The position numbers and the translations under genes are program-made. From positions 1 through 64,000 of the forward strand of contig JAIMBD010000006.1 of NCBI GenBank assembly GCA_023511625.1: DNA of 64,000 bases, given 5' to 3'. Origin of the DNA: Bacillota bacterium. Lineage in GTDB: Bacteria > Bacillota > Sulfobacillia > Sulfobacillales > Sulfobacillaceae. The notes beneath the pieces are model-generated. The model worked only from the letters and a program-made list of their open reading frames with translations. It searched no databases and was not told the origin of the DNA. Below are positions 1 to 64,000 of the stretch, one piece after another (the stretch's first letter is position 1; every line of letters begins with the position of its first letter).

Positions 1-149
1 CGGTCAACCAGGTCGCACGACGATATAGTTTTCAAGGACCGACGACTGCCTTGCGACAGCACGGATGATGATAGCACGCGCCTTGCCGGTTTGCAAGTCG
101 CCGCCGCAAAAGTTTTTTGCACCCCTACCGCGTTGGCAGATCCGTCGGC
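1..149. other. Edge sequence without a recognisable gene
   Basis: The first 149 bases lie downstream of the minus-strand GH18 gene. I see no credible coding frame, tRNA or clear terminator here. A T-rich run at about 111-118 is the only departure from the GC-rich background. Confidence 0.4.
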
Positions 150-1277
150 TTACTGGAGGAAGTCCCAAATCCGCGGATCCTCGATGCCTAGCCGCCAGAG
201 CGCGATTCCGCGCAGTTCGTAGCCGGTCACGAGGCCAATCTTGCTTAAGAAGCTGGCCGTGTCTTCAAACCACACCGAATGGACGGTGCCGTTTTCGATA
301 TACACAAAATGATTGCCGCGGCTTTTCGGATCAAACTGCTTCTCTAGGGCCACCGCCTGCGGGTAGCTTAAGGCCACGGCCGAACCGTTCCCCGACCAGT
401 CGTAGCCGTACCCCGGCACGCCCAGGATCACCTTGGCGGGGGGAATGACCGAGATGGCGTAGGACAAGACTTGACGCACCCAGGACGGCGACGCAATCGG
501 ACCCGGCGGCCCACCCGACCAGTGCTGGTCGTAGGCCATGACCATCACCAAGTCTGCCGCCTGGCCCAAGGCGCGGTAGTCATAGGCTCCGGTCCAGGAG
601 TCGGCGGGCGCATCTTTCGTCTCGGCCGGGAGAGAGAGGGTCAACAAATAGCCGTAGTGGTGTAGGGTTTGAGCCAGATGGGCGACAAAGGTGCTCAAGG
701 CCTGACGGTCGTCGGGCGCGATACCCTCCCAATCCAGATTGATGCCGCCGAACCCCTCTTTCTGGCAGAGCGCGAGGATCTCCGCCGTGGCGCGCGCCTC
801 GGCCGCAGGATCTTGCAACAGGGCGTCCAACGCCTGAGCGTCCTGACTGCCCACCAACGCAAATACCCACAGGTGGTGGCGGCGCGCCCACTGCAACACG
901 TTGGCCTGTGCCGTACCGCTCACGGCGCCATTGGCGGCAACGGTATACCAGAACGGGATGAGGCCGCTTAAGACCCCTTGGTATCGCCGGAGGAACTGGA
1001 GCGACCCGGCCGGATCGCCGGGGTCGTAGAAGTAACCGAGGACCATCCCGCGCGGCAGCGCCAACGCCGGACTGGAGGGCTTCGGGCGAGGCGGCGAGGC
1101 CGCCTCCACCACGCGTGCTCGCGCCAAGAGCATCCGGTCCCACCGCAACGCCGAGAGACTCCCGATGGGCACCCGCTCCATGACGACCCACCAGGCCGTG
1201 CTCACCAGCAAGGCCGCGACCGCCAATCCCGCCCAACCGACTGCCAACTGCGCGATCCAATGGCCTCGCCTGTCCAT
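150..1277 (-). CDS. GH18-family glycosidase, YaaH-like spore/cell-wall hydrolase
   Basis: A 375-residue protein with an N-terminal membrane anchor or uncleaved signal (residues ~10-32) followed by a glycoside hydrolase 18 barrel. The GH18 signature is visible as GGINLDWE (177-184); the last Glu is the expected proton donor. Downstream, VMVMAYDQHW and GVPGYGYDW are typical late-barrel strands of the YaaH/CotH-like GH18 group, which act on N-acetylglucosamine-containing polymers in spore cortex or wall. There are no LysM repeats, unlike B. subtilis YaaH, so targeting probably relies on the N-terminal membrane segment. The ATG is preceded by GGGGAGGAGGAGGGC. The role in germination is inferred from the family and from the sporulation genes elsewhere in the window; another peptidoglycan or chitin-type substrate is possible. 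Confidence 0.8.
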   Translation of the reverse strand: MDRRGHWIAQLAVGWAGLAVAALLVSTAWWVVMERVPIGSLSALRWDRMLLARARVVEAASPPRPKPSSPALALPRGMVLGYFYDPGDPAGSLQFLRRYQGVLSGLIPFWYTVAANGAVSGTAQANVLQWARRHHLWVFALVGSQDAQALDALLQDPAAEARATAEILALCQKEGFGGINLDWEGIAPDDRQALSTFVAHLAQTLHHYGYLLTLSLPAETKDAPADSWTGAYDYRALGQAADLVMVMAYDQHWSGGPPGPIASPSWVRQVLSYAISVIPPAKVILGVPGYGYDWSGNGSAVALSYPQAVALEKQFDPKSRGNHFVYIENGTVHSVWFEDTASFLSKIGLVTGYELRGIALWRLGIEDPRIWDFLQ

Positions 1278-1394
1278 GTCCGCTGCCCTCCTCCTCCCCG
1301 AACCTATGCCGACCGGTCGCGGCCTAGACCGAGGCCCCAGACGGAGGGGCAGACTGCCCTGTGCCAGAAGGGCCGGGGCGATGCCCGGCCCGGT

Positions 1395-1877
1395 TTACCC
1401 GCCGTAATAAAATCCGGTCTCTGCCATGGCCAGCGGTTTTCCTTCGCGGAAGACCCCCGCCCCGACCACCTCGGCCAGGTAGACGCGGTGGTCACCGCCC
1501 CCGATGGACTGCCGGACGCGACACTCAAAGTAGCTCAAGGCGTCTTTGAGGACCGGGCAGCCGGTCTCGGCCCCCAACTCGAATTCGAGCTCGCCGAACT
1601 TGTTGCCCACGCGATGGGCCGGCCGGAAGAATTGCGTCGCGATGTCCTTCTGGCCGGTGGCCAACACCGAGACCGCAAAGACGCCGGTCTTCTCGATCGC
1701 CTCTTGCGAAGAGGTGCCTTCCTTGGCGGCGAGGACCACCAACGGAGGGTTGAAGGAGGTCTGGGTCAGCCAGTTGCCGGTAAACGCGTTGACTTCGCCC
1801 GCCTCATCGCGGACGCCGATGACATACAGTCCGTAGGTGATCCCCCTTAGGGCCGTCTTCTTGGCCGCTTCGTCCAT
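1395..1877 (-). CDS. Flavin reductase family protein (FMN-binding split barrel)
   Basis: About 160 residues, the usual size of the flavin reductase-like domain that binds FMN and either reduces it with NAD(P)H or serves an oxygenase partner. Visible hallmarks are the N-terminal TYGLYVIGV strand, the TGNWLTQTSF stretch that contacts FMN phosphate, the PPLVVLAAK strand, and a late GGGDHRVYLAEV segment like the GDH motif of the family. An upstream in-frame ATG would add 17 low-complexity residues. I chose the ATG at 1877 because AAGGAGGGCGCGGA sits just before it. The gene is monocistronic or first in line before GH18, and no oxygenase partner is adjacent, so the substrate is unknown. Confidence 0.8.
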   Translation of the reverse strand: MDEAAKKTALRGITYGLYVIGVRDEAGEVNAFTGNWLTQTSFNPPLVVLAAKEGTSSQEAIEKTGVFAVSVLATGQKDIATQFFRPAHRVGNKFGELEFELGAETGCPVLKDALSYFECRVRQSIGGGDHRVYLAEVVGAGVFREGKPLAMAETGFYYGG

Positions 1878-1988
1878 TCCGCGCCCTCCTTGTCCGTATC
1901 GCTCCGCGCCCCGTGCGGCCTCGGCCAACGCGCCGCCCGCGACCTTCGGGGGGCAGGTTTGCCGTCTTTAAGCATAGCACACGGCCGC

Positions 1989-4277
1989 TCACGGCCGGCT
2001 TTGGGATTGAGCCAGCGCCTGCAACAGGCGCTCCGGCGTCAAGGGAAGCTCCGTCAAGTGCACGCCGAAGGGTTTTAGCGCATCCTCCACGGCGGCGGTC
2101 AGGGCTGCGAGGGCCGGGATGGTTCCCGACTCGCCGGCCCCCTTGATGCCGAGCGGGTTGCGCGGCGACGGCGTCTCGCGATGCGCGATGCGCAGGGGCG
2201 GCATCTCGGTGGTGGTCGGCAAGGGATAGTCGAGAAACGTGGTGGTCAGAAGCTGCCCGTCCTCGCCGTAGCGCAGCTCTTCGAGCAAAACGGTCGAAAG
2301 CCCGAAAAGCACGCCCCCGTAGATCTGACCCTCCACCAACTTGGGGTTGAGCATGCGCCCGCAATCGTGGACCACGACGTAATCCAGCACCCGCACCTGC
2401 CCCGTGCGCGGGTCTACCTCCACCCAGCAGGCGTGACACCCACTCGAGTAGGTCGGGGCGGACTGGAAGTACGTCGTCGCCTCCAATCCCAAGGGCAGCG
2501 GCCCCTCCGGGCCCATGGGGATCGGCGTCAGGGGGTTGGCCCGGGCGGCGATGGCCTCCAGGGAGATCCGACGCTCAGGTACGCCGCGCACATAGGCGGC
2601 CCCGCCTTCCCACACCACATCCTCGGGGTCGGCCTCCAAAAGCCGCGCCGCCCACTCCACGATCTGGCGGCGCACCGCGATCGCGCTCTCGCGCACGGCG
2701 TTGCCCGCCAGCGTGGTGGCGCGGCTACCAAAGGTGCCGATGCCGAGCGGGATGTCGTCCGTGTCGCCCAACGCTACGCGAATGCGTTCGGGCGGAAGGT
2801 CCAAGACCTCGGCCGCCACCTGGGCGAACGCCGTTTCGTGGCCTTGACCTTGGGCCACCGCGCCCGAGTAGACCGTCACCTCGCCGTTGCCATCGACGCG
2901 GACCCGGGCTCCCTCGTATCCGCCACCCCCGGTGTCCTCCACGTTCATCGCCAACCCGATCCCGATCCATCGCCCTTCCTGGCGCGCAGCCTCGATGCGG
3001 GCCGCCGCCTGGTCCCATCCGGCCAACGCCAGCGCTTCTTCCAAGACCGCCGGGAAGTCGCCGCTGTCGTACACCACCCGCTCCGGCGACTCGATGCCGG
3101 TGGCGTAGGGGAAAGCGTCGGGGGGAATGAGGTTGCGGCGCCGCACCTCGGCGCGGTCTTGACCGACCGCCTCGGCCAGGCGGTCCATCATGCGCTCCAT
3201 CACAAAACAGCCCTGCGGTCGTCCGGCTCCCCGATAAGGACCGATGGGGGTTTTGTGGGTGCGCACCAATCGGCCCACGGCCTCTAGCGCCGGGAGGCGA
3301 TACGGCCCGGGGATGGTCATCGCCGTCCGCTGCATGACCGTCACGCCCCCCCGCACATAGGCTCCGTTGTCGACGACGAATCGGTCGCGCAGGGCCAAAA
3401 GACGGCCCTCGGCATCGGCCGCCAGTTCCACCTCGTGTACCTGCTCACGCTCGTGCTGCGTGGCCGCGAAGTGCTCCAACCGGTCTTCGATCCACCGCAC
3501 CGGCCGCACGAGGCGCATCGCCAGCCACGCTACCACCACCTCCTCCGGGTAGAGGCGGTTTTTGACCCCGAAACTACCGCCCACATCTGGCGTCCGCACC
3601 CGCACCTTGTCCTCGCTCAACCGCAAGCTCCGCGCCAGGCTTCGGCGCAGCTCGTGGGGCGACTGGGTAGTGGTCCACACCGTCACCCCGCTGCCATCAG
3701 GGTCGGGAATGGCCATCACGCCGCGGGTCTCGAGCGGCTGGGCAGTGGCGCGATGGATGACCAGCCGTTCTTGCACCACCACCGCCGCGCGGGCGAACTG
3801 GGCAGCCACGTCTCCGTAGCCGATGCGCCGCTCTGCGATGAGGTTCGGGCGCCCGGCCACCACGGTCGGTGCCCCTTCGGCCAAGGCCACCCGCACGTCG
3901 GTCACCACCGGCAAAGGGGTCCAATCCACGGCCACCGCCTCGACGCCGTCTTCGGCCGCGTAGCGGTCCTCTGCCACCACCACGGCAACCGGCTCCCCCA
4001 CGTAATGCACCGCCTGAAGGGCCAACGGCGGCTGTTCCGTGACCCCGAGCGCGATGTGCGGCGCCAAGTCGGCCCCGCTGAAGGCTGCTACCACCCCCGG
4101 CGTGCGGCGAGCGGGCTCCAGATCCACCCGGTTTATGGCCGCGTGGGCGTGGGGGGAGCGCACAAACGCGACGCTCACCAAGCCCGGCGCCGTAAGGTCG
4201 GCCACAAACCGTCCTCGGCCCGTCAACAGGCGCAGGTCCTCGATGCGGTCCCAGGCTTGTCCCACCCAATTTGCCAC
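1989..4277 (-). CDS. Xanthine dehydrogenase/CoxL-like molybdenum hydroxylase large subunit
   Basis: A 762-residue molybdopterin-binding subunit of the xanthine dehydrogenase family. It carries the Moco-binding GGSFGVK motif (233-239), the active-site loop PYRGAGRP (347-354) and the C-terminal GAGESG (713-718) whose Glu716 is the family's catalytic base. The loop matches the AYRGAGR type of 'form II' CoxL-like enzymes and not the AYxCSFR loop of true CO dehydrogenase, so CO oxidation is unlikely; an aldehyde or N-heterocycle is a better guess. The GTG at 4277 follows AGGAGG by 7 bases; the frame stays open far upstream only as a shadow of the permease gene. The 2Fe-2S and FAD subunits are not adjacent, so this is an orphan subunit. 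It probably forms a unit with the permease and SCP2 genes upstream. Confidence 0.85.
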   Translation of the reverse strand: MANWVGQAWDRIEDLRLLTGRGRFVADLTAPGLVSVAFVRSPHAHAAINRVDLEPARRTPGVVAAFSGADLAPHIALGVTEQPPLALQAVHYVGEPVAVVVAEDRYAAEDGVEAVAVDWTPLPVVTDVRVALAEGAPTVVAGRPNLIAERRIGYGDVAAQFARAAVVVQERLVIHRATAQPLETRGVMAIPDPDGSGVTVWTTTQSPHELRRSLARSLRLSEDKVRVRTPDVGGSFGVKNRLYPEEVVVAWLAMRLVRPVRWIEDRLEHFAATQHEREQVHEVELAADAEGRLLALRDRFVVDNGAYVRGGVTVMQRTAMTIPGPYRLPALEAVGRLVRTHKTPIGPYRGAGRPQGCFVMERMMDRLAEAVGQDRAEVRRRNLIPPDAFPYATGIESPERVVYDSGDFPAVLEEALALAGWDQAAARIEAARQEGRWIGIGLAMNVEDTGGGGYEGARVRVDGNGEVTVYSGAVAQGQGHETAFAQVAAEVLDLPPERIRVALGDTDDIPLGIGTFGSRATTLAGNAVRESAIAVRRQIVEWAARLLEADPEDVVWEGGAAYVRGVPERRISLEAIAARANPLTPIPMGPEGPLPLGLEATTYFQSAPTYSSGCHACWVEVDPRTGQVRVLDYVVVHDCGRMLNPKLVEGQIYGGVLFGLSTVLLEELRYGEDGQLLTTTFLDYPLPTTTEMPPLRIAHRETPSPRNPLGIKGAGESGTIPALAALTAAVEDALKPFGVHLTELPLTPERLLQALAQSQSRP

Positions 4278-4312
4278 CCCAGCTCCTCCTCTCTCCCTCG
4301 TGGGATCCGGCG

Positions 4313-5656
4313 TCAGGACGGCTCGCCCCACGTGCGCTCCCGGACCGCCCCCAGGTGGGGGACGCCCCAGCGCACGTATCCCAACGCCGCCCCGATCAGT
4401 CCGCCCATGACCACAAGCGGCCAGGGCACAGCGCTCGGCCCGGTCGTCAACGCACCGAACCCCAAAAAGAGGTACACCACGCCAAACCCTGCGATGGCCC
4501 AGGTCCCGCCCCAGGCCCGATAGGGGCGCAGGCGGGTGGCCTCTTTCCGGCGCAGGCGGATGACCAACAGGGCACTTACGGCGTACATGAATGATTCCAC
4601 GGCGGCACCGGTGTTCACCAGAAATTGATACCGGGCCGTCGCCACCACCACCACAGCGATGGCCAGAGCCAGCACCGTCAACCCGATCAAGGCGCGCCCC
4701 GGCACCAAGTGCTGGTTGAGCCGGGCCCAACTGCGGGGCAAGGTGCGTTCCCGGGCCAAGGCGTAAACAAACCGGGAGGCGGTGGCGAGGCCGCCGTTGA
4801 ACGTGGTCCCGGCCGTGGTCAAGGTCATGGCCATCATCCACCAGTATCCCACGCCGCCCATGGCTTCGCGCCCAACCCACAACTGCGGCGCCAGGCTTTG
4901 GCCCAGAGCCCCGGCGCCAGGGGATAAGGCCTCGATCGCGGCGGTAAACAGCGCGAAGGCCAAGGCCACCACGCCGAGGGCGATCAGCATCCCGCGGGGG
5001 ATGGCCCGCGCATCGCGGAACTCCTCCGCCAAGGGCGTGACCCATTCAAACCCGACGTAGATGAAGACGCCGACCGCCACTGCCTGCCAAAACCCGCCGG
5101 TGGCCGGACCGGCTGCCGCAGCCGGGGCCGCCAGCGGGTGATGCCACAGCACCAGGGCCGAAAACACCACCAGCGTAGCCAAAAGCGCCAGCGCGTTCAA
5201 ATCCTGAATCCAACCCGCGATGCGGATGCCGCGCAGGTTGGCGGCGCTGATGACCCCGAGCAGCACCGCCACCACGGCCATCCCGGGAATTCCAGGCACC
5301 GCCTGGGAAAACGCCTTCGCCAAGACGAAGGCATCGGCCCCCATCACCAACAGGACCGTGCTGGCGTAGACCAGCGACCCCACGCGCGCCACCTGGTCTC
5401 CCAAAGCACGGCCCATCCAGACCCGAATCGCCGCCGACGTGGGGTACATCCCGGAGAGTTCGGCGAAGTTGCTCGCTGCCCCCACGATCAAAAGTCCTGC
5501 CACGGCGATGGCCACCCACGCCCAGCGGCCCGCCGCCAGTTGGGCGACTTCCACCGCCGCCAAAAAGTTGACCGCCGCCGAGGCCAGTCCGGCACTAGTG
5601 GAGACGGCCGTCCTCAGCGGCAGGATGCGCTTGAGTCCCCCCGGCGCACCCGCCAT
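4313..5656 (-). CDS. APC-superfamily amino acid permease
   Basis: A 447-residue polytopic membrane protein with about 12 hydrophobic segments, the size and layout of APC amino acid/polyamine/organocation transporters. The N-terminal helix region (TAVSTSAGLASAAVNFLA) and the ISAANLRGIRIAGWIQD stretch resemble helices 1 and 5 of the family. The reading frame begins one base after the stop of the SCP2-like gene and ends 35 bases before the molybdenum hydroxylase start, so the three are probably cotranscribed. That context suggests uptake of a substrate handled by the hydroxylase, but nothing in the sequence identifies it. Confidence 0.85.
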   Translation of the reverse strand: MAGAPGGLKRILPLRTAVSTSAGLASAAVNFLAAVEVAQLAAGRWAWVAIAVAGLLIVGAASNFAELSGMYPTSAAIRVWMGRALGDQVARVGSLVYASTVLLVMGADAFVLAKAFSQAVPGIPGMAVVAVLLGVISAANLRGIRIAGWIQDLNALALLATLVVFSALVLWHHPLAAPAAAAGPATGGFWQAVAVGVFIYVGFEWVTPLAEEFRDARAIPRGMLIALGVVALAFALFTAAIEALSPGAGALGQSLAPQLWVGREAMGGVGYWWMMAMTLTTAGTTFNGGLATASRFVYALARERTLPRSWARLNQHLVPGRALIGLTVLALAIAVVVVATARYQFLVNTGAAVESFMYAVSALLVIRLRRKEATRLRPYRAWGGTWAIAGFGVVYLFLGFGALTTGPSAVPWPLVVMGGLIGAALGYVRWGVPHLGAVRERTWGEPS

Positions 5657-5657
5657 C

Positions 5658-6035
5658 TCACTCCCCCCAAACCATCAGGGTGATGATATCGAGGCGCAGG
5701 AGGTCGTCGGCCTGTCCTCGCACCAAAAGGTCGCCTCGGTTGTACGGATCGGTGGGCGCCATGCGGCCGGCGAACACCGCCTCCAAGATGGCCCGAGGCG
5801 CCTCGACCTCCAAGTCCGGTTCGCGCCCGCCTTCGTCGGGCTGCCAGCTCAGTCGCCCCGCTTGACACCGAATCCAGTGGCGGTCGCCTTCGGGACTGAG
5901 GATCGCGACCAGCCGCTCCCAGTCCCGGTTCATCGCCACGAGTTTCGGATTTTGGTTGCAGGCAGCGCAGAACGCGCGCAGCACCGCCGCGAGGTCGCTC
6001 TCCGAATTCGATGGTGGCTCCATCTCACGCATCAT
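5658..6035 (-). CDS. SCP2-like sterol-carrier-fold protein
   Basis: 125 residues. The ending resembles SCP-2 domains: a GREPDLEVEAP strand, then AILEAVFAGRMAPTDPYNRG (a fit to the 'L.G..dp..a...G.l...Gd' region) and LLVRGQADDLLRLDIITL. SCP2 domains form a hydrophobic tunnel that binds lipids or acyl chains. In bacteria they occur alone or fused to acetyltransferases, usually with unknown ligands. The start overlaps the end of the upstream gene by 11 bases and the stop is one base from the permease start, so it sits inside a tight operon. There is no signal peptide, so it is expected to be cytosolic. Confidence 0.6.
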   Translation of the reverse strand: MMREMEPPSNSESDLAAVLRAFCAACNQNPKLVAMNRDWERLVAILSPEGDRHWIRCQAGRLSWQPDEGGREPDLEVEAPRAILEAVFAGRMAPTDPYNRGDLLVRGQADDLLRLDIITLMVWGE

Positions 6036-6960
6036 GGTCGCTCCGCGTTTCTCCTAACCACAGCCACTCGTAGTGCAACGGCACCGTCCGAACGCGCTCC
6101 GCCCACGCCGGATCCTCGGCGGTGATGCCCAACACGGCCACCAGCGCCGCCTCCAAGAGGTTGGTGCCGAAGGTGCGCCCGCCCAATTGCGGCGTGGTGG
6201 TGGCGACCCACGCCACTCCCCGCGCCTGCATGGCCTTGAGGTCTTCGGCCGTGGTGGTGTTGGTGAGGATGCCCTTTCCGTCTAGCCGTTCCGGCCAAAA
6301 GCGGCGAATGAGGTGAAAGTCGCCGGCCACCACGGCGGCCTCGGCAAAATACCGCGCATAGCGGACATCGGGGGGACGGCGCTGGGCATCCCCAACCGGG
6401 TACAGCTCGGCCGCCGGTCGGGACACGTATTGCGGCAACAGCTCTCGCCCGATCTTCACCAGTTCCGCGCGGCTTTCGATAGGGTAGTCGATGCCGGCAA
6501 CAAACAGCAGGTCGCCCGCCACCACCGAATACCCAAGGCGGTAGAACGCCTCGGCCATCCCGAACCGGTCGAGGGCCGAGACCATCAACACCGGCTGGGA
6601 GGGGGTGATCCGGCCCCGGCGGTGCAAATCTTCCACCACCCACCGCTCCCAGGTGTCCTTGATCCCGCTGCCGTCGACCACCGGCGTGCGCTGCGCCTGG
6701 CGGGCCAGGTCGGCACCGTCTCGAAGTTCGTAGCGTACGCCGTCGAGGACCACCCAGCGATCGATCCCGCCCAAGCCGATCGCGTCCACCTGGCCATCCA
6801 GCTCCCGGATCCAGGCCCGGGCGCGCTCGAGGTCGCCGTCGCTGCCCCGCCGCTCCACGACCACCCGCTGGCCCAAAAGTTCCCACTCGGCGCGGTGGTC
6901 GCGGTGAGAGGAGCCGAGGCTCACTCCCACCACCCGCTTGTGCGCGCCAGGCACGGTCAC
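6025..6960 (-). CDS. Conserved protein of unknown function
   Basis: A 311-residue soluble protein beginning KRVVGVSLGSSHRDH, followed by AIGLGGIDRW and TPVVDGSGIKDTWERW. I associate this pattern with a conserved family that databases sometimes label 'quinate 5-dehydrogenase', but I see no shikimate/quinate dehydrogenase catalytic Lys-Asp pair and do not support that name. Stretches such as ILTNTTTAEDLKAM and GVAWVATTTPQLGGRTFG suggest an alpha/beta nucleotide- or sugar-binding fold. Its ATG overlaps the lysS stop by 4 bases and its end overlaps the SCP2 gene, so it is translationally coupled to both. Function unknown. Confidence 0.6.
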   Translation of the reverse strand: MTVPGAHKRVVGVSLGSSHRDHRAEWELLGQRVVVERRGSDGDLERARAWIRELDGQVDAIGLGGIDRWVVLDGVRYELRDGADLARQAQRTPVVDGSGIKDTWERWVVEDLHRRGRITPSQPVLMVSALDRFGMAEAFYRLGYSVVAGDLLFVAGIDYPIESRAELVKIGRELLPQYVSRPAAELYPVGDAQRRPPDVRYARYFAEAAVVAGDFHLIRRFWPERLDGKGILTNTTTAEDLKAMQARGVAWVATTTPQLGGRTFGTNLLEAALVAVLGITAEDPAWAERVRTVPLHYEWLWLGETRSDHDA

Positions 6961-8456
6961 GCCTCGGGCCGGCCCGCCGGAAGGGGGCGCAGAGTCGGAA
7001 AGAGGATGACGTCCCGAATCGACGGGCTGTCGGTCAACAGCATGACCAACCGGTCGATCCCGAGCCCGAGGCCCCCCGTCGGCGGCATGGCGTGTTCCAG
7101 CGCCACCAGGAAGTCTTCGTCGAACGGATGCGCCTCTTCGTTGCCGGCCAGCCGCTGATTTTGCTGTTCGACAAACCGCTGGCGCTGGTCTAGGGGATCG
7201 TTCAACTCCGAAAAGGCGTTGGCCAGCTCGCGCCCGGCCACGAACAATTCAAAGCGCTCGCTCAGGTGCGGATGCTCTGGGTCGCGCTTGGCCAAGGGCG
7301 AAATTTGAACCGGATGGTGCCACAGGAACGTCGGTTGGACCAATTCCGGCTCGATCAGCACCGACACGATCTTGTCCATCACTTGCGCGTGGTAAAATCC
7401 GCGGTCCACCGTGATCCCCAGGCGCGCCGCCAAGCGGTGTGCGTCGGCCGTGGTTTCCACCTCCTGCCACCGCACGCCCGTCTTCTCGTACAGGCGCTCC
7501 TCCAGGTCGACGCGGCGGTAGGGCGGAGTAAAGTCGAGCCGCTGTCCCTGGTACTCGATGACCAGTGACCCCTTGATCTCCAACAGCAAGGCCGGCAACA
7601 TCTCTTCGATCAGCCGCATCATGGCCTCGTAATCCACGTAGGCTTGATACAGCTCAAGCATCGTGAATTCCGGGTTGTGGCGGGTCGAAATTCCCTCGTT
7701 GCGAAACACCCGCCCGATCTCGAACACTTTTTCGAATCCGCCCACGATCAGCCGCTTTAGGTGCAGTTCCAGCGCCACGCGCAAGAACAGCTCCATGTCC
7801 AGGGCGTTGTGGTGGGTGCGAAAAGGGCGGGCCTCGGTCCCGCCTGCGAGCGGCAGCAAGACGGGCGTCTCGACCTCCATAAACCCCCTCCGGTCGAGAA
7901 ACTCCCGGATGAACCGAATAGTCCGCGAACGGACGGCGAAGGTCTCCCGCACCTCGGGGTTGACCAAAAGGTCCAGGTAGCGCTGGCGATAGCGCAGGTC
8001 GACATCGCGCAGGCCATGCCACTTGTCCGGCAATTCCCGAAGACTCTTGCTCAAGATCTCAAACCCGTCGGCCTCGACGCTGACTTCGCCCCGCCGGGTG
8101 CGGAAGACCGTGCCCGAGATCCCCAGGATATCCCCGAGGTCCACCAATTCGAAGACCTGCCACGCCCGCGCCCCGAGGCCGTCGGCGCGCAGGTGGCACT
8201 GAATGCGCCCGGTCTCATCGAAAAGGTCTACAAAGGCCGCCTGCCCGTGATGGCGAATGGCCATCACCCGGCCCGCTACCCGCACCGGCTGCCCTTCCAA
8301 CCGCTCAAATTCCGCGTGAATGGTGGCACTCTTGTGCGTCACCGGATAGGTGGTGGGGCGATAGGGGTCTACCCCCATGGCGCGCAATCGCCGCAGTTTC
8401 TCCAGCCGCACCTCGCGCGGATCGTACCCGCCTGTGGTCCCGTTGGGATTTCCCAC
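6957..8456 (-). CDS. lysS: Lysyl-tRNA synthetase, class II
   Basis: Charges tRNA-Lys with lysine in the cytosol. The N-terminal OB-fold anticodon-binding domain (VRVAGRVMAIRHHGQAAFVD) is followed by the class II catalytic core: motif 2 as FEIGRVFRNEGISTRHNPEF and motif 3 as GLGLGIDRLVMLLT. The length (~499 residues) is normal. A GTG at 8504 overlaps the greA stop and would add 16 residues with no family likeness. GGGAGG lies 6 bases before a TTG (8459) and 9 before a GTG (8456), so I place the start there. It follows greA directly, as in many Bacillota where dusB, greA and lysS are neighbours. Confidence 0.95.
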   Translation of the reverse strand: MGNPNGTTGGYDPREVRLEKLRRLRAMGVDPYRPTTYPVTHKSATIHAEFERLEGQPVRVAGRVMAIRHHGQAAFVDLFDETGRIQCHLRADGLGARAWQVFELVDLGDILGISGTVFRTRRGEVSVEADGFEILSKSLRELPDKWHGLRDVDLRYRQRYLDLLVNPEVRETFAVRSRTIRFIREFLDRRGFMEVETPVLLPLAGGTEARPFRTHHNALDMELFLRVALELHLKRLIVGGFEKVFEIGRVFRNEGISTRHNPEFTMLELYQAYVDYEAMMRLIEEMLPALLLEIKGSLVIEYQGQRLDFTPPYRRVDLEERLYEKTGVRWQEVETTADAHRLAARLGITVDRGFYHAQVMDKIVSVLIEPELVQPTFLWHHPVQISPLAKRDPEHPHLSERFELFVAGRELANAFSELNDPLDQRQRFVEQQNQRLAGNEEAHPFDEDFLVALEHAMPPTGGLGLGIDRLVMLLTDSPSIRDVILFPTLRPLPAGRPEA

Positions 8457-8500
8457 CAACGCCGTCCTCCCGTCTCGCCCTTGGCTCGGGACCGCGCCCC

Positions 8501-9001
8501 TCACCGGATCGCGATCACCTGATACCGAATCTTGCCCGCCGGCGCGTTGACCTCGACCACGTCGCCTACCCGTACGCCCATCAGGGCCTTGCCCACCGGC
8601 GATTCGTTGGAGATCCGGTTCTTGCTGGGATCGGCCTCGGCCGCGCCGACAATATCGTACTGCTCCTCGATGTCCTCGTCCAAATCGCGCACCGTGACCC
8701 GCGACCCGATGTGCACCGTGGTGGGATCCTCCTTGTCCGAATCGACCACCCGCGCCTGCCGCAGCATCTTCTCGAGGGTCTGGATTCGCCCTTCCACGAA
8801 GGCCTGTTCATTTTTGGCGTCTTCGTATTCGGAGTTCTCGGAAATGTCCCCGAACTCCCGCGCCGTCTTGATCCGTTCGGCCACTTCCATGCGCTTGACC
8901 GTCTTCAGGTATTCGAGTTCGGCCTCCAGCTTCTTCAAACCCTCGGCCGACACCAACAGTTCGCGCTCGTTCAAACCCGATCCCTTCTTTCCCCCTGGCA
9001 T
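8501..9001 (-). CDS. greA: Transcription elongation factor GreA
   Basis: A 166-residue GreA that rescues backtracked RNA polymerase by stimulating transcript cleavage in the secondary channel. The N-terminal coiled coil carries the catalytic tip GDISENSEYEDAK with its acidic pair, and the C-terminal FKBP-like domain ends with NESPVGKALMGVRVGDVVEV. The length is close to the usual ~158. The first residues (MPGGKKGSG) are atypical, so an in-frame TTG at about residue 10 is an alternative start. The gene ends four bases into the longest possible lysS frame. Confidence 0.95.
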   Translation of the reverse strand: MPGGKKGSGLNERELLVSAEGLKKLEAELEYLKTVKRMEVAERIKTAREFGDISENSEYEDAKNEQAFVEGRIQTLEKMLRQARVVDSDKEDPTTVHIGSRVTVRDLDEDIEEQYDIVGAAEADPSKNRISNESPVGKALMGVRVGDVVEVNAPAGKIRYQVIAIR

Positions 9002-9146
9002 CGTCGCACCGGTACCGGATAGACGGCAAAAGAGTTCGACATCGGTCCCGCATCTCCCTGCTGTGCGCGACCGCGCCGCCTCTTGAGCTCCGGCGCTCTC
9101 GATCCCCCATATGAATGCGGGCCCGGTTCCATTCCCCGGAGTGCAC

Positions 9147-10148
9147 TTACTGCCAGGCCATGGCCCGACCGCGCGCGTGCCGAAGCCAGGCCGCTACCAA
9201 TTCCCGAGCCTCCGAAGCCGTCTCCAGGGCCGTGGCGAAAGCCCGAAAGCGGGCCGATCCCTCCACCCCTTTGAGGTACCATCCCAACTGCTTGCGCATC
9301 TCGCGCACCGCCACGAACTCGCCCTTGAGCTCGACCAACCGCTCGAGGTGCGCCAGCGCCATGGCCGCCCGCTCCTCGGCCGAAGGGGGCTCGAGCTCTC
9401 GGCCAGTGCGCCAGTAGTGCACGACGCGCCGGAAGATCCACGGGTCGCCGAACGACGCCCGCCCGATCATCACGGCGTCGCACCCGGTCTCCTCCATCAT
9501 GCGCGCGGCGGCTTGCGGGCCATCGACGTCCCCGTTGCCGATCACCGGCACGGCATCGCCCACGCGCGCTTTGACTTGACGGATATAGTCCCAGTTCGCC
9601 GGGCGCTGGTAGAAGTCGGCCCGGGTGCGGGCGTGAATGGCGATGGCCTGAACTCCAAGCGCCACAAAGCGTTCCGCCAACTGGGGCGCCGTGATGGACG
9701 ATGCGTCCCAGCCGGCCCGCATCTTGACCGTAACGGGAATGCGCACGGCCTTCACTACGGCCTCCACCACCGCTTCGGCCACGTCGGCCCGCGTCAACAG
9801 GGCCGACCCATCGCCGTTGGCCACCACCTTGCGCACCGGGCAGCCCATGTTAATATCCACCAGGTCTGCCCCGGCCGCCTCGGCCATTCGGGCCGCCTCG
9901 GCCATCGTTTCCGGGTCCGACCCCGCGATCTGGACGCCGACCGGCGCCTCCTCCGGGTCGAGGTCCATCATCGACGCGCTCTTGCGACTTTGATGCAGCA
10001 AGGCATTGGCATTGACCATCTCGGTGACGCACAGCCCTGCCCCTTGGCGGCGCGCAATCAGCCGATAGGCGCGGTTGGATACGCCTGCCATGGGCGCCAG
10101 CAGGACCGGCGGATCGATGGTAAGCGTCCCAATCTGCAAGGCCTCCAC
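9147..10148 (-). CDS. dusB: tRNA-dihydrouridine synthase B
   Basis: An FMN-dependent TIM-barrel enzyme that reduces uridine to dihydrouridine in tRNA. Visible motifs are PVLLAPMAGVSNRAYR near the N-terminus, DINMGCPVRKVV with the catalytic Cys, VKMRAGWD, AIAIHARTR and VIGNGDVDGP. An ATG further upstream (10196) would include the promoter -10 box, so I place the start at the GTG at 10148, with GGAG a few bases before it; a TTG at 10139 is also possible. It has its own extended -10 promoter. In Bacillus the gene also lies upstream of lysS. Confidence 0.9.
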   Translation of the reverse strand: MEALQIGTLTIDPPVLLAPMAGVSNRAYRLIARRQGAGLCVTEMVNANALLHQSRKSASMMDLDPEEAPVGVQIAGSDPETMAEAARMAEAAGADLVDINMGCPVRKVVANGDGSALLTRADVAEAVVEAVVKAVRIPVTVKMRAGWDASSITAPQLAERFVALGVQAIAIHARTRADFYQRPANWDYIRQVKARVGDAVPVIGNGDVDGPQAAARMMEETGCDAVMIGRASFGDPWIFRRVVHYWRTGRELEPPSAEERAAMALAHLERLVELKGEFVAVREMRKQLGWYLKGVEGSARFRAFATALETASEARELVAAWLRHARGRAMAWQ

Positions 10149-10169
10149 CTCGCTCCAAATTTGTCCCTC

Positions 10170-10178
10170 ATTGTAGCA
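10170..10178 (-). promoter_or_regulatory. Extended -10 promoter of dusB
   Basis: On the minus strand TGC-TACAAT (an extended -10 element) lies about 22 bases before the dusB GTG; no good -35 is present, as is usual for extended -10 promoters. The transcript would start near 10163, leaving a leader of about 15 bases that just fits the GGAG. Confidence 0.55.
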
Positions 10179-10208
10179 CATTCTATGCGGCAGCATGAAC
10201 CCGCGCCG

Positions 10209-11387
10209 TTACCCGAGGGCCCGGGGCGGCCCTGGGGGCGTCCACGCCAATTGGGCGCGGCGCACCCATCGGCCCGGTTCGGTCCGAAGCCGCACCACCG
10301 CGCCGCGCGCTGCGGCCGGTCCCAGCCACCGGGCAAGCCAAGCGGCCACCGTCTCCGGTTCCCCCCGATCCAACCACAGCCACCAGTCGGCGACGGCGAT
10401 CGCCTCCCACACCTGGGTAGGCCACGTCGACGATGCGCCGGCGTCCTGGATCAGCACTGCCCAGGCCTGGGCCGGGACGGCTTCCGGGTCTTCCAACAAC
10501 CACGCCCAGACCGGTCCTTCCGGCCGTGCGGCAAAGGCTCGCCCCCACGCCTCCGCCCAGGCCACACTCCACGTGGCCTTGGGGCCGTGGACCACCACCG
10601 CCCGGGTGGGCAAAAACCAGGCCCCCTGGCCCAATTCCGGCACCAGCACCCGCCGGCCCGGCCAGGCCTGGCCGGCTTGCACCCGGCCCTCCCAGCCAGA
10701 GACTGTCGCCTCCTCCAGCCGGCGCCGCCGCACCCAAAACGCGGCCCCATCGACCGACTCCTCGCCCATCCACGGCAAGGGGGAGGGGCCCGGCGGCTGA
10801 TGCGCGCTCCGCGCCACATACCGCCGTATGGCGTTGAGGGCCTCGGCCTTCACCCGCTGCCCCTCGGCCTGGCGGGTGCCGGAAAACCGCGCGATCTGCC
10901 CGGCCAGCTCCCGCGCCTCAAGCGCCAGGCGGGCGCGGGCGAAGAGGTCTCCCCCGCTCGGGGAAATCCGCCGCAGCCACCGACCGAGATCCGCCAACAG
11001 CCCCACCCCGTCGATAGGCTCCCCGATTCCGCCCCGCGCTAGGGCAAAGGCCAAGACGCCCCGGGCGTGGGCCAAGGGAGCCCAGGGCGCTCGCCACGCC
11101 TCGGCGGCGATGCGGCGGGCCGCCCAGCGGGCGTAGCGCCCCACGGGGACCCATGCCGGCGTGCCGGCCCGCGCTGTCGCCTCGGCCAAGTCTCGCCACC
11201 GCTGCCACTCCGCCGCAAACCCGGCGGCATCCCAGCGGGGCCACCACTGGACTGGGGTCCCCTCCAGCCAATTCGCTGCCGACACCGGGTAGCGGTCGCG
11301 CATCAACCGCTCCACCATCGCCCCCAGCGCCGGGTGCTCTCCGTCCGCGGGTCTTCGGGTGTGATGCGGATCGTGTGCCTGTGCCAC
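10209..11387 (-). CDS. Tryptophan-rich hypothetical protein
   Basis: A 392-residue soluble protein that I do not recognise. It is rich in Trp, Ala and Arg, with repeated W-x-x-W and RYARWAARR-type helices in the first half, which looks alpha-helical. The second half has alternating beta-like strands (RRVLVPELGQGAWFLPTRAVVVHG and AWAVLIQDAGAS) and ends in a basic strand. No Walker, zinc or catalytic motif stands out. The GTG start has GGAGGGAGCGAG before it. It lies between the enoyl-CoA hydratase gene and dusB with its own spacing to both. Composition matches the neighbourhood, so there is no sign of recent transfer. Confidence 0.55.
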   Translation of the reverse strand: MAQAHDPHHTRRPADGEHPALGAMVERLMRDRYPVSAANWLEGTPVQWWPRWDAAGFAAEWQRWRDLAEATARAGTPAWVPVGRYARWAARRIAAEAWRAPWAPLAHARGVLAFALARGGIGEPIDGVGLLADLGRWLRRISPSGGDLFARARLALEARELAGQIARFSGTRQAEGQRVKAEALNAIRRYVARSAHQPPGPSPLPWMGEESVDGAAFWVRRRRLEEATVSGWEGRVQAGQAWPGRRVLVPELGQGAWFLPTRAVVVHGPKATWSVAWAEAWGRAFAARPEGPVWAWLLEDPEAVPAQAWAVLIQDAGASSTWPTQVWEAIAVADWWLWLDRGEPETVAAWLARWLGPAAARGAVVRLRTEPGRWVRRAQLAWTPPGPPRALG

Positions 11388-11435
11388 CCTCGCTCCCTCC
11401 TCGGCTCACGATATGCCGCCGGGGAGGGTGCGGCC

Positions 11436-12206
11436 TTACTCCGCTCGACGGCGCCGGGCCAAGAAGGCCTGGACTCGCTCGCGGGCCAACGGGGTGTCGA
11501 TCAGGGCCTGAAATCGGTCCGCCTCCTGCCGCAGCCCGGGCTCCAAGGCGGCAGGGTCGGCCCCCTGTACCAGTGCCTTCAACGCACGCAGGGCCAGCGG
11601 CGGCTGTTCAGCCAACACCCGGGCCCGCTCCCGAGCCGCCGGCCACAGCCCGTCCGCCGGCACGACCCAATCCACCAGCCCCAGCGCCGCCGCCTCCTCT
11701 CCGCTCACCGGAGATCCCGCGGCCATCAGCCACAAGGCGCGACTGGCCCCCACCAGGCGCGGCAGGCGCTGGGTACCGCCAAAGCCGGGAATCAGCCCGA
11801 GCCTGACCTCGGGCAAAGCCAGCCGGGCCGAAGCCGCCGCCAAGCGAAAGTCGCAAGCCAAGGCCAGCTCGAGCCCCCCACCCAGCGCATGGCCGCCAAT
11901 GACTGCCATCGACAGGAGCGGGCTTTGGGCGATGCGGGACAACACCGCCTGCCCAAGGCGCGACAGCGTCCACGGGCCGACGCCCTCGGCGTGTTGGGCC
12001 AGGTCTAAAAGGTCGGCGCCCGCCGAAAAGGTGCGGCCTCGACCTCCCACCAACACCACGCGCAGTTCGGGATCCGCCTCCAGTTCTTCCCAGCGGCGCT
12101 CCAGCTCCCTGAGGTCCTCAGCCCGGATGGCGTTCAGCCGTTCCGGGCGGTTGAGGTATAGCTCCGCCCATCCCGGGTGCGGACGCTCCAACTCCCAGCC
12201 CGCCAT
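11436..12206 (-). CDS. Enoyl-CoA hydratase/isomerase (crotonase) family protein
   Basis: 256 residues, the standard crotonase length. The oxyanion-hole stretch FSAGADLLDL and the second signature GGHALGGGLELALACDFRLA are present, and both catalytic Glu positions of hydratases are kept (GGLELA and LPEVRLGL), which argues for hydration of 2-enoyl-CoA over a pure isomerase or hydrolase. It starts 18 bases after the coaX stop, so it is probably cotranscribed with coaX. No other beta-oxidation genes are adjacent, so the physiological acyl chain cannot be told. Confidence 0.85.
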   Translation of the reverse strand: MAGWELERPHPGWAELYLNRPERLNAIRAEDLRELERRWEELEADPELRVVLVGGRGRTFSAGADLLDLAQHAEGVGPWTLSRLGQAVLSRIAQSPLLSMAVIGGHALGGGLELALACDFRLAAASARLALPEVRLGLIPGFGGTQRLPRLVGASRALWLMAAGSPVSGEEAAALGLVDWVVPADGLWPAARERARVLAEQPPLALRALKALVQGADPAALEPGLRQEADRFQALIDTPLARERVQAFLARRRRAE

Positions 12207-12224
12207 CGTCGCCTCCTCCGCCCG

Positions 12225-13004
12225 TCATTCGGGACGACCTTCGCGCTCCAACCACTCCACCGCGTAGCGTAGCCCATCGAGGGTGAGCTTGGGTTCGAGC
12301 CGGGCAGGAAAGTGCAGCCACGGCAACAGGCGCTGGCTCCACCCCCCCGTGAGCACCACCGGAGCCTCTTCCCCCAGCGCCTTCCAGGTCCGGGTGACCA
12401 GCTCCCGCACCATCCCCACGAAGCCGTGTCCCACTCCCACCGAGACCGCCGCGGCGGTGTTGCGCCCGAGCGCGAGGTCGGGAATGGTCGGCGCCACCAG
12501 AGGCAGCTTGGCAGTCCCCTGCGCCAGGGCCTGGGCCAAGAAATGGGGACCGGGCGCGATGGCGCCGCCCAAAAATCGTCCCTCCCAGGAGACCGCGTCG
12601 ACGGTGGCGGTGGTGCCGACGTCTACCACCACGACGGCCGCCTGCACCTTGTGCCACGCCGCCAAGGCGTTGACGAAGCGGTCGGCGCCCAGGCTGTCCG
12701 GGGGCACGTAGTCGACGGCCATGCCGTATCCCGGCGGTTGAATCTCGATGGGAGGCAGTTCCGACAACACCTCGCCCACGCGCATAAAGATGGGGGTCAG
12801 CAGCGGCACCACCGAAGCGATGGCGCACCGCCGAACCCCCTCGAGTCCCACCTGGTGCAGAAGGCTGTGCAACGAGATGCGGTACTCGTCGGCGGTGCGC
12901 CTGACGTCGGTCGACAACCGCCACTCCTCGCGCCAACTGCCATCGAGCCATAATCCCAGCTTGATGTGCGTATTTCCGATATCGATGGCCAAGAGTGGGT
13001 CCAC
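12225..13004 (-). CDS. coaX: Type III pantothenate kinase
   Basis: Phosphorylates pantothenate in the first step of CoA synthesis. It is an ASKHA-fold kinase with the phosphate-1 motif LLAIDIGNTHIKLGL, the pantothenate-binding DSLGADRFVNALAAW and the phosphate-2 motif VVVDVGTTATVDAV, then GGAIAPGPHFL. 259 residues, as expected for CoaX. The GTG start is preceded by GAGGAGGCAGCCT. It leads the coaX-enoyl-CoA hydratase pair. In Bacillus coaX follows ftsH; here the two are 24 kb apart. Confidence 0.95.
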   Translation of the reverse strand: MDPLLAIDIGNTHIKLGLWLDGSWREEWRLSTDVRRTADEYRISLHSLLHQVGLEGVRRCAIASVVPLLTPIFMRVGEVLSELPPIEIQPPGYGMAVDYVPPDSLGADRFVNALAAWHKVQAAVVVVDVGTTATVDAVSWEGRFLGGAIAPGPHFLAQALAQGTAKLPLVAPTIPDLALGRNTAAAVSVGVGHGFVGMVRELVTRTWKALGEEAPVVLTGGWSQRLLPWLHFPARLEPKLTLDGLRYAVEWLEREGRPE

Positions 13005-13102
13005 AGGCTGCCTCCTCGCTTGCGATGTGCCTTTATGCTAGCACAACCCGCCCCCGGGGGGTCCCCCCTCCCCCGGGTCGGGTACCGTGCCAGGCGGCCT
13101 TC

Positions 13103-13111
13103 TGGTACAAT
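13103..13111 (+). promoter_or_regulatory. Extended -10 promoter before DUF190-moeA
   Basis: TGG-TACAAT on the plus strand matches an extended -10 element in the 250-base space between divergent coaX and the DUF190 gene. Transcription would begin near 13118, giving a leader of about 140 bases. I found no riboswitch consensus in it. Confidence 0.5.
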
Positions 13112-13258
13112 GAAACCGTCCAGAACGATCCATGTCCGAAAGAGCATCAACCGGCCGGACACTGCGAACGGCTGCGAATTGGCTGAGGTGGGGAAGGCCA
13201 GGACGTCTCGGGGTCATTGGTCATTGCCTGGGGCCGTATCGGGAAGGAGGGCAAGGGC

Positions 13259-13645
13259 GTGACGGCCAAAATCACCGGCACGGCAGAGCGCTTGAGGATT
13301 TTCATCGGCGAGAGCGACCGCCACGGCCCTGTACCGCTGTACCACGCCATCGTCCTCAAGGCCCGCGAGATGGGACTGGCAGGGGCCACGGTCACCCGAG
13401 GATTCGAGGGATTTGGTGCCGCGAGCCGCATCAAGACCGCCCAGCTCCTCGACCTGTCCAGTGACCTGCCCGTGGTGATCGAGATCGTCGACTCGCGCGA
13501 GTACATCGACCGGTTTCTGCCGGTATTGGACACCTTGGTAGAAGAGGGAATGATCACGCGCGACCCGGTCCAGGTCATCAAATACGCCCACCGAACTCCG
13601 CGTCCGGACCACGTCGACCCCCCGGAGGAGCAAAATCGCCCATGA
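13259..13645 (+). CDS. DUF190 (PII-like) family protein
   Basis: About 128 residues with a ferredoxin-like, PII-related fold. The family pattern is clear: LRIFIGESDRHGPVPLYHAIV, KAREMGLAGATVTRGFEGFG, then LPVVIEIVDS and a closing RDPVQVIKY strand. DUF190 proteins usually sit beside CrcB fluoride channels or transporters and may bind nucleotides; no crcB is visible here. I chose the GTG at 13259 because GGGAAGGAGG lies 8 bases before it; the open frame upstream is not conserved. It overlaps the moeA ATG by 4 bases (ATGA), so the two are translationally coupled, an unusual partner for DUF190. Confidence 0.8.
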   Translation: MTAKITGTAERLRIFIGESDRHGPVPLYHAIVLKAREMGLAGATVTRGFEGFGAASRIKTAQLLDLSSDLPVVIEIVDSREYIDRFLPVLDTLVEEGMITRDPVQVIKYAHRTPRPDHVDPPEEQNRP

Positions 13646-14847
13646 TGAGCGTCGCTGAAGCCCAAGCCCAAATCTTGGCGCAAGTCCCCCGCCTCGGGAC
13701 CGAATCCGTCGACCTGTTGTCGGCCCTCGGCCGCGTCCTGGCCAAACCCGTAGTCGCTCGCGACGACCTGCCCCCGTTTGACAACACCTCCATGGACGGC
13801 TACGCCGTGATCGCGGCCGACACCCAGGCGGCGCCGGTGACGCTGCACGTGGTGGGCACAGTGCCGGCCGGACGGATGGCCCCGTTTCGCATCGAGCGGG
13901 GTCAGACGGCCAAGATCATGACCGGAGCGCCGCTCCCGCCGGGTGCCGACGCGGTGGTGCAGGTGGAGTGGACCCGCCCGGCCGAGGCCGGACGGGTGGT
14001 GATCGAGCGTCCCGTAGAGCCGGGGCACAACCTGCGCCACCGCGGGGAGGATGTGCGTGCGGGACAGGTGGTGCTGGACGCGGGGGAGCGCATCACGCCT
14101 GGCGTGGTAGGCATTCTGGCGGCAGTCGGCGCGACGGCGGTCGAGGTCTGGCGCCGCCCGCGGGTGGCCATCCTGGCCACCGGCGACGAACTGGTGGCCA
14201 TCGATCAGCCTCTTCGGCCCGGCACCATTCGCAACTCCAACAGCTACGCCTTGGCCGCGGCCGTGGAGGCGGCAGGCGGCGATCCCATCCTTTTGCCGCC
14301 GGCACCCGATGAGCTCGGCGCCATCGAAGCCGCCTTGGTCCGCGCCCTGGACGTGGAGCAGGCCGACGTCGTCATCAGCTCTGGCGGCGTGTCCGTCGGC
14401 GATTTCGACCTCGTCAAGGCCGCCCTGGAACGCCACGGCGAGCTCGATTTCTGGCGCGTGCACATGAAACCCGGCAAGCCTATGGTCTTTGGCCACCTCG
14501 GCCGCCGCCCGTTTCTCGGCTTGCCCGGCAACCCGGTCTCGGCGCTGGTCACCTTCGAGCTCTTCGTGCGCCCCTTGCTCCGCGAGATGCAAGGCGACCG
14601 CGACTGGCAGCGCCCAGTGGTGGCGCTGCCCTTGGCCGAACCGTTCAGCGAAGTCTCTGACCGGCCCCATTACGTGCGCGTGCGCATCGCCCCCAATGGC
14701 GCAGGCGAACTGTCCGCATGGCCCAATCCCGCACAGGGGTCCAACATTCAGACCTCGTGGCATCGCGCCCGGGGGCTGATGGTGGTGCCGGAGAACAGCG
14801 GTCCCTGGGCGCCGGGCGACCGGCTGCCGGTCATCCTGCTCGACTGA
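13642..14847 (+). CDS. moeA: Molybdopterin molybdenumtransferase MoeA
   Basis: Inserts molybdate into adenylylated molybdopterin to form Moco. The 401-residue protein shows the MoeA layout: an N-terminal domain with PPFDNTSMDGYAV, AKIMTGAPLPPGADAVVQ, the MoCF_biosynth core ATGDELV and SSGGVSVGDFDLV, then KPGKPMVFG and GLPGNPVSALVTFELF, and a C-terminal beta-barrel. It is coupled to the DUF190 gene upstream. Its product would serve the orphan molybdenum hydroxylase at 2-4 kb. Its last 17 bases overlap the convergent MmgE/PrpD gene. Confidence 0.95.
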   Translation: MMSVAEAQAQILAQVPRLGTESVDLLSALGRVLAKPVVARDDLPPFDNTSMDGYAVIAADTQAAPVTLHVVGTVPAGRMAPFRIERGQTAKIMTGAPLPPGADAVVQVEWTRPAEAGRVVIERPVEPGHNLRHRGEDVRAGQVVLDAGERITPGVVGILAAVGATAVEVWRRPRVAILATGDELVAIDQPLRPGTIRNSNSYALAAAVEAAGGDPILLPPAPDELGAIEAALVRALDVEQADVVISSGGVSVGDFDLVKAALERHGELDFWRVHMKPGKPMVFGHLGRRPFLGLPGNPVSALVTFELFVRPLLREMQGDRDWQRPVVALPLAEPFSEVSDRPHYVRVRIAPNGAGELSAWPNPAQGSNIQTSWHRARGLMVVPENSGPWAPGDRLPVILLD

Positions 14848-16150
14848 CCTCGCCTTGGCCCCACAGTTGCCGGAAGGGATCAGGAGGAACGCTTAAGGTC
14901 TTCACGCGCTGCCACCCGTCCTCTGCGCCGCTCTGCCCGCGCGGCCACGTCTTGCGCCACTTTTCGGAAAGGTCCGACCAGGTCAACGGACGGGCGAGGC
15001 TGCCGCGCGCGTGCGCCACGTGGTGGCGGCGCGGAGCTCCTGACTCGCACTCGACGGTCACCGTGGCGCTGTCGCGGGCCAAGGCCGGTGTCGGCACGAG
15101 TTCCACGCGGCGCTCCACCGCCGCCGTCCACGGGTCGAGCGGTTGGTCGAAATCCTCAGGGGCCACCCGACCGCGCACCAGCGCCAGCGCGATCAAAGCG
15201 GTGGCGCTGAATTTGACCGCCAGCCCGTGCGTCGGGTGCCGCAATCCGGTGAGCTCGACCACCAGCGGGTGGACCTCGGCCGTGACCCGGCGGATGGCGT
15301 GGGGGTCGATCTCGGCATGCAGGGCCAACGCGGCATCGATGGCGGGATGGGTGACGATTCCGGAAGGATACGGCTTGAAGGTGTCCTCCAAAAACCGCCA
15401 ACGCTGCCCGAGCTCGGCCGTGATGGCTTCGGGGTGAAAATCGTCACCGGCGATGCGCAGCCCTCGCCGATGTTCCAGGGCATCGGGGGGTGCCGTCACC
15501 CCAACGGCCGCCGCCTCGGCCGCCGACCACCCGATCTCCGCCGCGCGCCCCACCTGATACGGTTTGCCCATGGTGCCAAAAGCCGCCCGCAGGCCCACCG
15601 GTTGCAACGCCGCCAGAGCCAACGCGGCCGTCGCCGCCGAAGGTGCGAGCCCCCACAGGCGGGCCACGCCGGCCGCTGCCCCGATCCCCCCCGTGCTGGC
15701 GGTGATGTGCCAGCCGCGGTCGTAGTGGGAGGGGCTAAGGCACTCCGCCACGCGGATCCCAACTTCGGTGCCCACGGCAATGGCGTCGAGCCACTCGGCC
15801 CACTCCGCCCCCGGCGGCAGGGCCGCCCAGGTGGCGGCGATGACCGGCGTCGTGGGGTGGGTGACCGTGCCAAGATGCGTGTCGTCAAAGTCGTCGAGGT
15901 GCCCTAAGGCCCCGTTGACCAAAGCGGCCACGGCTGCCGGCGCCGCAGGCCCTCCTACCACCGGCACTGGGCCCGCCCCGGCGCGGCGCGCCACGGCCAA
16001 AAAGGGCCCGGCCACTGGCAGATGCGCGGCGTGATACGCCACCGCCAGCCAATTGGCGAATGCGCGGTGGGCATGGTCGCGCACTGCGGCCGGCACCGCC
16101 TCCGACGGGGCGGTCACGGCAAACGCGGCCAGCGTCTCCAAAAGGGTCAT
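14831..16150 (-). CDS. MmgE/PrpD family protein
   Basis: A 439-residue member of the MmgE/PrpD fold, which includes 2-methylcitrate dehydratase, cis-aconitate decarboxylase and uncharacterised lyases. The N-terminal helical domain shows GALGHLDDFDDTHLG and THPTTPVIAATWAA, with ITASTGGIGAAAGVARLWGL and FGTMGKPYQVGRAAEIG further on, all typical of the family; the C-terminal lid begins near FKPYPSG. The ATG at 16150 has GGAGAGGAGGCAGGC before it, while the longer frame reaching 16417 runs into the rib leader and is rejected. No methylcitrate synthase or methylisocitrate lyase is nearby, so substrate assignment to methylcitrate is not supported. It diverges from the riboflavin operon. Confidence 0.8.
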   Translation of the reverse strand: MTLLETLAAFAVTAPSEAVPAAVRDHAHRAFANWLAVAYHAAHLPVAGPFLAVARRAGAGPVPVVGGPAAPAAVAALVNGALGHLDDFDDTHLGTVTHPTTPVIAATWAALPPGAEWAEWLDAIAVGTEVGIRVAECLSPSHYDRGWHITASTGGIGAAAGVARLWGLAPSAATAALALAALQPVGLRAAFGTMGKPYQVGRAAEIGWSAAEAAAVGVTAPPDALEHRRGLRIAGDDFHPEAITAELGQRWRFLEDTFKPYPSGIVTHPAIDAALALHAEIDPHAIRRVTAEVHPLVVELTGLRHPTHGLAVKFSATALIALALVRGRVAPEDFDQPLDPWTAAVERRVELVPTPALARDSATVTVECESGAPRRHHVAHARGSLARPLTWSDLSEKWRKTWPRGQSGAEDGWQRVKTLSVPPDPFRQLWGQGEVSRAG

Positions 16151-16247
16151 GCCTGCCTCCTCTCCCCTAACCACCGGGCCCCACAAACGGCGTGGACGAT
16201 ACCCTGAGCATACACCGAACGATGAAGGGAGGGGAGAGGGGGCGAAA

Positions 16248-16276
16248 TTGACCGAGGCCCGGCAACCGGCTACAAT
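16248..16276 (+). promoter_or_regulatory. Sigma-A promoter of the riboflavin operon
   Basis: TTGACC at 16248-16253 and TACAAT at 16271-16276 are separated by exactly 17 bases, the best-matching housekeeping promoter I see in the window. The start point is expected near 16283, 126 bases before the ribD GTG. Confidence 0.75.
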
Positions 16277-16282
16277 GAAGGC

Positions 16283-16408
16283 AAAATCGGGATGGCGTCC
16301 ACGGCGGCGGGCTTTGTGGTCCCCCGCACCTTGGGGTGATCCCTCCGAAGGCCGGCGAGGCTGGGGAGGGGTCTTTCGTTGTTCCGCGCGGGGGGAGGGG
16401 GTGGTAAC
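16283..16408 (+). promoter_or_regulatory. ribD leader with terminator-like hairpin (putative attenuator)
   Basis: The leader contains GATCCCTCC (16338-16346) able to pair with GGAGGGGTC (16365-16373, one G-T pair), an inner GCC/GGC stem, and then TTTCGTTGTT: the look of a weak intrinsic terminator. Just upstream, TCCCC and GGGG (about 16319-16336) can form a competing hairpin. The FMN riboswitch (RFN) core GGGTGAAATTCCC and its CCGAC partner are absent, although rib operons of Bacillota normally carry it. Another FMN-sensing or other control may be present; this is inference. Confidence 0.4.
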
Positions 16409-17605
16409 GTGATCCATCCAATGCGGCGCGCCTTGGCCTTGGCGCGCCGAGCCGAGGGCTGGACTTCACCCAATCCCATGGTCGGCGCCGTGCTGGTCAA
16501 AGACGGACAAGTGGTGGGGGAAGGCTACCACCGGCGAGCCGGGGCGCCCCACGCCGAGGTCGAAGCCATCCGCGCCGCCGGCCCGAACGCCGCCGGGGCC
16601 ACCCTGTACGTGACCTTGGAGCCGTGCAACCACCACGGCCGCACACCGCCGTGTACCGAGGCCATCCTCGCCGCCGGCATTCGAGAGGTTCACGTTGCCG
16701 TGCCCGACCCCAACCCCGAGGTAGCGGGAGGCGGAGGGCGGTGGCTTGCGGACCACGGCATCCGCGTGGTATGGGGCGAAGAGGCCGCGGCGGCCCTGGC
16801 CCTCAATCGCCCCTTCTTCTGTTGGGCCCGGCTGGGGCGTCCGTACGTGATCCTCAAGGCCGCGACCAGCCTCGACGGTAAGGTGGCCACGAGCAGCGGC
16901 CAGTCCAAGTACCTCACCCAGCGGCGGGCCCTCGCCGCCGCGCACGCCTGGCGCCGCAAAGTGGACGCCATCGCGGTAGGGTCCGGCACGGTGCTGGCCG
17001 ACGATCCCGCGCTGACCTACCGCGGGCGCACCCCCGGCCGCGACCCGGTGCGCGTGGTCTTAGATGGGCGCGGGCGGATACCGCCGACGGCTGCCCTCTT
17101 TTCCACCTCCTCTGCCGCTCCGGCCCTGGTGTACACCACCGACCAGGCCTCGCGCGAGTGGGAGCGCGCCGTCTTTGTAGCAGGCGGGGAAGTGGTACGG
17201 GTCCAGGCCGACGCCGCCGGCCACCCGCGCCTCGACGAGGTCTTGAGCGACCTGGCCCACCGCCACGTGCTGTCCCTGTTGGTCGAAGGAGGACCGACCG
17301 TCCACGCCGCCCTCATCCGGGCCGGCTTCGCCGACCGCTGGCTGTCGTTTCTCGCACCCCTGGTCTTGGGCGACCCGGCCCCCGGTGCAGTGGGCCCTCC
17401 AGGTTGGACCGACATACGCGGCGCTCCGCGCCTCGAAGTCCGACGCGTGCAGCGCCTAGACCCCGACATCCTGATTGAAGCCGATTTCCGGGATTCGCCG
17501 GTCGTGGGTTGGGAGCGCGAGGCCGAGGAGCTGGCCTCCCACGCGTCAAGCCAAAGCGCGCCTCGCGTCCCAAGTCCGTCCTCAAGCGGTCCCGCGGATA
17601 AGTAA
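16409..17605 (+). CDS. ribD: Bifunctional riboflavin deaminase/reductase RibD
   Basis: Deaminates and then reduces the pyrimidine intermediate after GTP cyclohydrolase II. The N-terminal deaminase has the zinc ligands HAE and PCNHHGRTPPC; the C-terminal reductase has KAATSLDGKVAT, AVGSGTVLADDPALTYR and LLVEGGPTVH. The common NPxVAGKG turn reads NPEVAGGGG, so the Lys is lost. The tail after ILIEADF extends about 40 residues beyond most RibD proteins and is low complexity. I use the GTG at 16409, preceded by GGGGGAGGGGG. First gene of ribD-ribE-ribBA-ribH. Confidence 0.95.
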   Translation: MIHPMRRALALARRAEGWTSPNPMVGAVLVKDGQVVGEGYHRRAGAPHAEVEAIRAAGPNAAGATLYVTLEPCNHHGRTPPCTEAILAAGIREVHVAVPDPNPEVAGGGGRWLADHGIRVVWGEEAAAALALNRPFFCWARLGRPYVILKAATSLDGKVATSSGQSKYLTQRRALAAAHAWRRKVDAIAVGSGTVLADDPALTYRGRTPGRDPVRVVLDGRGRIPPTAALFSTSSAAPALVYTTDQASREWERAVFVAGGEVVRVQADAAGHPRLDEVLSDLAHRHVLSLLVEGGPTVHAALIRAGFADRWLSFLAPLVLGDPAPGAVGPPGWTDIRGAPRLEVRRVQRLDPDILIEADFRDSPVVGWEREAEELASHASSQSAPRVPSPSSSGPADK

Positions 17606-17634
17606 TCGGATTAAGTAAGGAGGGGGATGGGGCC

Positions 17635-18273
17635 GTGTTTACCGGCTTAGTAGAAGCCGTGGGCGTAGTCGTCGACCGCCGCCCGGAGGCCGACGCCACG
17701 ACCCTTCGCCTGGCCATTGCCGCCCCGTGGGCCGAGGAGCTCACGGTGGGGGAATCGGTGGCAGTGAGCGGAGTCTGCTTGACGGTGGTAGAGGGCACGC
17801 GGCAGGCGTTTTGGGTCCAGTGTTCGTCCACCACCTTGGCCCGCACCACGCTGGGCACGTGGGAGCCGGGGCACCGCTGCAACCTGGAACGGGCGCCCAC
17901 CCCGTCCACCCGCCTCGGCGGCCACTACGTGTTGGGCCACGTGGATGCCGTGGGCACCATCCTCGCGGTCGAGCCCGAAGGACTCGCCCGCCGCATTCGC
18001 GTCGGGTTCCCCCCCGAATTCGGGGCCTGGGTGGTGCCGCGCGGATCGGTAGCAGTGGACGGCGTCAGTTTGACGGTGGTGGAATGCGGGCAGAATTGGC
18101 TCGCCTTCACCGTGATCCCCCACACCCAAGCCGTCACCACCTTGGGCGCCCTTGCGGTCGACGACCGGGTGCACCTCGAGTTCGACCTCATCGCCAAATA
18201 CCTGGCGTCGTGGGCCGAGGCCTACGGCGTCGCCCCACCGGGCCAACGCCCGACGCCCGAGTCCGCACCCTAA
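17635..18273 (+). CDS. ribE: Riboflavin synthase, alpha subunit
   Basis: Dismutates two 6,7-dimethyl-8-ribityllumazines into riboflavin. 212 residues made of two homologous lumazine-binding barrels, visible as the repeated GVCLTVVE and GVSLTVVE, with [10 protein letters not shown] at the start and [10 protein letters not shown] between the halves. The GTG start has AAGGAGGGGGATGGGGCC before it. Second gene of the rib operon, 29 bases after ribD. The first-barrel stretch [18 protein letters not shown] replaces the more usual FDVMPETLRRTTL, a mild divergence. Confidence 0.95.
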
Positions 18274-18286
18274 CAAGGAGGGGGCC

Positions 18287-19507
18287 ATGTCTTTCCCATC
18301 CGATTCCGACACACCCTTTAGCAGCATCGAAGAAGCCATCGAGGAGATTCGGCAAGGCCGGATGGTGGTGGTGGTCGATGACGCCGACCGTGAAAACGAA
18401 GGCGACCTGGTCATGGCTGCCGCCCGGGTGACGCCCGAGGCCATCAACTTCATGGCCCAACACGGGCGCGGCCTGATCTGCGTGCCCATGACCGGCGAGC
18501 GCCTGGATGCCCTCAAACTGCCGCCGATGGTCGAAGCGGCGCAAGATTCGATGCACACCGCCTTCACCGTCTCGGTCGACGCCCGCCAGGGCATCACCAC
18601 CGGCATTTCCGCGCGGGACCGCGCGCGCACCATCCAGGTTCTGATCGACCCCCGCACCCGCCCCGAAGACTTGGTGCGCCCCGGCCACATCTTTCCCCTG
18701 CGCGCCAAGGAGGGCGGAGTCCTCAGACGCCCGGGCCACACCGAAGCCGGGGTGGACTTGGCGCGCCTGGCAGGCCTCGAACCCGCTGCGGTGATCTGCG
18801 AGATCATGAAGCCCGACGGGACCATGGCGCGACTGCCCGACTTGGTGGAGTTCGCCCGGCGCTTCGGCCTGAAGATGATCACCATCGCCGACCTCATCAA
18901 GTATCGCCTCAGCACCGAGACGCTCTTCACCCGCGAGGGGTCGGCCATTCTGCCCACGCGCTACGGCACCTTTCACGCCATCGCCTTCACCGAGACCTTG
19001 ACCCGCGTCACCCACCTGGCCTTGGTGATGGGTGAGGTCGACGACGGCCGCCCGGTGCTGGTTCGCGTGCACTCCGAATGCTTGACCGGCGACGTCTTCG
19101 GTTCCTACCGCTGCGATTGCGGAGACCAGCTCGATCTCGCGCTCCGCCAGATCGCCGCCGAAGGGCGCGGCGTGCTCTTGTACATGCGCCAAGAGGGGCG
19201 CGGCATCGGTTTGGCCAACAAGATCAAGGCCTACGCCTTGCAGGAGGTGGGCTACGACACGGTTACGGCCAACCTGGCGCTCGGGTTTCCGCCCGACATG
19301 CGCGATTACGGCGTGGGAGCCCAGATCCTCGCGAACCTCGGCGTCAAGCAGATCCGCCTCTTGACCAACAACCCGAAGAAGTACCATGCTTTAGAGGGCT
19401 ACGGGCTGACCATTGTGGAGCGGGTGCCGATTCGCACCGAGGTCAAGCCGGAGAACGCGCTCTACTTAGAGACCAAGAAAACCAAGCTCGGGCACTGGAT
19501 CGACTGA
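18287..19507 (+). CDS. ribBA: Bifunctional DHBP synthase / GTP cyclohydrolase II
   Basis: Supplies both branches of riboflavin synthesis. Residues ~1-205 are 3,4-dihydroxy-2-butanone 4-phosphate synthase ([43 protein letters not shown]). Residues ~206-406 are GTP cyclohydrolase II with the zinc site [18 protein letters not shown], the [10 protein letters not shown] loop and LLTNNPKKY. Both halves keep their catalytic motifs. The ATG follows AAGGAGGGGGCC. Third gene of the rib operon. Confidence 0.97.
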
Positions 19508-19586
19508 CCCCGGGGTCCCAGGGGCTATCCCTGGGGCCGGGTGCCGCAGTGCCCGACCCGACGCTGGAGGAGACGCAGAGACAAGC

Positions 19587-20057
19587 ATGGCCGAATACCA
19601 GGGGTATCTCAAGACCCACCAAGGACAGCGCTGGGCCATCGTGGTGAGCCGGTTCAATCAGCGCATCACCGACCGGTTGTTGGAAGGGGCCGTGGACCAG
19701 CTCATCCGGCACGGCGTGCCGGCGGAGTCGGTCGATATCTTCTGGGTTCCCGGCGCGTTTGAGATCGCGGGCATGGTCAAACGCCTCCTGCGCCGCCGCT
19801 ACGCCGCCATCATGGCCCTCGGGGCCATCATCCGGGGCGAGACGCCGCATTTCGAGTACATCGCCTCGGCCACAGCCGGCGCCTTGGCTGAGCTGGCGCG
19901 TAACGGCGAAGTGCCGGTGGTCTTCGGCGTGCTCACCTGCAACAGCGAGGCGGAGGCCGACGCCCGGTCCGACGGCAAGGCGGGAAACAAAGGGGCCGAG
20001 GCGGCCCTTGCGGCCATCGAAATGGCCGACCTCTACCGGCAGGTGGGCAACGACTAG
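19587..20057 (+). CDS. ribH: Lumazine synthase
   Basis: Condenses the pyrimidine with DHBP to 6,7-dimethyl-8-ribityllumazine. 156 residues with AIVVSRFNQRITDRLLEGA, VPGAFEIAGMVKRL, the phosphate-binding ALGAIIRGETPHFEY carrying the catalytic His, and VFGVLTCNSEAEADAR. The family has IRGxTPHFDYV and TxDxxEQA in the last two, so the C-terminal motif is somewhat divergent. GGAGGAGACGC precedes the ATG. Last gene of the operon; its end overlaps the convergent folK-birA gene by 4 bases. Confidence 0.95.
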   Translation: MAEYQGYLKTHQGQRWAIVVSRFNQRITDRLLEGAVDQLIRHGVPAESVDIFWVPGAFEIAGMVKRLLRRRYAAIMALGAIIRGETPHFEYIASATAGALAELARNGEVPVVFGVLTCNSEAEADARSDGKAGNKGAEAALAAIEMADLYRQVGND

Positions 20058-21274
20058 CCATCGCGATGGCGCAGGCTGACCTCCCCTGCAGTGACCCGCA
20101 ACCGGCGGCCGTCGGCGTTCACCCACAGCGCGCCTTCTCCATCGATCCCTTCGGCCCACCCGGCGATGGGCCCGCTCGGCCCGAGGACGGTCACCGGCCG
20201 GTTGAGCGTCACCGAATAGCGGCGCCACGCCTCCAGGATCTGGTCACGGCCCCCGCGCACCCACGCCTCGACCCACTGTTCGAGGGCCAAGGCCACTGCC
20301 GCCCACACCTCCTTGAGCGGGAGGCGGCGACCGGTAGCCACTTCCAGCGACGTCGCCTCGCCCCATTCGGGCAAGGCTTGGCCCTGCACGTTCAAGCCGA
20401 TGCCGGTGACGGCGAATCGGCCCGCCGTTTGAATCAGGATGCCCCCGACCTTGCGCCCGTCCAGCAAGACGTCGTTGGGCCACTTCAACCCCGGCGCAAG
20501 GGCGTACTGCGCCTCGATGGCCGACGCCACGGCCACCCCCGCCATCAGGCTCCACAACCCGGAAGCCGGCAGCGGATCGAGGGGGAGGAGAAAGGAGGTG
20601 GCGAGCCCCTCGCCCGGCTGTACCCCCCAGGATTTGCCCCGCCGGCCTCGTCCGTCGGTCTGAGCCTGGGCCACCACGGCCGCGCCGGCCGGCGCTCCGG
20701 CCGCCTGCCACTGGCGCAGCCGCTCGTTGGTCGAATCGAGGACTCGGTGGTATTCCAGCGTTTGACCCACCCACCGGGTCTTCAACGCCGCGCGCCAAGC
20801 CTCCGCCGTCGCCGGATCCGGTCCCCAGTGTCCCAACTGAATCACCGGTTGCCGCCACACCGCTTCGGCCACGGGTGGCCCCGGGAGTTCCACCCCGAGG
20901 TCTCGCAGCGGCTCGAGCACGAATCGCCGCTCGAACATCCGCGGGTGCGGAACCGTCAGGCGGGCATCAGAGAAGTGGCGTCCCCCGTACCACAACAGGT
21001 CGAGGTCGAGCGTCCGCGGGCCAAAGCGCACCGCGCGCACGCGCCCGCACGCGTTTTCGATGGCCTGCAACCGGTCGAGCAGACTCCAGGGGTCTAGGTC
21101 TGTCCGCCCCTCGACCACCAGGTTCAGATAGGGCGGTTGCGGCGGGCCGCCCACCGGCGCCGTCTCGTAGACGGCGGAATGGCGCAGGTCCAACAGCACC
21201 CGGCTCAGCGCGTCCACGGCCGCGCGCAGGTAGGCCAAGCGGTTGCCGAGGTTGGACCCCACGCCGATGTACAC
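20054..21274 (-). CDS. Fusion: HPPK (FolK) and biotin-protein ligase (BirA catalytic domain)
   Basis: A single uninterrupted 406-residue frame joins two enzymes. Residues ~1-128 are 6-hydroxymethyl-dihydropterin pyrophosphokinase: YIGVGSNLGNR, YETAPVGGPPQPPYLN, FGPRTLDLDLLWYG with the Mg-binding D90/D92, and VPHPRMFERRFVLEPL. After a linker (~130-172), residues ~173-405 are a biotin-protein ligase: DSTNERL, the biotinyl-AMP loop GRGRRGKSW (208-216), LKWPNDVLLDGRKVGGIL, GIGLNV and a C-terminal SH3-like domain. The winged-helix repressor domain of BirA is missing, so it should not bind DNA. Both sets of key residues are intact. It follows folB by 25 bases in a folP-folB-folK order; the start is GTG. 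A frameshift artefact is unlikely because no frame change is needed. Confidence 0.9.
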   Translation of the reverse strand: MYIGVGSNLGNRLAYLRAAVDALSRVLLDLRHSAVYETAPVGGPPQPPYLNLVVEGRTDLDPWSLLDRLQAIENACGRVRAVRFGPRTLDLDLLWYGGRHFSDARLTVPHPRMFERRFVLEPLRDLGVELPGPPVAEAVWRQPVIQLGHWGPDPATAEAWRAALKTRWVGQTLEYHRVLDSTNERLRQWQAAGAPAGAAVVAQAQTDGRGRRGKSWGVQPGEGLATSFLLPLDPLPASGLWSLMAGVAVASAIEAQYALAPGLKWPNDVLLDGRKVGGILIQTAGRFAVTGIGLNVQGQALPEWGEATSLEVATGRRLPLKEVWAAVALALEQWVEAWVRGGRDQILEAWRRYSVTLNRPVTVLGPSGPIAGWAEGIDGEGALWVNADGRRLRVTAGEVSLRHRDG

Positions 21275-21299
21275 CGTCTCCGTCTTCCGCTGCCCCCTC

Positions 21300-21686
21300 T
21301 CAGAGCCGCCCCGGAGCGCTCGACGCCTGGCGCGCGCGGAAGATTTCCACCTCGGCCCAGTCGAGCGGCACCGCCAAAGGCGGCCCCCACTTGCGCACCC
21401 GCACCGTCACGGCCTTGACCCGCGGCAGGGCCAAGAGCTGCCGGGCGATGGCCTCTGCCAACGCTTCCAAGAGCGCCCGCGGCGGTCCTTCCATCACCGC
21501 CCGCACAGCCTCCACCACGCGCCCGTAGTCCACCGTGTCCTGGATGCGGTCGCTCATCCCCGCCGCGCCTAGGTCGAGACGTAGGCCCACGTCCACGCTG
21601 TAGGCCTGGGGGAACCGCTTTTCATGGGGATGCGCCCCGTGCCGGGCTTGAAACCGCAAGTTGGAGAGCCGAATCCAGTCAGCCAC
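21300..21686 (-). CDS. folB: Dihydroneopterin aldolase
   Basis: Converts dihydroneopterin to 6-hydroxymethyl-dihydropterin and glycolaldehyde. About 128 residues with the tunnelling fold: IRLSNLRFQARHGAHPHEK (family: ARHGVxxxEK), DTVDYGRVVEAV and LLEALAEAIARQLLAL. I place the start at the GTG at 21686, 8 bases inside the end of folP; the longer frame adds 18 residues from the folP shadow. It sits between folP and the folK-birA fusion in the classical folate order. Confidence 0.93.
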   Translation of the reverse strand: MADWIRLSNLRFQARHGAHPHEKRFPQAYSVDVGLRLDLGAAGMSDRIQDTVDYGRVVEAVRAVMEGPPRALLEALAEAIARQLLALPRVKAVTVRVRKWGPPLAVPLDWAEVEIFRARQASSAPGRL

Positions 21687-22509
21687 TGCGCACCCACCGA
21701 TCGGCCACTGCCAACGCCTCCCGCGCCAGACCCACCGCATGCACGCGCACCACGTCCGCCCCGGCCAAAGCGGCTAAGGCCGCGACAGCCGCCGTGGCCA
21801 CGTCGCGCGCCTCGGGCGGTCGGCCGCTCAACGCTCCCAAGAACCGTTTGCGGCTTGGCCCGATCAAAAGGCCGGCCCCGAGACCGGTAAATCGGGACAA
21901 GGCCCGCAGCACCGTCCAGTTGTCCTCGACCCCGTAGGCAAAGCCAAGGCCGGGGTCGACCAGGACCTGCGCCGGCGGGACTCCCCCCGCCGCAAGAGCC
22001 GCGACCGCCTGTCGCAAGGTCGCCACCATTTCCTCCAGGTTCACCTGCCCGGGGGCATAGGCCGGCTCGCGGTGAAACATCAACACGTACCCTGCCCCGT
22101 GCTCGGCCAAGAGGCGTCCCATGCTCTCGACGTGGGCCACGCCCCAAATGTCGTTGACGATGTCGGCGCCGGCCTCCAGCGCTCGGCGCGCCACCTCCGG
22201 CTTTTGGGTGTCCACTGAGATGGGGCCCTCCCAGCGCCGACGCACGGCGTACAACACCGGCTCAAGCCGTGCCCACTCTTCTTCTACCGAGATGGGCACA
22301 TACCCGGGCCGCGTCGACTCCGCGCCGAGGTCGATGGCATCGGCCCCCTCGGCCACCATCTGGTCGAATCGGCGCAGCGCCGCATCGGGATGGGTATGCA
22401 GTCCGCCGTCCGAGAACGAGTCCGGCGTCAGGTTGAGAATGCCCATCACGTAGGTACGCCCGCCCAAAAGCCAGCGCCCGCGCCTCCACTCAAAGTACCG
22501 CGCCGCCAC
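21679..22509 (-). CDS. folP: Dihydropteroate synthase
   Basis: Joins p-aminobenzoate to the pterin pyrophosphate. The 276-residue TIM barrel has VMGILNLTPDSFSDGG, AIDLGAESTRPG, ISVDTQKPEVA, NDIWG, VDPGLGF and the substrate loop GPSRKRFLG. One strand reads VLMFHRE where VLMHNR is common. The GTG start lies 20 bases inside the end of the DUF763 gene, so the two are coupled. Leads folP-folB-folK. Confidence 0.96.
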   Translation of the reverse strand: MAARYFEWRRGRWLLGGRTYVMGILNLTPDSFSDGGLHTHPDAALRRFDQMVAEGADAIDLGAESTRPGYVPISVEEEWARLEPVLYAVRRRWEGPISVDTQKPEVARRALEAGADIVNDIWGVAHVESMGRLLAEHGAGYVLMFHREPAYAPGQVNLEEMVATLRQAVAALAAGGVPPAQVLVDPGLGFAYGVEDNWTVLRALSRFTGLGAGLLIGPSRKRFLGALSGRPPEARDVATAAVAALAALAGADVVRVHAVGLAREALAVADRWVRSG

Positions 22510-23632
22510 GCGCCTGTCCCTCCTCCTCCCCCGACGCCTCGGGGCCGGCCTTTTGCCAGTGCGCCAACCGGCGCAAGGCCGCCAAACTCTCGCGCTGGCC
22601 GAGGCGCGCCCGCCGGAGGGCGCGCTCGAGCACTTCCAGATTGTGGTCGTAGTCCTCTCGCGCGACCGGAAAAGGATGGCCGTCCTTGCCGCCGTGGGCG
22701 AAACTGTAGCGGATGGGGTCCTGGCGCGAGGCCCGGACGCCGTAGATCACCTCCGCCACCATCACCAGCCCGCGCAAGGTCTTCGGGCCCACCCCTTCGC
22801 GCAGCAAGAGGTCGGCAAAGTCGCGGGGCGGCCGGTCGTACAGGCGGTAGAGCAGCCGGTCCCAATGTGCTTGTCCGGGAATGGCGTGCCCGCGCGGCAG
22901 GACCCACTCGGGCTCTTGGCGGGCCACCGCAGCCAAGGCCCGGGTCAGCTCAGACACCGGCACCTCGCGTGCCAAGGCCGTCGTCGCCTGCCGCGCGGCC
23001 GAAGACCCGTGAGCCGTCAGGTCCAGGACCGGCCCTGCCGCCTGGTCCCCGACGATGCCGCGATGGGGTTCCGACACCGGGTCCTGCACGGTTTCCGACC
23101 ACCAGTGATACCGCCTAGCCCACGGCCCCCCGTCGCTCTGCATGCCCTGCTGGACCACTGCCCACTGCCCTTGGGCCGTGAAGAAAAAGGCGTGGTGGTA
23201 CAGCTGATAGCCGTCTTGGACGGCCGCATTGTCCACCTTGGCCACCAGGCGCGACCACGTCACCAGGCGCTGGGCCATCTGGGGCAACCCCTCGCGCTCT
23301 CCTACGGCCTCGATCTCCCGGGGAGTCTCGCGCGAGGCGCGCCCCTTCCCCCCCGCCACAAACACGCCCAAGGCCCGGCCCCGCCGCCCGATCCCCTCTT
23401 TGAGGGCAGCGGTCACCACCGTGGTCAGTCCCGAGGAATGCCAATCAAAGCCCAACAGGGCCCCGAAGGCTTGAAACCATCCGGGGTCGGCCACCCGCGC
23501 CACGAGCTCCTCGGGTCCAAATTCGGTGACCACCGCTTCTGCCAAGGCTCCCGCCATGTCGCGCATCCGCTCGTACAGCCAAGGCGGACAGTGCCCTCCG
23601 TGCAGCGGCAATCGTGCCGTCCGACGCCACAT
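22490..23632 (-). CDS. DUF763 domain protein
   Basis: A 380-residue protein with the DUF763 hallmarks: LPLHGGHCPPWLYERM at the start, LGFDWHSSGLTTVVTAALKEG, KVDNAAVQDGYQLYHHAFFF, and a late helix-hairpin-helix-like stretch FADLLLREGVGPKTLRGLVMVAEVIYG. The family is common in archaea and thermophiles and often annotated only as conserved; the HhH-like part suggests nucleic acid binding. It has its own extended -10 promoter and a good AGGAGG before the ATG. It is translationally linked to folP by overlap, though a functional link to folate is not implied. Confidence 0.85.
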   Translation of the reverse strand: MWRRTARLPLHGGHCPPWLYERMRDMAGALAEAVVTEFGPEELVARVADPGWFQAFGALLGFDWHSSGLTTVVTAALKEGIGRRGRALGVFVAGGKGRASRETPREIEAVGEREGLPQMAQRLVTWSRLVAKVDNAAVQDGYQLYHHAFFFTAQGQWAVVQQGMQSDGGPWARRYHWWSETVQDPVSEPHRGIVGDQAAGPVLDLTAHGSSAARQATTALAREVPVSELTRALAAVARQEPEWVLPRGHAIPGQAHWDRLLYRLYDRPPRDFADLLLREGVGPKTLRGLVMVAEVIYGVRASRQDPIRYSFAHGGKDGHPFPVAREDYDHNLEVLERALRRARLGQRESLAALRRLAHWQKAGPEASGEEEGQARGGAVL

Positions 23633-23655
23633 GCCTGGCCCTCCTCACTGGGCGT

Positions 23656-23664
23656 ATTGTAGCA
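23656..23664 (-). promoter_or_regulatory. Extended -10 promoter of DUF763-folP-folB-folK/birA
   Basis: TGC-TACAAT on the minus strand, with the expected start near 23649, 17 bases before the DUF763 ATG. It is the only promoter-like element in the gap and probably drives the whole folate run. It is nearly identical to the dusB -10. Confidence 0.5.
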
Positions 23665-23690
23665 TGCCCCCCCAGGCACTGCCAGCGGCT

Positions 23691-24992
23691 TCAGTCGGCC
23701 TCGCGTTGGCGGCCGGGCTCGGAACCGGCCACGAGACCCTGGGTCCGGCCCGGGTGCGCGTACCGGCCCATCACGGTGGGAAAGAGGATCACGTATGCCA
23801 GCTGAAACGCGGCGGCAATGAGAAAAGGCCAGACGAGCGAACCCATGTCGATGAGCCATCCCCCCACGGCCGGACCGGCGGCTTGGGCGAGACTCCACGA
23901 GATGGCGTTGAGGCTGGAGGCAAACCCGCGCCGGCGGTCGCGCACCAGGCTGACGCTGAACGCCTGCCTGGCCCCCGCCGAGCTGCGGTTGACGATGGAG
24001 CGGGCGACAAACAAGGACGCCGCCAGACCAAAACTGGGCATGAAGGGGATCAGGGCCAAAAAAGCCACTCCCAAGATGCGCGGCAACACGATGGCCCGTA
24101 CCAGGCCCACCTGCTCCGACAGTCGGCCCACCGCCAGTGAGGAGAGACCGGTGAGGACAAAGGTCAGGGCGTAAACTGGACCCACGGCGCTCGGCCCCAC
24201 TCCGAACCGGACGTTGAACCAGTACGGCAACAGCGGAGAGACCAGGCCCACTCCTACCGAGTTGATCAAATTGACGACCACCAACAGGGTCAAGGCCCGG
24301 TTCTCGCGTGCCGTCACGGCCGCTTCGGCGCGCTCCCGCTCGGGGGTCCTAGATGCAGCCGGCTCCTCGCGCGGTCCTTCCTCAAGGACCCAGATCTGAC
24401 CGAAGTTGATGCCGGCGACCACGAGGTTGAGTAAAAACAGCGGGAGGTAGGCGCTCGCACCCCGGGCGCCGGGCAAAAGGTGCGGCAAGACGGCGGCCAG
24501 TAGCGACCCCGCTCCCATCCCCCAAAACTGCATGCCCGCATTGAGGCTGAAGACCGCGCCGCGGCGAGGCGCCGGGACCGCCTGGGCCAGCCAGGCCTGT
24601 TCCGCCGGGGCAAACGGCCCCGAAGCGCCGTTGGCCCCGCGTCCGAATCCGAACAAGGTGGCGGCCACCACCAGGAGCCAGGCCGCGGGATGGATGACGA
24701 TGGCGGCCGTACTCAGCGTCAACCCCGCCTCGTAGATCAGGAGAAAGATGCGGCGCCCGACCCGGTCGCTGACCAACCCCACCAGCAGCCCAAAGCCGGC
24801 GCCGGCAAAGCCACCGGCCATCAACAACAGCCCGGCATCGGCCGCGCTCCACCCTCGCGCCTTGAGGTAGAGCGTAAAATCCACGGCCATTGCGCCTTGG
24901 GCCACTGCCCGTAAGAATCGCGCCAGCAAAAGTTGCCGGGCCGTGGGACTGAGTTCCGCCCACCCGGCCCGGGATGGTGCCGTCTTTTGCAT
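23691..24992 (-). CDS. MFS transporter
   Basis: A 433-residue major facilitator protein with about 12 membrane segments. The cytoplasmic loop 2-3 motif appears as GLVSDRVGRRIFLL (family GxxxDrxGrr), and the second-half counterpart as VGRLSEQVGLVR. A hydrophilic central loop (REEPAASRTPERERAEAAV) separates the two halves. Substrate unknown; the overall look is of drug/metabolite exporter-type MFS. The ATG at 24992 has AAGGGGG nine bases upstream; 29 upstream in-frame residues are judged untranslated. Confidence 0.85.
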   Translation of the reverse strand: MQKTAPSRAGWAELSPTARQLLLARFLRAVAQGAMAVDFTLYLKARGWSAADAGLLLMAGGFAGAGFGLLVGLVSDRVGRRIFLLIYEAGLTLSTAAIVIHPAAWLLVVAATLFGFGRGANGASGPFAPAEQAWLAQAVPAPRRGAVFSLNAGMQFWGMGAGSLLAAVLPHLLPGARGASAYLPLFLLNLVVAGINFGQIWVLEEGPREEPAASRTPERERAEAAVTARENRALTLLVVVNLINSVGVGLVSPLLPYWFNVRFGVGPSAVGPVYALTFVLTGLSSLAVGRLSEQVGLVRAIVLPRILGVAFLALIPFMPSFGLAASLFVARSIVNRSSAGARQAFSVSLVRDRRRGFASSLNAISWSLAQAAGPAVGGWLIDMGSLVWPFLIAAAFQLAYVILFPTVMGRYAHPGRTQGLVAGSEPGRQREAD

Positions 24993-25069
24993 GGAGGTTC
25001 GCCCCCTTGCCCAAGGCCCGCGCCCTTTGGCCCCAAAGCGCCTGCGGCCCAAAGATTGCCCTCGGCTCC

Positions 25070-25078
25070 ATGGTATCA
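25070..25078 (-). promoter_or_regulatory. Possible -10 element of the MFS gene
   Basis: TGA-TACCAT on the minus strand about 75 bases before the MFS ATG, within an AT-rich break (25070-25120) between this gene and the beta-propeller gene. There is no convincing -35. Confidence 0.3.
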
Positions 25079-25132
25079 CACCCCCCTCGGATCGATTAAC
25101 TTAGTTATTCAAACAAACCCGGCTCAAGGCCG

Positions 25133-26143
25133 TCAAAACCACTCCCAAACCCGGCGCGTCGTGACCCGCCACCGCGCGATGCGATAGGCGCTGGCGCTGT
25201 TCTCCACCACGTACACCTCGCCGCTGGGCTTGACCTCTCCCCAGACTCGCGTCGCCACCGGTTCCGGGGGTACCGTCCAGTGGGCCACCAACTGCCCCGC
25301 CGAGCTGTACACCGCCACGGCCCCCGGCCCTCGTCGCCCCAAGTTGAGGCCAAAATAGAGGCGCTCGCGCTGGTCCACGCCGAGCAGCACGGCCGATTGG
25401 GTGCCTTTCGGCAGGGCGATGGTGCGCGAGGCCACCACCGCGTCGCCCGCCATCACATCCACCTGCCACCGGTCCGCTGCCGTCGCAAATCCCAAGACGA
25501 GGCGCTGGTCCGGGCCCACGGCAAACCCGGCCAGAGGCGCCTTGGCCGCCTGCACGGCGTTGAGCCGGACCTCGTGCAGCGACTGCTGTTCAGCCTGTCC
25601 CGTCAGCCCAAAGCCGTCGAGATGACTGGTCAGTTGGTTCTTCCCCACGGCCAACCACTGCACCAAGAGAAGGTCGTTACCGGCCCAGGCCAGCCGCTCG
25701 GCCACCGCCGTCACGCCCCGGCCTTGGGGCAATCGCACCACGGCCTCCGGCGTCGAGCCTCCGAGCCGCCACACCGTGCCGGTGCGGCCGTCGAACACCA
25801 CCACCGTCTGCCCCGGACTGACGGCCACGTCCTGTCCGAAGATGTGCTCAAGGGGCAGCGTGCGCACCAGGCGACCGGCGGGGTCCCACTCCGTCAGCCG
25901 CCAGCCGTATGAATCGAGGAGGTAGAGGTGGCGACGGTGGACGCGAAACGCCAGCGGGCCCCACTGCGCCCCGTCCATTCCCACCGCCTCCCGCACGGCC
26001 GTGGGCGCGTCCCCGAAAGGGATGCGCCAAGCCCACCGCGGGCCTAACACCACCACCCGCGTCACGCGGTGAAAGCCGAGCACAAAAAGCGCCGCGGCCA
26101 ACCCCAAGGCTGCCACCGAAGCCAACCACAATCCCCGCGCCAT
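25133..26143 (-). CDS. Membrane-anchored beta-propeller-like protein
   Basis: 336 residues beginning MARGLWLASVAALGLAAALF, a signal anchor, followed by repeated short beta-strand blocks of about 45 residues (HLYLLDSYGWRLTEWDPAG; VVVFDGRTGTVWRL; RLYFGLNLG; GEVYVVENSASAYRI) like NHL/YVTN propeller blades. The protein would sit outside the membrane, or in the wall space. There is no catalytic motif. The ATG at 26143 has GGAGGGAGTGGG before it, whereas the longer frame lacks a ribosome site. It lies 64 bases after the helicase gene on the same strand. Function unknown. Confidence 0.6.
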   Translation of the reverse strand: MARGLWLASVAALGLAAALFVLGFHRVTRVVVLGPRWAWRIPFGDAPTAVREAVGMDGAQWGPLAFRVHRRHLYLLDSYGWRLTEWDPAGRLVRTLPLEHIFGQDVAVSPGQTVVVFDGRTGTVWRLGGSTPEAVVRLPQGRGVTAVAERLAWAGNDLLLVQWLAVGKNQLTSHLDGFGLTGQAEQQSLHEVRLNAVQAAKAPLAGFAVGPDQRLVLGFATAADRWQVDVMAGDAVVASRTIALPKGTQSAVLLGVDQRERLYFGLNLGRRGPGAVAVYSSAGQLVAHWTVPPEPVATRVWGEVKPSGEVYVVENSASAYRIARWRVTTRRVWEWF

Positions 26144-26207
26144 CCCACTCCCTCCGCCTGGACCATATGCGGCCTGAGTGGGCGCCATGTCCCGCCACAG
26201 AACCCCG

Positions 26208-28655
26208 TCAGAGCTCCAGCGGTTCATAGGAGGCGTCAGGCAGCAGCGGAGCCGACCGCGGGTCGTAGGTATCCACCACGACGAGGTACTCCCGCGCCCG
26301 GGTCAAGGCCACGTACAAAAGCCGTGCCGCTTCCGCCGCTTCCCGCAGTCGGTGCGCCTGCTCCAAGACATCCCACCCGCGGCTTTTCACCCCGCCCAGG
26401 CGCCAGGCCACGGCAGTGCCGTGCGGTTCGCGCAAGAGCGGGCCCAACCGCGCCGAATCTCGGTGCCAGTTGGCCACCACGGCCATCGGCCATTCGAGGC
26501 CCTTGGCGCGGTGGATGGTGGAAACCTTGACGACATCGCCCACCGCTTCGACCTCCGCCTCGGCCTCCGGGTCTTGGCGCAGCACCTTTAGGTACAGCCA
26601 ATCGCAAAACCCCTCCAGGCCCCAGCGGCTGCCCCGGGTGCGGGCCAACTCGCGCAGTTTTTTGAGATTGGCCAAGCCCTGGCGGTCCTGGGCGTCGGCG
26701 AGGCGATCTACCAGTCCGGTTTCCGCCACGGCGGCGTCGAAGTAATCCACGGCCTCCCATTCAAACCGGCGCCGCGACCACGTCCACAGCCGGCGGAGCC
26801 ACGGCCCTGCCGGCCCGGCCTCGGCACCGGCCAGGCTTTCGCGCACCGCGAGGCGACTGAGCGCCAAGGCCGAAAGGTCCAAGCCCACCCAAGGCGACAT
26901 CAGCCACGCCGCGGCCGCCACCAAGTCGTCTGGGTCGAGGACGGCGCGCAAGAGCGCGGCGAAGCCGCGCACCACCTCTTGGCGGAAAAAGCCGATCGAG
27001 CCCAAAGCGGCAAGGGGCACGCCGCATTCGGCAAAGGCGGCCTGAAACTGTTCCAGGCCGGTGCGCGCGGGAACCAGGACGGCGATGTCGCCATAGCGGA
27101 TCGGCCGCTCGCCGCTCGGCTCGAAGACCGGCCAGCCCTCGACCACCGCCTGTTGCACCAGCCGCGCCACGCAGTGCGCCTCTAGGCGGCGGCGGTCGTC
27201 GCGCGTGCCGGCGACGGGCCCTCCCACCACCCGCACCCGTGGCTTGGCCACCGGTCGTTCGCGGACCGCCACCAAGGGGTCAAATCGCGGCCAATACGGC
27301 CGCTCGGGGACCTCGGTGCCGGAGAAGCAGCGGTTGACAAAGGCGAGGATGGCGCCGTCGCTGCGAAAGTTCTGCACGATGGCAAGGCGCATCCCGCCAC
27401 GCTGCTCTACGGCCGCGGCCACTTCGGCGTACGTCTCCACGTCTGCCCCCCGAAACCGATAGATGGATTGCTTGGGGTCGCCGACCGCAAACAGGCGACC
27501 GCCCCCGGAGGAATACGGCTCGGGCGGGTTGACCAGCGCCCAGATGATCGCCACCTGCAGCGGGTCGGTGTCTTGAAACTCGTCCACCATGACCTGAAGC
27601 CAGCGCCGTTGTAGCAGTGCCCGCACTTCGGGCACTTGGTGCAGCAGGCGATGGGTTTCCCGCAGGAGGTCATCGAAGGTCAGCGCCCGCCGCTCCCACC
27701 GCCACTGTCGCCAGAAGGGGACGAAGTCCTCCGCCACCACCGTCAAAAACTGATCTAAGATCCAGGTGGCGACGGCCTCGCGGGCCTCGGACAGGCGCTG
27801 GAAGAACTGCCCGAGCAGGATCTTTTGCTGTCTTAACGCCTCGCGCGGCCGCCAAAGGCGCTGGTTGCCCGCCAACCGAGCCGGCACCTCGACGGCGATC
27901 AGGCGCCGCCAGCGCTCCCGTTCCTCAGCCCCTGCCCACGCCTCCAGCCACTCGCACCACTCGGCGATCTGCTGGGCGCCCGGATCGTCCGGCAAAGCCG
28001 CCTCGCGCGCTTGGTCGGAAAGCCGCTCCAAGACCGGCAGCCACTCGCCGACCAAGCGGTCGCCGTCTGGCGGAGCCACCGCCGGCCGCTCCAGCGGCCA
28101 CGCTTCGCTGGCGGCGCGGCACAGCCGCTCGAGATCGGCTTCTCCGAGGCCAAGGCCGATGAGGGTGTCGAAGGTGGCGACGCTGGACGGTCGCATCCCG
28201 GCATGGAGCCACTGTCGCCACGCCTCTCGCCACCACCGTTCGGCGTCGAATCCATCCAAGACCTCAAAGGGCACGGGCAGCCCGATGCGGCCCCCGAACT
28301 CGGCCAAGATGGCCCGGCACAAGCCGTGGATGGTGGTGATGGGCGCTTTCGGTAGCTCCGCCAGGGCCCTTTGGGCCAAGGCGCCGACCCGGCCGCCGCT
28401 TTGGGCGGCCGCGTGCAACCGCTCTTCGATGCGACCGCGGATTTCCGCCGCCGCCCGCTCCATGAACGTGATGAGTACCAGTGCCGACAGCGGCAGCGCC
28501 TGGCCGAGGACCGCCTGCACGGCGCGGTCTACCAGGAGCGTGGTCTTTCCGGTACCGGCACCGGCTTCCACCAAGATGTCGACATCAAACCGCACCGTGG
28601 CCGCGTGGCGGGCGGGAGCATCCGCCCCGGCCCCCGCCTCTTGGGGCGACGACAT
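26208..28655 (-). CDS. UvrD/RecB-type helicase subunit, AddA-like without nuclease domain
   Basis: An 815-residue SF1A helicase. Walker A is AGAGTGKTT (31-39), then ITFMERAAAEIRGRI (Ia), TTIHGLCRAIL, VDEFQDTDPLQ (motif II), VGDPKQSIYRFRGAD (III), NFRSD (IV), STIHRAKGLEWPMAVV (V) and LLYVALTRAREYLVVV (VI). AddA proteins are normally ~1,200 residues with a C-terminal RecB-type nuclease; here the protein stops about 30 residues after motif VI, so it unwinds but cannot cut. The ATG overlaps the stop of the upstream partner by one base (TGATG). It probably works with that partner on double-strand DNA ends. Confidence 0.88.
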   Translation of the reverse strand: MSSPQEAGAGADAPARHAATVRFDVDILVEAGAGTGKTTLLVDRAVQAVLGQALPLSALVLITFMERAAAEIRGRIEERLHAAAQSGGRVGALAQRALAELPKAPITTIHGLCRAILAEFGGRIGLPVPFEVLDGFDAERWWREAWRQWLHAGMRPSSVATFDTLIGLGLGEADLERLCRAASEAWPLERPAVAPPDGDRLVGEWLPVLERLSDQAREAALPDDPGAQQIAEWCEWLEAWAGAEERERWRRLIAVEVPARLAGNQRLWRPREALRQQKILLGQFFQRLSEAREAVATWILDQFLTVVAEDFVPFWRQWRWERRALTFDDLLRETHRLLHQVPEVRALLQRRWLQVMVDEFQDTDPLQVAIIWALVNPPEPYSSGGGRLFAVGDPKQSIYRFRGADVETYAEVAAAVEQRGGMRLAIVQNFRSDGAILAFVNRCFSGTEVPERPYWPRFDPLVAVRERPVAKPRVRVVGGPVAGTRDDRRRLEAHCVARLVQQAVVEGWPVFEPSGERPIRYGDIAVLVPARTGLEQFQAAFAECGVPLAALGSIGFFRQEVVRGFAALLRAVLDPDDLVAAAAWLMSPWVGLDLSALALSRLAVRESLAGAEAGPAGPWLRRLWTWSRRRFEWEAVDYFDAAVAETGLVDRLADAQDRQGLANLKKLRELARTRGSRWGLEGFCDWLYLKVLRQDPEAEAEVEAVGDVVKVSTIHRAKGLEWPMAVVANWHRDSARLGPLLREPHGTAVAWRLGGVKSRGWDVLEQAHRLREAAEAARLLYVALTRAREYLVVVDTYDPRSAPLLPDASYEPLEL

Positions 28656-31150
28656 CAGGCCTTGCCCCCTTCTCCACCCGATTCGGCGTGGGCGTGCCAC
28701 AGGCGAACCCGTTCGGGGTGCAGGGCAGCTCGGCGTAAAGCCGCCTCGGCCACCCCCGCAGGGCAGACCAGCCGGTAGTCGCAACTGCGACAGGGATCCG
28801 GCCGACCATGGGGCACCGGCCAGAAATGTCCCGCGCGCATCAAGGCCACCATCTCCTGCACCAGCGGTTTTAGCCCAGGCCAGTCGGCATCGGCCCCGAC
28901 GGCCCTCAAGCGAAAGCGATGGCGGGCGCTTAAGCCCATCACCCGCACCGCCACCTTCCGGGGACCGCCGGCATGGCCCAACAGCGCCTCCCGGTACAAA
29001 GCCAGCTGCAGGTTATCTGGCCCCACCTTGATCGGATCCTCCACGTCCCCGGTTTTAAAGTCCACCACTTCGACGGTCCCGTCGGCCAGCCGGTCCAGCC
29101 GGTCCACCCGACCGACTACGCGCACCGCTTCGGCTTCCCACACCACCGGCATCTCGCGCCCGAGATTCTCCCGCCCAACCCACTGGCTCCGTGCCCGCCA
29201 GACGGCCTCGGCCGCCTCGGCCCAAAGCCGGCGCGCGACGGCATCTGCCACCCAGTCCGGGACCCCTTCGGGGGGCGGGTATAGCGCGCGCGCGCGCAGG
29301 ATGCCGTCTCGAATCCCGGCGCGCAAGGCGTCCCAATCCCCTGCCGCCCACAGCCAGTCCGGCAGGCCCGCCAGCGCTTCGTGCACCCAGAGGCCCCGGG
29401 TGGCCGGCGGAACGGCCCAATCTTCCTCGGCGCCGCCTTCTCCGAGGTCGAGCTGATGGCGCAAGAAATAGGCCAAAGGACAGCGCCCGAAGGTCTCGAG
29501 CGCCGACGGGGACAGGGTCGCCGGCAAGGGCCACGGCCCGACTTCGCCCGGCCACTGGTCCGAGGGGGCTGTCGGTACCGGCTGCCCCGACTGGGCAGCC
29601 GGATACGACCTCTCGGGCCAGGGCGGTGCCTGAGGAGCCCCGGGAGGCAAGCGGACGCGGCCGTCGGCACCGGCTAGCGCCACCACCACCAGCGCCTGAG
29701 CCCCCAAGACGGTGGCCTGCAAGGCCGCCCGCGCTCGATCCTCGTGGTCCCATCCCACTGCCGCCAACCACGGGTTTAAGACCCCACCCCCATCCGCCTC
29801 ACGGCGCCCCACCCAGATCACGGCCGGCCGCGTAAGCCCGTCGAGGGCGTCCCAAGGCAGCCCCCAGACGGCCTCCGGCGGCGGCGCCGTCACCGGGTCG
29901 GAAAACGGCTGCTGCAACAAGGCCTGCCGTTCCGGAAAGGGGGGAAAGAAAGCAGCGGGCAGCCGCTGCCAGGCCACCACCCGTCGCCGCAAAAGCTCCC
30001 AGCTGTCCCCGGCGCCTACCACGGCTGCTGCCTCTTCGATCCACCGGGCCACTTGGCCCCAGTCTTCCGCGGCTTCCCCCCGCGCCCACCATCGGGCCAT
30101 CCAGTCTAGGCGTTCCCGAGCCGGGGCCCACTGCCGTAAGCGCTCTCGCCATCGGGCCGGGTCCCGTCGCAAGGCTTGGCCGGTTTGGGCGTCCACCGTC
30201 ACCCCCATGCGGTCGAGCCATGCCAATACGTCCCGGCGCCCGGCGCGACCTTGTGCCACCTCCGTCCACCCGCGCCAAAGCCGCCATCCGCGCCCAGGCA
30301 GCTTGGCGTCGCCCACGGCCCAGGCGGCCCAACCCAGGCGGTGCGCCCATCGGCCCACCTCGGCCACCCCCAAGGGATCCTCCTCCACCACCAGCACCTC
30401 GCCCGGTCCGTACCCAAACTCCCGATGCAACGCCGCAACCACGTCGGCCACGGATTCAAAGAGGTCGGCTGCATCCCGCACGGCCAAGGTCCAGGCGCGC
30501 GGGGGGGGAGCCGACTCCAGGCGCCGGACCTGGGCCCGGGCCAAGGGGCGCGGCAGGTCCCTAAGGCTTTCGGGTCCCGTCGGCCACAGCCACCAGACGG
30601 AACGGCGCCGCCCCCACCGCGCCAACATGGCGTAAAAGCCCTCGGACATCGAGGAAAATCCGTAGAGGCAAAGCGGCCCCGTGGCCAATCGGTCGGCGTC
30701 CGCATATTGATACACCCGACCCGGTATCCACAGGTCCTCTGGCAGCACCTGCTTCACCCACTCCCACAACGTCCGCCAGAGGGGGAAGGCGCGCAGCAGC
30801 TCCCGGCGGAGGCGGGGTTCGCCATCGACCAACGCCAGGGCCTCGAGCAGGGCACTGGCAAATCCGGGCGCACCGTGGCCCGGCATTGCATTTACAATGG
30901 AGGAGGGCAGGCCCGAAGCCAAGCCCAGTTCCCACCCCTGCGGCGCCAAGGCTCCCGGAGACGGGAGCAGGTGCGGCAGGACGTCGTCCCACACCGCCAC
31001 CGGCAGGGTGGGACGCGCCGCGCGCAAGGCGGTCGCAAGCCAGGGATGGGCGGCAATGGTTAAGGGGGGACCCGCGGCATCGGAAGGCAAGTGGTCGCGC
31101 CAGAATGCCAAGAGGGCCGATGCCGTCCCCGTCACCACCGTGACCCCCAC
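28655..31150 (-). CDS. AddB-like nuclease subunit with inactive N-terminal helicase
   Basis: An 831-residue protein. The C-terminal third is an AddB-type PD-(D/E)xK nuclease with VDFKTG (~696-701) and QLALYREALL, plus four cysteines placed for an iron-sulphur staple: C557 in GRCPLAYFLRHQL and C787/C790/C796 in CRSCDYRLVCP. AddB proteins are usually ~1,100-1,200 residues; this one is shorter. The N-terminus starts VVTGTASALLAF, where an ATP-binding loop would read GxxGxGKT, so Walker A is absent and the helicase part is structural. Together with the downstream nuclease-free helicase this makes a split complex. The GTG start has AAAGGGGGAACC before it. Confidence 0.8.
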   Translation of the reverse strand: MGVTVVTGTASALLAFWRDHLPSDAAGPPLTIAAHPWLATALRAARPTLPVAVWDDVLPHLLPSPGALAPQGWELGLASGLPSSIVNAMPGHGAPGFASALLEALALVDGEPRLRRELLRAFPLWRTLWEWVKQVLPEDLWIPGRVYQYADADRLATGPLCLYGFSSMSEGFYAMLARWGRRRSVWWLWPTGPESLRDLPRPLARAQVRRLESAPPPRAWTLAVRDAADLFESVADVVAALHREFGYGPGEVLVVEEDPLGVAEVGRWAHRLGWAAWAVGDAKLPGRGWRLWRGWTEVAQGRAGRRDVLAWLDRMGVTVDAQTGQALRRDPARWRERLRQWAPARERLDWMARWWARGEAAEDWGQVARWIEEAAAVVGAGDSWELLRRRVVAWQRLPAAFFPPFPERQALLQQPFSDPVTAPPPEAVWGLPWDALDGLTRPAVIWVGRREADGGGVLNPWLAAVGWDHEDRARAALQATVLGAQALVVVALAGADGRVRLPPGAPQAPPWPERSYPAAQSGQPVPTAPSDQWPGEVGPWPLPATLSPSALETFGRCPLAYFLRHQLDLGEGGAEEDWAVPPATRGLWVHEALAGLPDWLWAAGDWDALRAGIRDGILRARALYPPPEGVPDWVADAVARRLWAEAAEAVWRARSQWVGRENLGREMPVVWEAEAVRVVGRVDRLDRLADGTVEVVDFKTGDVEDPIKVGPDNLQLALYREALLGHAGGPRKVAVRVMGLSARHRFRLRAVGADADWPGLKPLVQEMVALMRAGHFWPVPHGRPDPCRSCDYRLVCPAGVAEAALRRAALHPERVRLWHAHAESGGEGGKA

Positions 31151-31215
31151 CGTGGGTTCCCCCTTTCGCGAAGGCTGTCTCGGGCCATCCCGGCGATCGG
31201 ACAGGAGGGAGAGCG

Positions 31216-32082
31216 ATGGAGCCGATTCGTCTCATTGCATGCGATCTCGACGGGACCCTCCTCGACCCGGAGGCCAATCCTAGGCCGGCGAGTGCCGCTC
31301 GCTTGCGAGAGCTCGCTCGCGAGGGGGTGCTGGTGGCACTCGCCACCGGTCGCAGCTGGCGCACGGCGCTCAAAATCCAGCAGGAAATCGGCATCCGCGG
31401 TCCCATCATCGCCCACAACGGCGCCTACCTGTTCGACACCGCACACGAAAAGGATCTGTACCGGCGCGCCGTCGCCCTCGGCCAAGCCCGCCGCATGTTG
31501 GCCTGGGCCGACGATATGGGTATTATGCTGCGGTGCTACCTCGGGTTTCAACACCCGGTCTACTTCAACCGGTTCACAGAGGCCCACCGCAAGCATTGGC
31601 TTAGGCCCGAAGACCGCGAGGTCCCAGGCCTCCACCGCGTCCTGCCGCTCGGGCCGCTAGAGATGTTCCTCTTCGGCACCTATGAGGTCGACCTGTTCAT
31701 CGAGCGGTGGGGCCTGCGCGGTCCCGGATATGAGTTGAGCGTCTTCCAGCACGGGGAGGCCCGCGAGGTCAACGTCTGCGCCCCCCTGGTGGACAAGGTG
31801 GAAGCCCTGGCCGCGCTCTGTCGCCACTGGCACATCGCGCCCGACGAGGTGCTGGCCATTGGCGACGGCAGCAACGATGTGCGCATGTTACGCTGGGCCA
31901 AGGCCAGCGTAGCCGTGGGCGGAGGCAGCCCCTTGGCCCAGGCGGCTGCCCGGTATGTCACCCATAACCCAGACCTAGAACCCGTGGAGGAGGCCTTGCG
32001 GTGGGCCGAGCGAACCTACCGCTTTGCCGCCCGGCCCCTTCGGGCCGTGGGCGAACCGGCCTGGGCGCTGGGCGGAGAGTGA
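31216..32082 (+). CDS. HAD-superfamily Cof-type phosphatase
   Basis: 288 residues of the HAD IIB class, which hydrolyse phosphate from sugars, flavins or nucleotides. Motif I is LIACDLDGTLLDP, motif II ALATGRS, the C2 cap lies in the middle, and motif IV is AIGDGSNDVRML with VAVGGG after it. All catalytic Asp residues are kept. ATG preceded by GGAGGGAGAGCG. It is a single plus-strand gene between minus-strand units; substrate unknown. A riboflavin-related phosphatase is possible by family but unsupported by context. Confidence 0.87.
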   Translation: MEPIRLIACDLDGTLLDPEANPRPASAARLRELAREGVLVALATGRSWRTALKIQQEIGIRGPIIAHNGAYLFDTAHEKDLYRRAVALGQARRMLAWADDMGIMLRCYLGFQHPVYFNRFTEAHRKHWLRPEDREVPGLHRVLPLGPLEMFLFGTYEVDLFIERWGLRGPGYELSVFQHGEAREVNVCAPLVDKVEALAALCRHWHIAPDEVLAIGDGSNDVRMLRWAKASVAVGGGSPLAQAAARYVTHNPDLEPVEEALRWAERTYRFAARPLRAVGEPAWALGGE

Positions 32083-32084
32083 GG

Positions 32085-33356
32085 TCACGCCAGCGGGCGG
32101 ATCACGGAGACGGCGCAGTGGGCGGGATCCAAAAGCTCCCGGCGCACGGCCTCCACCTGTTCCAGCGTTACCGCCTGCAACACATCGGGGTAGCGAAAGC
32201 AGTCGATGCCGCGAAAGTAGAGGTGGTTGACCCAGTACGCCAATTCCTCGGGGTTTTGAAAGAGCGCTACGTAGCCTCCGAGTTCTTTGCGCTTGATCCG
32301 CTCTAAGTCGGCAGCGGTCAGGGGAGCCCGCGGCAGCTCTTCGACAAGGATGGCCTCCAGCCGATCGGGGTCCGGCGTCTCGCCCCCGAGAGCCGCGAAG
32401 GCAAAGGTGGCCTCGTGGCTGTAGCGCGCGGCGAACCGGTCGTTGATCAGGCCTTCGCGGTACAGCCGCTCGTACAGCGCGCTCGATGGGCCCACCAACA
32501 TCCCGAGCGCCAGCCCCGCCGCCACCTCGCGGGTAAGCGGAGGCCATCCCGGCCGGTCCGGACGGTCCTTGTATCCCACGAGCAACAGCGGCCGCGCCAC
32601 TGCCATGCGGTGCTCGACCCGCGGCGCCGCCACGGCCTCGGGCTCTTCGGGAAACCAGCGGGCGATGGCCCCTTGGCGGACGTAGCCTTTTGCCGCTTGA
32701 TTGGCCCTGACTGCCTCCACCACCGCTTCAGGGTCGACGTCCCCGATGACCAAAAGCATCATGTTGCTGGGATGGTAGAAAGTGCCGTAACACCGATACA
32801 GCGCCTCCGGAGTGATGGTGCGAATCGACTCCACCGTGCCGGCGATGTCGATGCGGGCGGGATGACGCTGGTACAAGGCGCGCATGAGGTGCGAGTGCAG
32901 CCGGTCCTGCGGCATATCGAGGTACATGCGGATCTCTTGCTCGATGATCCCCTTCTCCTTCTCCACGTTCTCCGGCGTGAAGTAGGGACGCTGCACGAAG
33001 TCGAGCAGGATGGTCAGCGCCTCGTAGAAGTGCTGGGTGGTGGCGAAAAGGTAGGTGGTGGTGGTGTAGTCGGTGTAGGCGTTGGCTGACGCCCCGAGTG
33101 CGGCGAAGTCGTCGAACACGTCCCCGCCCTCCGGTTTCTCGAACATCTTGTGCTCGAGGAAGTGGGCGATTCCGTCCGGTACCGTCACCGGCTCCTCCCC
33201 AGGCGGCTGAAAGTGGTTGTCGATCGACCCGTAATGGGTGGTAAACGTGGCGTAGGCCTTCTTGAACCCGGGCCGAGGGATGACCGTGACCACCAGTCCC
33301 GACTCCAGCGTCTGTTGGACCAAAACCTCTTGCAACAACGGCGCTTCGTAGCGCAT
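32085..33356 (-). CDS. ymfH: M16-family zinc peptidase, YmfH type
   Basis: 423 residues of pitrilysin/M16 fold with the inverted zinc motif HFLEH near residue 65 and the third ligand in the EKGIIEQEI helix. FEKPEGGDVFDDFAALGASANAYT is typical of the bacterial YmfH group (NCBI 'YfmH'), which with YmfF is associated with the 5-aminopentanol modification of elongation factor P in Bacillus. The catalytic subunit lies directly after its inactive partner, 29 bases apart, on the same strand. The reductase YmfI of the Bacillus locus is not here. Confidence 0.85.
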   Translation of the reverse strand: MRYEAPLLQEVLVQQTLESGLVVTVIPRPGFKKAYATFTTHYGSIDNHFQPPGEEPVTVPDGIAHFLEHKMFEKPEGGDVFDDFAALGASANAYTDYTTTTYLFATTQHFYEALTILLDFVQRPYFTPENVEKEKGIIEQEIRMYLDMPQDRLHSHLMRALYQRHPARIDIAGTVESIRTITPEALYRCYGTFYHPSNMMLLVIGDVDPEAVVEAVRANQAAKGYVRQGAIARWFPEEPEAVAAPRVEHRMAVARPLLLVGYKDRPDRPGWPPLTREVAAGLALGMLVGPSSALYERLYREGLINDRFAARYSHEATFAFAALGGETPDPDRLEAILVEELPRAPLTAADLERIKRKELGGYVALFQNPEELAYWVNHLYFRGIDCFRYPDVLQAVTLEQVEAVRRELLDPAHCAVSVIRPLA

Positions 33357-33385
33357 CCTGTTCTCCCCCTCGCCGCCAGAACCCG

Positions 33386-34690
33386 CTACGCCTCGCGGGT
33401 GAGAAAGTAGGTGGTATCCAGGGCCACGCCCTCGGCCACGCGGGCGATGTCTTCGCGGCGCACGCGGCTCAGCGCTTCAATCAAGGCCGGGCCGCTCCAT
33501 CCTCCGCCCACCAGCGCCTCTTCTAGTTGTCGCCCGATCAAGAGGTCAGGGGCATCGTGTTCCGCCTCGATCTCGTTGCGATACGCCTCGAAGGTAAAGG
33601 CCAGCTCCTGCTCGGTCACGGCCCCGGCCGCCATCGCCTCCACGGCCTCGCGGATGAGGCGGCGCACGGTCTCGTAATGGGCGAACTCAATGCCGGCCCC
33701 CACCGTCATCAGCCCGAGCGCCCCGTCCAACCGCGCGTACGCGTAATAGGCCATGCTGTGCTTTTCGCGCACGTTGACGAACAGTTTGGAGTGGGGGAAA
33801 CCGCCTAACACCCCGGCGTACATCAGCAAGGCCGGAAAATCTGGCGCGGCCGCCGTCCTTCCCGTGGCATAGGCCTGAAGCAGCTTGCCCTGACTGACCG
33901 CTTGCCGTTCGATGACCTCCGCCTCCCGATGCCATGGCTCATACGGCGCCAAGGGGTCCAAGGCCACGGCCGCACCGGAGTCTTCTCCCACGCGCCCCAA
34001 AAACGCCTCCAGGGTGGCCGGCTCCACCTCGCCCACCGCCAGCACCATCAAGGGGCGGGTCTGTCGCACCGTTTCGTAGTAGGCGTACAGGCTTTGGGCA
34101 TCGATGGCGGCCAAGTCCTCGGGCCGCCCCCACTTCCGAATCCCAAACCGGCGGCCTTCCGCCACCGCTTCCAACAGGCGCACGGCGGCATACTGCCCCT
34201 TGTCGTTGATCACGCCCTCCATCCGGCGCTGCAACAGGGCCTTCTCTTCTTCCACCACCGCCGCGTCAAACGCGCGATCGCCGACCGTCAAGGGATGGCG
34301 CATGACCTCTTCCAGGAAATCGAGCCCGGCCGCCACCGTGTCCGGGTGGCCCGGCAAGAAGCGGCCGTGGACCACATCGAGGTGAAAGGAGAGTAATTGG
34401 CGGTCGGCCACCTTGCCAACCTCGGCCCGAAAGTGCGCCCCGTACAACTCCTCGAGCCGCTGCCAGAGGGCGCGAGTGGTGGTCCACCGACGGGTGGCCC
34501 GGCGTAAGACCGCTGGGATGAGCGCCCCCATGGCCGCCTCCGCCGAAGACAAGGGGTTCACCCAGACCGCGTGCAGGCTGACCGTCTTGAAGCGATCAGT
34601 GCCGTAACAGTACCACGCCCCGCGGCCGCGCCGGCCGCCGACGAAACCGGCTAAAGCCGCTCCCGGTTGAGACCACGCCTCCTTGCCCAC
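33386..34690 (-). CDS. ymfF: M16-family protein, YmfF type (non-catalytic)
   Basis: 434 residues of M16 fold lacking any HxxEH motif, like the non-catalytic partner of M16B pairs. It keeps the substrate-clamp region (FPHSKLFVNVREKHSMAYYAY), typical of the second M16 domain. GTG start with GGAGGGAGCGC before it. Paired with the active YmfH downstream; together they would form a heterodimeric peptidase. Named by pairing and fold (NCBI label 'YfmF'), moderately sure. Confidence 0.8.
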   Translation of the reverse strand: MGKEAWSQPGAALAGFVGGRRGRGAWYCYGTDRFKTVSLHAVWVNPLSSAEAAMGALIPAVLRRATRRWTTTRALWQRLEELYGAHFRAEVGKVADRQLLSFHLDVVHGRFLPGHPDTVAAGLDFLEEVMRHPLTVGDRAFDAAVVEEEKALLQRRMEGVINDKGQYAAVRLLEAVAEGRRFGIRKWGRPEDLAAIDAQSLYAYYETVRQTRPLMVLAVGEVEPATLEAFLGRVGEDSGAAVALDPLAPYEPWHREAEVIERQAVSQGKLLQAYATGRTAAAPDFPALLMYAGVLGGFPHSKLFVNVREKHSMAYYAYARLDGALGLMTVGAGIEFAHYETVRRLIREAVEAMAAGAVTEQELAFTFEAYRNEIEAEHDAPDLLIGRQLEEALVGGGWSGPALIEALSRVRREDIARVAEGVALDTTYFLTREA

Positions 34691-34749
34691 GCGCTCCCTC
34701 CTCGCCCTCAGGCGCCGCCCTCCATAGCCGGTCGGTGGGGCCAGCGCCG

Positions 34750-36570
<1,821 letters not shown>

Positions 36571-36628
36571 CGGATCCCCCTCCCCCACCCCAAACCAAGC
36601 CCTGCCATTCCACGGGCAGGGTCAACCT

Positions 36629-36637
36629 ATTATAGCA
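36629..36637 (-). promoter_or_regulatory. Extended -10 promoter of ftsH with 5' hairpin
   Basis: TGC-TATAAT on the minus strand, a perfect -10 hexamer with the TG extension. The transcript would begin near 36622 and at once form a hairpin, CCCTGCC pairing with GGCAGGG (about 36600-36620), ahead of the ribosome site. The role of the hairpin (stability or regulation) is unknown. Confidence 0.6.
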
Positions 36638-37985
36638 CACCGCTTTGCACTCCCGCCCCCTCGCGCCCTTGGGGCCAGTAGCCGCAGGTCCAAAAGTTGC
36701 CGGCCGCGGTCTCATCGACCACCAGCCCCACCACTGCCAGCACGCGTTCAGGATCCGCCCGCGCCACCAACAGAGGCCAGCGGGCGCGGGCCGGCCGAGG
36801 GATCTTGCGGTCGACAAAGACATCCTGCAGCTTTTTGTGCCCGCCCAACCCGTACGGCCTTAGCCGGTCGCCCGGCCGCCAAAACCGCACCGCCAACTCG
36901 TCCGGTCCAAGGCCCAACCGGGAGCGCCACGGCGCCTGTTCGCCGTCCGGTCCGCCCACCAAGCCGCCTCCCGGCAGAACCAACCCCGCTTTTGGCAACG
37001 GCCACACGTCCGCTTCCGGCACCTGGGGTTCGGCCCGTGGCCCCAGCCGTACCCGTCCGTCGCGGCCGTGTTCGACCGCGTGCCCTTTGGGCCACTGGGC
37101 CCCGCCTCGAAGGGCCTGCCTCAGATGCGCAGCCTGCAATCGCAGGCCGTGCCGCTCGCCGTACAGCGCCAGCACTTTGACCCGAAGGGGCTCCGGCAGG
37201 TGGTGGAATTCAGGCGGCAGAACCCAAACCGCCTCAGTCGGGTCCACTCCTTGGGCTTTCAGCCAGGTTTCGGCCCACTGGCTCGCCCACTGCCTCCACG
37301 CCCGCGCCTGCTCGGCCAGTCGGACCAGCGCCACCTCCACTGCGGGATTGACTTCGCGCCGTAACCACGGAAGGAGCTCATACCGGATGCGGTTGCGCAG
37401 CCACCGAAGATCCCGGTTGGAGGGGTCCTCGAGCCACCCGATGCCCTGGGCCTTCAGGTAGGCGCGCAGCGCTTCGCGCCGCACCCCCAACAGCGGGCGA
37501 ACCCACGGACCCCGCACCGGTGCCATGCCTCCCAGGCCCTCAAGACCGGTGCCGGTGAACAGGCGCATCAGCACCGTCTCCGCCTGGTCGTCCGCCTGAT
37601 GGCCCAAAAGGACGGCATCGGCTCGCACCTCCTGCCGAAAGGCCTCTAAAATCGCATAGCGCACCCGGCGCGCGGCCATCTCGATCGACTCGCCCTGCGC
37701 CGCCCGCACCACCGCCCGCGCCACTCGCACCGGCCACCCAAATCGGCGGTAACAGGTGCGTTGCACCCACGCCGCCTCGGCCCCACTCTCGGGCCGCAAG
37801 CCGTGGTCGATGCAGATCGGCCGCAAGGCCAGAGAAAGACGCTTGCGCGCGGCCTCGGTCAACGCCAGCAGGGCCATGGAGTCGCTGCCCCCAGAGACTG
37901 CCACCACCACCCGCGCCTTTGGCCCCACTGCCTCGGCCAGGTTGCGAGCCACCCACTGCTCCAGCCCGCGCGCGCTGTCGATCAT
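36630..37985 (-). CDS. tilS: tRNA(Ile)-lysidine synthetase
   Basis: Modifies C34 of tRNA-Ile(CAU) to lysidine so that it reads AUA. The PP-loop SGGSDSMALL is near the N-terminus, with ICIDHGLRPESGAEA and LLGHQADDQAETVLMRLFTG following; the C-terminal domain has FWRPGDRLRPYGLGGHKKLQDVF. 451 residues from the ATG at 37985 (GAGGGGGAG upstream); the 16 residues before it are unlikely. It follows asnB by 55 bases and probably shares its transcript. Its stop overlaps the ftsH promoter region. Confidence 0.94.
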   Translation of the reverse strand: MIDSARGLEQWVARNLAEAVGPKARVVVAVSGGSDSMALLALTEAARKRLSLALRPICIDHGLRPESGAEAAWVQRTCYRRFGWPVRVARAVVRAAQGESIEMAARRVRYAILEAFRQEVRADAVLLGHQADDQAETVLMRLFTGTGLEGLGGMAPVRGPWVRPLLGVRREALRAYLKAQGIGWLEDPSNRDLRWLRNRIRYELLPWLRREVNPAVEVALVRLAEQARAWRQWASQWAETWLKAQGVDPTEAVWVLPPEFHHLPEPLRVKVLALYGERHGLRLQAAHLRQALRGGAQWPKGHAVEHGRDGRVRLGPRAEPQVPEADVWPLPKAGLVLPGGGLVGGPDGEQAPWRSRLGLGPDELAVRFWRPGDRLRPYGLGGHKKLQDVFVDRKIPRPARARWPLLVARADPERVLAVVGLVVDETAAGNFWTCGYWPQGREGAGVQSGVL

Positions 37986-38040
37986 GCGCCGCCTGCTCCC
38001 CCTCTCTCCCCCGCTTGCACATAACCATAGCACAACGGCT

Positions 38041-39945
38041 TTAGGGGAGGCGGGGCGCCGGAGGCACGCGCTCTACCCTATGTGGGCGGACGGTGGGTTT
38101 GAGGCCCTGCCACCACAGCGCCAACATCAACAACGCGTAGAGCTTGCGCCCGGCTTGAGATCCTTGAGGACGCACCGAGGCCGCCAACTGCTCGACCGCG
38201 CGCCACTCGAACCCGCCCAGGTGGACCACTGCCGGATCGCGCAGCACCTCAAGCGCCGTGGGCGCCAAGGTTTCCGCCAGCCATCGCCCGAGGGGAGTAG
38301 GGAAGCCGCGCTTGGGTCGGCGGGCCAAGGCCGGCCAGGAACGCGCCACAGCCCGGCGCAACACCCGCTTGTCCCACCTGCCCCCGCGCAGAAAGGGGGC
38401 CGGGAGCCGGTAGGCCCACTCCACCAGTCGGTGGTCCAGATATGGCACCCGCACCTCCAGGTGGTGGGCCATGCCTACCCGGTCGCACTTGAGGAGCGCA
38501 TCGTCCGCCAGGTACCACTGGAGATCGAAGGCCAACATCTGGTGCAAACGGCTCCGGTTCTGCCATTCTAAAGCCGCTGTCTGCACCGCCGGCGGCGGTG
38601 GCACCGGGTCAAGCCCCACCTCGGCCGGGTTGGGAAAGGTGACGCCCACCCCGTAGTACGACAGGTTGGCCTGGTCGATGGCCCTGGCCAGTCGCCGTGC
38701 CCCCGCTCGCCCCGAGTGTAGCCACCGTCGCCCCAAGGGGTGGCCTGCCAACCACGCCGCTGGCCTTTCCAGCCAAGACAACCACAGGGCTTCGCCGTAA
38801 TGGGGATAGCCGGCGAACACCTCGTCGGCACCCTCGCCGGAGAGCATCACCGTAAGCCCAGCCTCGCGCGCAGCAGCCGCCACCTGGGCAAAGCTCCATA
38901 CGGTGGGGTCTCCCAGCGGCTCGTCCAACATATCCGCCAAGGCCGAAAGGTCGTCAAGGTCCGGGGGAGTCAACGGCACCAGCATGGCCGCAAGCCCGAG
39001 GCTTTTGGCCAAGGCCAAGGCCTCGTCGGCCTCGTCGTACTCCGGACCGAAGGCGCTCGCCTCCAAGATGACGGCTTTGGGCCGCGCAGGGGCAGCTTCG
39101 GCCGCAATCCACCCCGAGTCGATGCCGCCGGACAAAAAGATCCCCATCCGGCGCTCGCCCACCAGGTGATCCCGCACCACCGTGCGCCAAAGCGCCGCCA
39201 ACTCTTCCGCCGCCTCGTCCATACCCAGGCCGGCTCCGGATCGATGGCCCTTCGCTTCGGGCTCAGGCAACGTCCACCAACGCCGGCGTTGCACCTCGCC
39301 GTCCCGATCGATCTGCCAGTACCAGCCCGGCAACACCTTTTCCACTCCAAACAACATCGTCTCGGGGGCCGGGACGAAGCGGTAGGCCAGGTAATGCGCC
39401 ACGCCCTCCGGTCGCAGCCGGGGCGGAAAGTCGGCAAAGGCCCGAAAGGCCTTGAGCTCCGACGCAAACCGCCACTGGCCAGGCAAGGACCAGACGTACA
39501 GCGGCTTGATGCCGAGCCGGTCGCGAATCAGGTAACAGCGGTCGCGAGCGACGTCGTACAGGGCGATGGCAAACATGCCGACCAGGCGGTCCACCATGCC
39601 GATGCCGTATTCCTGGTAGAGGTGGGGGAGGATGGCCCCGTCGCCGAGGCCGCCAATGCGGTGGCCGGCAAGTTCCAATTCCTGGCGCAGTGCCGCGTGG
39701 TTGTAAATCTCCCCGTTGAAGACCACCACCACGTCGCCCGCCTCCGAAAAATACGGGCCAGGGGGATCCCCGGTCCCTTGAATGGCTAGCCGCGTCACCC
39801 CCATGGCGACGCGCCGGCTCCCCTGCCACCAGCGACTACCATCCGGCCCGCGGTGTCGCATCACCTCCAGCATGGCCGCCACCGAGGGCCCAGTCCCCAA
39901 GTCGCCGTGTCCCCCCGTCCCGACCACGCCCGCAATCCCGCACAC
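38041..39945 (-). CDS. asnB: Asparagine synthase (glutamine-hydrolysing)
   Basis: Transfers glutamine nitrogen to aspartate. The start GTG gives MCGIAGVVG with the nucleophilic Cys2 exposed after Met removal; the glutaminase domain has RHRGPDG and FNGEIYNH, and the synthetase domain has the PP-loop FLSGGIDSG and SGEGADEVFAGYPHY. 634 residues, the long AsnB class. GGGGAGGAGGAAATCGGC precedes the start. First gene of the asnB-tilS run. A role in making an asparagine-like amide for cell-wall precursors (AsnB-type amidotransferase of Bacillota) is an alternative. Confidence 0.9.
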   Translation of the reverse strand: MCGIAGVVGTGGHGDLGTGPSVAAMLEVMRHRGPDGSRWWQGSRRVAMGVTRLAIQGTGDPPGPYFSEAGDVVVVFNGEIYNHAALRQELELAGHRIGGLGDGAILPHLYQEYGIGMVDRLVGMFAIALYDVARDRCYLIRDRLGIKPLYVWSLPGQWRFASELKAFRAFADFPPRLRPEGVAHYLAYRFVPAPETMLFGVEKVLPGWYWQIDRDGEVQRRRWWTLPEPEAKGHRSGAGLGMDEAAEELAALWRTVVRDHLVGERRMGIFLSGGIDSGWIAAEAAPARPKAVILEASAFGPEYDEADEALALAKSLGLAAMLVPLTPPDLDDLSALADMLDEPLGDPTVWSFAQVAAAAREAGLTVMLSGEGADEVFAGYPHYGEALWLSWLERPAAWLAGHPLGRRWLHSGRAGARRLARAIDQANLSYYGVGVTFPNPAEVGLDPVPPPPAVQTAALEWQNRSRLHQMLAFDLQWYLADDALLKCDRVGMAHHLEVRVPYLDHRLVEWAYRLPAPFLRGGRWDKRVLRRAVARSWPALARRPKRGFPTPLGRWLAETLAPTALEVLRDPAVVHLGGFEWRAVEQLAASVRPQGSQAGRKLYALLMLALWWQGLKPTVRPHRVERVPPAPRLP

Positions 39946-40085
39946 GCCGATTTCCTCCTCCCCGCGCCCTGGCCATGACCTGACCTGATGCAGGCTCGTG
40001 CCTTTTTACGCTAGGAAGACCGCCTTTGAGCGCCTTGAGACGCGCCTAAAGGCTCTCTTAACTCGCGCCGTGCGGCGAGGGTTCG

Positions 40086-42290
40086 TCAGGCCGACGGGCG
40101 GCGCAAGTAGTCGACCAGTCCCTCGAGCGACAACAGTGGCGCCACCGCCTCGCCTTGGACCGCGGCACACCCCATCTCGGCCAAGGACTCCAGGCGGTCG
40201 GCCGCGTCCACCCCTTCGGCCGCCGCTGGCACTCCCAGCCTGCGGGCGAACTCGATCGCCACCGCCACCAGCGCCGCGTCTCGCGGATCTTCCCCCATTC
40301 CCTGAATCCACTCGGGCGCGATCTTGACCATGGCCACGGGGAGGTGGCGCAGAGCCCAAAGCGAGGCGGCTTCGGAACCAAATCCGTCGAGGGCGACGGC
40401 GATGCCGTCCCCCGCGATGCGGGCAATGTGCTCGCGGGCCTGTAGAAAGTCCCGAACGGCAGCGGTCTCGGTCATTTCCACCATCAGCCCGCCGGCAGGG
40501 GCCCGCTCCATCCCCTCCCACAGCTCGCGCAGGTCCTCCGGGAAGCGGGGGTCCAGAAAATAGTGCGCCCCGATGTTGACGTGCAGGCGCAACGGCCCGA
40601 CGGCCTCCTCCAGGTGCGCCTGGGCCGCCAAGGCCAACCGCAGGCTGGTCTGCCCCAAAGGGCGCGCCAACCCCGGGGCGTCGAGTAGGTCCTCGGAAAG
40701 CCTTTTTCCCTCGGGGTCGGCCGCGAGCGCCTCCACGCCCACCACGGCCCCCAACGCCCCCGGCGGCAAAAGAGCCCGGAGCGGCCGGAAGACGAGCTGG
40801 ATCTGGTCGTGCGCAATCCAGTCGGCCACTTGGTTGCGCAGCTGGCTTTCCTGCTGCAGGCGGTCCTCCATGGCCGGGCGGTAGAGGTAGTATTGGTCGC
40901 GCCCCTGGTCCTTGGCGGCATAAAGAGCGAGGTCGGCGTGGCGCAAAAGCGCCGTGGGATCGGCGGGGTCGGCGGGAAAATAGGTCAAGCCGAGGCTCGC
41001 GGAGATGTACACCGCCTCCTGGTCCAACCAAAACGGTGCCCGCAACCCCTGCAGCACCCGGCGCGCCACCCCTTCCAGTTCCTCTCGGCGGTTTAAGTCC
41101 ACCCACAACAGGGCGAACTCATCGCCTCCCATGCGGCCCACCCGGTCAGCGGTGCGAATCAGGCTGACGATCCGAGCCCCCACCTGCTGCAGCAACTTGT
41201 CGCCGGCCGAGTGGCCCAAGGTGTCATTCACGGCTTTGAATCCGTCGAGGTCGAGCATCCCCACGCCGACTCCAGTGCCCCGGCGGCGCGCTTGGTCGCA
41301 GGCCTGGCGCAGCTGTTCGAAAAACAGGCGCCGGTTGGCGAGCCCCGTCAAAGGATCGTACAGGGCCAGCTGTTCCAGCTCGCGGTCCCGCTCGTAGGCC
41401 TCAAGCCCCATGCCCAGACTCAAGGCAATGTGCTCCAAGAGGCGGAGCAACGGTTCGGAGAAAAACTGCCCATCGTGGGCCCGCACCCCCATCACGGCCA
41501 CCACCTCGCCAAATCGGGCGATGGGGATGGCCGCCACGGCCCGGATGCCGTGGCGCCGGTACTGGTCCCACAAGAAGTGGAGGGAAGGTTCGCGTTCGAC
41601 GTCGAGACAGAGCTGGGTCTTGCCCGTGCGCACGGCCCAAGCCGCCGGGCTCTCGCCGTCCAGATCCAGGTTCAAGTCTTCGTACAGCGCCGACAACCCC
41701 GGGCGGGGCGCCGGAAAGAGCCCTTCCAAGCGGCGCCGTTCGCCGTTGACCCACCCGATCCACACCAGGAGCGCGCCGACCCGCCGTTCCAGGATGGTGG
41801 CCGCCTCGCGCAACAACGACACCGGCGGGCGAGCGGGATGGCGCGCCACGAGCTCATTCACCTCGGCCAAGGCGGCGTAGTAATCCCGTAGGCGCTCGGC
41901 TTCGCGCTGGGCCCGCTCGCGGTCGGTCATGGCCGAGACGATGGCCAGGATCCCGATGGCGCGACCTTTTAAGTCCTTGAGCGGGATCTTGAAGGTGTGA
42001 AAGGTGTGTTCCCCGATGGCGTCAACGGTTTCGACGGGATGGCCGCGGTCGAGCGCGCGCCGGTCCGACGCCTCGCATGCGGCACAGGCCTCCGCCGGCA
42101 AAAGATCGCGGTCGGTCTTCTCTTCCCACGGTCCGCCCGCAAGCCCAAACCAATCGAGGGCTTGCGGGTTGGCGAACCGCCACCGCCCTTTTGCATCCTT
42201 GAGCAGGACCCCATACGGCAATCCCGCCATCTGGCGCAAAAGGAAGATCCAGGCATCAAGAAGATCCGGCGGTGGTCGCCGGTTGCGCAT
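40086..42290 (-). CDS. PAS-GAF-GGDEF-EAL signalling protein
   Basis: 734 residues. A PAS domain (~20-120) and a GAF domain (~155-295) precede a diguanylate cyclase with intact MGGDEF (387-392) and an inhibitory RxxD site at R379-D382. The EAL half (~490-730) keeps EAL (520-522) but the metal-binding DDFGTG reads DGFGSE (635-640) and the KID motif reads KIA (656-658), so c-di-GMP hydrolysis is unlikely. The protein should make c-di-GMP, with the EAL part perhaps sensing GTP or c-di-GMP. There is no membrane segment, so the sensed signal is cytosolic. The PAS has CAAC near residues 69-72, which could bind metal or heme, but this is speculative. Confidence 0.9.
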   Translation of the reverse strand: MRNRRPPPDLLDAWIFLLRQMAGLPYGVLLKDAKGRWRFANPQALDWFGLAGGPWEEKTDRDLLPAEACAACEASDRRALDRGHPVETVDAIGEHTFHTFKIPLKDLKGRAIGILAIVSAMTDRERAQREAERLRDYYAALAEVNELVARHPARPPVSLLREAATILERRVGALLVWIGWVNGERRRLEGLFPAPRPGLSALYEDLNLDLDGESPAAWAVRTGKTQLCLDVEREPSLHFLWDQYRRHGIRAVAAIPIARFGEVVAVMGVRAHDGQFFSEPLLRLLEHIALSLGMGLEAYERDRELEQLALYDPLTGLANRRLFFEQLRQACDQARRRGTGVGVGMLDLDGFKAVNDTLGHSAGDKLLQQVGARIVSLIRTADRVGRMGGDEFALLWVDLNRREELEGVARRVLQGLRAPFWLDQEAVYISASLGLTYFPADPADPTALLRHADLALYAAKDQGRDQYYLYRPAMEDRLQQESQLRNQVADWIAHDQIQLVFRPLRALLPPGALGAVVGVEALAADPEGKRLSEDLLDAPGLARPLGQTSLRLALAAQAHLEEAVGPLRLHVNIGAHYFLDPRFPEDLRELWEGMERAPAGGLMVEMTETAAVRDFLQAREHIARIAGDGIAVALDGFGSEAASLWALRHLPVAMVKIAPEWIQGMGEDPRDAALVAVAIEFARRLGVPAAAEGVDAADRLESLAEMGCAAVQGEAVAPLLSLEGLVDYLRRPSA

Positions 42291-42372
42291 GGCAAAAGCG
42301 CCCTCCTTGCCTGAAAACCCCGTCCCTGGGGGGGCTACGGCCGGATTTTCCTATGGGCAAAATTCCGCCGCG

Positions 42373-42401
42373 ATTTTACCACGGCAGCCCGGTGCTGACC
42401 A
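42373..42401 (-). promoter_or_regulatory. Promoter of the GGDEF-EAL gene
   Basis: On the minus strand TGGTCA (42401-42396) and TAAAAT (42378-42373) are 17 bases apart, and TGG precedes the -10 as an extension. The transcript would start near 42366, 75 bases before the ATG. Confidence 0.5.
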
Positions 42402-42771
42402 TCACTTTTTTGCGCGAAAGACCCCGCCCAAGCCTGCAGGGAGTCCCTGCCCGAGACGCCACGGCCCCGGCTTCTTTCAGCGCCCTCGGATGCCACGCCC
42501 GAAGGCCCACGGCAACCATACCGTCCCGAACCATCCCCACCACCCGGGCGCGCCTTCTCCGCGATCTGTGGCCGCCTTGGCCAATCCCCTGACCCCGACG
42601 TCCCCGCATAGACCTCACGTCGAGCGCTTCGCCGGACGAGGCACCCACCCGCGAACCCGGACCCATTGGAGGACAGCAGGATTGTCGTCCCCGGTGGCGA
42701 AATCGGTGGGAAAGGCCGCGGCGAAGTCGAAGATTCTCGAGCAAGCCATTGTGGTAAGGGAGGCATCACCG
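42402..42771. other. Gap between the GGDEF-EAL gene and the EVE-McrB gene
   Basis: 370 bases with no separate gene. The open frame of the EVE-McrB protein runs through it, but composition and lack of conserved motifs argue against coding before about 42680. An in-frame TTG at 42682 with GGAGG nine bases upstream is a possible longer start, adding a short basic segment (KSVGKAAAKSK). I see no confident plus-strand promoter. Confidence 0.4.
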
Positions 42772-45105
42772 GTGAGCGCCCAGCGCCCCGCAGTCGATTG
42801 GTACATCGTGGTTGGGGAGAAGGCCCACCCCAATTTCCTGCGAGCCCTTCAGGCCGAGGTGTGGGGGGCCAAGGAGGCCCGCCTTTTCCAAGATGCCCAG
42901 TTCGGCTTCATCCAGCCCGGCGATCGCGTGCACTTTGTCATCACGCCGGAATGGGCCGGCCCAAGGCCCGCACCTGAAGGATTCCCGCGCATCCTGTTGG
43001 AGCACTACCAGGTGCGCGGCCGCGAAATCGAGGTCGAGGTCACAAGCCCGGTATTCCGGGCCGAGGACCAGGTGTGGCCCGATGACCTTTATCCCTGGCG
43101 ATTCCGATTCCGCAAGACCGCCGAACGCGAGCGGCAGTTTGTGCCCGGGCTCGTCCCCGACGCGGTGCGCGACGCGGTACGCATCTCCCATTTGCAACAG
43201 GGCCGCGCTCAGCCCGCAGTCGCCGGCGCCGCCCCGCCGCCCGACACCGCCCGAGCGCCCACTGCGGAACAAGTCGAGACATCTACGGCGCCCTCACCGG
43301 CGGACTTTTCCCTCCGCGACACCTTGCAGCGGATTTTGACCGCGTATCCCGCGGCGCGCCGCGAGCCGTTTTCCGGACACCCGCTGGCGGCATTCATCCG
43401 TCAAGTCCCGCAAGGTCTTCGCCTGCTGTTGCCGAGAGAGTACCGGGCGTACGCCATCGAGGCATCGGCGGGGCAAGGCAATTGGGCCGGCGTCCCCTGG
43501 ATCGCCATTCGCAACCCGCAGCTGGCTCCCTCCGTGCAGTCTGGTCCCTACGTCGTCTACCTGTTCGCCGAGGGCATGGATCAGGTTTACCTGTGCCTCT
43601 CCCAAGGCGTCACCGACCTTATCGCCCGCCTAAAGCGCGCGGCCGGCCGCGCCCAATTGGCGCGGCAGGCTCAAACCTGGCGCAGCCGATTGGCCCCGCA
43701 ATGGCCGCAAATCCACTGGGACGACGGCATGCATCTCGGAAACGGGAATCTCGCTCAAGACTATAAGGCGGCCACGATGGGGTATCTCGCCTACCGTCGC
43801 GACCAATTGCCGAAAGAAGACGTTTTGCGCGAGGACCTCCTCCGCATGCTGCAGGCCTACCGGTCACTCGGCGACCAGTGGAAAGACGGGCCTGCTCCCT
43901 ATCCCGTTGCCCCCGAAGATCCCCTCCCCTCAGAGATGGGGACGCCAACCCACGCCCGGGAATCCGAATCGGAACCGCCGCGGCCGGCCCCGCGCCAACC
44001 GTTCCAGTGGGAGGCGGCCATGGAGCAAATCCGCGCCATCGGCTACGCCGTCACGCCAGACATGCTGGCCAACATCCTGATCTCCCTCCTGGTCCGTCCT
44101 TTCGTCATCCTCTCAGGCCGTTCGGGCACCGGGAAAACCAGTCTGGCTCGGATTCTGGCCCACCTTTTCGGGTGGGATCCGCACATCGTGGCCGTCAATC
44201 CGGCCTGGGCCGACCCCACCGACCTCTTTGGCTACCTCAGTCCTCTGACCCAACAGCGCGTGGCCGGACCGTTGGAGCCCTTGCTGCGGTCTTCGGCCCC
44301 TACCGCCTTGCTTTGCCTCGATGAGTTCAACGTGGCCAAGGTCGAACACTACTTCTCCGACTTCATCAGCGCCATGGACCACGACTTGCCGCCGCGCTTT
44401 TGGGGTCCCTTGGAGACCTTGACCCGGCTCAACGCCCGTCCCGAGGCATCGGCCGAGCCCTTGCGCCTGCCGCCGGACCTTCTCGTCATCGCCACCATGA
44501 ACTTCGACGACTCCGTGCAATCGCTCACGCCGCGGATGTTGGACCGCGCCCACGTCATCGAGATGGACCTCGAGGGCCCGGATACCTTGGTGGTTGCCGA
44601 AAGCCTCCGCTGGACCGAGGTAGAGCGCTGGACCCCCATGACCTGGCCGCCCCTCGCGCGGATCGGGGGCGACGTCGCCATCGACCCGGACCTCCGCCGA
44701 GCCGTCGCCGAGCGCCTGCGGGCCGCCTTTTTGGCCCTGGCCGGCTCGCGGGGGCAGTTCGGCCACCGGCCGGCTCAAGAAATCCTGCGCTACTGCGCCT
44801 ACGGCACCCAAATCCCCGAAGTCTTCGGGCAAGACCCCGATCGCCTCCTCGACCACCTCTTTGACCGCCAACTGGTCCAACGCCTATTGCCCAAATTTCA
44901 CGGCACCGGCGCTGCGCGCGACATCAACGCGCTTCTGCGCCTGCTCCCGCTTCTGGACGGCGAGGAGTCCCCGCCGGACCCACTGCAGGAGGCCCCTGCC
45001 CTCTTACAAAGGGCGCGCGAGGCGGGACGGTTTCCCCGCACCGCCGCCAAGGTCGAGCAGCTGGTGCGCACGTTTCAAGAGGACGGCTATGCCTCCTATT
45101 GGTGA
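42772..45105 (+). CDS. McrB-like protein: EVE + MrcB_N (DUF3578) + AAA+ GTPase
   Basis: 777 residues, the motor and sensor of a modification-dependent restriction system. Residues ~8-115 resemble an EVE/PUA-like base-reading domain (DWYIVVGEKAH at the start, VWPDDLYPWRFRF at the end). Residues ~180-295 match MrcB_N/DUF3578 (GNWAGVPWIAI, GPYVVYLF, VYLCLSQG). The AAA+ part has Walker A GRSGTGKTS (449-457), Walker B ALLCLDEFN (512-520) and the McrB signature TMNFDD (575-580) with Arg592 nearby. McrB proteins use GTP and drive a McrC nuclease. The GTG has AAGGGAGG eight bases upstream. It overlaps the partner gene by 17 bases. No methyltransferase is adjacent, as expected for a type IV system. 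Confidence 0.85.
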   Translation: MSAQRPAVDWYIVVGEKAHPNFLRALQAEVWGAKEARLFQDAQFGFIQPGDRVHFVITPEWAGPRPAPEGFPRILLEHYQVRGREIEVEVTSPVFRAEDQVWPDDLYPWRFRFRKTAERERQFVPGLVPDAVRDAVRISHLQQGRAQPAVAGAAPPPDTARAPTAEQVETSTAPSPADFSLRDTLQRILTAYPAARREPFSGHPLAAFIRQVPQGLRLLLPREYRAYAIEASAGQGNWAGVPWIAIRNPQLAPSVQSGPYVVYLFAEGMDQVYLCLSQGVTDLIARLKRAAGRAQLARQAQTWRSRLAPQWPQIHWDDGMHLGNGNLAQDYKAATMGYLAYRRDQLPKEDVLREDLLRMLQAYRSLGDQWKDGPAPYPVAPEDPLPSEMGTPTHARESESEPPRPAPRQPFQWEAAMEQIRAIGYAVTPDMLANILISLLVRPFVILSGRSGTGKTSLARILAHLFGWDPHIVAVNPAWADPTDLFGYLSPLTQQRVAGPLEPLLRSSAPTALLCLDEFNVAKVEHYFSDFISAMDHDLPPRFWGPLETLTRLNARPEASAEPLRLPPDLLVIATMNFDDSVQSLTPRMLDRAHVIEMDLEGPDTLVVAESLRWTEVERWTPMTWPPLARIGGDVAIDPDLRRAVAERLRAAFLALAGSRGQFGHRPAQEILRYCAYGTQIPEVFGQDPDRLLDHLFDRQLVQRLLPKFHGTGAARDINALLRLLPLLDGEESPPDPLQEAPALLQRAREAGRFPRTAAKVEQLVRTFQEDGYASYW

Positions 45106-46741
45106 GCTCGCGCGCGTGGAGGCGGGCGAGACGGCGGTCATCCTCGTCGGCCCAACCGCCCACGATCGCCTCACGTGGCCGACCGACCCGCCCTCGGGTC
45201 CGGTCCTGCGCACCATCGGCCGCGGCCTAGCCGTCATCTGCGCCCCCCGTTTTCCGCTCTTCGACGACGTGGAATACCGGTTGCGGATCATCGGGCCGGC
45301 CCCGGTGACCCTGCACCTGTCCGGCCAGCCGCTCGAGGTCAGTTGGAGCCAGCATCGGGGCACGGCCGTGGGCGACGCCGTCCTCCGCTTTCGGCAGCTC
45401 GGCTGGGTCGAGTTCACCTGGAGCGCCCCGCCCTGCGGCTTTGCCATCGCCGTCAGCTCGCGCAAGCTAGACTACGAAGCCGACTACCTCGCCATGGTCC
45501 ACGACCTCGAGCGCCAGATCCGGGGCCTCTCCGCGCGCCTGGTGAGCCCGGTGCTGCAGGAAAGCCGCTCGTTGCCGGAGCCCTCCGACCTCGACGCCCA
45601 CTGGCTGGCCGTGCTCCGCTCGGTGCGCGCCGAGTTGCTGCGCGACCTTCAAGCCGCCTGGTACACGCTGCCGCCGCGCCTCGCCAAGCAGGAAAGCCAG
45701 CGCGACCTCGACCGCGCCCGCCGTATCGGGTACCGCGAAGTCGCGCGGCTTTGGGCCACGGGCCGCCCACGAGTCTACTCGAGCCGTCCCACCTGGACCC
45801 TCCTCACTCCCGAACGCCGTTACCTCCTCGACCTCGCGCAGCATCTCCACCGGCGCCTTCAGGGCATCGCTCGGCGCCACCCCGGGCTTTCCCTGCCCGA
45901 AATCGCGGCCTTTGGGCAAGAGCTCGAGCGCGTGATGCACCGCTGGACGTGGGAAGCCGCAGACGCATGGACCCCCGGCCGCTACCCCATCCCGCCGGCC
46001 TCGCCCCTGGCGCAAGCCCACCCGGCCCTGCGTCGGGTCATCCAGTGGCACCGCCGGTTAAATCAGGGGCTGTTGCCAGAGGCGGGGCGCTGGCTTTTGG
46101 GCATGAAAGACGTCAGCCTCCTCTACGAGTACTGGTGCTACCTGACCATCGTACGCCTCGTGGTCGAAGAGTCGCAGGGAACGCTGCAGGTACCGCCGAA
46201 GGCCCGGCCCGACCCGGTGGGATTGGTGCTCGGCAGCGGGGAGGAATCGGCGGCACAGGTGTGCACGGCAAGCGGCGAGCTCGTCCGAATCGTCTTCCGG
46301 AGGCGTTACCACCAACTGCCCACGGTCTCCCAGGAACCGGATCACGTGGTCTATCTCCGCGCCGGGCGCCGTCTGCTCGTCTTCGACGCCAAGTACCGCT
46401 TGTGCCAAGATCCGAAGGAACTCGAGGCCTACGGCGAAGGGCTCTGGATCCCTCCCGTCGAGACCCTCAATCAGATGCACCAATACCGCGACGCGATCCG
46501 CGACCGCGGCCCAAACCCCCGACGGTTGGTGCACATTGCCGTAGTCTTGTTCCCCCTCCCGGCCCCCCAACACGCCGAATGGAGCCGTCACCGCTTCTGC
46601 CGCAGCATCGAGGCGGTGGGCGTCGGAGCCCTGCCGGCGCTGCCGGGTCGGGTGGAGGGGCTGCGCAAGCTCATCCGCCGCCACCTCGACCACGCCTCGT
46701 CAACACCGCCGGCGTCAGCCACTCCCCGGCCCCCTTGGTGA
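45089..46741 (+). CDS. McrC-like partner: DUF2357 with PD-(D/E)xK nuclease
   Basis: 550 residues. The N-terminal part (~1-300) is beta-rich then helical, as in DUF2357 proteins that pair with McrB-type AAA+ ATPases. The C-terminal part carries a PD-(D/E)xK nuclease: PDHVVYLR (Pro417-Asp418), LLVFDAKYRL (Asp433, Lys435) and the trailing helix NQMHQYRDAIR. All core residues are present, so it should cut DNA. The ATG at 45089 with AGAGG ahead lies inside the end of the McrB-like gene, so translation is coupled and stoichiometry probably fixed. Named by motif and neighbour; classical McrC is shorter. Confidence 0.82.
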   Translation: MPPIGELARVEAGETAVILVGPTAHDRLTWPTDPPSGPVLRTIGRGLAVICAPRFPLFDDVEYRLRIIGPAPVTLHLSGQPLEVSWSQHRGTAVGDAVLRFRQLGWVEFTWSAPPCGFAIAVSSRKLDYEADYLAMVHDLERQIRGLSARLVSPVLQESRSLPEPSDLDAHWLAVLRSVRAELLRDLQAAWYTLPPRLAKQESQRDLDRARRIGYREVARLWATGRPRVYSSRPTWTLLTPERRYLLDLAQHLHRRLQGIARRHPGLSLPEIAAFGQELERVMHRWTWEAADAWTPGRYPIPPASPLAQAHPALRRVIQWHRRLNQGLLPEAGRWLLGMKDVSLLYEYWCYLTIVRLVVEESQGTLQVPPKARPDPVGLVLGSGEESAAQVCTASGELVRIVFRRRYHQLPTVSQEPDHVVYLRAGRRLLVFDAKYRLCQDPKELEAYGEGLWIPPVETLNQMHQYRDAIRDRGPNPRRLVHIAVVLFPLPAPQHAEWSRHRFCRSIEAVGVGALPALPGRVEGLRKLIRRHLDHASSTPPASATPRPPW

Positions 46742-46779
46742 GCGCACTCCTGGAGGCCCTAAGACTCCCCAAAGGCTCA

Positions 46780-46807
46780 GGGGGCCAACCGCCCACCGCT
46801 GGCCCCC
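46780..46807. terminator. Hairpin between convergent McrC-like and TauE genes
   Basis: A perfect 8-bp stem, GGGGGCCA and TGGCCCCC, with a 12-base loop between the two convergent genes. Neither side has a long T run, so this is a weak or Rho-assisted terminator at best. Confidence 0.35.
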
Positions 46808-46850
46808 GCGCCGGCTCGGCCCTTTGTCCCGCCTTCACCCCGAATTCCCC

Positions 46851-47657
46851 TCACCACATCGTCACCCCACTGATTACCACCAGGCCAGAGAGGGCCAGGT
46901 GCAGAGGCCGCTTGGGGACGTACGCCATCAGGCGGCTTCCGATCCAGACGCCGGGCACCGATCCCAAGGCAAGTTGCGCCGCCAGGGCAAGATCGGCGGT
47001 ACCGGCCACAACGTGCGCGAGGCCGGCGGCGGTCGTCACCGCAAGACCGTACGCCATGTCGATCCCGACCAGCTTCCGCGGATCCAGGCGAGCGGTCCCG
47101 AGCAGGACCGGAGTGAGAAGCGAGCCGGCCCCGACCGAGGTCAGCCCCACCAAGAGTCCGACGGCCGCCCCAACCAGGACCCATCGCCATTGCCACCGAC
47201 CGCATCCGCCGCTCCGGGGGGCCTCGGAGGCCGCACTCCCTTCGGACGCCGCCTCGGCGTGCTCCGCTTGCCGGCGGACGCCAAGCCGCCGCCGGACCCA
47301 TCGACTGCCTGCACTGCCGAGTCCGGCCACCACCAGCGTGGCCCCGAGGAGGGAACGCAGGAGATGGGCGGCATCGTGCCCCAGCAAGCCGCCGACCACG
47401 CTGCCTGCCACAGCCATCGGCACGCCTCCGGCCGCGAGCACCCCGGCCCACCGCCAATCGACCGTGCCCTGACGCCCATGGATCCACGTCCCCACGGCTT
47501 TGGTCCCGACGTTGTAGGCCAAGTCGGTACCGATGGCCATCGGCACGGGAATGCCAAGAACCCAAAGAAGTGGCGTAAGAAGGCTTCCGCCTCCCATGCC
47601 GGTCAACCCCACCAGCAAGCCCACGGCAAATCCAGCGGCGCTGATGACGGGATCCAC
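46851..47657 (-). CDS. TauE/SafE (TSUP) family permease
   Basis: 268 residues with eight or so membrane segments in two repeats: GLLVGLTGMGGGSLLTPLL near the start and GLLVGLTSVGAGSLLTPVLL in the middle, the duplicated TSUP signature. The family exports sulfite, sulfoacetate or similar anions. A hydrophilic loop with EHAEAASEGSAASEAP separates the repeats. The start is the GTG at 47657, after AGGAGGCGAGGGA; 88 upstream in-frame residues belong to no gene. It stands alone, next to an IS110 relic. Confidence 0.88.
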   Translation of the reverse strand: MDPVISAAGFAVGLLVGLTGMGGGSLLTPLLWVLGIPVPMAIGTDLAYNVGTKAVGTWIHGRQGTVDWRWAGVLAAGGVPMAVAGSVVGGLLGHDAAHLLRSLLGATLVVAGLGSAGSRWVRRRLGVRRQAEHAEAASEGSAASEAPRSGGCGRWQWRWVLVGAAVGLLVGLTSVGAGSLLTPVLLGTARLDPRKLVGIDMAYGLAVTTAAGLAHVVAGTADLALAAQLALGSVPGVWIGSRLMAYVPKRPLHLALSGLVVISGVTMW

Positions 47658-47659
47658 TC

Positions 47660-47880
47660 CCTCGCCTCCTATCTCATCTCTTTCAATGGTTTGTAGAGGA
47701 CTGTCCGGACCTGGGGGATCCCAGGGACATTCCCGTCGGCCTCCCTCCTGTCTGCCTCGGCTTCCGCGCTGTGGAGGACCGCTGCCCGCGCCGGACAGGC
47801 CGAGCTCCGGCGCCCCCCGTGCGCGCCCGCGCGTGTAAGAGGGCGCGGCGGACCCCCTCTGCGGAACCAACGCGCGGACC
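47660..47880. other. Non-coding stretch beside TauE/SafE
   Basis: About 220 bases upstream of the permease gene and before the transposase relic. It should contain the permease promoter, but I see no clear -10/-35 pair. No gene is recognisable. Confidence 0.3.
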
Positions 47881-48480
47881 GCCCTTAGCAGTGACGCCGT
47901 CCGTAGCAGTGGCGAAGCCACCGGCGTCGGGGCCTGGCACCTGGCTTGGTGGCTGAGCCAGGTCTTTGCTCCGCTCCACCCCCGGCGCGTCTTCCTCTTC
48001 CCCCCATGGATGGTGCGGCGCTACAGCGCGAGCTTCCCAAGGAAGCGGGCAAAAACCGACTCCGAAGACCCTTGGCTCCTCGCCGCAGTCCTCAGTCGCG
48101 AAGGATGGTGGCGACGGCCCTTCCCGGTCGCGGAGCGCACGATCGCCTTGCAGCGCTTGCCGCATCATCGCCAGCATCTGGACCGCCAACGGACGCGCCT
48201 CAAGCCCTCTGCCGCCGGTTCTGGGTTTCTGAAAGCGAACGGCGTGGTCTTATCCCCACCGTGGTCTTGCCCCTGGGGGGCCCCTGTCACGGGGTCCTTG
48301 AGGCCTTCCGGCAACTGCACAGCGGCGCAGGCGGCTTGGAGGCCTCGACGACTGCCGGTCGCACCCGTCGGCCGTGCCGGTCATCGCGGCCCGGATGCCG
48401 AAAACCTCCCGCTTGCGCATTGTACGCCGGAGTCAAGCCCAGACGGCCCCGGTATCCGGATGGCAACTCTTTCACTTTTT
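47881..48480 (+). pseudogene. IS110-family transposase relic
   Basis: Three separated pieces match the IS110/IS1111 transposase pattern in order. First, GEATGVGAWHLAWWL (family: GLEATGxYWxxL) at ~47911. Second, RRVFLFPPWMVRRY then KTDSEDPWLLAAVL (~48052-48093; family VxLVNPxxVKxx then aKTDxxDAxxLA), followed by a LPHHRQHLDRQRTRLK helix. Third, in a different frame, LYAGVKPRRPR (~48418; family YAGLxPRxxxSG). The N-terminal DEDD start and the C-terminal Ser-containing domain are missing, and the frame changes between pieces two and three, so the gene is dead. No terminal repeats are visible, as expected for IS110. Confidence 0.65.
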
Positions 48481-48547
48481 CAATGGATGTCATTGGTGTA
48501 CTGAACAATAGCCGTAGGGGTAGATACCGACCGGGCATTCAAAGAGC

Positions 48548-49067
48548 CAGCCTGTGCAAATTCCCCCCGGTGGGCGCGGACGCGCCTGCACGCGCCATGG
48601 GGATTTGCCTGGGTGTAGGGTCTAACTTTATTTGGCCGGAAAAAGAGGACGGTGTCTCACACCGTCAGTCCTGAGAGGACGAGAGACACCGCCCTGGCTC
48701 CGAGGGCGTCGCCGAAGTGCCAGGGCGATGTCAGGTAGACAGGGGATGGCAAATTGCCCCTATTCCGTTTGTCGGCGCGGCGTTGGCTGTGCTTCCGCGA
48801 GGAGCGTAGAGCGTCCACCTGATGGCGAGCGCCCAACGGCTGACCCTCGGCGCGGGGGACGCGGACCGAGAGGGCACCGGCGGATATAGCAGCTGCGGAG
48901 GCCCGGATGCGGGCCGACGCCCTGGCAGAGGCTGACCCCCGCCGTTGAGAGCAAACCAAGCCCTCGTGGCAGTCACCGTCACCTACGCCACGACGCCTTC
49001 AAGCCATCCCTAAAACCGCAGCGCCATGCAAACGGCGACGCCACCTCGCAAGCGAGGTGGCGTTTTT
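48548..49067 (+). ncRNA. Hairpin-rich plus-strand region ending in a terminator; candidate ncRNA
   Basis: 520 bases without a credible gene but with dense secondary structure. GCAAATTCCCC (48556-48566) faces GGGGATTTGC (48599-48608). GACGGTGT-CTC-ACACCGTC (48648-48666) overlaps an alternative stem GGTGTCTC/GAGACACC (48651-48658 and 48683-48690) that encloses GTCCT-GAG-AGGAC. CCCTGGC (48692-48698) pairs with GCCAGGG (48719-48725), and GCCCG-GATG-CGGGC lies near 48900. The run ends in the strong terminator at 49038. The mutually exclusive 5' stems and a terminator serving no plus-strand gene suggest a transcribed RNA. I matched no known family. A TTGCCT/TTATTT pair near 48606-48634 is a weak promoter candidate. 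Confidence 0.35.
49038..49067 (+). terminator. Intrinsic terminator facing the plus strand
   Basis: A perfect 11-bp stem, ACGCCACCTCG and CGAGGTGGCGT, with loop CAAG, followed by TTTTT. The T run serves plus-strand transcription; read on the minus strand (for prkA) there is no T tract. The only upstream plus-strand sequence is the structured region and the IS110 relic. Confidence 0.75.
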
Positions 49068-49070
49068 GGA

Positions 49071-50972
49071 TTACTCGCGCTGCAAGAGGCTTCCCGCGTA
49101 ATCGAGGAGGGCCGCCGCGCAGTGCTCGCAGTAGCCGTCTTCCTTCAACCGATCCTTGACGGCACGCAGCTTTTCCTCTTGGTCTTTGTCGGGCGTCTTG
49201 GTCGAGGTGGTGGTGCGGACCAGGTTGCGCACGTCGGCAAACAGCCGCCGCTCGATCCCTTCCTGCAGCCGCGGATGCGAATCCCACCGAAAGGGGCGCC
49301 CCTGCCGGGCGGCCGAACCAGCCTTGAGCAGGATCTCTTCCCGGAAGGCGCGGGCGGCCCCTTCGCTGACCCCGATCTGCTCTTCGATCTGGCGCAGGAA
49401 GGCCACATCGGGCTCCCGCGGCTCGCCGGTGATGGGGTCGACCACTTTGGTCTTTTGGATATCGGCCTCGGCGTGTTGCAAGTAGTTTTCGAACAGCGTC
49501 TGGGCCGCTTGGTCAAAAGCGTGGACAAAGGCTTTCATCACCGTCTTCTTGACGGTTTTATCGTACTCGCCGCGCACCAAGGCGATGTAGTCGACCAGTT
49601 TCTGCTGGTCTTCGCGGGTGTGGTGGCTCAAAAACCGGCCCGTCTCGGCAAAGGTCTTGGCCGCCCGCAAGTAGTCGATGGGGTTGATGCAAGGGCGCGC
49701 AGTCTGACCCATGGCGTGGGTCAAGACGTTCATGGCGTCGCGCGGAGACAGGCCCGTCAACCCTTCGCGCGGGTCCTCGCGCTTTAACTGCTGGATCTGG
49801 TGGTCGCTGTACTCTTTGATCCGGTCCCCGTTGTAGAGCTTGGCCTTGTCGAGCAGCGTCAAGCTGGCGTCCTTGGGTTTGGACAGGCGGGAGAGCACCG
49901 AGAGCCACGCCGCCGTCTCGAGGACGTGCGGCGCGATGTGGGTGTCGTGCAACAGGCCTTCGGACAGCATCTTGCGGTAGATGGCCACTTCGTCGTCGAC
50001 CTTCAACGCGTAGGGTAACTGGACCACGTAGACCCGGTTTTTCATGGCCTCGTTTTCCGGGTTGGCGATGAACTTCTCGTACTCGTGCAGGTTGCTGTGG
50101 GCAATCACTGTTTCATCGGCGTAGATCAAGGCATAGCGCCCGGTCTTGATGTTCTGCTCCTGCGCCAACGTCAAAAGCAGGGCCATGAAGTCCCGCGGCT
50201 GTTTGAGCCATTCTTGCTCCTCCATCAGCCCGCGGTTGGCCACGTTGAACTCGCCGTCGAAACGAAAGGCGCGGGGGTCGGACTCCGACCCGTACTCGGC
50301 GATCTTCGAGAAGTCCAGTGACCCCACCAATAGGGCCGTGTCCAGGTCTTTGGGGTCCCCCGGCGTAAACGTGCCGATGCCGACGCGGTCGCGCTCGGAG
50401 AAGATCACCCGCTCCACCCGAAACTGCGTCCAGTCCTGCCCGCTTTCGCGCCAGCGCCACTGGCAGAGCGGGCACAGGTCGCCTTCGATCACCACTCCGA
50501 GCTCGCGCGCCACCTCCGGCCGAAGCTCGTGGGGAATGAGGTGAAGCGGCTCTTCGTGCATCGGGCATCCTTTGATCCCGTAAAGGGCCCCGGCGTCGGT
50601 GCGGCTGTACAGCTCCAGCCCGCGCTTGAGGTGGATCAGGAGGGTACTCTTGCCGGTCCCGGGCGGCCCGATCAGGAGCAGCACCCGTTTGCGCACGTCC
50701 ATGCGCGCCGCCGCAGCCCGGAAGTACTCCATGATGTCCCGAATCTGCGGCGCCAGGCTGAACAGCTTGCCGTCGAAGAACCGATACTCGGGCCCTTCGT
50801 CGGTCTCCCGCACCCCGGCTTCCATGATCATGTCGTAGATGCGAGCGTGGGAAAGGCGCGCCACCTTGGGGTTCTGGCGCACGATCTCGAGGTACTCCTC
50901 GAAGCTGCCTTCCCACTGCAAGCGCTGTGCCTGTTCGCGATACTGGGTCAACCGCTCCGTGATCTCGCTCAT
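49071..50972 (-). CDS. prkA: PrkA serine protein kinase / AAA+ protein
   Basis: 633 residues, the standard PrkA/YeaG length. The N-terminal AAA+ domain has Walker A GPPGTGKST (~residue 102) and FVNARI-type family stretches (IYADETVIAHSNLHEYEKFI); the C-terminal part is the PrkA kinase-like domain with YNGDRIKEYSDHQI and a CEHCAAALLDYA ending. In Bacillus PrkA acts in sporulation, with protease or kinase activity reported; in enterobacteria YeaG works with YeaH. Last gene of yhbH-spoVR-prkA. ATG with GGAAGGAGGAGGAGC before it. Confidence 0.95.
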   Translation of the reverse strand: MSEITERLTQYREQAQRLQWEGSFEEYLEIVRQNPKVARLSHARIYDMIMEAGVRETDEGPEYRFFDGKLFSLAPQIRDIMEYFRAAAARMDVRKRVLLLIGPPGTGKSTLLIHLKRGLELYSRTDAGALYGIKGCPMHEEPLHLIPHELRPEVARELGVVIEGDLCPLCQWRWRESGQDWTQFRVERVIFSERDRVGIGTFTPGDPKDLDTALLVGSLDFSKIAEYGSESDPRAFRFDGEFNVANRGLMEEQEWLKQPRDFMALLLTLAQEQNIKTGRYALIYADETVIAHSNLHEYEKFIANPENEAMKNRVYVVQLPYALKVDDEVAIYRKMLSEGLLHDTHIAPHVLETAAWLSVLSRLSKPKDASLTLLDKAKLYNGDRIKEYSDHQIQQLKREDPREGLTGLSPRDAMNVLTHAMGQTARPCINPIDYLRAAKTFAETGRFLSHHTREDQQKLVDYIALVRGEYDKTVKKTVMKAFVHAFDQAAQTLFENYLQHAEADIQKTKVVDPITGEPREPDVAFLRQIEEQIGVSEGAARAFREEILLKAGSAARQGRPFRWDSHPRLQEGIERRLFADVRNLVRTTTSTKTPDKDQEEKLRAVKDRLKEDGYCEHCAAALLDYAGSLLQRE

Positions 50973-50999
50973 GCTCCTCCTCCTTCCCCCTCCGGCCCC

Positions 51000-52334
51000 C
51001 TATCCCCGTCGGCGCGGCTCGACCCGATAGGGCTTGGCGTTTCCGTCGTACAACACCACGCCACCCCCCCACAGGTCTCGAATAGCCTCCAGCGTCAACT
51101 GGGTCCACTCCGGGTCCAGGAGGCTATCGTCGGGGGTGTGGCGCAGTTCCAACACGCCGCTCGGGGTGACGTCGACCACCTGGATCTCAGGGGGACCTGC
51201 CGCCAAGGCATTGGCCAGGGCGCTGCGCAACGCCTCCACCTCGGTCTCCTCGTACACGGCATCCCAGGTCGGCAAGGGTCCCCGCGGCGTGCGCACCTCG
51301 CCGGGAACCCACCGGTACCGGTACAGCTCGAGCCGGCGCATCCGCTCCTGGTCCAGGTAGTTGCGGACCAACCCGGCGTCGGTCTCCTCCATCCAGATGG
51401 CACGGGCGGCCTTAAACCCGTATTCCTCGACCAGGCTTTCGGCAAACTGCCATCCGAACCAATACGGATTCAGGCGCAGGGGATCCGGCGTGGCCACCTG
51501 GGCGTGGACTCGGGAGACCTCGATGGCCTCCCCGGAACTAAGCTCCATAAGCTCGAGGAGGTGGTGATGACAATAGGTGGCCCAGCCTTCGTGCAAGATC
51601 TTGACCCGGCGCTTGGGAGCATGGTAGAGGCCCTCCAGGCGCACCACCTCTAAAATGTCCCGTTCCCACGGCTGCAGGATTGGCGACTCCCGCGCCAGGA
51701 AGCCTAACAGGTCAGGCGTCGGCAGCGCATACCGCGGCACCCGCCGGCGAGGCGGCGCCGCCTCCGCGCCCCACAAGTCCACGTACGGGCTTGGCGCCTG
51801 GGGGCGCGGCTGGGGTTCCGGGCGCGGCGTGATGGCCGACACCTGATCCTGAATGGACAAGGCGCGGTCCAGCACCGCTTCCACAGCATCGGCGCCGTAT
51901 TCCTGCGCGTACTGGGCAAACCGCTCGCGGCTGGCCGCCAGGGTATGGTGAAATTGCTTGGGCCCGTCCTTGAGCAAGAGGTGGTTCTTGAAAACGTCGG
52001 CGTGCCCGAGGACATGGGCCATGACCAACTTTTGAGCGGCGACGGTGTTGGAGTCCAACAGGTAGGCCACGGCGGGATCGGTGTCGATCACCATCTCGTA
52101 CAGCCGTCCCTGGCCGCTGTCCATCCGGCGCTTCATCCGCCAGTAATCGCGGCCGTAAATCCAGTGGCTGTAATGGCCCGGCATCCCGTACGCCGCAAGC
52201 TCGTAGATGGCGTGTGCCGGCACGATCTCGAAGTCCACCGGCACCGGGTCGAGGCCGAACGCCACCGCCGCGTCCCACAACCGGTCCAAGAACCGTTCCA
52301 GCTCGTCTTTTACCGATGACGCCACCTGCGACAT
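51000..52334 (-). CDS. spoVR: SpoVR family protein
   Basis: 444 residues matching SpoVR/YcgB, needed for proper spore cortex formation in B. subtilis and for stress survival in enterobacteria. Family stretches include YELAAYGMPGHYSHWIYGRD, RLYEMVIDTDPAVAYLLDSN and MAHVLGHADVFKNH, and later EGWATYCHHHLLELM. His- and Glu-rich helices suggest metal binding. Middle gene of the operon, 28 bases before prkA and 25 after yhbH. ATG with AGGGGGTGTGCC upstream. Confidence 0.95.
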   Translation of the reverse strand: MSQVASSVKDELERFLDRLWDAAVAFGLDPVPVDFEIVPAHAIYELAAYGMPGHYSHWIYGRDYWRMKRRMDSGQGRLYEMVIDTDPAVAYLLDSNTVAAQKLVMAHVLGHADVFKNHLLLKDGPKQFHHTLAASRERFAQYAQEYGADAVEAVLDRALSIQDQVSAITPRPEPQPRPQAPSPYVDLWGAEAAPPRRRVPRYALPTPDLLGFLARESPILQPWERDILEVVRLEGLYHAPKRRVKILHEGWATYCHHHLLELMELSSGEAIEVSRVHAQVATPDPLRLNPYWFGWQFAESLVEEYGFKAARAIWMEETDAGLVRNYLDQERMRRLELYRYRWVPGEVRTPRGPLPTWDAVYEETEVEALRSALANALAAGPPEIQVVDVTPSGVLELRHTPDDSLLDPEWTQLTLEAIRDLWGGGVVLYDGNAKPYRVEPRRRG

Positions 52335-52358
52335 GGCACACCCCCTGGCGAAAACCGC

Positions 52359-53498
52359 CTACGCCGTCGCCTCTTCTTGCAGCAACATCTTGATGGCCTG
52401 CAGTACGTCGCCCCGCTTGGTCAACAACACATGGCGGTAGGGAGGCTGGGGCAACTCGGCCAAGAGGTGGCTCAGCCGCGAGGGGCTGTGCAGGAAGTAG
52501 TTGGGGGGCTGCAGTTCCACCAGCCCAAACCACCGCACCGAGCCGCACAGCGCCCGCGCCGCCTCCACCGCCGAAGGTCCGTCGGCCACATCGCCGTCCG
52601 TGAAGTGAAACACGAACGTGTTCCACTGCCCGGCCGGGTGGTGAACCTGCATGTACTGGTAGATCGCCTGGTACGCAGGCGCGGCCAGGGTCCCCCCTCC
52701 CTCGGACAATGCGAAGAACTGGGTCTCGTCAGTCTTCTGCGCGCCCACATCGTGCACCCAGAACTCCACTGCCACCGTCTGGTACTGCTGGCGCAGCCAC
52801 GTCACGATCCAGAAGGTCAGCACCCGGCTCAGGTACTTGCGTTCGCCGCCCATGGACCCGCTGATGTCGCGCAAGAGGTAGATGGCCGCCTGGGTGACCG
52901 GCTCCGGCTCCTCGCGGGCGGCGCGAAAGCGCAGGTCGTCCGGCATGAAGGTCAAGGGCATCCCCTGGGCCAAACTGCGGGCCAGCGCCTCTTTGAGGGT
53001 CGCCCGCCGGGCCAGAGTGGGCAGCGTGCCGTGCCGGCGCCGGCTGTTCCACACCCGGCGGGGGCGCACCAGATCCGCCACTTCCCGGTCCTGCAGATTG
53101 GGCAGCTGCAGGTCCTCGAAGACCATGGCGATAGCCGTCTGAATGTCCAACTCCACCTCGATCTCGTGCTCCCCCGGCTGGTCGCCCGGCTGCCGATCGC
53201 CCGACCCCGACCCCGGGCCCCCGCGGGGAACGCGGGCGATGATGTCTCCTGGCTGACCCGGCCCTTGGCCCACGCCACCCTCTGGCTGGGAGGGCAAGCG
53301 CGGTCGGAACCGCGGCAATTCCAGCACCTTGACCGGGACCCGAACCTTTTGGGTCTGCCCGTCAATCAGCGGGGTCTCAGCCACCACCACCGGCAACTTT
53401 TGGCGAATCGCTTCCCTAAGCCGGTCCAGGTGGCGGGCTTGGTCTAAGGACCCCCGTCCGGCCAAGTCCCAGTGTCCTTCCGATACGCTGCCCGGCAT
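52359..53498 (-). CDS. yhbH: YhbH/YeaH family (DUF444) protein with VWA domain
   Basis: 379 residues. DUF444 proteins carry a von Willebrand A domain; the MIDAS is visible as LLRDISGSMGGERKYLSR. An N-terminal disordered, basic stretch (RVPRGGPGSGSGDRQPGDQ) is usual in YhbH. FALSEGGGTLAAPAYQAIYQ and FHFTDGDVADGP are conserved late motifs. The protein is the third partner of PrkA and SpoVR in sporulation or stress. ATG preceded by GAAAGGGGGATCGCC. First gene of the operon. Confidence 0.94.
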   Translation of the reverse strand: MPGSVSEGHWDLAGRGSLDQARHLDRLREAIRQKLPVVVAETPLIDGQTQKVRVPVKVLELPRFRPRLPSQPEGGVGQGPGQPGDIIARVPRGGPGSGSGDRQPGDQPGEHEIEVELDIQTAIAMVFEDLQLPNLQDREVADLVRPRRVWNSRRRHGTLPTLARRATLKEALARSLAQGMPLTFMPDDLRFRAAREEPEPVTQAAIYLLRDISGSMGGERKYLSRVLTFWIVTWLRQQYQTVAVEFWVHDVGAQKTDETQFFALSEGGGTLAAPAYQAIYQYMQVHHPAGQWNTFVFHFTDGDVADGPSAVEAARALCGSVRWFGLVELQPPNYFLHSPSRLSHLLAELPQPPYRHVLLTKRGDVLQAIKMLLQEEATA

Positions 53499-53906
53499 GG
53501 CGATCCCCCTTTCGGCGGCTTAGGCCCCCCAAGACGCCTGACCCCGCCGGACCCTAGGTCCCGGCGCGGTCTGACCGCTGCTGCGATGCTATCGGTATAT
53601 GGTAGTTTCTGACAAAAGGTGTAACTCGCTCCAGCCGCTAAAGACGCCCCGGTCGAACGGTGGAAGGATGGTGAAAAGCGCCTGGCGGGCGCCTAGGCGT
53701 GGAGGATACGTGGCCTTAGATGTGTACGGGCTGCCTTGGACGGACCGACGGTCGATGAGGTGACTTCGAATGCCTCCGCCTGGCCTCCATCACGGTGGAC
53801 ACCGCCGACTGCGAAAACCCTCAACCCTTAAAACCGCACCGAGTGGGATCAGGAAGGTTGCGATTGGGATTCCATCACGCCTGCATAACGATACGATTCC
53901 GCATTG
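53499..53906. other. Long untranslated stretch before yhbH
   Basis: About 400 bases upstream of the sporulation operon with no recognisable gene, tRNA or repeat. It would be the yhbH leader if the promoter at 53907 is used. A region with TTGTCAGAAACTACCATATACC (minus strand, about 53590-53620) is AT-richer and could hold a sporulation-sigma promoter, but I could not fit it to a consensus. Confidence 0.35.
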
Positions 53907-53937
53907 ATCATAATGGGGAATCCCCCACCCGAGTCAA
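53907..53937 (-). promoter_or_regulatory. Possible promoter with GGGGAATCCCC palindrome
   Basis: On the minus strand TTGACT (53937-53932) and TATGAT (53912-53907) are 19 bases apart, longer than ideal. The spacer holds GGGGG-ATT-CCCC (53926-53915), nearly the same palindrome as in the spacer of the demethylase promoter. It points towards yhbH, 409 bases away. Confidence 0.3.
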
Positions 53938-54140
53938 GTCTTCGCGCCCATTCTACGCCGGCAAATGATGGGAATAGCGGCCCGACCCTTTGTCCCGCGC
54001 CATTTCTTGCCGGGGACTCGCCTCGTGAGAAATCTTTTATCCGAAAGTCAGCGACCTGTCATCCGCCCCACCCACCATGGGAGGTGCGCGTCCTCGCACG
54101 TGCGCGCGGACGGCCAGCGATCGCGAGGAGGGATGCGAAG

Positions 54141-54689
54141 ATGGTGGGGCTGTGGGCTCGACTCGGGGCGCGGTTTCTTCCGCCGACGATTCACCCGATG
54201 GTGGTGCACTTCCCGATCGCGCTGCTCTACCTTGCCACCCTAATCGATTTCGTGGCAGTGGTGCGACCGCGACACCGTTCGCACGCCTATCACCAGTTCG
54301 GGTTTTGGATTCTGACCCTGGCCTTGGTCTCCCTGGTGGCAGCAGCGTTGGCCGGCGTGGTGTCGGAGCAGTTCGCGCACTGGACGCCTGCGACCCGCGC
54401 CATCCTCGAAGCCCACCAGCGCGACGCCCTCATCACTGGACTGCTGGCGAGCCTCGGTTGGGTCCTGCAACTCGCCACGCCGTTCCGGGAGGTGCGGCGC
54501 GAGGCCTGGAGCATCGCCGGGCGAGGTCGCGTCTCCTGGGGCGTGTGGGTACTAGTGGCAGCGGCCACGGCCATGGTCAGCGTCACCGGCACCTTGGGCG
54601 GCAGCATGGTCTACCATCACGGCGTCGGGATCTCCGCCGTCAGCCGCGGGGCGTTGCCGGCTGCCGGCGGCGGGAAGGCGGGGCGGTGA
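54141..54689 (+). CDS. DUF2231 membrane protein
   Basis: 182 residues with four membrane segments. The start FLPPTIHPMVVHFPIALLYLA is the DUF2231 signature (IHPmxVHFPIaL), with conserved His residues that may bind metal or heme, and ISAVSRGAL near the end of the last helix pair. The ATG at 54141 has GAGGAGGGATGCGAAG before it; a longer frame (from 53904) lacks a site. Its 3' end overlaps the convergent spoIIE by 50 bases. Function unknown; members often lie near cytochromes. Confidence 0.8.
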   Translation: MVGLWARLGARFLPPTIHPMVVHFPIALLYLATLIDFVAVVRPRHRSHAYHQFGFWILTLALVSLVAAALAGVVSEQFAHWTPATRAILEAHQRDALITGLLASLGWVLQLATPFREVRREAWSIAGRGRVSWGVWVLVAAATAMVSVTGTLGGSMVYHHGVGISAVSRGALPAAGGGKAGR

Positions 54690-56823
54690 CCCGCCGCCAC
54701 TCGCCCACCGTGACCCCGGCCCACACCCGTCCCAAGGTCTCCCGCACGCCGCGGGGCAGGATGCGAACCACCGCCACGGTGGCGTCGTCCCGGCCGTCGC
54801 GGTCGTGGCCCAGCATGAAGCTCAGGATGGTCTCGGCCATCATCTGGCTGTCCGTGACCGGCAGCTCGGCCAAAAACTGCGCCAACCGCTCCTCCCCCGC
54901 CGCCTGATCCCGCTCCAGCACCCCGTCCGTGACCATCACCAGCACATCGCCGGGCTCGAAGGCGCACCGCTGCGGCTCCACGGGAACGGTCGGCAGGATT
55001 CCCACCGGGGGCGCTGCCCCGCCGATCTTGTGCACACGGCCCCGCCGCACCAGGTAGGAGGGAGGGGCCGCCAACTTGACCACCGTTCCGGCGCGTCCCA
55101 CCCGGTCGACAACCAAAAGGTCCAAGGTGGCAAACGTCTCCTCCTCGGGATTGCGCAAGAGCAAGGTGGCGTTGACCGCGCGCACTGCAAGCTCCGGAGA
55201 GAACCCCGCCTCCAAAAGGCGGTCGGCCAACGCCATGGCCGTGCCGCTCTCCCAGGCCGCCCGGGGTCCCACCCCCATCCCGTCCGAGAGGGCCACGACC
55301 ACGAGACCGCCTGGCAGTTCCTTGACCAGCTCGGTATCCCCCGAGACGAAGCCCCCTTGGCGCGGCCGCTTGGCGATGCCGACGGCCCAGTCCACGGCAG
55401 GAGGACGCGACCGGTACCGGACCGTCGGCGGATGCCAGTCGCGCGCCATCTCCTCCAACAGCTGCCCCACCCCTTCCAATTGGCGTTGGGTCAGCTCCCG
55501 GGTCACCTCGACCCGGCGCCGGAGGTCGGCCCGGCTCTGCTCCGCCACCACCTGCCGGGCGACCTCTGCCGCCACCGCCTCTGGACGGATGCAGCGGGCC
55601 CCCAATTCCCCCCGCAAGTCACCGGCATGTACGGGGCCAGCCAGGGCCCGCGCCACCAGGTCCTGGAGGCTACGGTAGGAGCGATAGAAGTCGCCCTCCC
55701 AACAGGTGCGGTACAACGAGCAGCGGCGACAGACCGCCGCCACCGCCCGCTCGGCCACCAGATTCTCTGGTTGCGGGGCCGCGGCCGTCGGAGCAAAGGC
55801 GCGGGCCATCTCCCGCATGACCCCGGCCAGGCGCTCCAACCGCTGAGGCAGGTCCCCCGGGGCTTGACCCTCCCACAGGGCATGGCCCCACCCTGCGAGC
55901 TGGCGAGCCACCCCCTCCGGAATTCCTTGCCAAAGAAGTCCGGCCGCGCCGAGAGAGACCCAGAGCGCGTCGGGCCGTGGGGGCATCCGCACCAGCACGG
56001 CATAAGCCAACACCGCCCCCACCAGTCCCACCGGTCCCCAGCGCCAGTGATACCGTTCCAGCCACCCGGCGCCGAACCCTGCCGCGACCATGGCGCCGAC
56101 CCCTGCCGGATCGACACCGCGCAGGGCCAAGGTCAGGCCCAAGGTGGCCCCGGCCACGGTTCCGCCTCCAGGCCCGTTGACCAACCCCCCGAGGAGAATG
56201 AGCAGCCCTCCAGCGCACAAGCCGGGCCAAAATGCGCCTGCGCGGACGCCGGCCAACCCGGCCACCACGGCTCCTGCCGCCGTGAGAAACAAGGCGAGGC
56301 TGGACCGGTCACCGTCTCCCTGTTGAAACCGCTGCCACTCGCGGACAGCAGCGGCGTAGAGAACCACTGCGCCGAGCCCCATCAGGGCCGCCCACGCCGC
56401 CTCGCCCCACGTAAAGGCCTGGCCCTGGGCGAACAAGAGGGCCGCGCCAAGCCCTGTGAACGGCCAGCGCAACCAGGTCCAGGCGGGGCGGCGGTACGGG
56501 AGGGGAATCAGCAGGATAAGCCCGATCAGGATCCCGGCCGGCCAAAGGCCGGCACCCACTGCCGTGCCGGCCACGGCGCCGATGGCTGCCGGCACGAACT
56601 CGGCCCGGGCCACGCGCCACGTCCACACCGCATACACCCACGCAAACGGCGCCGCGTGGTGGTAAATCAAGGCTTGTCCCAGCACGGCGCCCATGATGGC
56701 CCAAAGCCCATGCCGGGGCCAGGAGCGGCCGGGCGCTGGATTTGGACCCGCTCCCACCTGGGTCTCCCGATCCCAGGGCCACCACCGCGCCCGCGCGGCT
56801 TGCGCCGATTCCCCTCCCTGCAC
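54640..56823 (-). CDS. spoIIE: Stage II sporulation protein E
   Basis: 727 residues: about ten N-terminal membrane segments (~30-310), a central oligomerisation region with CRRCSLYRTCWEGDFYRSY and its Cys cluster, and a C-terminal PP2C phosphatase with VSGDTELVKELPGG, ALSDGMGVGPRAA and DGRDDATVAVV. SpoIIE dephosphorylates SpoIIAA in the forespore to free sigma-F and helps place the polar septum. The start is the GTG at 56823, after GGAGGGAGCGAC. In Bacillus it lies beside tilS-ftsH; here it stands alone between DUF2231 and menA. Confidence 0.95.
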   Translation of the reverse strand: MQGGESAQAARARWWPWDRETQVGAGPNPAPGRSWPRHGLWAIMGAVLGQALIYHHAAPFAWVYAVWTWRVARAEFVPAAIGAVAGTAVGAGLWPAGILIGLILLIPLPYRRPAWTWLRWPFTGLGAALLFAQGQAFTWGEAAWAALMGLGAVVLYAAAVREWQRFQQGDGDRSSLALFLTAAGAVVAGLAGVRAGAFWPGLCAGGLLILLGGLVNGPGGGTVAGATLGLTLALRGVDPAGVGAMVAAGFGAGWLERYHWRWGPVGLVGAVLAYAVLVRMPPRPDALWVSLGAAGLLWQGIPEGVARQLAGWGHALWEGQAPGDLPQRLERLAGVMREMARAFAPTAAAPQPENLVAERAVAAVCRRCSLYRTCWEGDFYRSYRSLQDLVARALAGPVHAGDLRGELGARCIRPEAVAAEVARQVVAEQSRADLRRRVEVTRELTQRQLEGVGQLLEEMARDWHPPTVRYRSRPPAVDWAVGIAKRPRQGGFVSGDTELVKELPGGLVVVALSDGMGVGPRAAWESGTAMALADRLLEAGFSPELAVRAVNATLLLRNPEEETFATLDLLVVDRVGRAGTVVKLAAPPSYLVRRGRVHKIGGAAPPVGILPTVPVEPQRCAFEPGDVLVMVTDGVLERDQAAGEERLAQFLAELPVTDSQMMAETILSFMLGHDRDGRDDATVAVVRILPRGVRETLGRVWAGVTVGEWRRVTAPPSRRRQPATPRG

Positions 56824-56953
56824 GTCGCTCCCTCCTCGTGGCTTCGGCAGCACCATACCAAATGGCGCATCCGGGATTTGGCAAAGCGTGGCGTCCCGGG
56901 CCCGCGACTTGTCGACAGCGATTCCCGTCCCCCCCGAAGGGTAGTCAAACCGT

Positions 56954-56959
56954 TATAAT
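56954..56959 (+). promoter_or_regulatory. -10 element before menA
   Basis: A perfect TATAAT on the plus strand in the gap between divergent spoIIE and menA. No matching -35 lies at 16-18 bases. Transcription would begin near 56966, 100 bases before the chosen menA start. Confidence 0.4.
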
Positions 56960-57065
56960 CAATTTCGAAAGCACGTGCGTCGTGACGACGGCGCCGGACG
57001 CCAGGGGACACGGTCCGCCTGGCGCACCCACGGCCGAGAACCTTTCGGGAAACGAGGCGAAGATT

Positions 57066-57953
57066 GTGCGGAACAGCTTGAGCACCTGGCTCGAAGCGGC
57101 GCGACCGTTTTCCCTAACCGCCTCCTTCGTGCCGGTGCTGGTCGGGATCGCCTTGGCGTACAGCAGCGGCGTAGCGGTCAGCGCCTGGCGGGCAGTGGTG
57201 GTGGTGGTGGGCGGCGTGCTGCTCCAAGTCGGTACCAACATGGTCAACGACGCCTACGACTACTGGCGTGCAGTCGATTCCGAGATTACGCCCCGGGCGA
57301 GCCGCGTGGTGATCGAAGGGCGACTCGATCCGACGCGGGAGTTGCGCGGCGCCTATGTGGTCTTCGGCGTCTCGCTGGCCCTGGCGGCAGTGCTGGCGGC
57401 GGCCGGCACTCCGCTGGTGCTCGTGCCGGTGGCCATTGGGGTAGTGGCCGGGTTCGGCTACACCGCGCCCCCCTTGGAGTACAAGTACCGGGGCCTCGGC
57501 ATTCCGGTGGTGTTCGTAACCATGGGCCCCCTGATGGTCTGGGCCGCGTACTTGGGTGTGGGCGGCCGCGGGTGGTGGATGCCGACCTTGGTGGCACTGC
57601 CGGTCGGCTTCTTGGTGGCCGCGATCCTCCACGCCAACGACCTGCGCGACTGGGAGGACGACCGCCAGGCGCGCATCGTTACCTTGACCGGTTGTCTGGG
57701 ATTTATTCCCGCGTGGTGGCTCTATACCTTTTTGCTGTTAGCCCCTTACGCCGCGTTGAGCGTGTTGGTGGGGCTGCACCGACTTTTGCCGTGGACCTTG
57801 GCGGCGTGGGTCACCTTCCCGGTGGCATGGCGCGCCATCCGGCTGGCCCGGCGGCCGGGCCGCGAGCGGCTGGCGGTGTTGGACCAGAAGACGGCCCAAT
57901 TGCATCTCGCCTTTGGGCTGCTCCTTGCGCTCAGCCTGGGAGTCGCGCGGTGA
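57066..57953 (+). CDS. menA: UbiA-family prenyltransferase, MenA type
   Basis: 295 residues, eight or nine membrane segments. The first Asp-rich motif NMVNDAYDYWRAVDS (NDxxDxxxD) and the second DLRDWEDDRQARIVT match 1,4-dihydroxy-2-naphthoate prenyltransferase, which makes demethylmenaquinone. TPRASRVVIEGRLDP fits the region between. I chose the GTG at 57066 (GAGG eight bases upstream); a GTG at 56982 is in frame but has no site. It overlaps the CPBP start by four bases (GTGA). No other men genes are in view. Confidence 0.85.
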   Translation: MRNSLSTWLEAARPFSLTASFVPVLVGIALAYSSGVAVSAWRAVVVVVGGVLLQVGTNMVNDAYDYWRAVDSEITPRASRVVIEGRLDPTRELRGAYVVFGVSLALAAVLAAAGTPLVLVPVAIGVVAGFGYTAPPLEYKYRGLGIPVVFVTMGPLMVWAAYLGVGGRGWWMPTLVALPVGFLVAAILHANDLRDWEDDRQARIVTLTGCLGFIPAWWLYTFLLLAPYAALSVLVGLHRLLPWTLAAWVTFPVAWRAIRLARRPGRERLAVLDQKTAQLHLAFGLLLALSLGVAR

Positions 57954-58579
57954 GCCGGGTCTGGCCTTTGCCGCCGACTGTGCTGGCTTCAGTGCTGGCC
58001 GTGCCGGTGGTCCTGTGGTTTATCGTTTTTGGTTGGGCGCCGGCGCCATTTTGGGACCTTATGGCCCCGGCCATGGCCGTGCTGTTGGGGTTGGCCTGGC
58101 TCTTGGGGGGCCGTTACTTCCGGTCCCAGTCCTTCGGTGCCGCCGATGTGGCGTGGGGCGTAGTGTCGGCGGCGGCCCTGTGGGGGGTCTTTTGGGTCGG
58201 CAACGCCGTAGCCCCGCTGGTGATCCCCGGGGCCCATCAAGACATCGGCAACGTGTACGGGTTGAAGGCCGGGTTCTCGCCGTGGGCAGTAGGGGCCGCC
58301 TTGGTGTTCTTGTTCGGCCCAGCCGAGGCCAGCTTCTGGCAAGGCGTGGTCCAAAGCGCGTGGGCCAAGCGCTTCGGGCCCGTGATGGGCTGGCTTCTCA
58401 CCGCCGCCTTCTACGCTGCCATCCACAGCTTCTCGCGCAACCCCATGTTGGTCTTGGCGGCCCTGGTGGCCGGGCTGGGCTGGGGCTACCTCTATCGGCT
58501 CACCGGCCGGCTCTGGGCCGTCATGATCTCCCACAGCCTGTGGGACCTTGCGGTGTTGGTCTTGTTTCCCATTCACTGA
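57950..58579 (+). CDS. CPBP-fold intramembrane protein (motif 1 altered)
   Basis: 209 residues with about six membrane segments. Motifs 2 and 3 of the CPBP (CAAX protease/bacteriocin-processing) family are visible as FYAAIHSFSR and HSLWDLAVL. Motif 1, normally EExxxRG (often EELFWRG), reads EASFWQG, so the second Glu and the Arg are replaced; the first Glu remains. Activity is therefore uncertain. The GTG overlaps the menA stop, so it is translationally coupled to a quinone prenyltransferase. The usual substrates are prenylated or bacteriocin-like peptides; here function is unknown. Confidence 0.75.
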   Translation: MSRVWPLPPTVLASVLAVPVVLWFIVFGWAPAPFWDLMAPAMAVLLGLAWLLGGRYFRSQSFGAADVAWGVVSAAALWGVFWVGNAVAPLVIPGAHQDIGNVYGLKAGFSPWAVGAALVFLFGPAEASFWQGVVQSAWAKRFGPVMGWLLTAAFYAAIHSFSRNPMLVLAALVAGLGWGYLYRLTGRLWAVMISHSLWDLAVLVLFPIH

Positions 58580-58610
58580 GAACCCAACCCCTTCCGTCGC
58601 CCCCAGAAAT

Positions 58611-58651
58611 GCGAAAGGTCCTCGGGACCCACTGGCCGGAGGACCTTTCGC
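58611..58651. terminator. Bidirectional terminator between CPBP and demethylase genes
   Basis: A perfect 13-bp stem, GCGAAAGGTCCTC and GAGGACCTTTCGC, with a 15-base loop. Short T runs follow on either strand (GCGTTTTT 20 bases on for the plus strand, ATTTCT for the minus). It separates two convergent genes. Confidence 0.65.
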
Positions 58652-58670
58652 GGGGTGGTGCGTTTTTGGG

Positions 58671-60059
58671 TCAGCGCTGGACCGCCGCCCGGTACTCGCG
58701 CGCCGGCTCCGCGTACGGCACCGGCCCCACCGTGGCCCGAATCTGCATTTGCGTGTGCGGTTCGACGGAAGGCTTGCGGGATCCGCCCCCTTCCTCGCCC
58801 CACACCAACACGACCTCTGTCCCCGGCTGGGCGTACTCCGGATTCATGATGGCCAGGGACAACATCTTGCGCTCGTTCCAACTGTAGCCGCAGAAGGTGG
58901 AGATGCCGACCATCTCGCCCTTGCCGTTGAGGACCTTGTCGTACATCCAGGTGGCGTACTGGGAGAGCGGCAGGTCGATGTACTTGCCGTTGGGACCAGG
59001 ACCGAACCACGACGCCATCACTTTGGCCACGTCCTCACTGTTCCAGGCCAGCGTGACCTTCTGGCGGTGGGGCTCCTTGGCCTTGGCCTCCAGCGCCTCG
59101 CGGCCGAAGAAGTCGTGGTCGAACTTCAGGATGTGGTCGTAACCAAGGTCCCATGGGGTCAAATAGTAGTCCTCGATGTTGCGCGAGAAGAAGCTCCCCC
59201 CGAGCGAGCCCCCACCTTCATAGGACGTCGCCGGCAGCCACTCGCGATACTCGCGCAAGGACTCTCCGGTGTAGACGGCCGGCAGCGGCGAGGGGATCCA
59301 GCCCGATTCCAAGGTATTGGTGGCATAGGCCCGCGACCCCACGTGCCGGATGCCGAACTCCCGGCCCGCCTCCAGAATAGCCGCCTTGATCTCCGGTCCC
59401 AATTCCGCTGGCCCGAAGATTTCGCCTCCTTGCACGCTCGCCATGCCGTGGTGCAGGATCCGCACCCGGTGGCCGGCGATGGTGATCCACCCCATGTGGA
59501 AGAACTTCGGCTGTTGCACCGGCCCACCGTTCAGCTTCTCCAAGACGGCACCGGCGTAGGGACCCTGGACCTGGAAGCGGAACGTCTTGCGCGGGCGGTT
59601 CGGGTCGCTGACAGACCATTCGTCGCGCTCCAGCTCCACGTTGTAACGACCCTTTTGGGCTTGGAACTCGACCCAGTTGGCCACCGACGGACGCCCGACC
59701 AGCTGGAACAACTCTTTGTCTAAGTAGAAAAGAATGACGTCCCCGATGACGTAGCCGTCGGGACTGGTGGCCACCATCTGCTTGGCGCGGCCCGGTTCAA
59801 ATCCGCGAAAACTGTTGATGGTCAAGGTGTTCAGCAACCGAAAGGCGTCGGGTCCTTTCACGTACAGGTCGGTCATGTGGTAGGAGAGGTCAAACAGGCA
59901 CACGGTCTCCCGCCAGGCCCGCTGTTCCTCACGCCAGTTGCTGTACTCCGGCAACACCACAGGATAGACGCGCGCGCCGGTCTGGTTGTTGTACAGGTAC
60001 TCGCTGATGCTCGAGACGCTGCTGACGACATCCTGCAGGCTGCGCTTCGCCGTGCTCAT
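58671..60059 (-). CDS. GcvT-fold THF-dependent O-demethylase (LigM-like)
   Basis: 462 residues of the aminomethyltransferase (GcvT) fold. Stretches such as GRAKQMVATSPDGYVIGDVI, NTLESGWIPSPLPAVYTGES and IEDYYLTPWDLGY match, by recollection, the Sphingobium LigM group, which moves the O-methyl of vanillate or 3-O-methylgallate to tetrahydrofolate. The glycine-cleavage GcvT is much shorter (~365), and no gcvH/gcvP is near. DMSP demethylase DmdA is a related alternative. The ATG at 60059 has GCGAGGAGG six bases before it. It lies in the same orientation as metF and purU, consistent with recycling 5-methyl-THF. The substrate is inferred, not shown. Confidence 0.75.
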   Translation of the reverse strand: MSTAKRSLQDVVSSVSSISEYLYNNQTGARVYPVVLPEYSNWREEQRAWRETVCLFDLSYHMTDLYVKGPDAFRLLNTLTINSFRGFEPGRAKQMVATSPDGYVIGDVILFYLDKELFQLVGRPSVANWVEFQAQKGRYNVELERDEWSVSDPNRPRKTFRFQVQGPYAGAVLEKLNGGPVQQPKFFHMGWITIAGHRVRILHHGMASVQGGEIFGPAELGPEIKAAILEAGREFGIRHVGSRAYATNTLESGWIPSPLPAVYTGESLREYREWLPATSYEGGGSLGGSFFSRNIEDYYLTPWDLGYDHILKFDHDFFGREALEAKAKEPHRQKVTLAWNSEDVAKVMASWFGPGPNGKYIDLPLSQYATWMYDKVLNGKGEMVGISTFCGYSWNERKMLSLAIMNPEYAQPGTEVVLVWGEEGGGSRKPSVEPHTQMQIRATVGPVPYAEPAREYRAAVQR

Positions 60060-60452
60060 AGCCATCCTCCTCGCTGCAAACTCCTTGCGCTGTCTCATCC
60101 CCTAAACCGGCCAGCAATCCCTGCTGCCCCCGGCTTTTTTCTCCTCGGCGGCATCACAGGGTCGGACCGCACGAGCGAGGGGGTTTGGGCCGGGCGCTTC
60201 GCCAGGGCTTGGGAACCCCTCCGCGATGGGAGGACTTGACGCGGCAACGCCACACACGCCCCGCAGAGGCCGGAACACTCCTCGCCCCTCCGCAAGGCGG
60301 GACTGCCTACCGGCGCGTGGTTCCCCGCTGTCCTCGTCGGGTTGCGATGCCTCGATGGTGCCCTCCAGGGTCGGTGCGGCCCGCGTCGCCGGCCTTATGA
60401 CCGGGAGCCGAGCCCGCTTGAGCATCCCCTCCCATCCTTGTACATTGCGCCC
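60060..60452 (-). promoter_or_regulatory. Long leader of the demethylase gene
   Basis: About 390 bases from the predicted transcription start to the ATG, without a gene. Near its 3' end CAGCA-GGGAT-TGCTG with flanking CCGG (about 60105-60140) makes a hairpin followed by TTTAGGGG, a possible attenuator. No glycine, THF, SAM or cobalamin riboswitch consensus was found. Read on the plus strand, the same hairpin is followed by TTTTTT. Confidence 0.35.
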
Positions 60453-60482
60453 ATTTTACCCAAGGGGGAATCCCCCTGTCCA
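60453..60482 (-). promoter_or_regulatory. Promoter of the LigM-like gene with spacer palindrome
   Basis: On the minus strand TGGACA (60482-60477) and TAAAAT (60458-60453) are 18 bases apart, with GGGGG-ATT-CCCCC filling most of the spacer. TGGACAGGGGG and the following GGGCGCA recur in the purU promoter. The palindrome between the -35 and -10 is a likely operator. Confidence 0.6.
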
Positions 60483-60586
60483 GTGCACCCCGAAACCTAT
60501 CCCCCGGTTCACCCGCATTGTCTCCAGCCCGGACCTTGGGCATGCGCCGAGCCCCGCCTTAGGGGCCTCAAGGCGAAAGACCGCAG

Positions 60587-60613
60587 AAGGCCCCGGGCAA
60601 ATCCCGGGGCCTT
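60587..60613 (-). terminator. Terminator of metF
   Basis: A perfect 11-bp stem AAGGCCCCGGG and CCCGGGGCCTT with loop CAAAT, seven bases after the metF stop. On the minus strand it is followed by CTGCGGTCTTT, a poor T run, so efficiency may depend on stem strength. Confidence 0.6.
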
Positions 60614-60619
60614 CTCTCC

Positions 60620-61495
60620 TCAACGGCCGCGCGAGGCGGGGTCGGCATCGCCCGCGCCCACGGCCAACCGGTCCAAGCATTCCTGACGCCAATCGACGGT
60701 GGCGCAGACCTGGTTGAAGGTGTTGACGTGAAAGCCAGCCACTTCGAGTCCGCGGCGGTCCACCGCCTCGAGAATGGCCATAATCAGCTCCCACGGGTCG
60801 TAGCGGTCGTGCGCCATCAGCTCTTGCGCCATGTTGGTGTGCTTGCGGATAAAGCGAGCGGAATCGCCCACTCCGATCCGCAGCGCGATCTCAAACAGCT
60901 TGCGCCGTTCGACCAGTCCCGGAATCCCCACGTAGACCGGCAGGGTGATGCCCTGGTCGCGCATGTCCGCGAGCCAGGTCGCGATCTTCTCGGCGTCGAA
61001 GCACAGCTGCGTCACCATGTAGGAGGCGTACGGCTGCTTGGCCTTCAGCGACGCCGTCAGTTGCTCCGGCTTCAAGAGGGGATGGCCGTCGGGATACGAG
61101 CCGATCCCGATCCGCTGCGGGCGCTGAGGCAGGTCGGCCATGGCCTCAAGCACGCCCAAAGCCCCTTCGAATTCCCCTTCCGGCCTGGCCTCGTCGCCGG
61201 CAATCACAAAGACCTCTTCCAGGCCGAGCGCAGTCAGCCGCTCGACCAATTGGGCGAGGTGGCGCCGATCGCGGACTAGGCGCGCCGCCATGTGGGGAAT
61301 GGCATGATATCCCAACTGTCGATAGCGATCGGCTAACTCGATGGACTTGTCGATCCCGTGCCGCGGGGAGCAGGTCACCGTGACCACTGCCCCCTTGGGT
61401 AGGCACTGGACCTGCTCGTCGATCCCCTTCATGGGGATGACCTCATATCGCATGGCCTGGAAGGCCGCATGCCTGGACTGCGCCTCGTTCGTCAT
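60620..61495 (-). CDS. metF: Methylenetetrahydrofolate reductase (MetF)
   Basis: 291 residues of the MetF TIM barrel, which interconverts 5-methyl-THF and 5,10-methylene-THF with FAD. Family features: EVIPMKGIDEQVQ near the N-terminus, VTVTCSPRHG, IPHMAARLV, VFVIAGD, IGIGSYPDGHP, SYMVTQLCFDAEKI and VYVGIPGLVERRKL. The terminal Glu/Asp environment is normal. The ATG at 61495 has GGGGAGG upstream. Beside the LigM-like gene it would oxidise the 5-methyl-THF made there. There is no metE/metH, so a purely biosynthetic methionine role is less obvious. Confidence 0.88.
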   Translation of the reverse strand: MTNEAQSRHAAFQAMRYEVIPMKGIDEQVQCLPKGAVVTVTCSPRHGIDKSIELADRYRQLGYHAIPHMAARLVRDRRHLAQLVERLTALGLEEVFVIAGDEARPEGEFEGALGVLEAMADLPQRPQRIGIGSYPDGHPLLKPEQLTASLKAKQPYASYMVTQLCFDAEKIATWLADMRDQGITLPVYVGIPGLVERRKLFEIALRIGVGDSARFIRKHTNMAQELMAHDRYDPWELIMAILEAVDRRGLEVAGFHVNTFNQVCATVDWRQECLDRLAVGAGDADPASRGR

Positions 61496-61532
61496 CACGC
61501 TCGCCTCCCCTTCCCCTGGCTGCTCCCGGCAA

Positions 61533-61568
61533 TGAAATGACAATTACAAAAATTGATCCCAAACAAAA
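61533..61568 (-). promoter_or_regulatory. AT-rich patch before metF with inverted repeat
   Basis: 36 bases of mostly A/T in a GC-rich setting. CAATT (61541-61545) and AATTG (61551-61555) form an inverted repeat with a 5-base loop. It is a good candidate for the metF promoter or operator, but no -10/-35 pair is convincing. Confidence 0.4.
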
Positions 61569-61678
61569 GCGCCCCGGTCCTCCGCAGGGAGAACCGGCGT
61601 GCCCTCCCCGCGCTAGCCTATCAGAACCGGTTTCCACCTTCAAGCGGCGCTCGTTACCAGCGCCTAAGCCCCCCGATG

Positions 61679-61700
61679 GGGGCGGAAAAGCCTCCGCCCC
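61679..61700 (-). terminator. Hairpin directly after purU
   Basis: GGGGCGGA (61686-61679 complement) and TCCGCCCC pair over 8 bp with a 6-base loop, immediately after the purU stop. No T run follows, so termination would be partial and metF may be read through. Confidence 0.4.
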
Positions 61701-62573
61701 TTAGGGGAACACCACGGTCCGGTTCTGGTGCACCAAGATGCGGTCCTCGGCGTGCCAGCGCACGGCGCGCGCCAATACCATGCGCTCGAGGTGGCGTCCC
61801 AACCGGCGCAGGTCCTCCACATGGTACCGATGGTCGACGCGGTGTACATCCTGTTCGATGATGGGGCCTTGGTCCAAGTCCGCCGTCACGTAGTGGGCAG
61901 TGGCGCCGATGAGCTTGACACCGCGCTCAAACGCCTGGCGATACGGGTTGGCGCCGACGAACGCCGGCAAAAAGGAGTGATGGATGTTAATAATGCGGTT
62001 TTGCCAAGGCGCGAGCATCTTCGGCGACAAGATCTGCATGTAGCGCGCCAGAACTACCACGTCGGCCTTCGACTCCTCTACGATCTGGAGCTGCCGGGCC
62101 TCGGCCTCTTCCTTGTTTTGCGGGGTCACCGGCACATAAAAAAAAGGCACCTCAAATTGGCGCGCCGTGGCCTCCGCCACCGGATGGTTGGAGATCACGA
62201 CAGCGATGTCCGCCGGGATCTCGCCCGTCTGGCACTGCCACAACAACTCCTTCAAGCAGTGGTCCTCCCGCGACACGAACACCGCCAAGCGCTTGCGCTG
62301 CGAGGCCGGCGTAAGGCGCCACTGCATCTGAAATCGCTGTGCCACTTCACTGAGCTCTGGTTCCACCACCGCCAACCCGTCGGCATCCGGAGGCAAATCG
62401 AACTCCAGACGCATGAAGAACATACCCTGTCCCGGATTTTCGGCGTATTGATCCAGGTTCACGATGTTCGCCCCATGGCGGAACAACAGTTCGGACAGAG
62501 TGGCGATGAGCCCCGGACGGTCTGGGCAAGTCACCAACAGCCGCCCGCGATTGGAAAGTCCCGCGCTGGCCAT
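61701..62573 (-). CDS. purU: Formyltetrahydrofolate deformylase
   Basis: 290 residues. An N-terminal ACT domain (LLVTCPDRPGLIATLSELL) is followed by a formyl-transferase-like hydrolase domain with VVISNHP, VVLARYMQILSP, NIHHSFLPAFVGANPYRQAF and TAHYVTADLDQGPII. It hydrolyses 10-formyl-THF to formate and THF. ACT domains usually sense amino acids (Met/Gly in E. coli). The ATG at 62573 has AAGGAGCGAGAG before it. With the LigM-like enzyme and MetF it completes a THF-regenerating route, needing FolD from elsewhere. Own promoter and long leader. Confidence 0.94.
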   Translation of the reverse strand: MASAGLSNRGRLLVTCPDRPGLIATLSELLFRHGANIVNLDQYAENPGQGMFFMRLEFDLPPDADGLAVVEPELSEVAQRFQMQWRLTPASQRKRLAVFVSREDHCLKELLWQCQTGEIPADIAVVISNHPVAEATARQFEVPFFYVPVTPQNKEEAEARQLQIVEESKADVVVLARYMQILSPKMLAPWQNRIINIHHSFLPAFVGANPYRQAFERGVKLIGATAHYVTADLDQGPIIEQDVHRVDHRYHVEDLRRLGRHLERMVLARAVRWHAEDRILVHQNRTVVFP

Positions 62574-62857
62574 CTCTCGCTCCTTCTTCCTCCTGCATCC
62601 CAAAATGAAGCGCACCCGGCCCCGCTGGGCCCGGCGCCCTTTCGAGGTCTTCTTGCGGAGGTCTTGTTACGAAGTCTTGTTACGAAGGTAACAATCCTTC
62701 GCCTTCGGCCACCTCCGACGTCCCGTGGACCGGTCGCTCGGCACTGCCCCCCACGGCCGCCCGGCGGGCGCATTCCCCACGCCGCCGGTCTTGCGGGCGG
62801 CTTTCTCGCCGCGCCAGCTCAGACCCCTTTCCTCCCCCATTGGGGTGTGCTGCGCCC
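62574..62857 (-). promoter_or_regulatory. purU leader with 13-base tandem repeat and attenuator-like hairpin
   Basis: About 280 untranslated bases. GTCTTGTTACGAA occurs twice in tandem (62661-62673 and 62674-62686, plus strand), and TTGTTAC from either copy can pair with GTAACAA at 62688-62694, so two hairpins exclude each other. Farther on, a GC-rich imperfect stem (62611-62640) is followed on the minus strand by TTCATTTT, just before the ribosome site. The layout resembles a regulated attenuator. No known riboswitch consensus was recognised. Confidence 0.4.
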
Positions 62858-62886
62858 ATTGTATCAGGGGCACCTCCCCCTGTCCA
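62858..62886 (-). promoter_or_regulatory. Promoter of purU
   Basis: On the minus strand TGGACA (62886-62881) and TACAAT (62863-62858) are 17 bases apart. The spacer contains GGGGG-AGGTG-CCCC, an imperfect form of the palindrome in the LigM-like promoter. The bases after the -10, GGGCGCA, are identical in both. Confidence 0.6.
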
Positions 62887-62903
62887 GCCACCGGCAACAG
62901 GCA

Positions 62904-63335
62904 TCAGCGAAAGGGCGCCATGCCCCAAAGCCAAGCCGCAACGCCCAAGACCGCCAGCGCCACGTGGCCTCCGAGCCGCCACCACGTCGCCCGGGGCCGC
63001 GGGCGGGTATGATGGAGGACCAGCCCCAACCCCGTAGCGCCGGCCAACGCCACCCCTCCGGCCAAGAAGACCTGGAACCGCCACAGCGGGACCCGCCCCT
63101 GCCAGAACCCCCAGCCGATTTGCCAAAAATACCACGCGGCGAGAAACCCCAGCCACGCCAGGACGGCCGTGGCGAGGTGGCCTCCGGCCACGGCCACCGA
63201 ACGGCGCCGCCGCCAAAATCGCCATCCCGTGTACAGCCCGACCGCCAGAGCCAACCCCGCTACCACTGCCGACCCACTCCACAGCACCGCCATCTCGGCG
63301 TCAAACAGGGCCAGGGGGCTTGCGTAGCCAGGCAT
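62904..63335 (-). CDS. Small polytopic membrane protein
   Basis: 143 residues with four predicted membrane segments separated by basic loops (RFWRRRRS, HHTRPRPRATWWR). His residues at the ends of helices (GGHLATAVLAWLG, GGHVALAVLG) recall heme- or quinone-associated four-helix proteins, but no family is certain. The ATG overlaps the galU stop by one base (TGATG), so it is translated with galU. Function unknown. Confidence 0.55.
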   Translation of the reverse strand: MPGYASPLALFDAEMAVLWSGSAVVAGLALAVGLYTGWRFWRRRRSVAVAGGHLATAVLAWLGFLAAWYFWQIGWGFWQGRVPLWRFQVFLAGGVALAGATGLGLVLHHTRPRPRATWWRLGGHVALAVLGVAAWLWGMAPFR

Positions 63336-64000
63336 CACGAAGGCGTGGCCTCCGGCGCGTAGCGTTCCACCACCTCGCGCAGGTAAGACAGGATGGCGCC
63401 ATGGAGGTCGGGACGCCGCAGCGCCACCTCAATGGTGGCCTTTACAAATCCCAGCTTCTCCCCCACGTCGTAACGCTCGCCGGAAAACGGCACGGCAATC
63501 AGCCGGCCGGTCTGGGCCAACACGTCCAGGGCATCAGTGAGCTGGATCTCCCCACCAGCTCCCGGACGCAAATCTTGCAGCGCCGCGAACACCTCTGGGC
63601 TCAGGATGTAGCGCCCCATGATGGCCAGCGGCCGTTGTCCAGCATCGAGCTGGGCCGGCTTCTCCACGAGGTGGCGAACCTGGACGGTTCCGTCCCCCCG
63701 CGGCTCCCCGAACACGATCCCGTAGCGGCCGGCCTCCTCCCGCGGCACCTCTTGGACGGCCACCACCGACAAGCCCGGCTCCCACTTGGCCATCAACTGG
63801 CGCAGGACCGGAGGATCGGCCACCATCACGTCGTCGCCCAACAGCACGCAGAACGGATCCTGGCCGACATGGCGCCGCGCCGCCAACACGGCGTGACCCA
63901 GCCCCAAAGGCATTTTTTGGCGAATGAAATGCAGATCGGCGATACGGCTGACCCGCTGTACCACCTCCAGGAGGTCCAGCTTGCCGCGTTCGCGCAAGAA
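63335..64000 (-). CDS. galU: UTP-glucose-1-phosphate uridylyltransferase (5' part outside the window)
   Basis: The visible 221 C-terminal residues match GalU: IRQKMPLGLGHAVLAARRHVG, FCVLLGDDVM, YGIVFGEP, VRHLVEKP, MGRYILSPEVF, GGEIQLTDAL and FSGERYDVGEKLGFVKA. The product UDP-glucose feeds wall and exopolysaccharide synthesis. The N-terminal nucleotide-binding GxGTR(F/M)LP lies beyond the window edge, so the start is not seen. It leads the unit that continues with the membrane protein. Confidence 0.93.
   Translation of the reverse strand, partial: FLRERGKLDLLEVVQRVSRIADLHFIRQKMPLGLGHAVLAARRHVGQDPFCVLLGDDVMVADPPVLRQLMAKWEPGLSVVAVQEVPREEAGRYGIVFGEPRGDGTVQVRHLVEKPAQLDAGQRPLAIMGRYILSPEVFAALQDLRPGAGGEIQLTDALDVLAQTGRLIAVPFSGERYDVGEKLGFVKATIEVALRRPDLHGAILSYLREVVERYAPEATPS

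Follow-up and report, generated by a model that had tools for sequence, protein, structure and literature searches.

Why should an enzyme of folate synthesis and an enzyme of biotin attachment share one reading frame? The question is raised by a gene within a window of 64,000 nucleotides of DNA from a Bacillota bacterium, to whose first letter all coordinates below refer, and the original prediction saw no obvious reason for the two enzymes to be joined. That view does not hold when related genomes are considered, as folK and birA adjoin, and often overlap, in a conserved operon. We consider it very probable (roughly 0.88) that the gene encodes a bifunctional enzyme that arose from the fusion of these two adjacent operon genes.

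The fused gene and its domains

The fusion gene occupies positions 20054..21274 on the minus strand, with a GTG start codon at 21274-21272. From there it is a single stop-free reading frame of 406 codons (406 amino acids) that ends with TAG. An HPPK (FolK) domain (20897..21271, minus strand; amino acids 2-126; Pfam E 6e-38) is followed by the catalytic domain of a biotin-protein ligase (BPL), PF03099 or BPL_LplA_LipB (20408..20746, minus strand; amino acids 177-289; Pfam E 9e-16), with its GRGRRGKSW and KWPND motifs, and finally by a BPL_C domain (20069..20209, minus strand; amino acids 356-402; Pfam E 6e-9). The protein scores 133.7 bits with the NCBIfam model TIGR01498 for folK (curated cut-off 54.1), 130.2 bits with PF01288 (cut-off 25.7), whose full profile is covered, and 158 bits with the NCBIfam model TIGR00121 for birA_ligase (cut-off 83.1). 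No HTH family was matched in a Pfam search. Thus, Pfam and NCBIfam agree with the earlier description of a 406-residue frame with complete HPPK, BPL and C-terminal domains and no HTH, here assigned to the minus strand, and the motifs quoted in that description are all present.

The N-terminal half shares with stand-alone FolK/HPPK proteins (TIGR01498, PF01288; PDB 8sk1, 3qbc, 1hq2) the whole domain, the catalytic residues and a location downstream of folB within a folate operon, but it differs from them in running into the BPL without a stop. The C-terminal half has the characteristics of a group I BPL, namely a TIGR00121 match, GRGRxG, KWPND and BPL_C, and it lacks the N-terminal HTH that characterizes group II BPLs (BirA repressors). 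Like other HTH-less members of group I (TIGR00121; PDB 2deq, 9drk), it consists of catalytic and C-terminal domains, and structure comparison finds a similar fold (Z ~32) from about residue 156 of the model. It is distinguished from them by the HPPK at its N-terminus.

Both active sites were said to be intact, and the residues present support this assessment. The HPPK residues R78, R87, D90, D92, H110, R116 and F118 are invariant in all 24 members of an aligned set of FolK-BPL fusions, and the BPL catalytic residues are likewise invariant in this set. We take the first six of the HPPK residues to be equivalent to R82, R92, D95, D97, H115 and R121 of E. coli HPPK. A BPL loop at amino acids 212-222 (20600-20640, minus strand) reads GVQPGEG rather than the usual SPPGGG, and this divergence may weigh against an intact BPL half. 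A relative from the same genus also deviates at this loop (WMRPGDG).

Genome context

The host genome assembly comprises 2.59 Mb in 40 contigs and is 97% complete. A profile search revealed no second HPPK elsewhere in this genome, and the sole further match to PF03099 is a lipoyl-ligase-type protein (LplA-B_cat). Therefore, the fusion is the only folK and the only BPL of the genome, and the check for second copies that had been proposed rules out an additional folK or birA elsewhere. The genome also carries bioB and encodes a biotin carrier with an EAMKM motif, which is a potential substrate for the BPL.

Directly upstream of the fusion gene, across a gap of 25 nucleotides, lies folB for dihydroneopterin aldolase (21300..21740, minus strand), preceded in the same operon by folP for dihydropteroate synthase (21679..22509, minus strand). 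A gene for a DUF763 protein (22490-23632, minus strand) is located directly upstream of folP, which it overlaps by ~20 nucleotides, and it adjoins folP in the same-genus genome G009 as well. On the other side, ribH (19587..20057, plus strand) is a convergent neighbour. The TAG stop codons of ribH and of the fusion gene overlap in the palindrome CTAG at 20054-20057, and therefore there is no room for a terminator between the two genes.

The junction

The region between the two enzymes (20759..20896, minus strand; amino acids 127-172) includes the C-terminal tail of FolK, a strand at residues 144-148, the N-terminal helix of BirA at residues 154-162 and the segment RWVGQTLEY. The same-genus genome G009 carries a FolK-BPL frame that is likewise unbroken, with 58-59% protein identity overall. 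Between the two genomes the junction aligns without gaps over ~59 codons (amino acids 119 to 176), with dN 0.39 and dS 1.20, both near the values for the two enzyme halves, and thus with dN/dS ~0.33. This gapless alignment and the purifying selection indicate that the junction is translated and constrained. A chance open frame or an assembly error is ruled out by a junction that is conserved in a genome of the same genus. A like pattern of junction conservation is found in the other fused lineages.

The AlphaFold2 model of the fusion (pLDDT 94.4, pTM 0.89) has a junction pLDDT of ~95. The FolK tail includes the strand at 144-148, and the helix at 154-162 opens the BPL half, with only a few residues between them. 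The protein is thus predicted to consist of two known folds with a short ordered connection. The HPPK fold is backed by sequence, as the structure matches listed are BPLs.

Unfused relatives and origin of the fusion

In a comparison sample of 42 genomes from the order, which includes the family of the host, folK and birA are separate adjacent genes in most relatives. Several of these have a 4-nucleotide ATGA overlap between folK and birA, and others have slightly longer overlaps or short gaps. The arrangement folP-folB-folK-birA is an old operon order. The BirA HTH is also absent in the unfused relatives of the family. In two relatives (L086 and L087, from G026 and G025), folK and birA share one frame and are separated by a single TAA, so that the loss of this stop alone would fuse them. 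Neither half of the fusion was matched in G023, which is listed as 96% complete, and this could reflect an assembly gap or a real loss.

The junction of the fusion under study reads QPVIQLGHWGPD-PATAEAWRAALKTRWVGQTLEY. Its FolK tail, QPVIQLGHWGPD, resembles FolK tails of unfused relatives such as EQHIRCLGELGRWPDVVR, and its BirA head, AEAWRAALKTRWVGQ, resembles BirA heads such as MTAEEWTIELESQWMGRDLEY. Hand alignment to the overlap of folK stop and birA start in unfused relatives places the join at amino acids 153-156, DPAT (20807..20818, minus strand). In the same kind of alignment, the fusion gene is 5 nucleotides shorter than G013 at its overlap CGATGACC, and we infer that this shortening corresponds to the frame change that fusion requires. 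Essentially all of both proteins appears to be retained.

These observations suggest that a short overlap of folK stop and birA start in a folP-folB-folK-birA operon was lost through a small indel, which would have joined the two frames. The net loss of ~5 nucleotides fits one relative, and the exact indel is thus a reconstruction. The N-terminal half would act as a normal HPPK that pyrophosphorylates 6-hydroxymethyl-7,8-dihydropterin with ATP for folate synthesis. The C-terminal half would act as a normal group I BPL that makes biotinyl-AMP and moves biotin to carrier domains, such as that of the EAMKM carrier. B. subtilis BirA functions without its DNA-binding domain (PMC4016012), and this finding, together with the missing HTH in unfused relatives, leads us to expect a working HTH-less BPL half. 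We infer that both activities are present, that the fusion protein is stable and uncleaved, and that there is no catalytic coupling between its halves. The chief effect would be that two ATP-using cofactor enzymes are made at a fixed 1:1 ratio. The earlier proposal that fusion could tie the expression or the localisation of the two enzymes has to be amended as regards expression: adjacent and often overlapping genes in a conserved operon had their expression tied already before fusion. The whole looks like an ordinary fusion of operon neighbours, with no new mechanism.

Spread and number of fusion events

Within the host family, three genera carry in-frame FolK-BPL fusions; beyond it, such fusions occur in additional families of the same class and also in other classes of the phylum. 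All 24 collected fusions match both the folK and the birA_ligase models. The gene order ftsH-folP-folB-folK-birA-coaX-greA-lysS is largely conserved and is present, in part or whole, around other fusions. One of the 24, in G303 (L149), has a frame that stops early at ILMSGK without the BPL C-terminus, possibly owing to a frameshift or decay. Two contigs of a single genome, G343:C173 and G343:C88, carry one fusion each, which could indicate duplication or a mixed assembly.

There are three representatives, all from other families of the class, that keep the BirA HTH between FolK and BPL (G052, L123:1155-2672; G147, L125:1487-3067, minus strand; G138, L124:1808-3316). Pfam confirms the architecture HPPK-HTH_11-BPL-BPL_C in two of these. 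Judged by their domains, such three-part frames combine a folate enzyme with an entire BirA repressor/ligase of group II.

A single origin for all fusions is strongly rejected (AU p 3.5e-8 for the one-clade tree). For the host family, one origin is not rejected with folK and birA combined (AU p 0.052 with the family tree and 0.19 with a wider quick tree), and none of the bootstrap trees from these genes backs it. The rpoB tree rejects one clade of fusions in the family (p 0.014) and favours two origins. Counts cannot separate gain from loss, and so a single old fusion with later splits is not formally excluded for every group. Repeated fusion is favoured by the ATGA overlaps and the differing junction sequences.

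Relation to known fusions

A link between FolK and the protein encoded next to it is also seen in FolB-FolK, FolK-FolP and FolB-FolK-FolP fusions (PMC4224340, PMC2994781; PDB 2cg8, 7mpy, 2bmb). However, the partners in those proteins catalyse consecutive steps of one pathway, whereas here the partner is the biotin attachment enzyme and folB and folP are separate upstream genes. BPL is likewise fused to another cofactor enzyme in the BirA-type III pantothenate kinase fusion (NF009862), whose partner gene coaX neighbours it in related operons. In that protein the BPL carries CoaX at its C-terminal end instead of FolK at its N-terminal end, and the NF009862 model gives the present protein 51.9 bits against a cut-off of 761, through the BPL part only.

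No description of a FolK-BPL fusion was found in a literature search that lay outside subscription papers and protein-architecture databases. Biotin is unmentioned in the main text of two papers on folate-gene fusions, and HPPK is unmentioned in a survey of transcription-factor companion domains. The architecture is thus apparently undescribed in the literature searched, as the original prediction had supposed, but it is not unique, since several lineages of the phylum possess it, and its parts and way of joining are already well known. Recurrence in one phylum provides a natural set for examining how overlapping neighbours fuse, whether neutrally or under selection. It also carries two warnings: Rosetta Stone (fusion-based) inference may link enzymes that are joined merely through gene order, and automatic annotation may give just one of two functions.

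Selection, separate products or error

One possibility is that fusion was selected because the domains affect each other, for example with FolK as an N-terminal modulator that replaces the HTH, or with the folate or ATP state tuning biotinylation. The recurrence in several lineages, the definite arrangement of the halves predicted by AlphaFold2 (at the pTM given above), which would make coupling of both activities possible, and the HTH placed between FolK and BPL in two other families are all consistent with this proposal. However, adjacency and overlap by themselves make repeated fusion easy, B. subtilis BirA functions without its DNA-binding domain (PMC4016012), and the unfused family members already lack the HTH. 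Therefore, replacement of the HTH by FolK is unlikely in the host family. On balance, we regard selection for function as unlikely. The same holds for its fullest form, in which selection would repeatedly have favoured a two-headed enzyme whose HPPK and ligase halves, one modulating the other across a fixed domain interface, link folate synthesis to biotin-dependent carboxylation; we would give this about one chance in ten. If the domains were coupled, the result would be an unexpected metabolic link between folate and biotin.

A second possibility is that the fused frame is real and nevertheless yields two proteins, either because translation also starts internally, at a GTG or TTG around codons 144-169, or because a protease cuts the junction. 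Several GTG and TTG codons do occur within this part of the junction, and some separate BPL is possible. However, inspection of the junction by eye shows neither an ATG nor a clear Shine-Dalgarno sequence, and the junction is predicted to be ordered rather than a loose linker. Furthermore, because no stop follows FolK, a full-length product would persist despite internal initiation. Two separate proteins are thus quite improbable, and a bifunctional fusion protein is the preferred reading.

Finally, it is scarcely credible that a false indel from assembly or sequencing error joined separate overlapping folK and birA genes: most family members do have separate genes, and their 4-nucleotide overlaps mean that one such indel would suffice, but the independent G009 genome has the same gapless junction despite its divergence, and stop-free fusions recur in other lineages with a junction conserved in each.

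Follow-up and report, generated by a model that had tools for sequence, protein, structure and literature searches.

Known McrBC systems and the present locus

In E. coli K-12 the McrBC system (EcoKMcrBC) joins an MrcB_N domain, a reader of DNA in that organism, to a McrB-type AAA+ motor bearing an NxxD motif, and its genes stand in the order mcrB-mcrC, with a DUF2357-PD-(D/E)xK partner and no methylase. McrB of Thermococcus gammatolerans also carries the NxxD motif and has one reader only, an N-terminal domain of the EVE/YTH-like type. The EVE-McrB fusion is the commonest EVE defence fusion, and extra domains are often present (Bell et al. 2020, PMC7641849). The NxD branch of McrB, whose motif usually precedes D or E, had no characterised member as of 2024; the themes described within it are RNA (the so-called CoCoNuTs) and methylase-associated operons, and an N-terminal Ig-like domain on McrC is reported for many of its members (Bell et al. 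2024, PMC11090510).

The operon considered here lies in the window, the whole stretch of 64,000 nucleotides that was analysed. It belongs to the known McrBC group, and its sensor has two different modified-base readers instead of the usual one. Within McrBC it falls in the NxD branch, and its probable role is modification-dependent (Type IV) restriction of DNA through recognition of modified cytosine.

Architecture of the operon

The genes, domains and motifs are as follows.

42756..42763, + strand: Shine-Dalgarno-like AAGGGAGG, 8 nt 5' of the P0001 GTG start (sequence)
42772..45105, + strand: mcrB-like gene P0001, 777 aa, GTG start; EVE/YTH-like reader, MrcB_N reader and NxD-type AAA+ motor
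42772..43221, + strand: predicted EVE/YTH-like (PUA superfamily) domain, P0001 residues 1-150 (AlphaFold2 model and fold matches)
43330..43869, + strand: MrcB_N (ADAM/DUF3578) reader, P0001 residues 187-366 (PF12102, E=6e-47; alignment to E. coli McrB)
43999..44571, + strand: McrB-type AAA+ domain, about P0001 residues 410-600 (AAA_5, 6.6e-10, residues 445-592; motor alignments)
44116..44139, + strand: Walker A GRSGTGKT, P0001 residues 449-456, including K455 and T456 (alignments)
44320..44331, + strand: Walker B D517 E518, with N520 (alignment)
44500..44511, + strand: signature N577-F-D579-D580, the NxD variant followed by D (motif and tree)
45089..46741, + strand: mcrC-like gene P0002, 550 aa, ATG start; DUF2357 and PDDEXK_7
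45122..45463, + strand: predicted N-terminal Ig-like beta-sandwich, about P0002 residues 12-125 (AlphaFold2 model; VIA matches to Ig-like folds, Z 6-7.5)
45434..45880, + strand: DUF2357 (McrC N-terminal domain), P0002 residues 116-264 (PF09823, 6.7e-8)
46121..46558, + strand: PDDEXK_7 nuclease domain, P0002 residues 345-490 (PF04411, 6.6e-22)
46385..46393, + strand: catalytic D433-x-K435, with D418 upstream (alignment)

The two genes overlap by 17 nt and stand exactly where an earlier, sequence-only reading of this DNA had placed them. That reading had described a McrBC-like two-gene system with an overlapping start, an MrcB_N domain and a DUF2357/PD-(D/E)xK partner, all of which are borne out by the overlap, by Pfam matches to MrcB_N, AAA_5, DUF2357 and PDDEXK_7, and by conserved motifs. 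The nuclease residues D418, D433 and K435 of P0002 are invariant among the 16 sequences aligned. Foldseek with P0002 ranks E. coli McrC first; since the model is weak (mean pLDDT 74.5) and full-length McrC matches have large rmsd, the McrC identity is taken from Pfam and motifs, with the Foldseek rank as support. The arginine/lysine finger K157 of E. coli McrC was mapped by alignment to A293 of P0002, but this assignment was unreliable and was dropped. The model suggests, at moderate confidence, that P0002 carries an N-terminal Ig-like domain like the McrC proteins of the NxD branch, a feature that the earlier reading had missed.

Walker A, Walker B, N520 and the Nx(x)D signature are all intact in P0001, as in a McrB-type AAA+ protein. 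The motif reads NFDD, versus NMDE, NVDE or NIDE in relatives, and in the tree the NxD clade that includes P0001 is split (99/98) from three NxxD-group proteins. Because of this motif and tree position, the motor is assigned to the NxD branch of McrB, unlike that of E. coli. The McrB-type AAA+ motor with an MNFDD signature claimed earlier thus stands as to the motor, while the signature is the NxD variant and not the classic NxxD. At the guanine-stacking position, the alignment puts Ser457 of P0001 opposite F209 of E. coli McrB and W223 of T. gammatolerans McrB (TgMcrB). The GTP specificity of P0001 is uncertain because this serine replaces the aromatic residue.

The two readers

The MrcB_N domain of P0001 retains the methylcytosine pocket: in the alignment W243, Y260, L264 and Y331 are the W49, Y64, L68 and Y117 of E. 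coli McrB. Of these, Y64 and L68 touch the methyl group in the E. coli protein (PMC3874153). At the wedge position P0001 has Gln235 versus the E. coli Tyr41, and a Y41Q change weakened binding by E. coli McrB (PMC3874153). With this pocket kept and an EVE/YTH-like fold beside it, the modified-base reader expected of Type IV restriction is present.

For the first domain the evidence is structural. The AlphaFold2 model of residues 1-150 has pLDDT 94.1 and pTM 0.89, and its top VIA matches are two UPF0310-type proteins, MJECL36 (2p5d, Z 10.6) and PH1033 (1wmm, Z 10.0), followed by YTHDF2 (Z 9.4), the N-terminal domain of TgMcrB (6p0f, Z 8.9) and VcaM4I (Z 8.4); Foldseek matches to EVE/YTH readers range from E 1e-5 to 3e-3. 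Searches of residues 1-150 with Pfam, NCBIfam and PADLOC were all empty for EVE, and Pfam EVE (PF01878) has no match over the cut-off in P0001 or 10 homologues and none across the source genome. A profile search of PDB sequences gave MJECL36 as the sole match (E=0.55). When the domain was compared by hhalign with the Pfam-EVE proteins of relatives (7 of 8 readable), a set of Thy28-like and other EVE subfamilies in which UPF0310 is absent, the alignments were small and not significant. A scan of 398 genomes of the phylum with a profile of the domain confined it to the Sulfobacillus family, plus two weak matches, one an EVE-McrB-like protein and the other a Pfam-EVE protein. The model, its fold matches and a related domain in a phage HNH fusion all speak for an EVE/YTH-like fold. 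The EVE-like domain proposed earlier survives as a PUA-superfamily fold, uncalled by Pfam EVE and of a kind in which these tests do not separate EVE from YTH-like.

It follows that 6mA is a possible target of the first domain, besides 5mC. If the domain read N6-methyladenine in the manner of a YTH domain, like that of T. gammatolerans McrB, the system would be directed to DNA with 6mA, either by itself or in combination with 5mC. YTHDF2 and the TgMcrB domain do rank beside the UPF0310 proteins in the fold searches, and YTH-like and EVE domains are mostly difficult to tell apart (PMC7641849). This specificity is nonetheless quite unlikely: the best Z and E-values belong to the UPF0310-type proteins (1wmm, 2p5d), the fusion that a sequence comparison retrieved is EVE-HNH-like (XLL20968.1, from a Vibrio phage, in which a related domain 30% identical to that of P0001 is fused to HNH), and the host has a probable 6mA methylase of its own (L055).

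Comparison with related systems

P0001 and P0002 resemble EcoKMcrBC in their pocket residues, McrB-type motor, partner, gene order and want of a methylase. EcoKMcrBC differs in its NxxD motif, its much shorter McrC without an Ig-like domain, and its McrB without an EVE/YTH-like domain; its Tyr41 and Phe209 correspond to Gln235 and Ser457 of P0001. In P0001, as in the described EVE-McrB fusions, a domain of the EVE superfamily precedes a McrB-like motor; P0001 adds as a second reader the MrcB_N domain that replaces EVE in E. coli. This combination may have been seen before, given the frequent additional domains reported (PMC7641849). The T. gammatolerans McrB is alike in its N-terminal reader and differs in its motif and single reader. 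Endonucleases of the VcaM4I type share an EVE-like reader, but have an HNH nuclease on one polypeptide and no motor. Among PADLOC entries, P0001 matches PDC-M26A (2.8e-27) of the candidate PDC-M26, which is defined by sequence and whose mechanism is not described; homologues of P0002 match PDC-M26B weakly and P0002 itself does not.

The NxD motor branch and the Ig-like domain on McrC are held in common with the CoCoNuTs, and YTH domains are among the best fold matches, which would suit an RNA-directed abortive-infection system whose first domain reads modified RNA. Yet Pfam finds no cold-shock domain, HEPN, other extra nuclease, helicase or separate CnuA in P0001, P0002 or their neighbours, and the known domains fill P0001, leaving, as judged from the domain layout, too little space for a long coiled coil. 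The McrC nuclease is intact, and a reader that binds DNA in E. coli is present. Checked against the CoCoNuT classification, as the sequence-only reading had proposed, the operon is not a CoCoNuT, and an RNA-directed role is very improbable. The earlier suggestion that modified "DNA or RNA" is cut was too wide as to RNA; because the PD-(D/E)xK nuclease is intact and the MrcB_N pocket for 5mC is kept, DNA is the predicted substrate.

Methylases in the host and relatives

The operon was said to have no accompanying methylase, and this is so: there is none beside the mcrBC genes, and neither PF00145 nor PF02384 has a match in the 97% complete genome. The source genome has one N6_N4 methylase, on another contig. 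By operon and genome search, then, no cognate methylase is found, as in Type IV restriction. The idea that carriers avoid 5mC methylases was rejected: cytosine methylases are encoded in 3 of 9 genomes with the EVE and MrcB_N form and in about 6 of 28 others, and G001, a genome of the same genus, contains three matches to PF00145. The absence of PF00145 from the source genome is weak evidence, since carriers show no such depletion.

The motor clade, NxD motif and DUF2357-nuclease partner recur in the NxD methylase-associated McrBC (the "yellow" group of Bell et al. 2024, PMC11090510), and the partner also in LlaJI-like operons; here, in contrast, the operon is methylase-free and has two modified-base readers. 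Some relatives in the branch are neighbours of cytosine methylases, and their substrate may be unmethylated DNA, as it is for LlaJI, a McrBC-like system (PMC1459862). Among the closest plasmid relatives the operon includes a DNA methylase and, in several, Vsr as well. This would suit an N-terminus that reads unmodified sequence, the host being protected by a cytosine methylase encoded elsewhere. Such an arrangement is very unlikely for this locus: the operon holds no methylase and the genome no PF00145 match, although one may lie in its unassembled part, and both N-terminal domains of P0001 are from families that read modified bases; assignment to the LlaJI-like R-M class was rejected for lack of methylase genes in the operon.

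Genomic setting and reader exchange

The operon is part of an accessory insertion.

42252..49070, no strand: accessory insertion with the two mcrBC genes, an IS110 relic and a TauE gene (defined against a same-genus genome)
46851-47921, - strand: TauE gene (PF01925, 4e-44)
about 47977-48204: IS110 relic (PF01548, 1e-7)

In the same-genus genome the interval between GGDEF-EAL and PrkA is empty, about 250 bp versus 6.8 kb here, which agrees with the accessory stretch and IS110 relic noted previously; no convincing direct repeats were found at the insertion borders. A search of viral_contigs confirmed no relative. The adjoining relic, and the recruitment to cell division of PcdA, a McrB relative in Staphylococcus (PMC10602043), would fit a domesticated or decaying McrBC without restriction function. 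That fate is extremely improbable, as both frames are open with ribosome-binding sites and every catalytic motif is retained at 43-50% identity to homologues, and the mcrBC distribution is patchy and relocated, a pattern typical of defence genes.

Genomes of the Sulfobacillus family carry the same motor and nuclease with different readers (EVE and MrcB_N, EVE and DUF3427, Mrr_N, and others). Such exchange on a constant motor and nuclease is expected if the N-terminus sets specificity.

Proposed mechanism and significance

The domains, catalytic and pocket residues, branch membership, reader exchange and accessory location are directly supported; the base bound by each reader and the use of GTP are what we infer. 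Several observations tell against the favoured reading: Gln235 at the wedge, Ser457 at the guanine-stacking position, carriers that show no avoidance of 5mC methylases, and branch relatives beside cytosine methylases. In the favoured modification-dependent restriction, P0001 would scan DNA with its EVE/YTH-like and MrcB_N readers, and, by analogy with the McrBC family, MrcB_N would bring a cytosine modified as 5mC, 5hmC or 4mC into its pocket by base flipping, after which P0001 would form a nucleotide-driven AAA+ ring. The DUF2357 domain of P0002 would dock on this ring and stimulate hydrolysis, and its PD-(D/E)xK domain would, as in the family, cleave DNA upon collision or stalling of translocating complexes. 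The target would be phage or plasmid DNA with modified cytosine.

An unlikely elaboration is that the operon acts as a coincidence detector, responding solely or much more strongly to a DNA that bears two different marks (for instance 5mC, read by MrcB_N, and 6mA or another base, read by the EVE/YTH-like domain). If so, singly methylated host DNA would be spared, and exchange of reader pairs within the family would shift the choice of doubly marked genomes under attack. The tandem readers of P0001 offer a convenient system in which to ask whether they act as "OR" or "AND", and the homologues in the Sulfobacillus family, which combine varied reader blocks with a single motor-nuclease chassis, are a natural domain-swap series. 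As a compact, methylase-free NxD pair with two readers and an intact DNA nuclease, the operon is a test case for modified-DNA restriction and GTP use in this branch of McrBC.

Gene pair and motor

The sequence-only reading placed a two-gene McrBC-like pair in the window, and open reading frames and Pfam matches confirm it there:

42772-45105, + strand: P0001, mcrB-like gene, GTG start after AAGGGAGG, 777 residues
P0001 residues 187-366: MrcB_N (Pfam, 6e-47), as had been claimed
P0001 residues 445-592: AAA_5 (Pfam, 6.6e-10)
45089-46741, + strand: P0002, mcrC-like partner, overlapping P0001, 550 residues
P0002 residues 116-264: DUF2357 (Pfam, 6.7e-8)
P0002 residues 345-490: PDDEXK_7 (Pfam, 6.6e-22)
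49071-53498: block of PrkA, SpoVR and DUF444 that adjoins the insertion and is conserved in G001, a genome of the same genus

The domain matches are not chance, because P0001 aligns over its full length with same-architecture homologues from eight other genomes of the family (43-50% identity), and the partner gene is kept beside the homologue wherever the contig extends far enough. The closest PADLOC model for P0001 is the candidate PDC-M26A (2.8e-27).

Bell et al. (2024) described an McrB branch with NxD in place of NxxD, E or D usually being the next residue, of which no member had been characterised at that time (PMC11090510). P0001 retains an intact Walker A (K455/T456), Walker B (D517/E518), N520 and signature N577-F-D579-D580. 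The McrB-type motor thus stands as first read, but its branch does not: to judge from its residues, the MNFDD signature is of the NxD type, since most collected relatives carry NMDE, NVDE, NIDE or NFDD, and a maximum-likelihood tree of 37 motors splits the NxxD group (E. coli McrB and two others) from all the rest (support 99/98). NFDD motors form one group in the same tree (98/95). GTP stays only putative as the nucleotide, because Ser457 occupies the position of E. coli McrB Phe209 and the guanine-stacking Trp223 of TgMcrB.

At another place, the same genome has a further McrB-like gene of the NxD type (NLDE signature; L044, G000:C7:62000-80000, 6641-9791, - strand), with a 508-aa gene downstream that has a sub-threshold PDDEXK_7 match; another family member carries a relative (L045). 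Plasmids of Caballeronia, Rhizobium and Deinococcus (L063, L065, L066) bear operons of a cytosine methylase, an McrB-like protein, a DUF2357 protein and Vsr, which are likely LlaJI-like systems.

The DUF2357/PD-(D/E)xK assignment of P0002 holds, with D418, D433 and K435 invariant in 16 sequences, and an N-terminal domain is added to it. Foldseek places E. coli McrC first for the model (pLDDT 74.5; 4.2e-5), but with a large rmsd; modelled residues 12-125 resemble Ig-like folds (Z 6-7.5). Such a domain is reported on NxD-clade McrC, both CoCoNuT and non-CoCoNuT, in agreement with the motor tree, whereas E. coli McrC lacks it. Comparison with the published McrBC/CoCoNuT classification therefore gives the NxD branch, but the coiled coils, cold-shock domain, HEPN and helicase of CoCoNuTs were not found by Pfam in P0001, P0002 or their neighbours.

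Reader domains and their exchange

Pfam calls no EVE domain in P0001 or any of ten homologues. The AlphaFold2 model of its first 150 residues (11-sequence alignment; pLDDT 94.1, pTM 0.89) nevertheless matches UPF0310-type folds best by Foldseek and VIA-align (PH1033, E=1.2e-5; MJECL36, Z 10.6). Next in rank come YTH m6A readers, T. gammatolerans McrB through its N-terminal domain (Z 8.9), and VcaM4I (Z 8.4), a protein with an EVE domain at its N-terminus. A Vibrio phage protein ending in an HNH nuclease domain also shares 30% identity with this region, over 143 residues. From these matches the region is predicted to be an EVE/YTH-like reader of the PUA superfamily, which amends the EVE-like identity first proposed. 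According to Bell et al. (PMC7641849), telling YTH-like from EVE domains is difficult in most cases. The phage gene (L060 3001-3822, Vibrio phage 10N.286.55.A5_PE003, XLL20968.1), near an integrase, is a candidate phage-carried modification-dependent endonuclease.

In the MrcB_N reader, W243, Y260, L264 and Y331 align with W49, Y64, L68 and Y117 of E. coli McrB, of which W49 and Y117 help to line the pocket. The methyl group is reported to be contacted by Y64 and L68 (PMC3874153). At the wedge position (Gln235, equivalent to E. coli Tyr41), nine of the ten proteins with EVE+MrcB_N carry Gln and one carries Arg. Since Y41A and Y41Q compromise binding by E. coli McrB (PMC3874153), binding strength or sequence context may differ here.

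Close motor homologues occur in about half (18/34) of the sampled Sulfobacillus-family genomes, and their reader blocks vary. EVE+MrcB_N is found in P0001 and nine homologues; L039 (7524-9701) has the same EVE-like domain with DUF3427 replacing MrcB_N; L035, L036, L040 and L041 have Mrr_N. The reader regions of L034 (880-1820) and L043 (8187-8840) match no Pfam family above cut-off, that of L034 being weakly RE_AspBHI_N-like (E=0.1, below cut-off). Bacilli relatives (L024, L025) carry MrcB_N without the EVE-like domain. Five reader states on the motor tree require four changes. In the McrC tree, Mrr_N systems also cluster (98/100) and P0002 pairs, on long branches, with the same-genus protein (97/94). 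No EVE+MrcB_N tandem protein is described in the papers and passages retrieved; an earlier report may exist.

Genomic location

The gene order tilS-like, asnB, GGDEF-EAL, PrkA, SpoVR is common to G001 and the window, but GGDEF-EAL and PrkA are about 250 bp apart in G001 versus 6.8 kb here, where mcrBC, a TauE gene and an IS110 relic (PF01548, 1e-7) intervene, as expected of the accessory stretch first proposed. G001 has its own mcrBC at another site with unrelated flanks; the system is thus accessory and relocates. The difference may reflect gain in the window or loss in G001. A second variable spot of this block lies between asnB and GGDEF-EAL (about 2.2 kb in G001, L082 10637-12806, versus about 250 bp in the window).

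Methylases, polarity and mechanism

The claim that no methylase accompanies the pair is borne out: the operon has none, and the genome (97% complete) has no match to PF00145 or PF02384. Its only N6_N4 methylase found (L055 1225-2289, G000:C33, DPPF motif), probably of 6mA type, is on another contig. This absence fits modification-dependent restriction as weak evidence, because cytosine methylases occur in 3/9 carriers of the EVE+MrcB_N form versus about 6/28 others.

The opposite polarity, in which unmethylated DNA is cut and a methylase protects, occurs in the wider family in LlaJI, where methylases are present (PMC1459862), and plasmid relatives of the NxD type adjoin methylases; the lack of a methylase here and the two reader domains of P0001 argue against it. 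Recognition of modified DNA is the preferred reading, and the original interpretation is right in outline, with the branch and the identity of the reader corrected and a further domain added. On the analogy of McrBC (PMC3874153, PMC7680126), both readers would pick out modified DNA and P0001 would assemble into a nucleotide-driven ring. The DUF2357 domain of P0002, on the same analogy, would dock on the ring and stimulate it, its nuclease cleaving once complexes have stalled or run into one another. Modified-cytosine DNA of phages or plasmids would be the most economical target.
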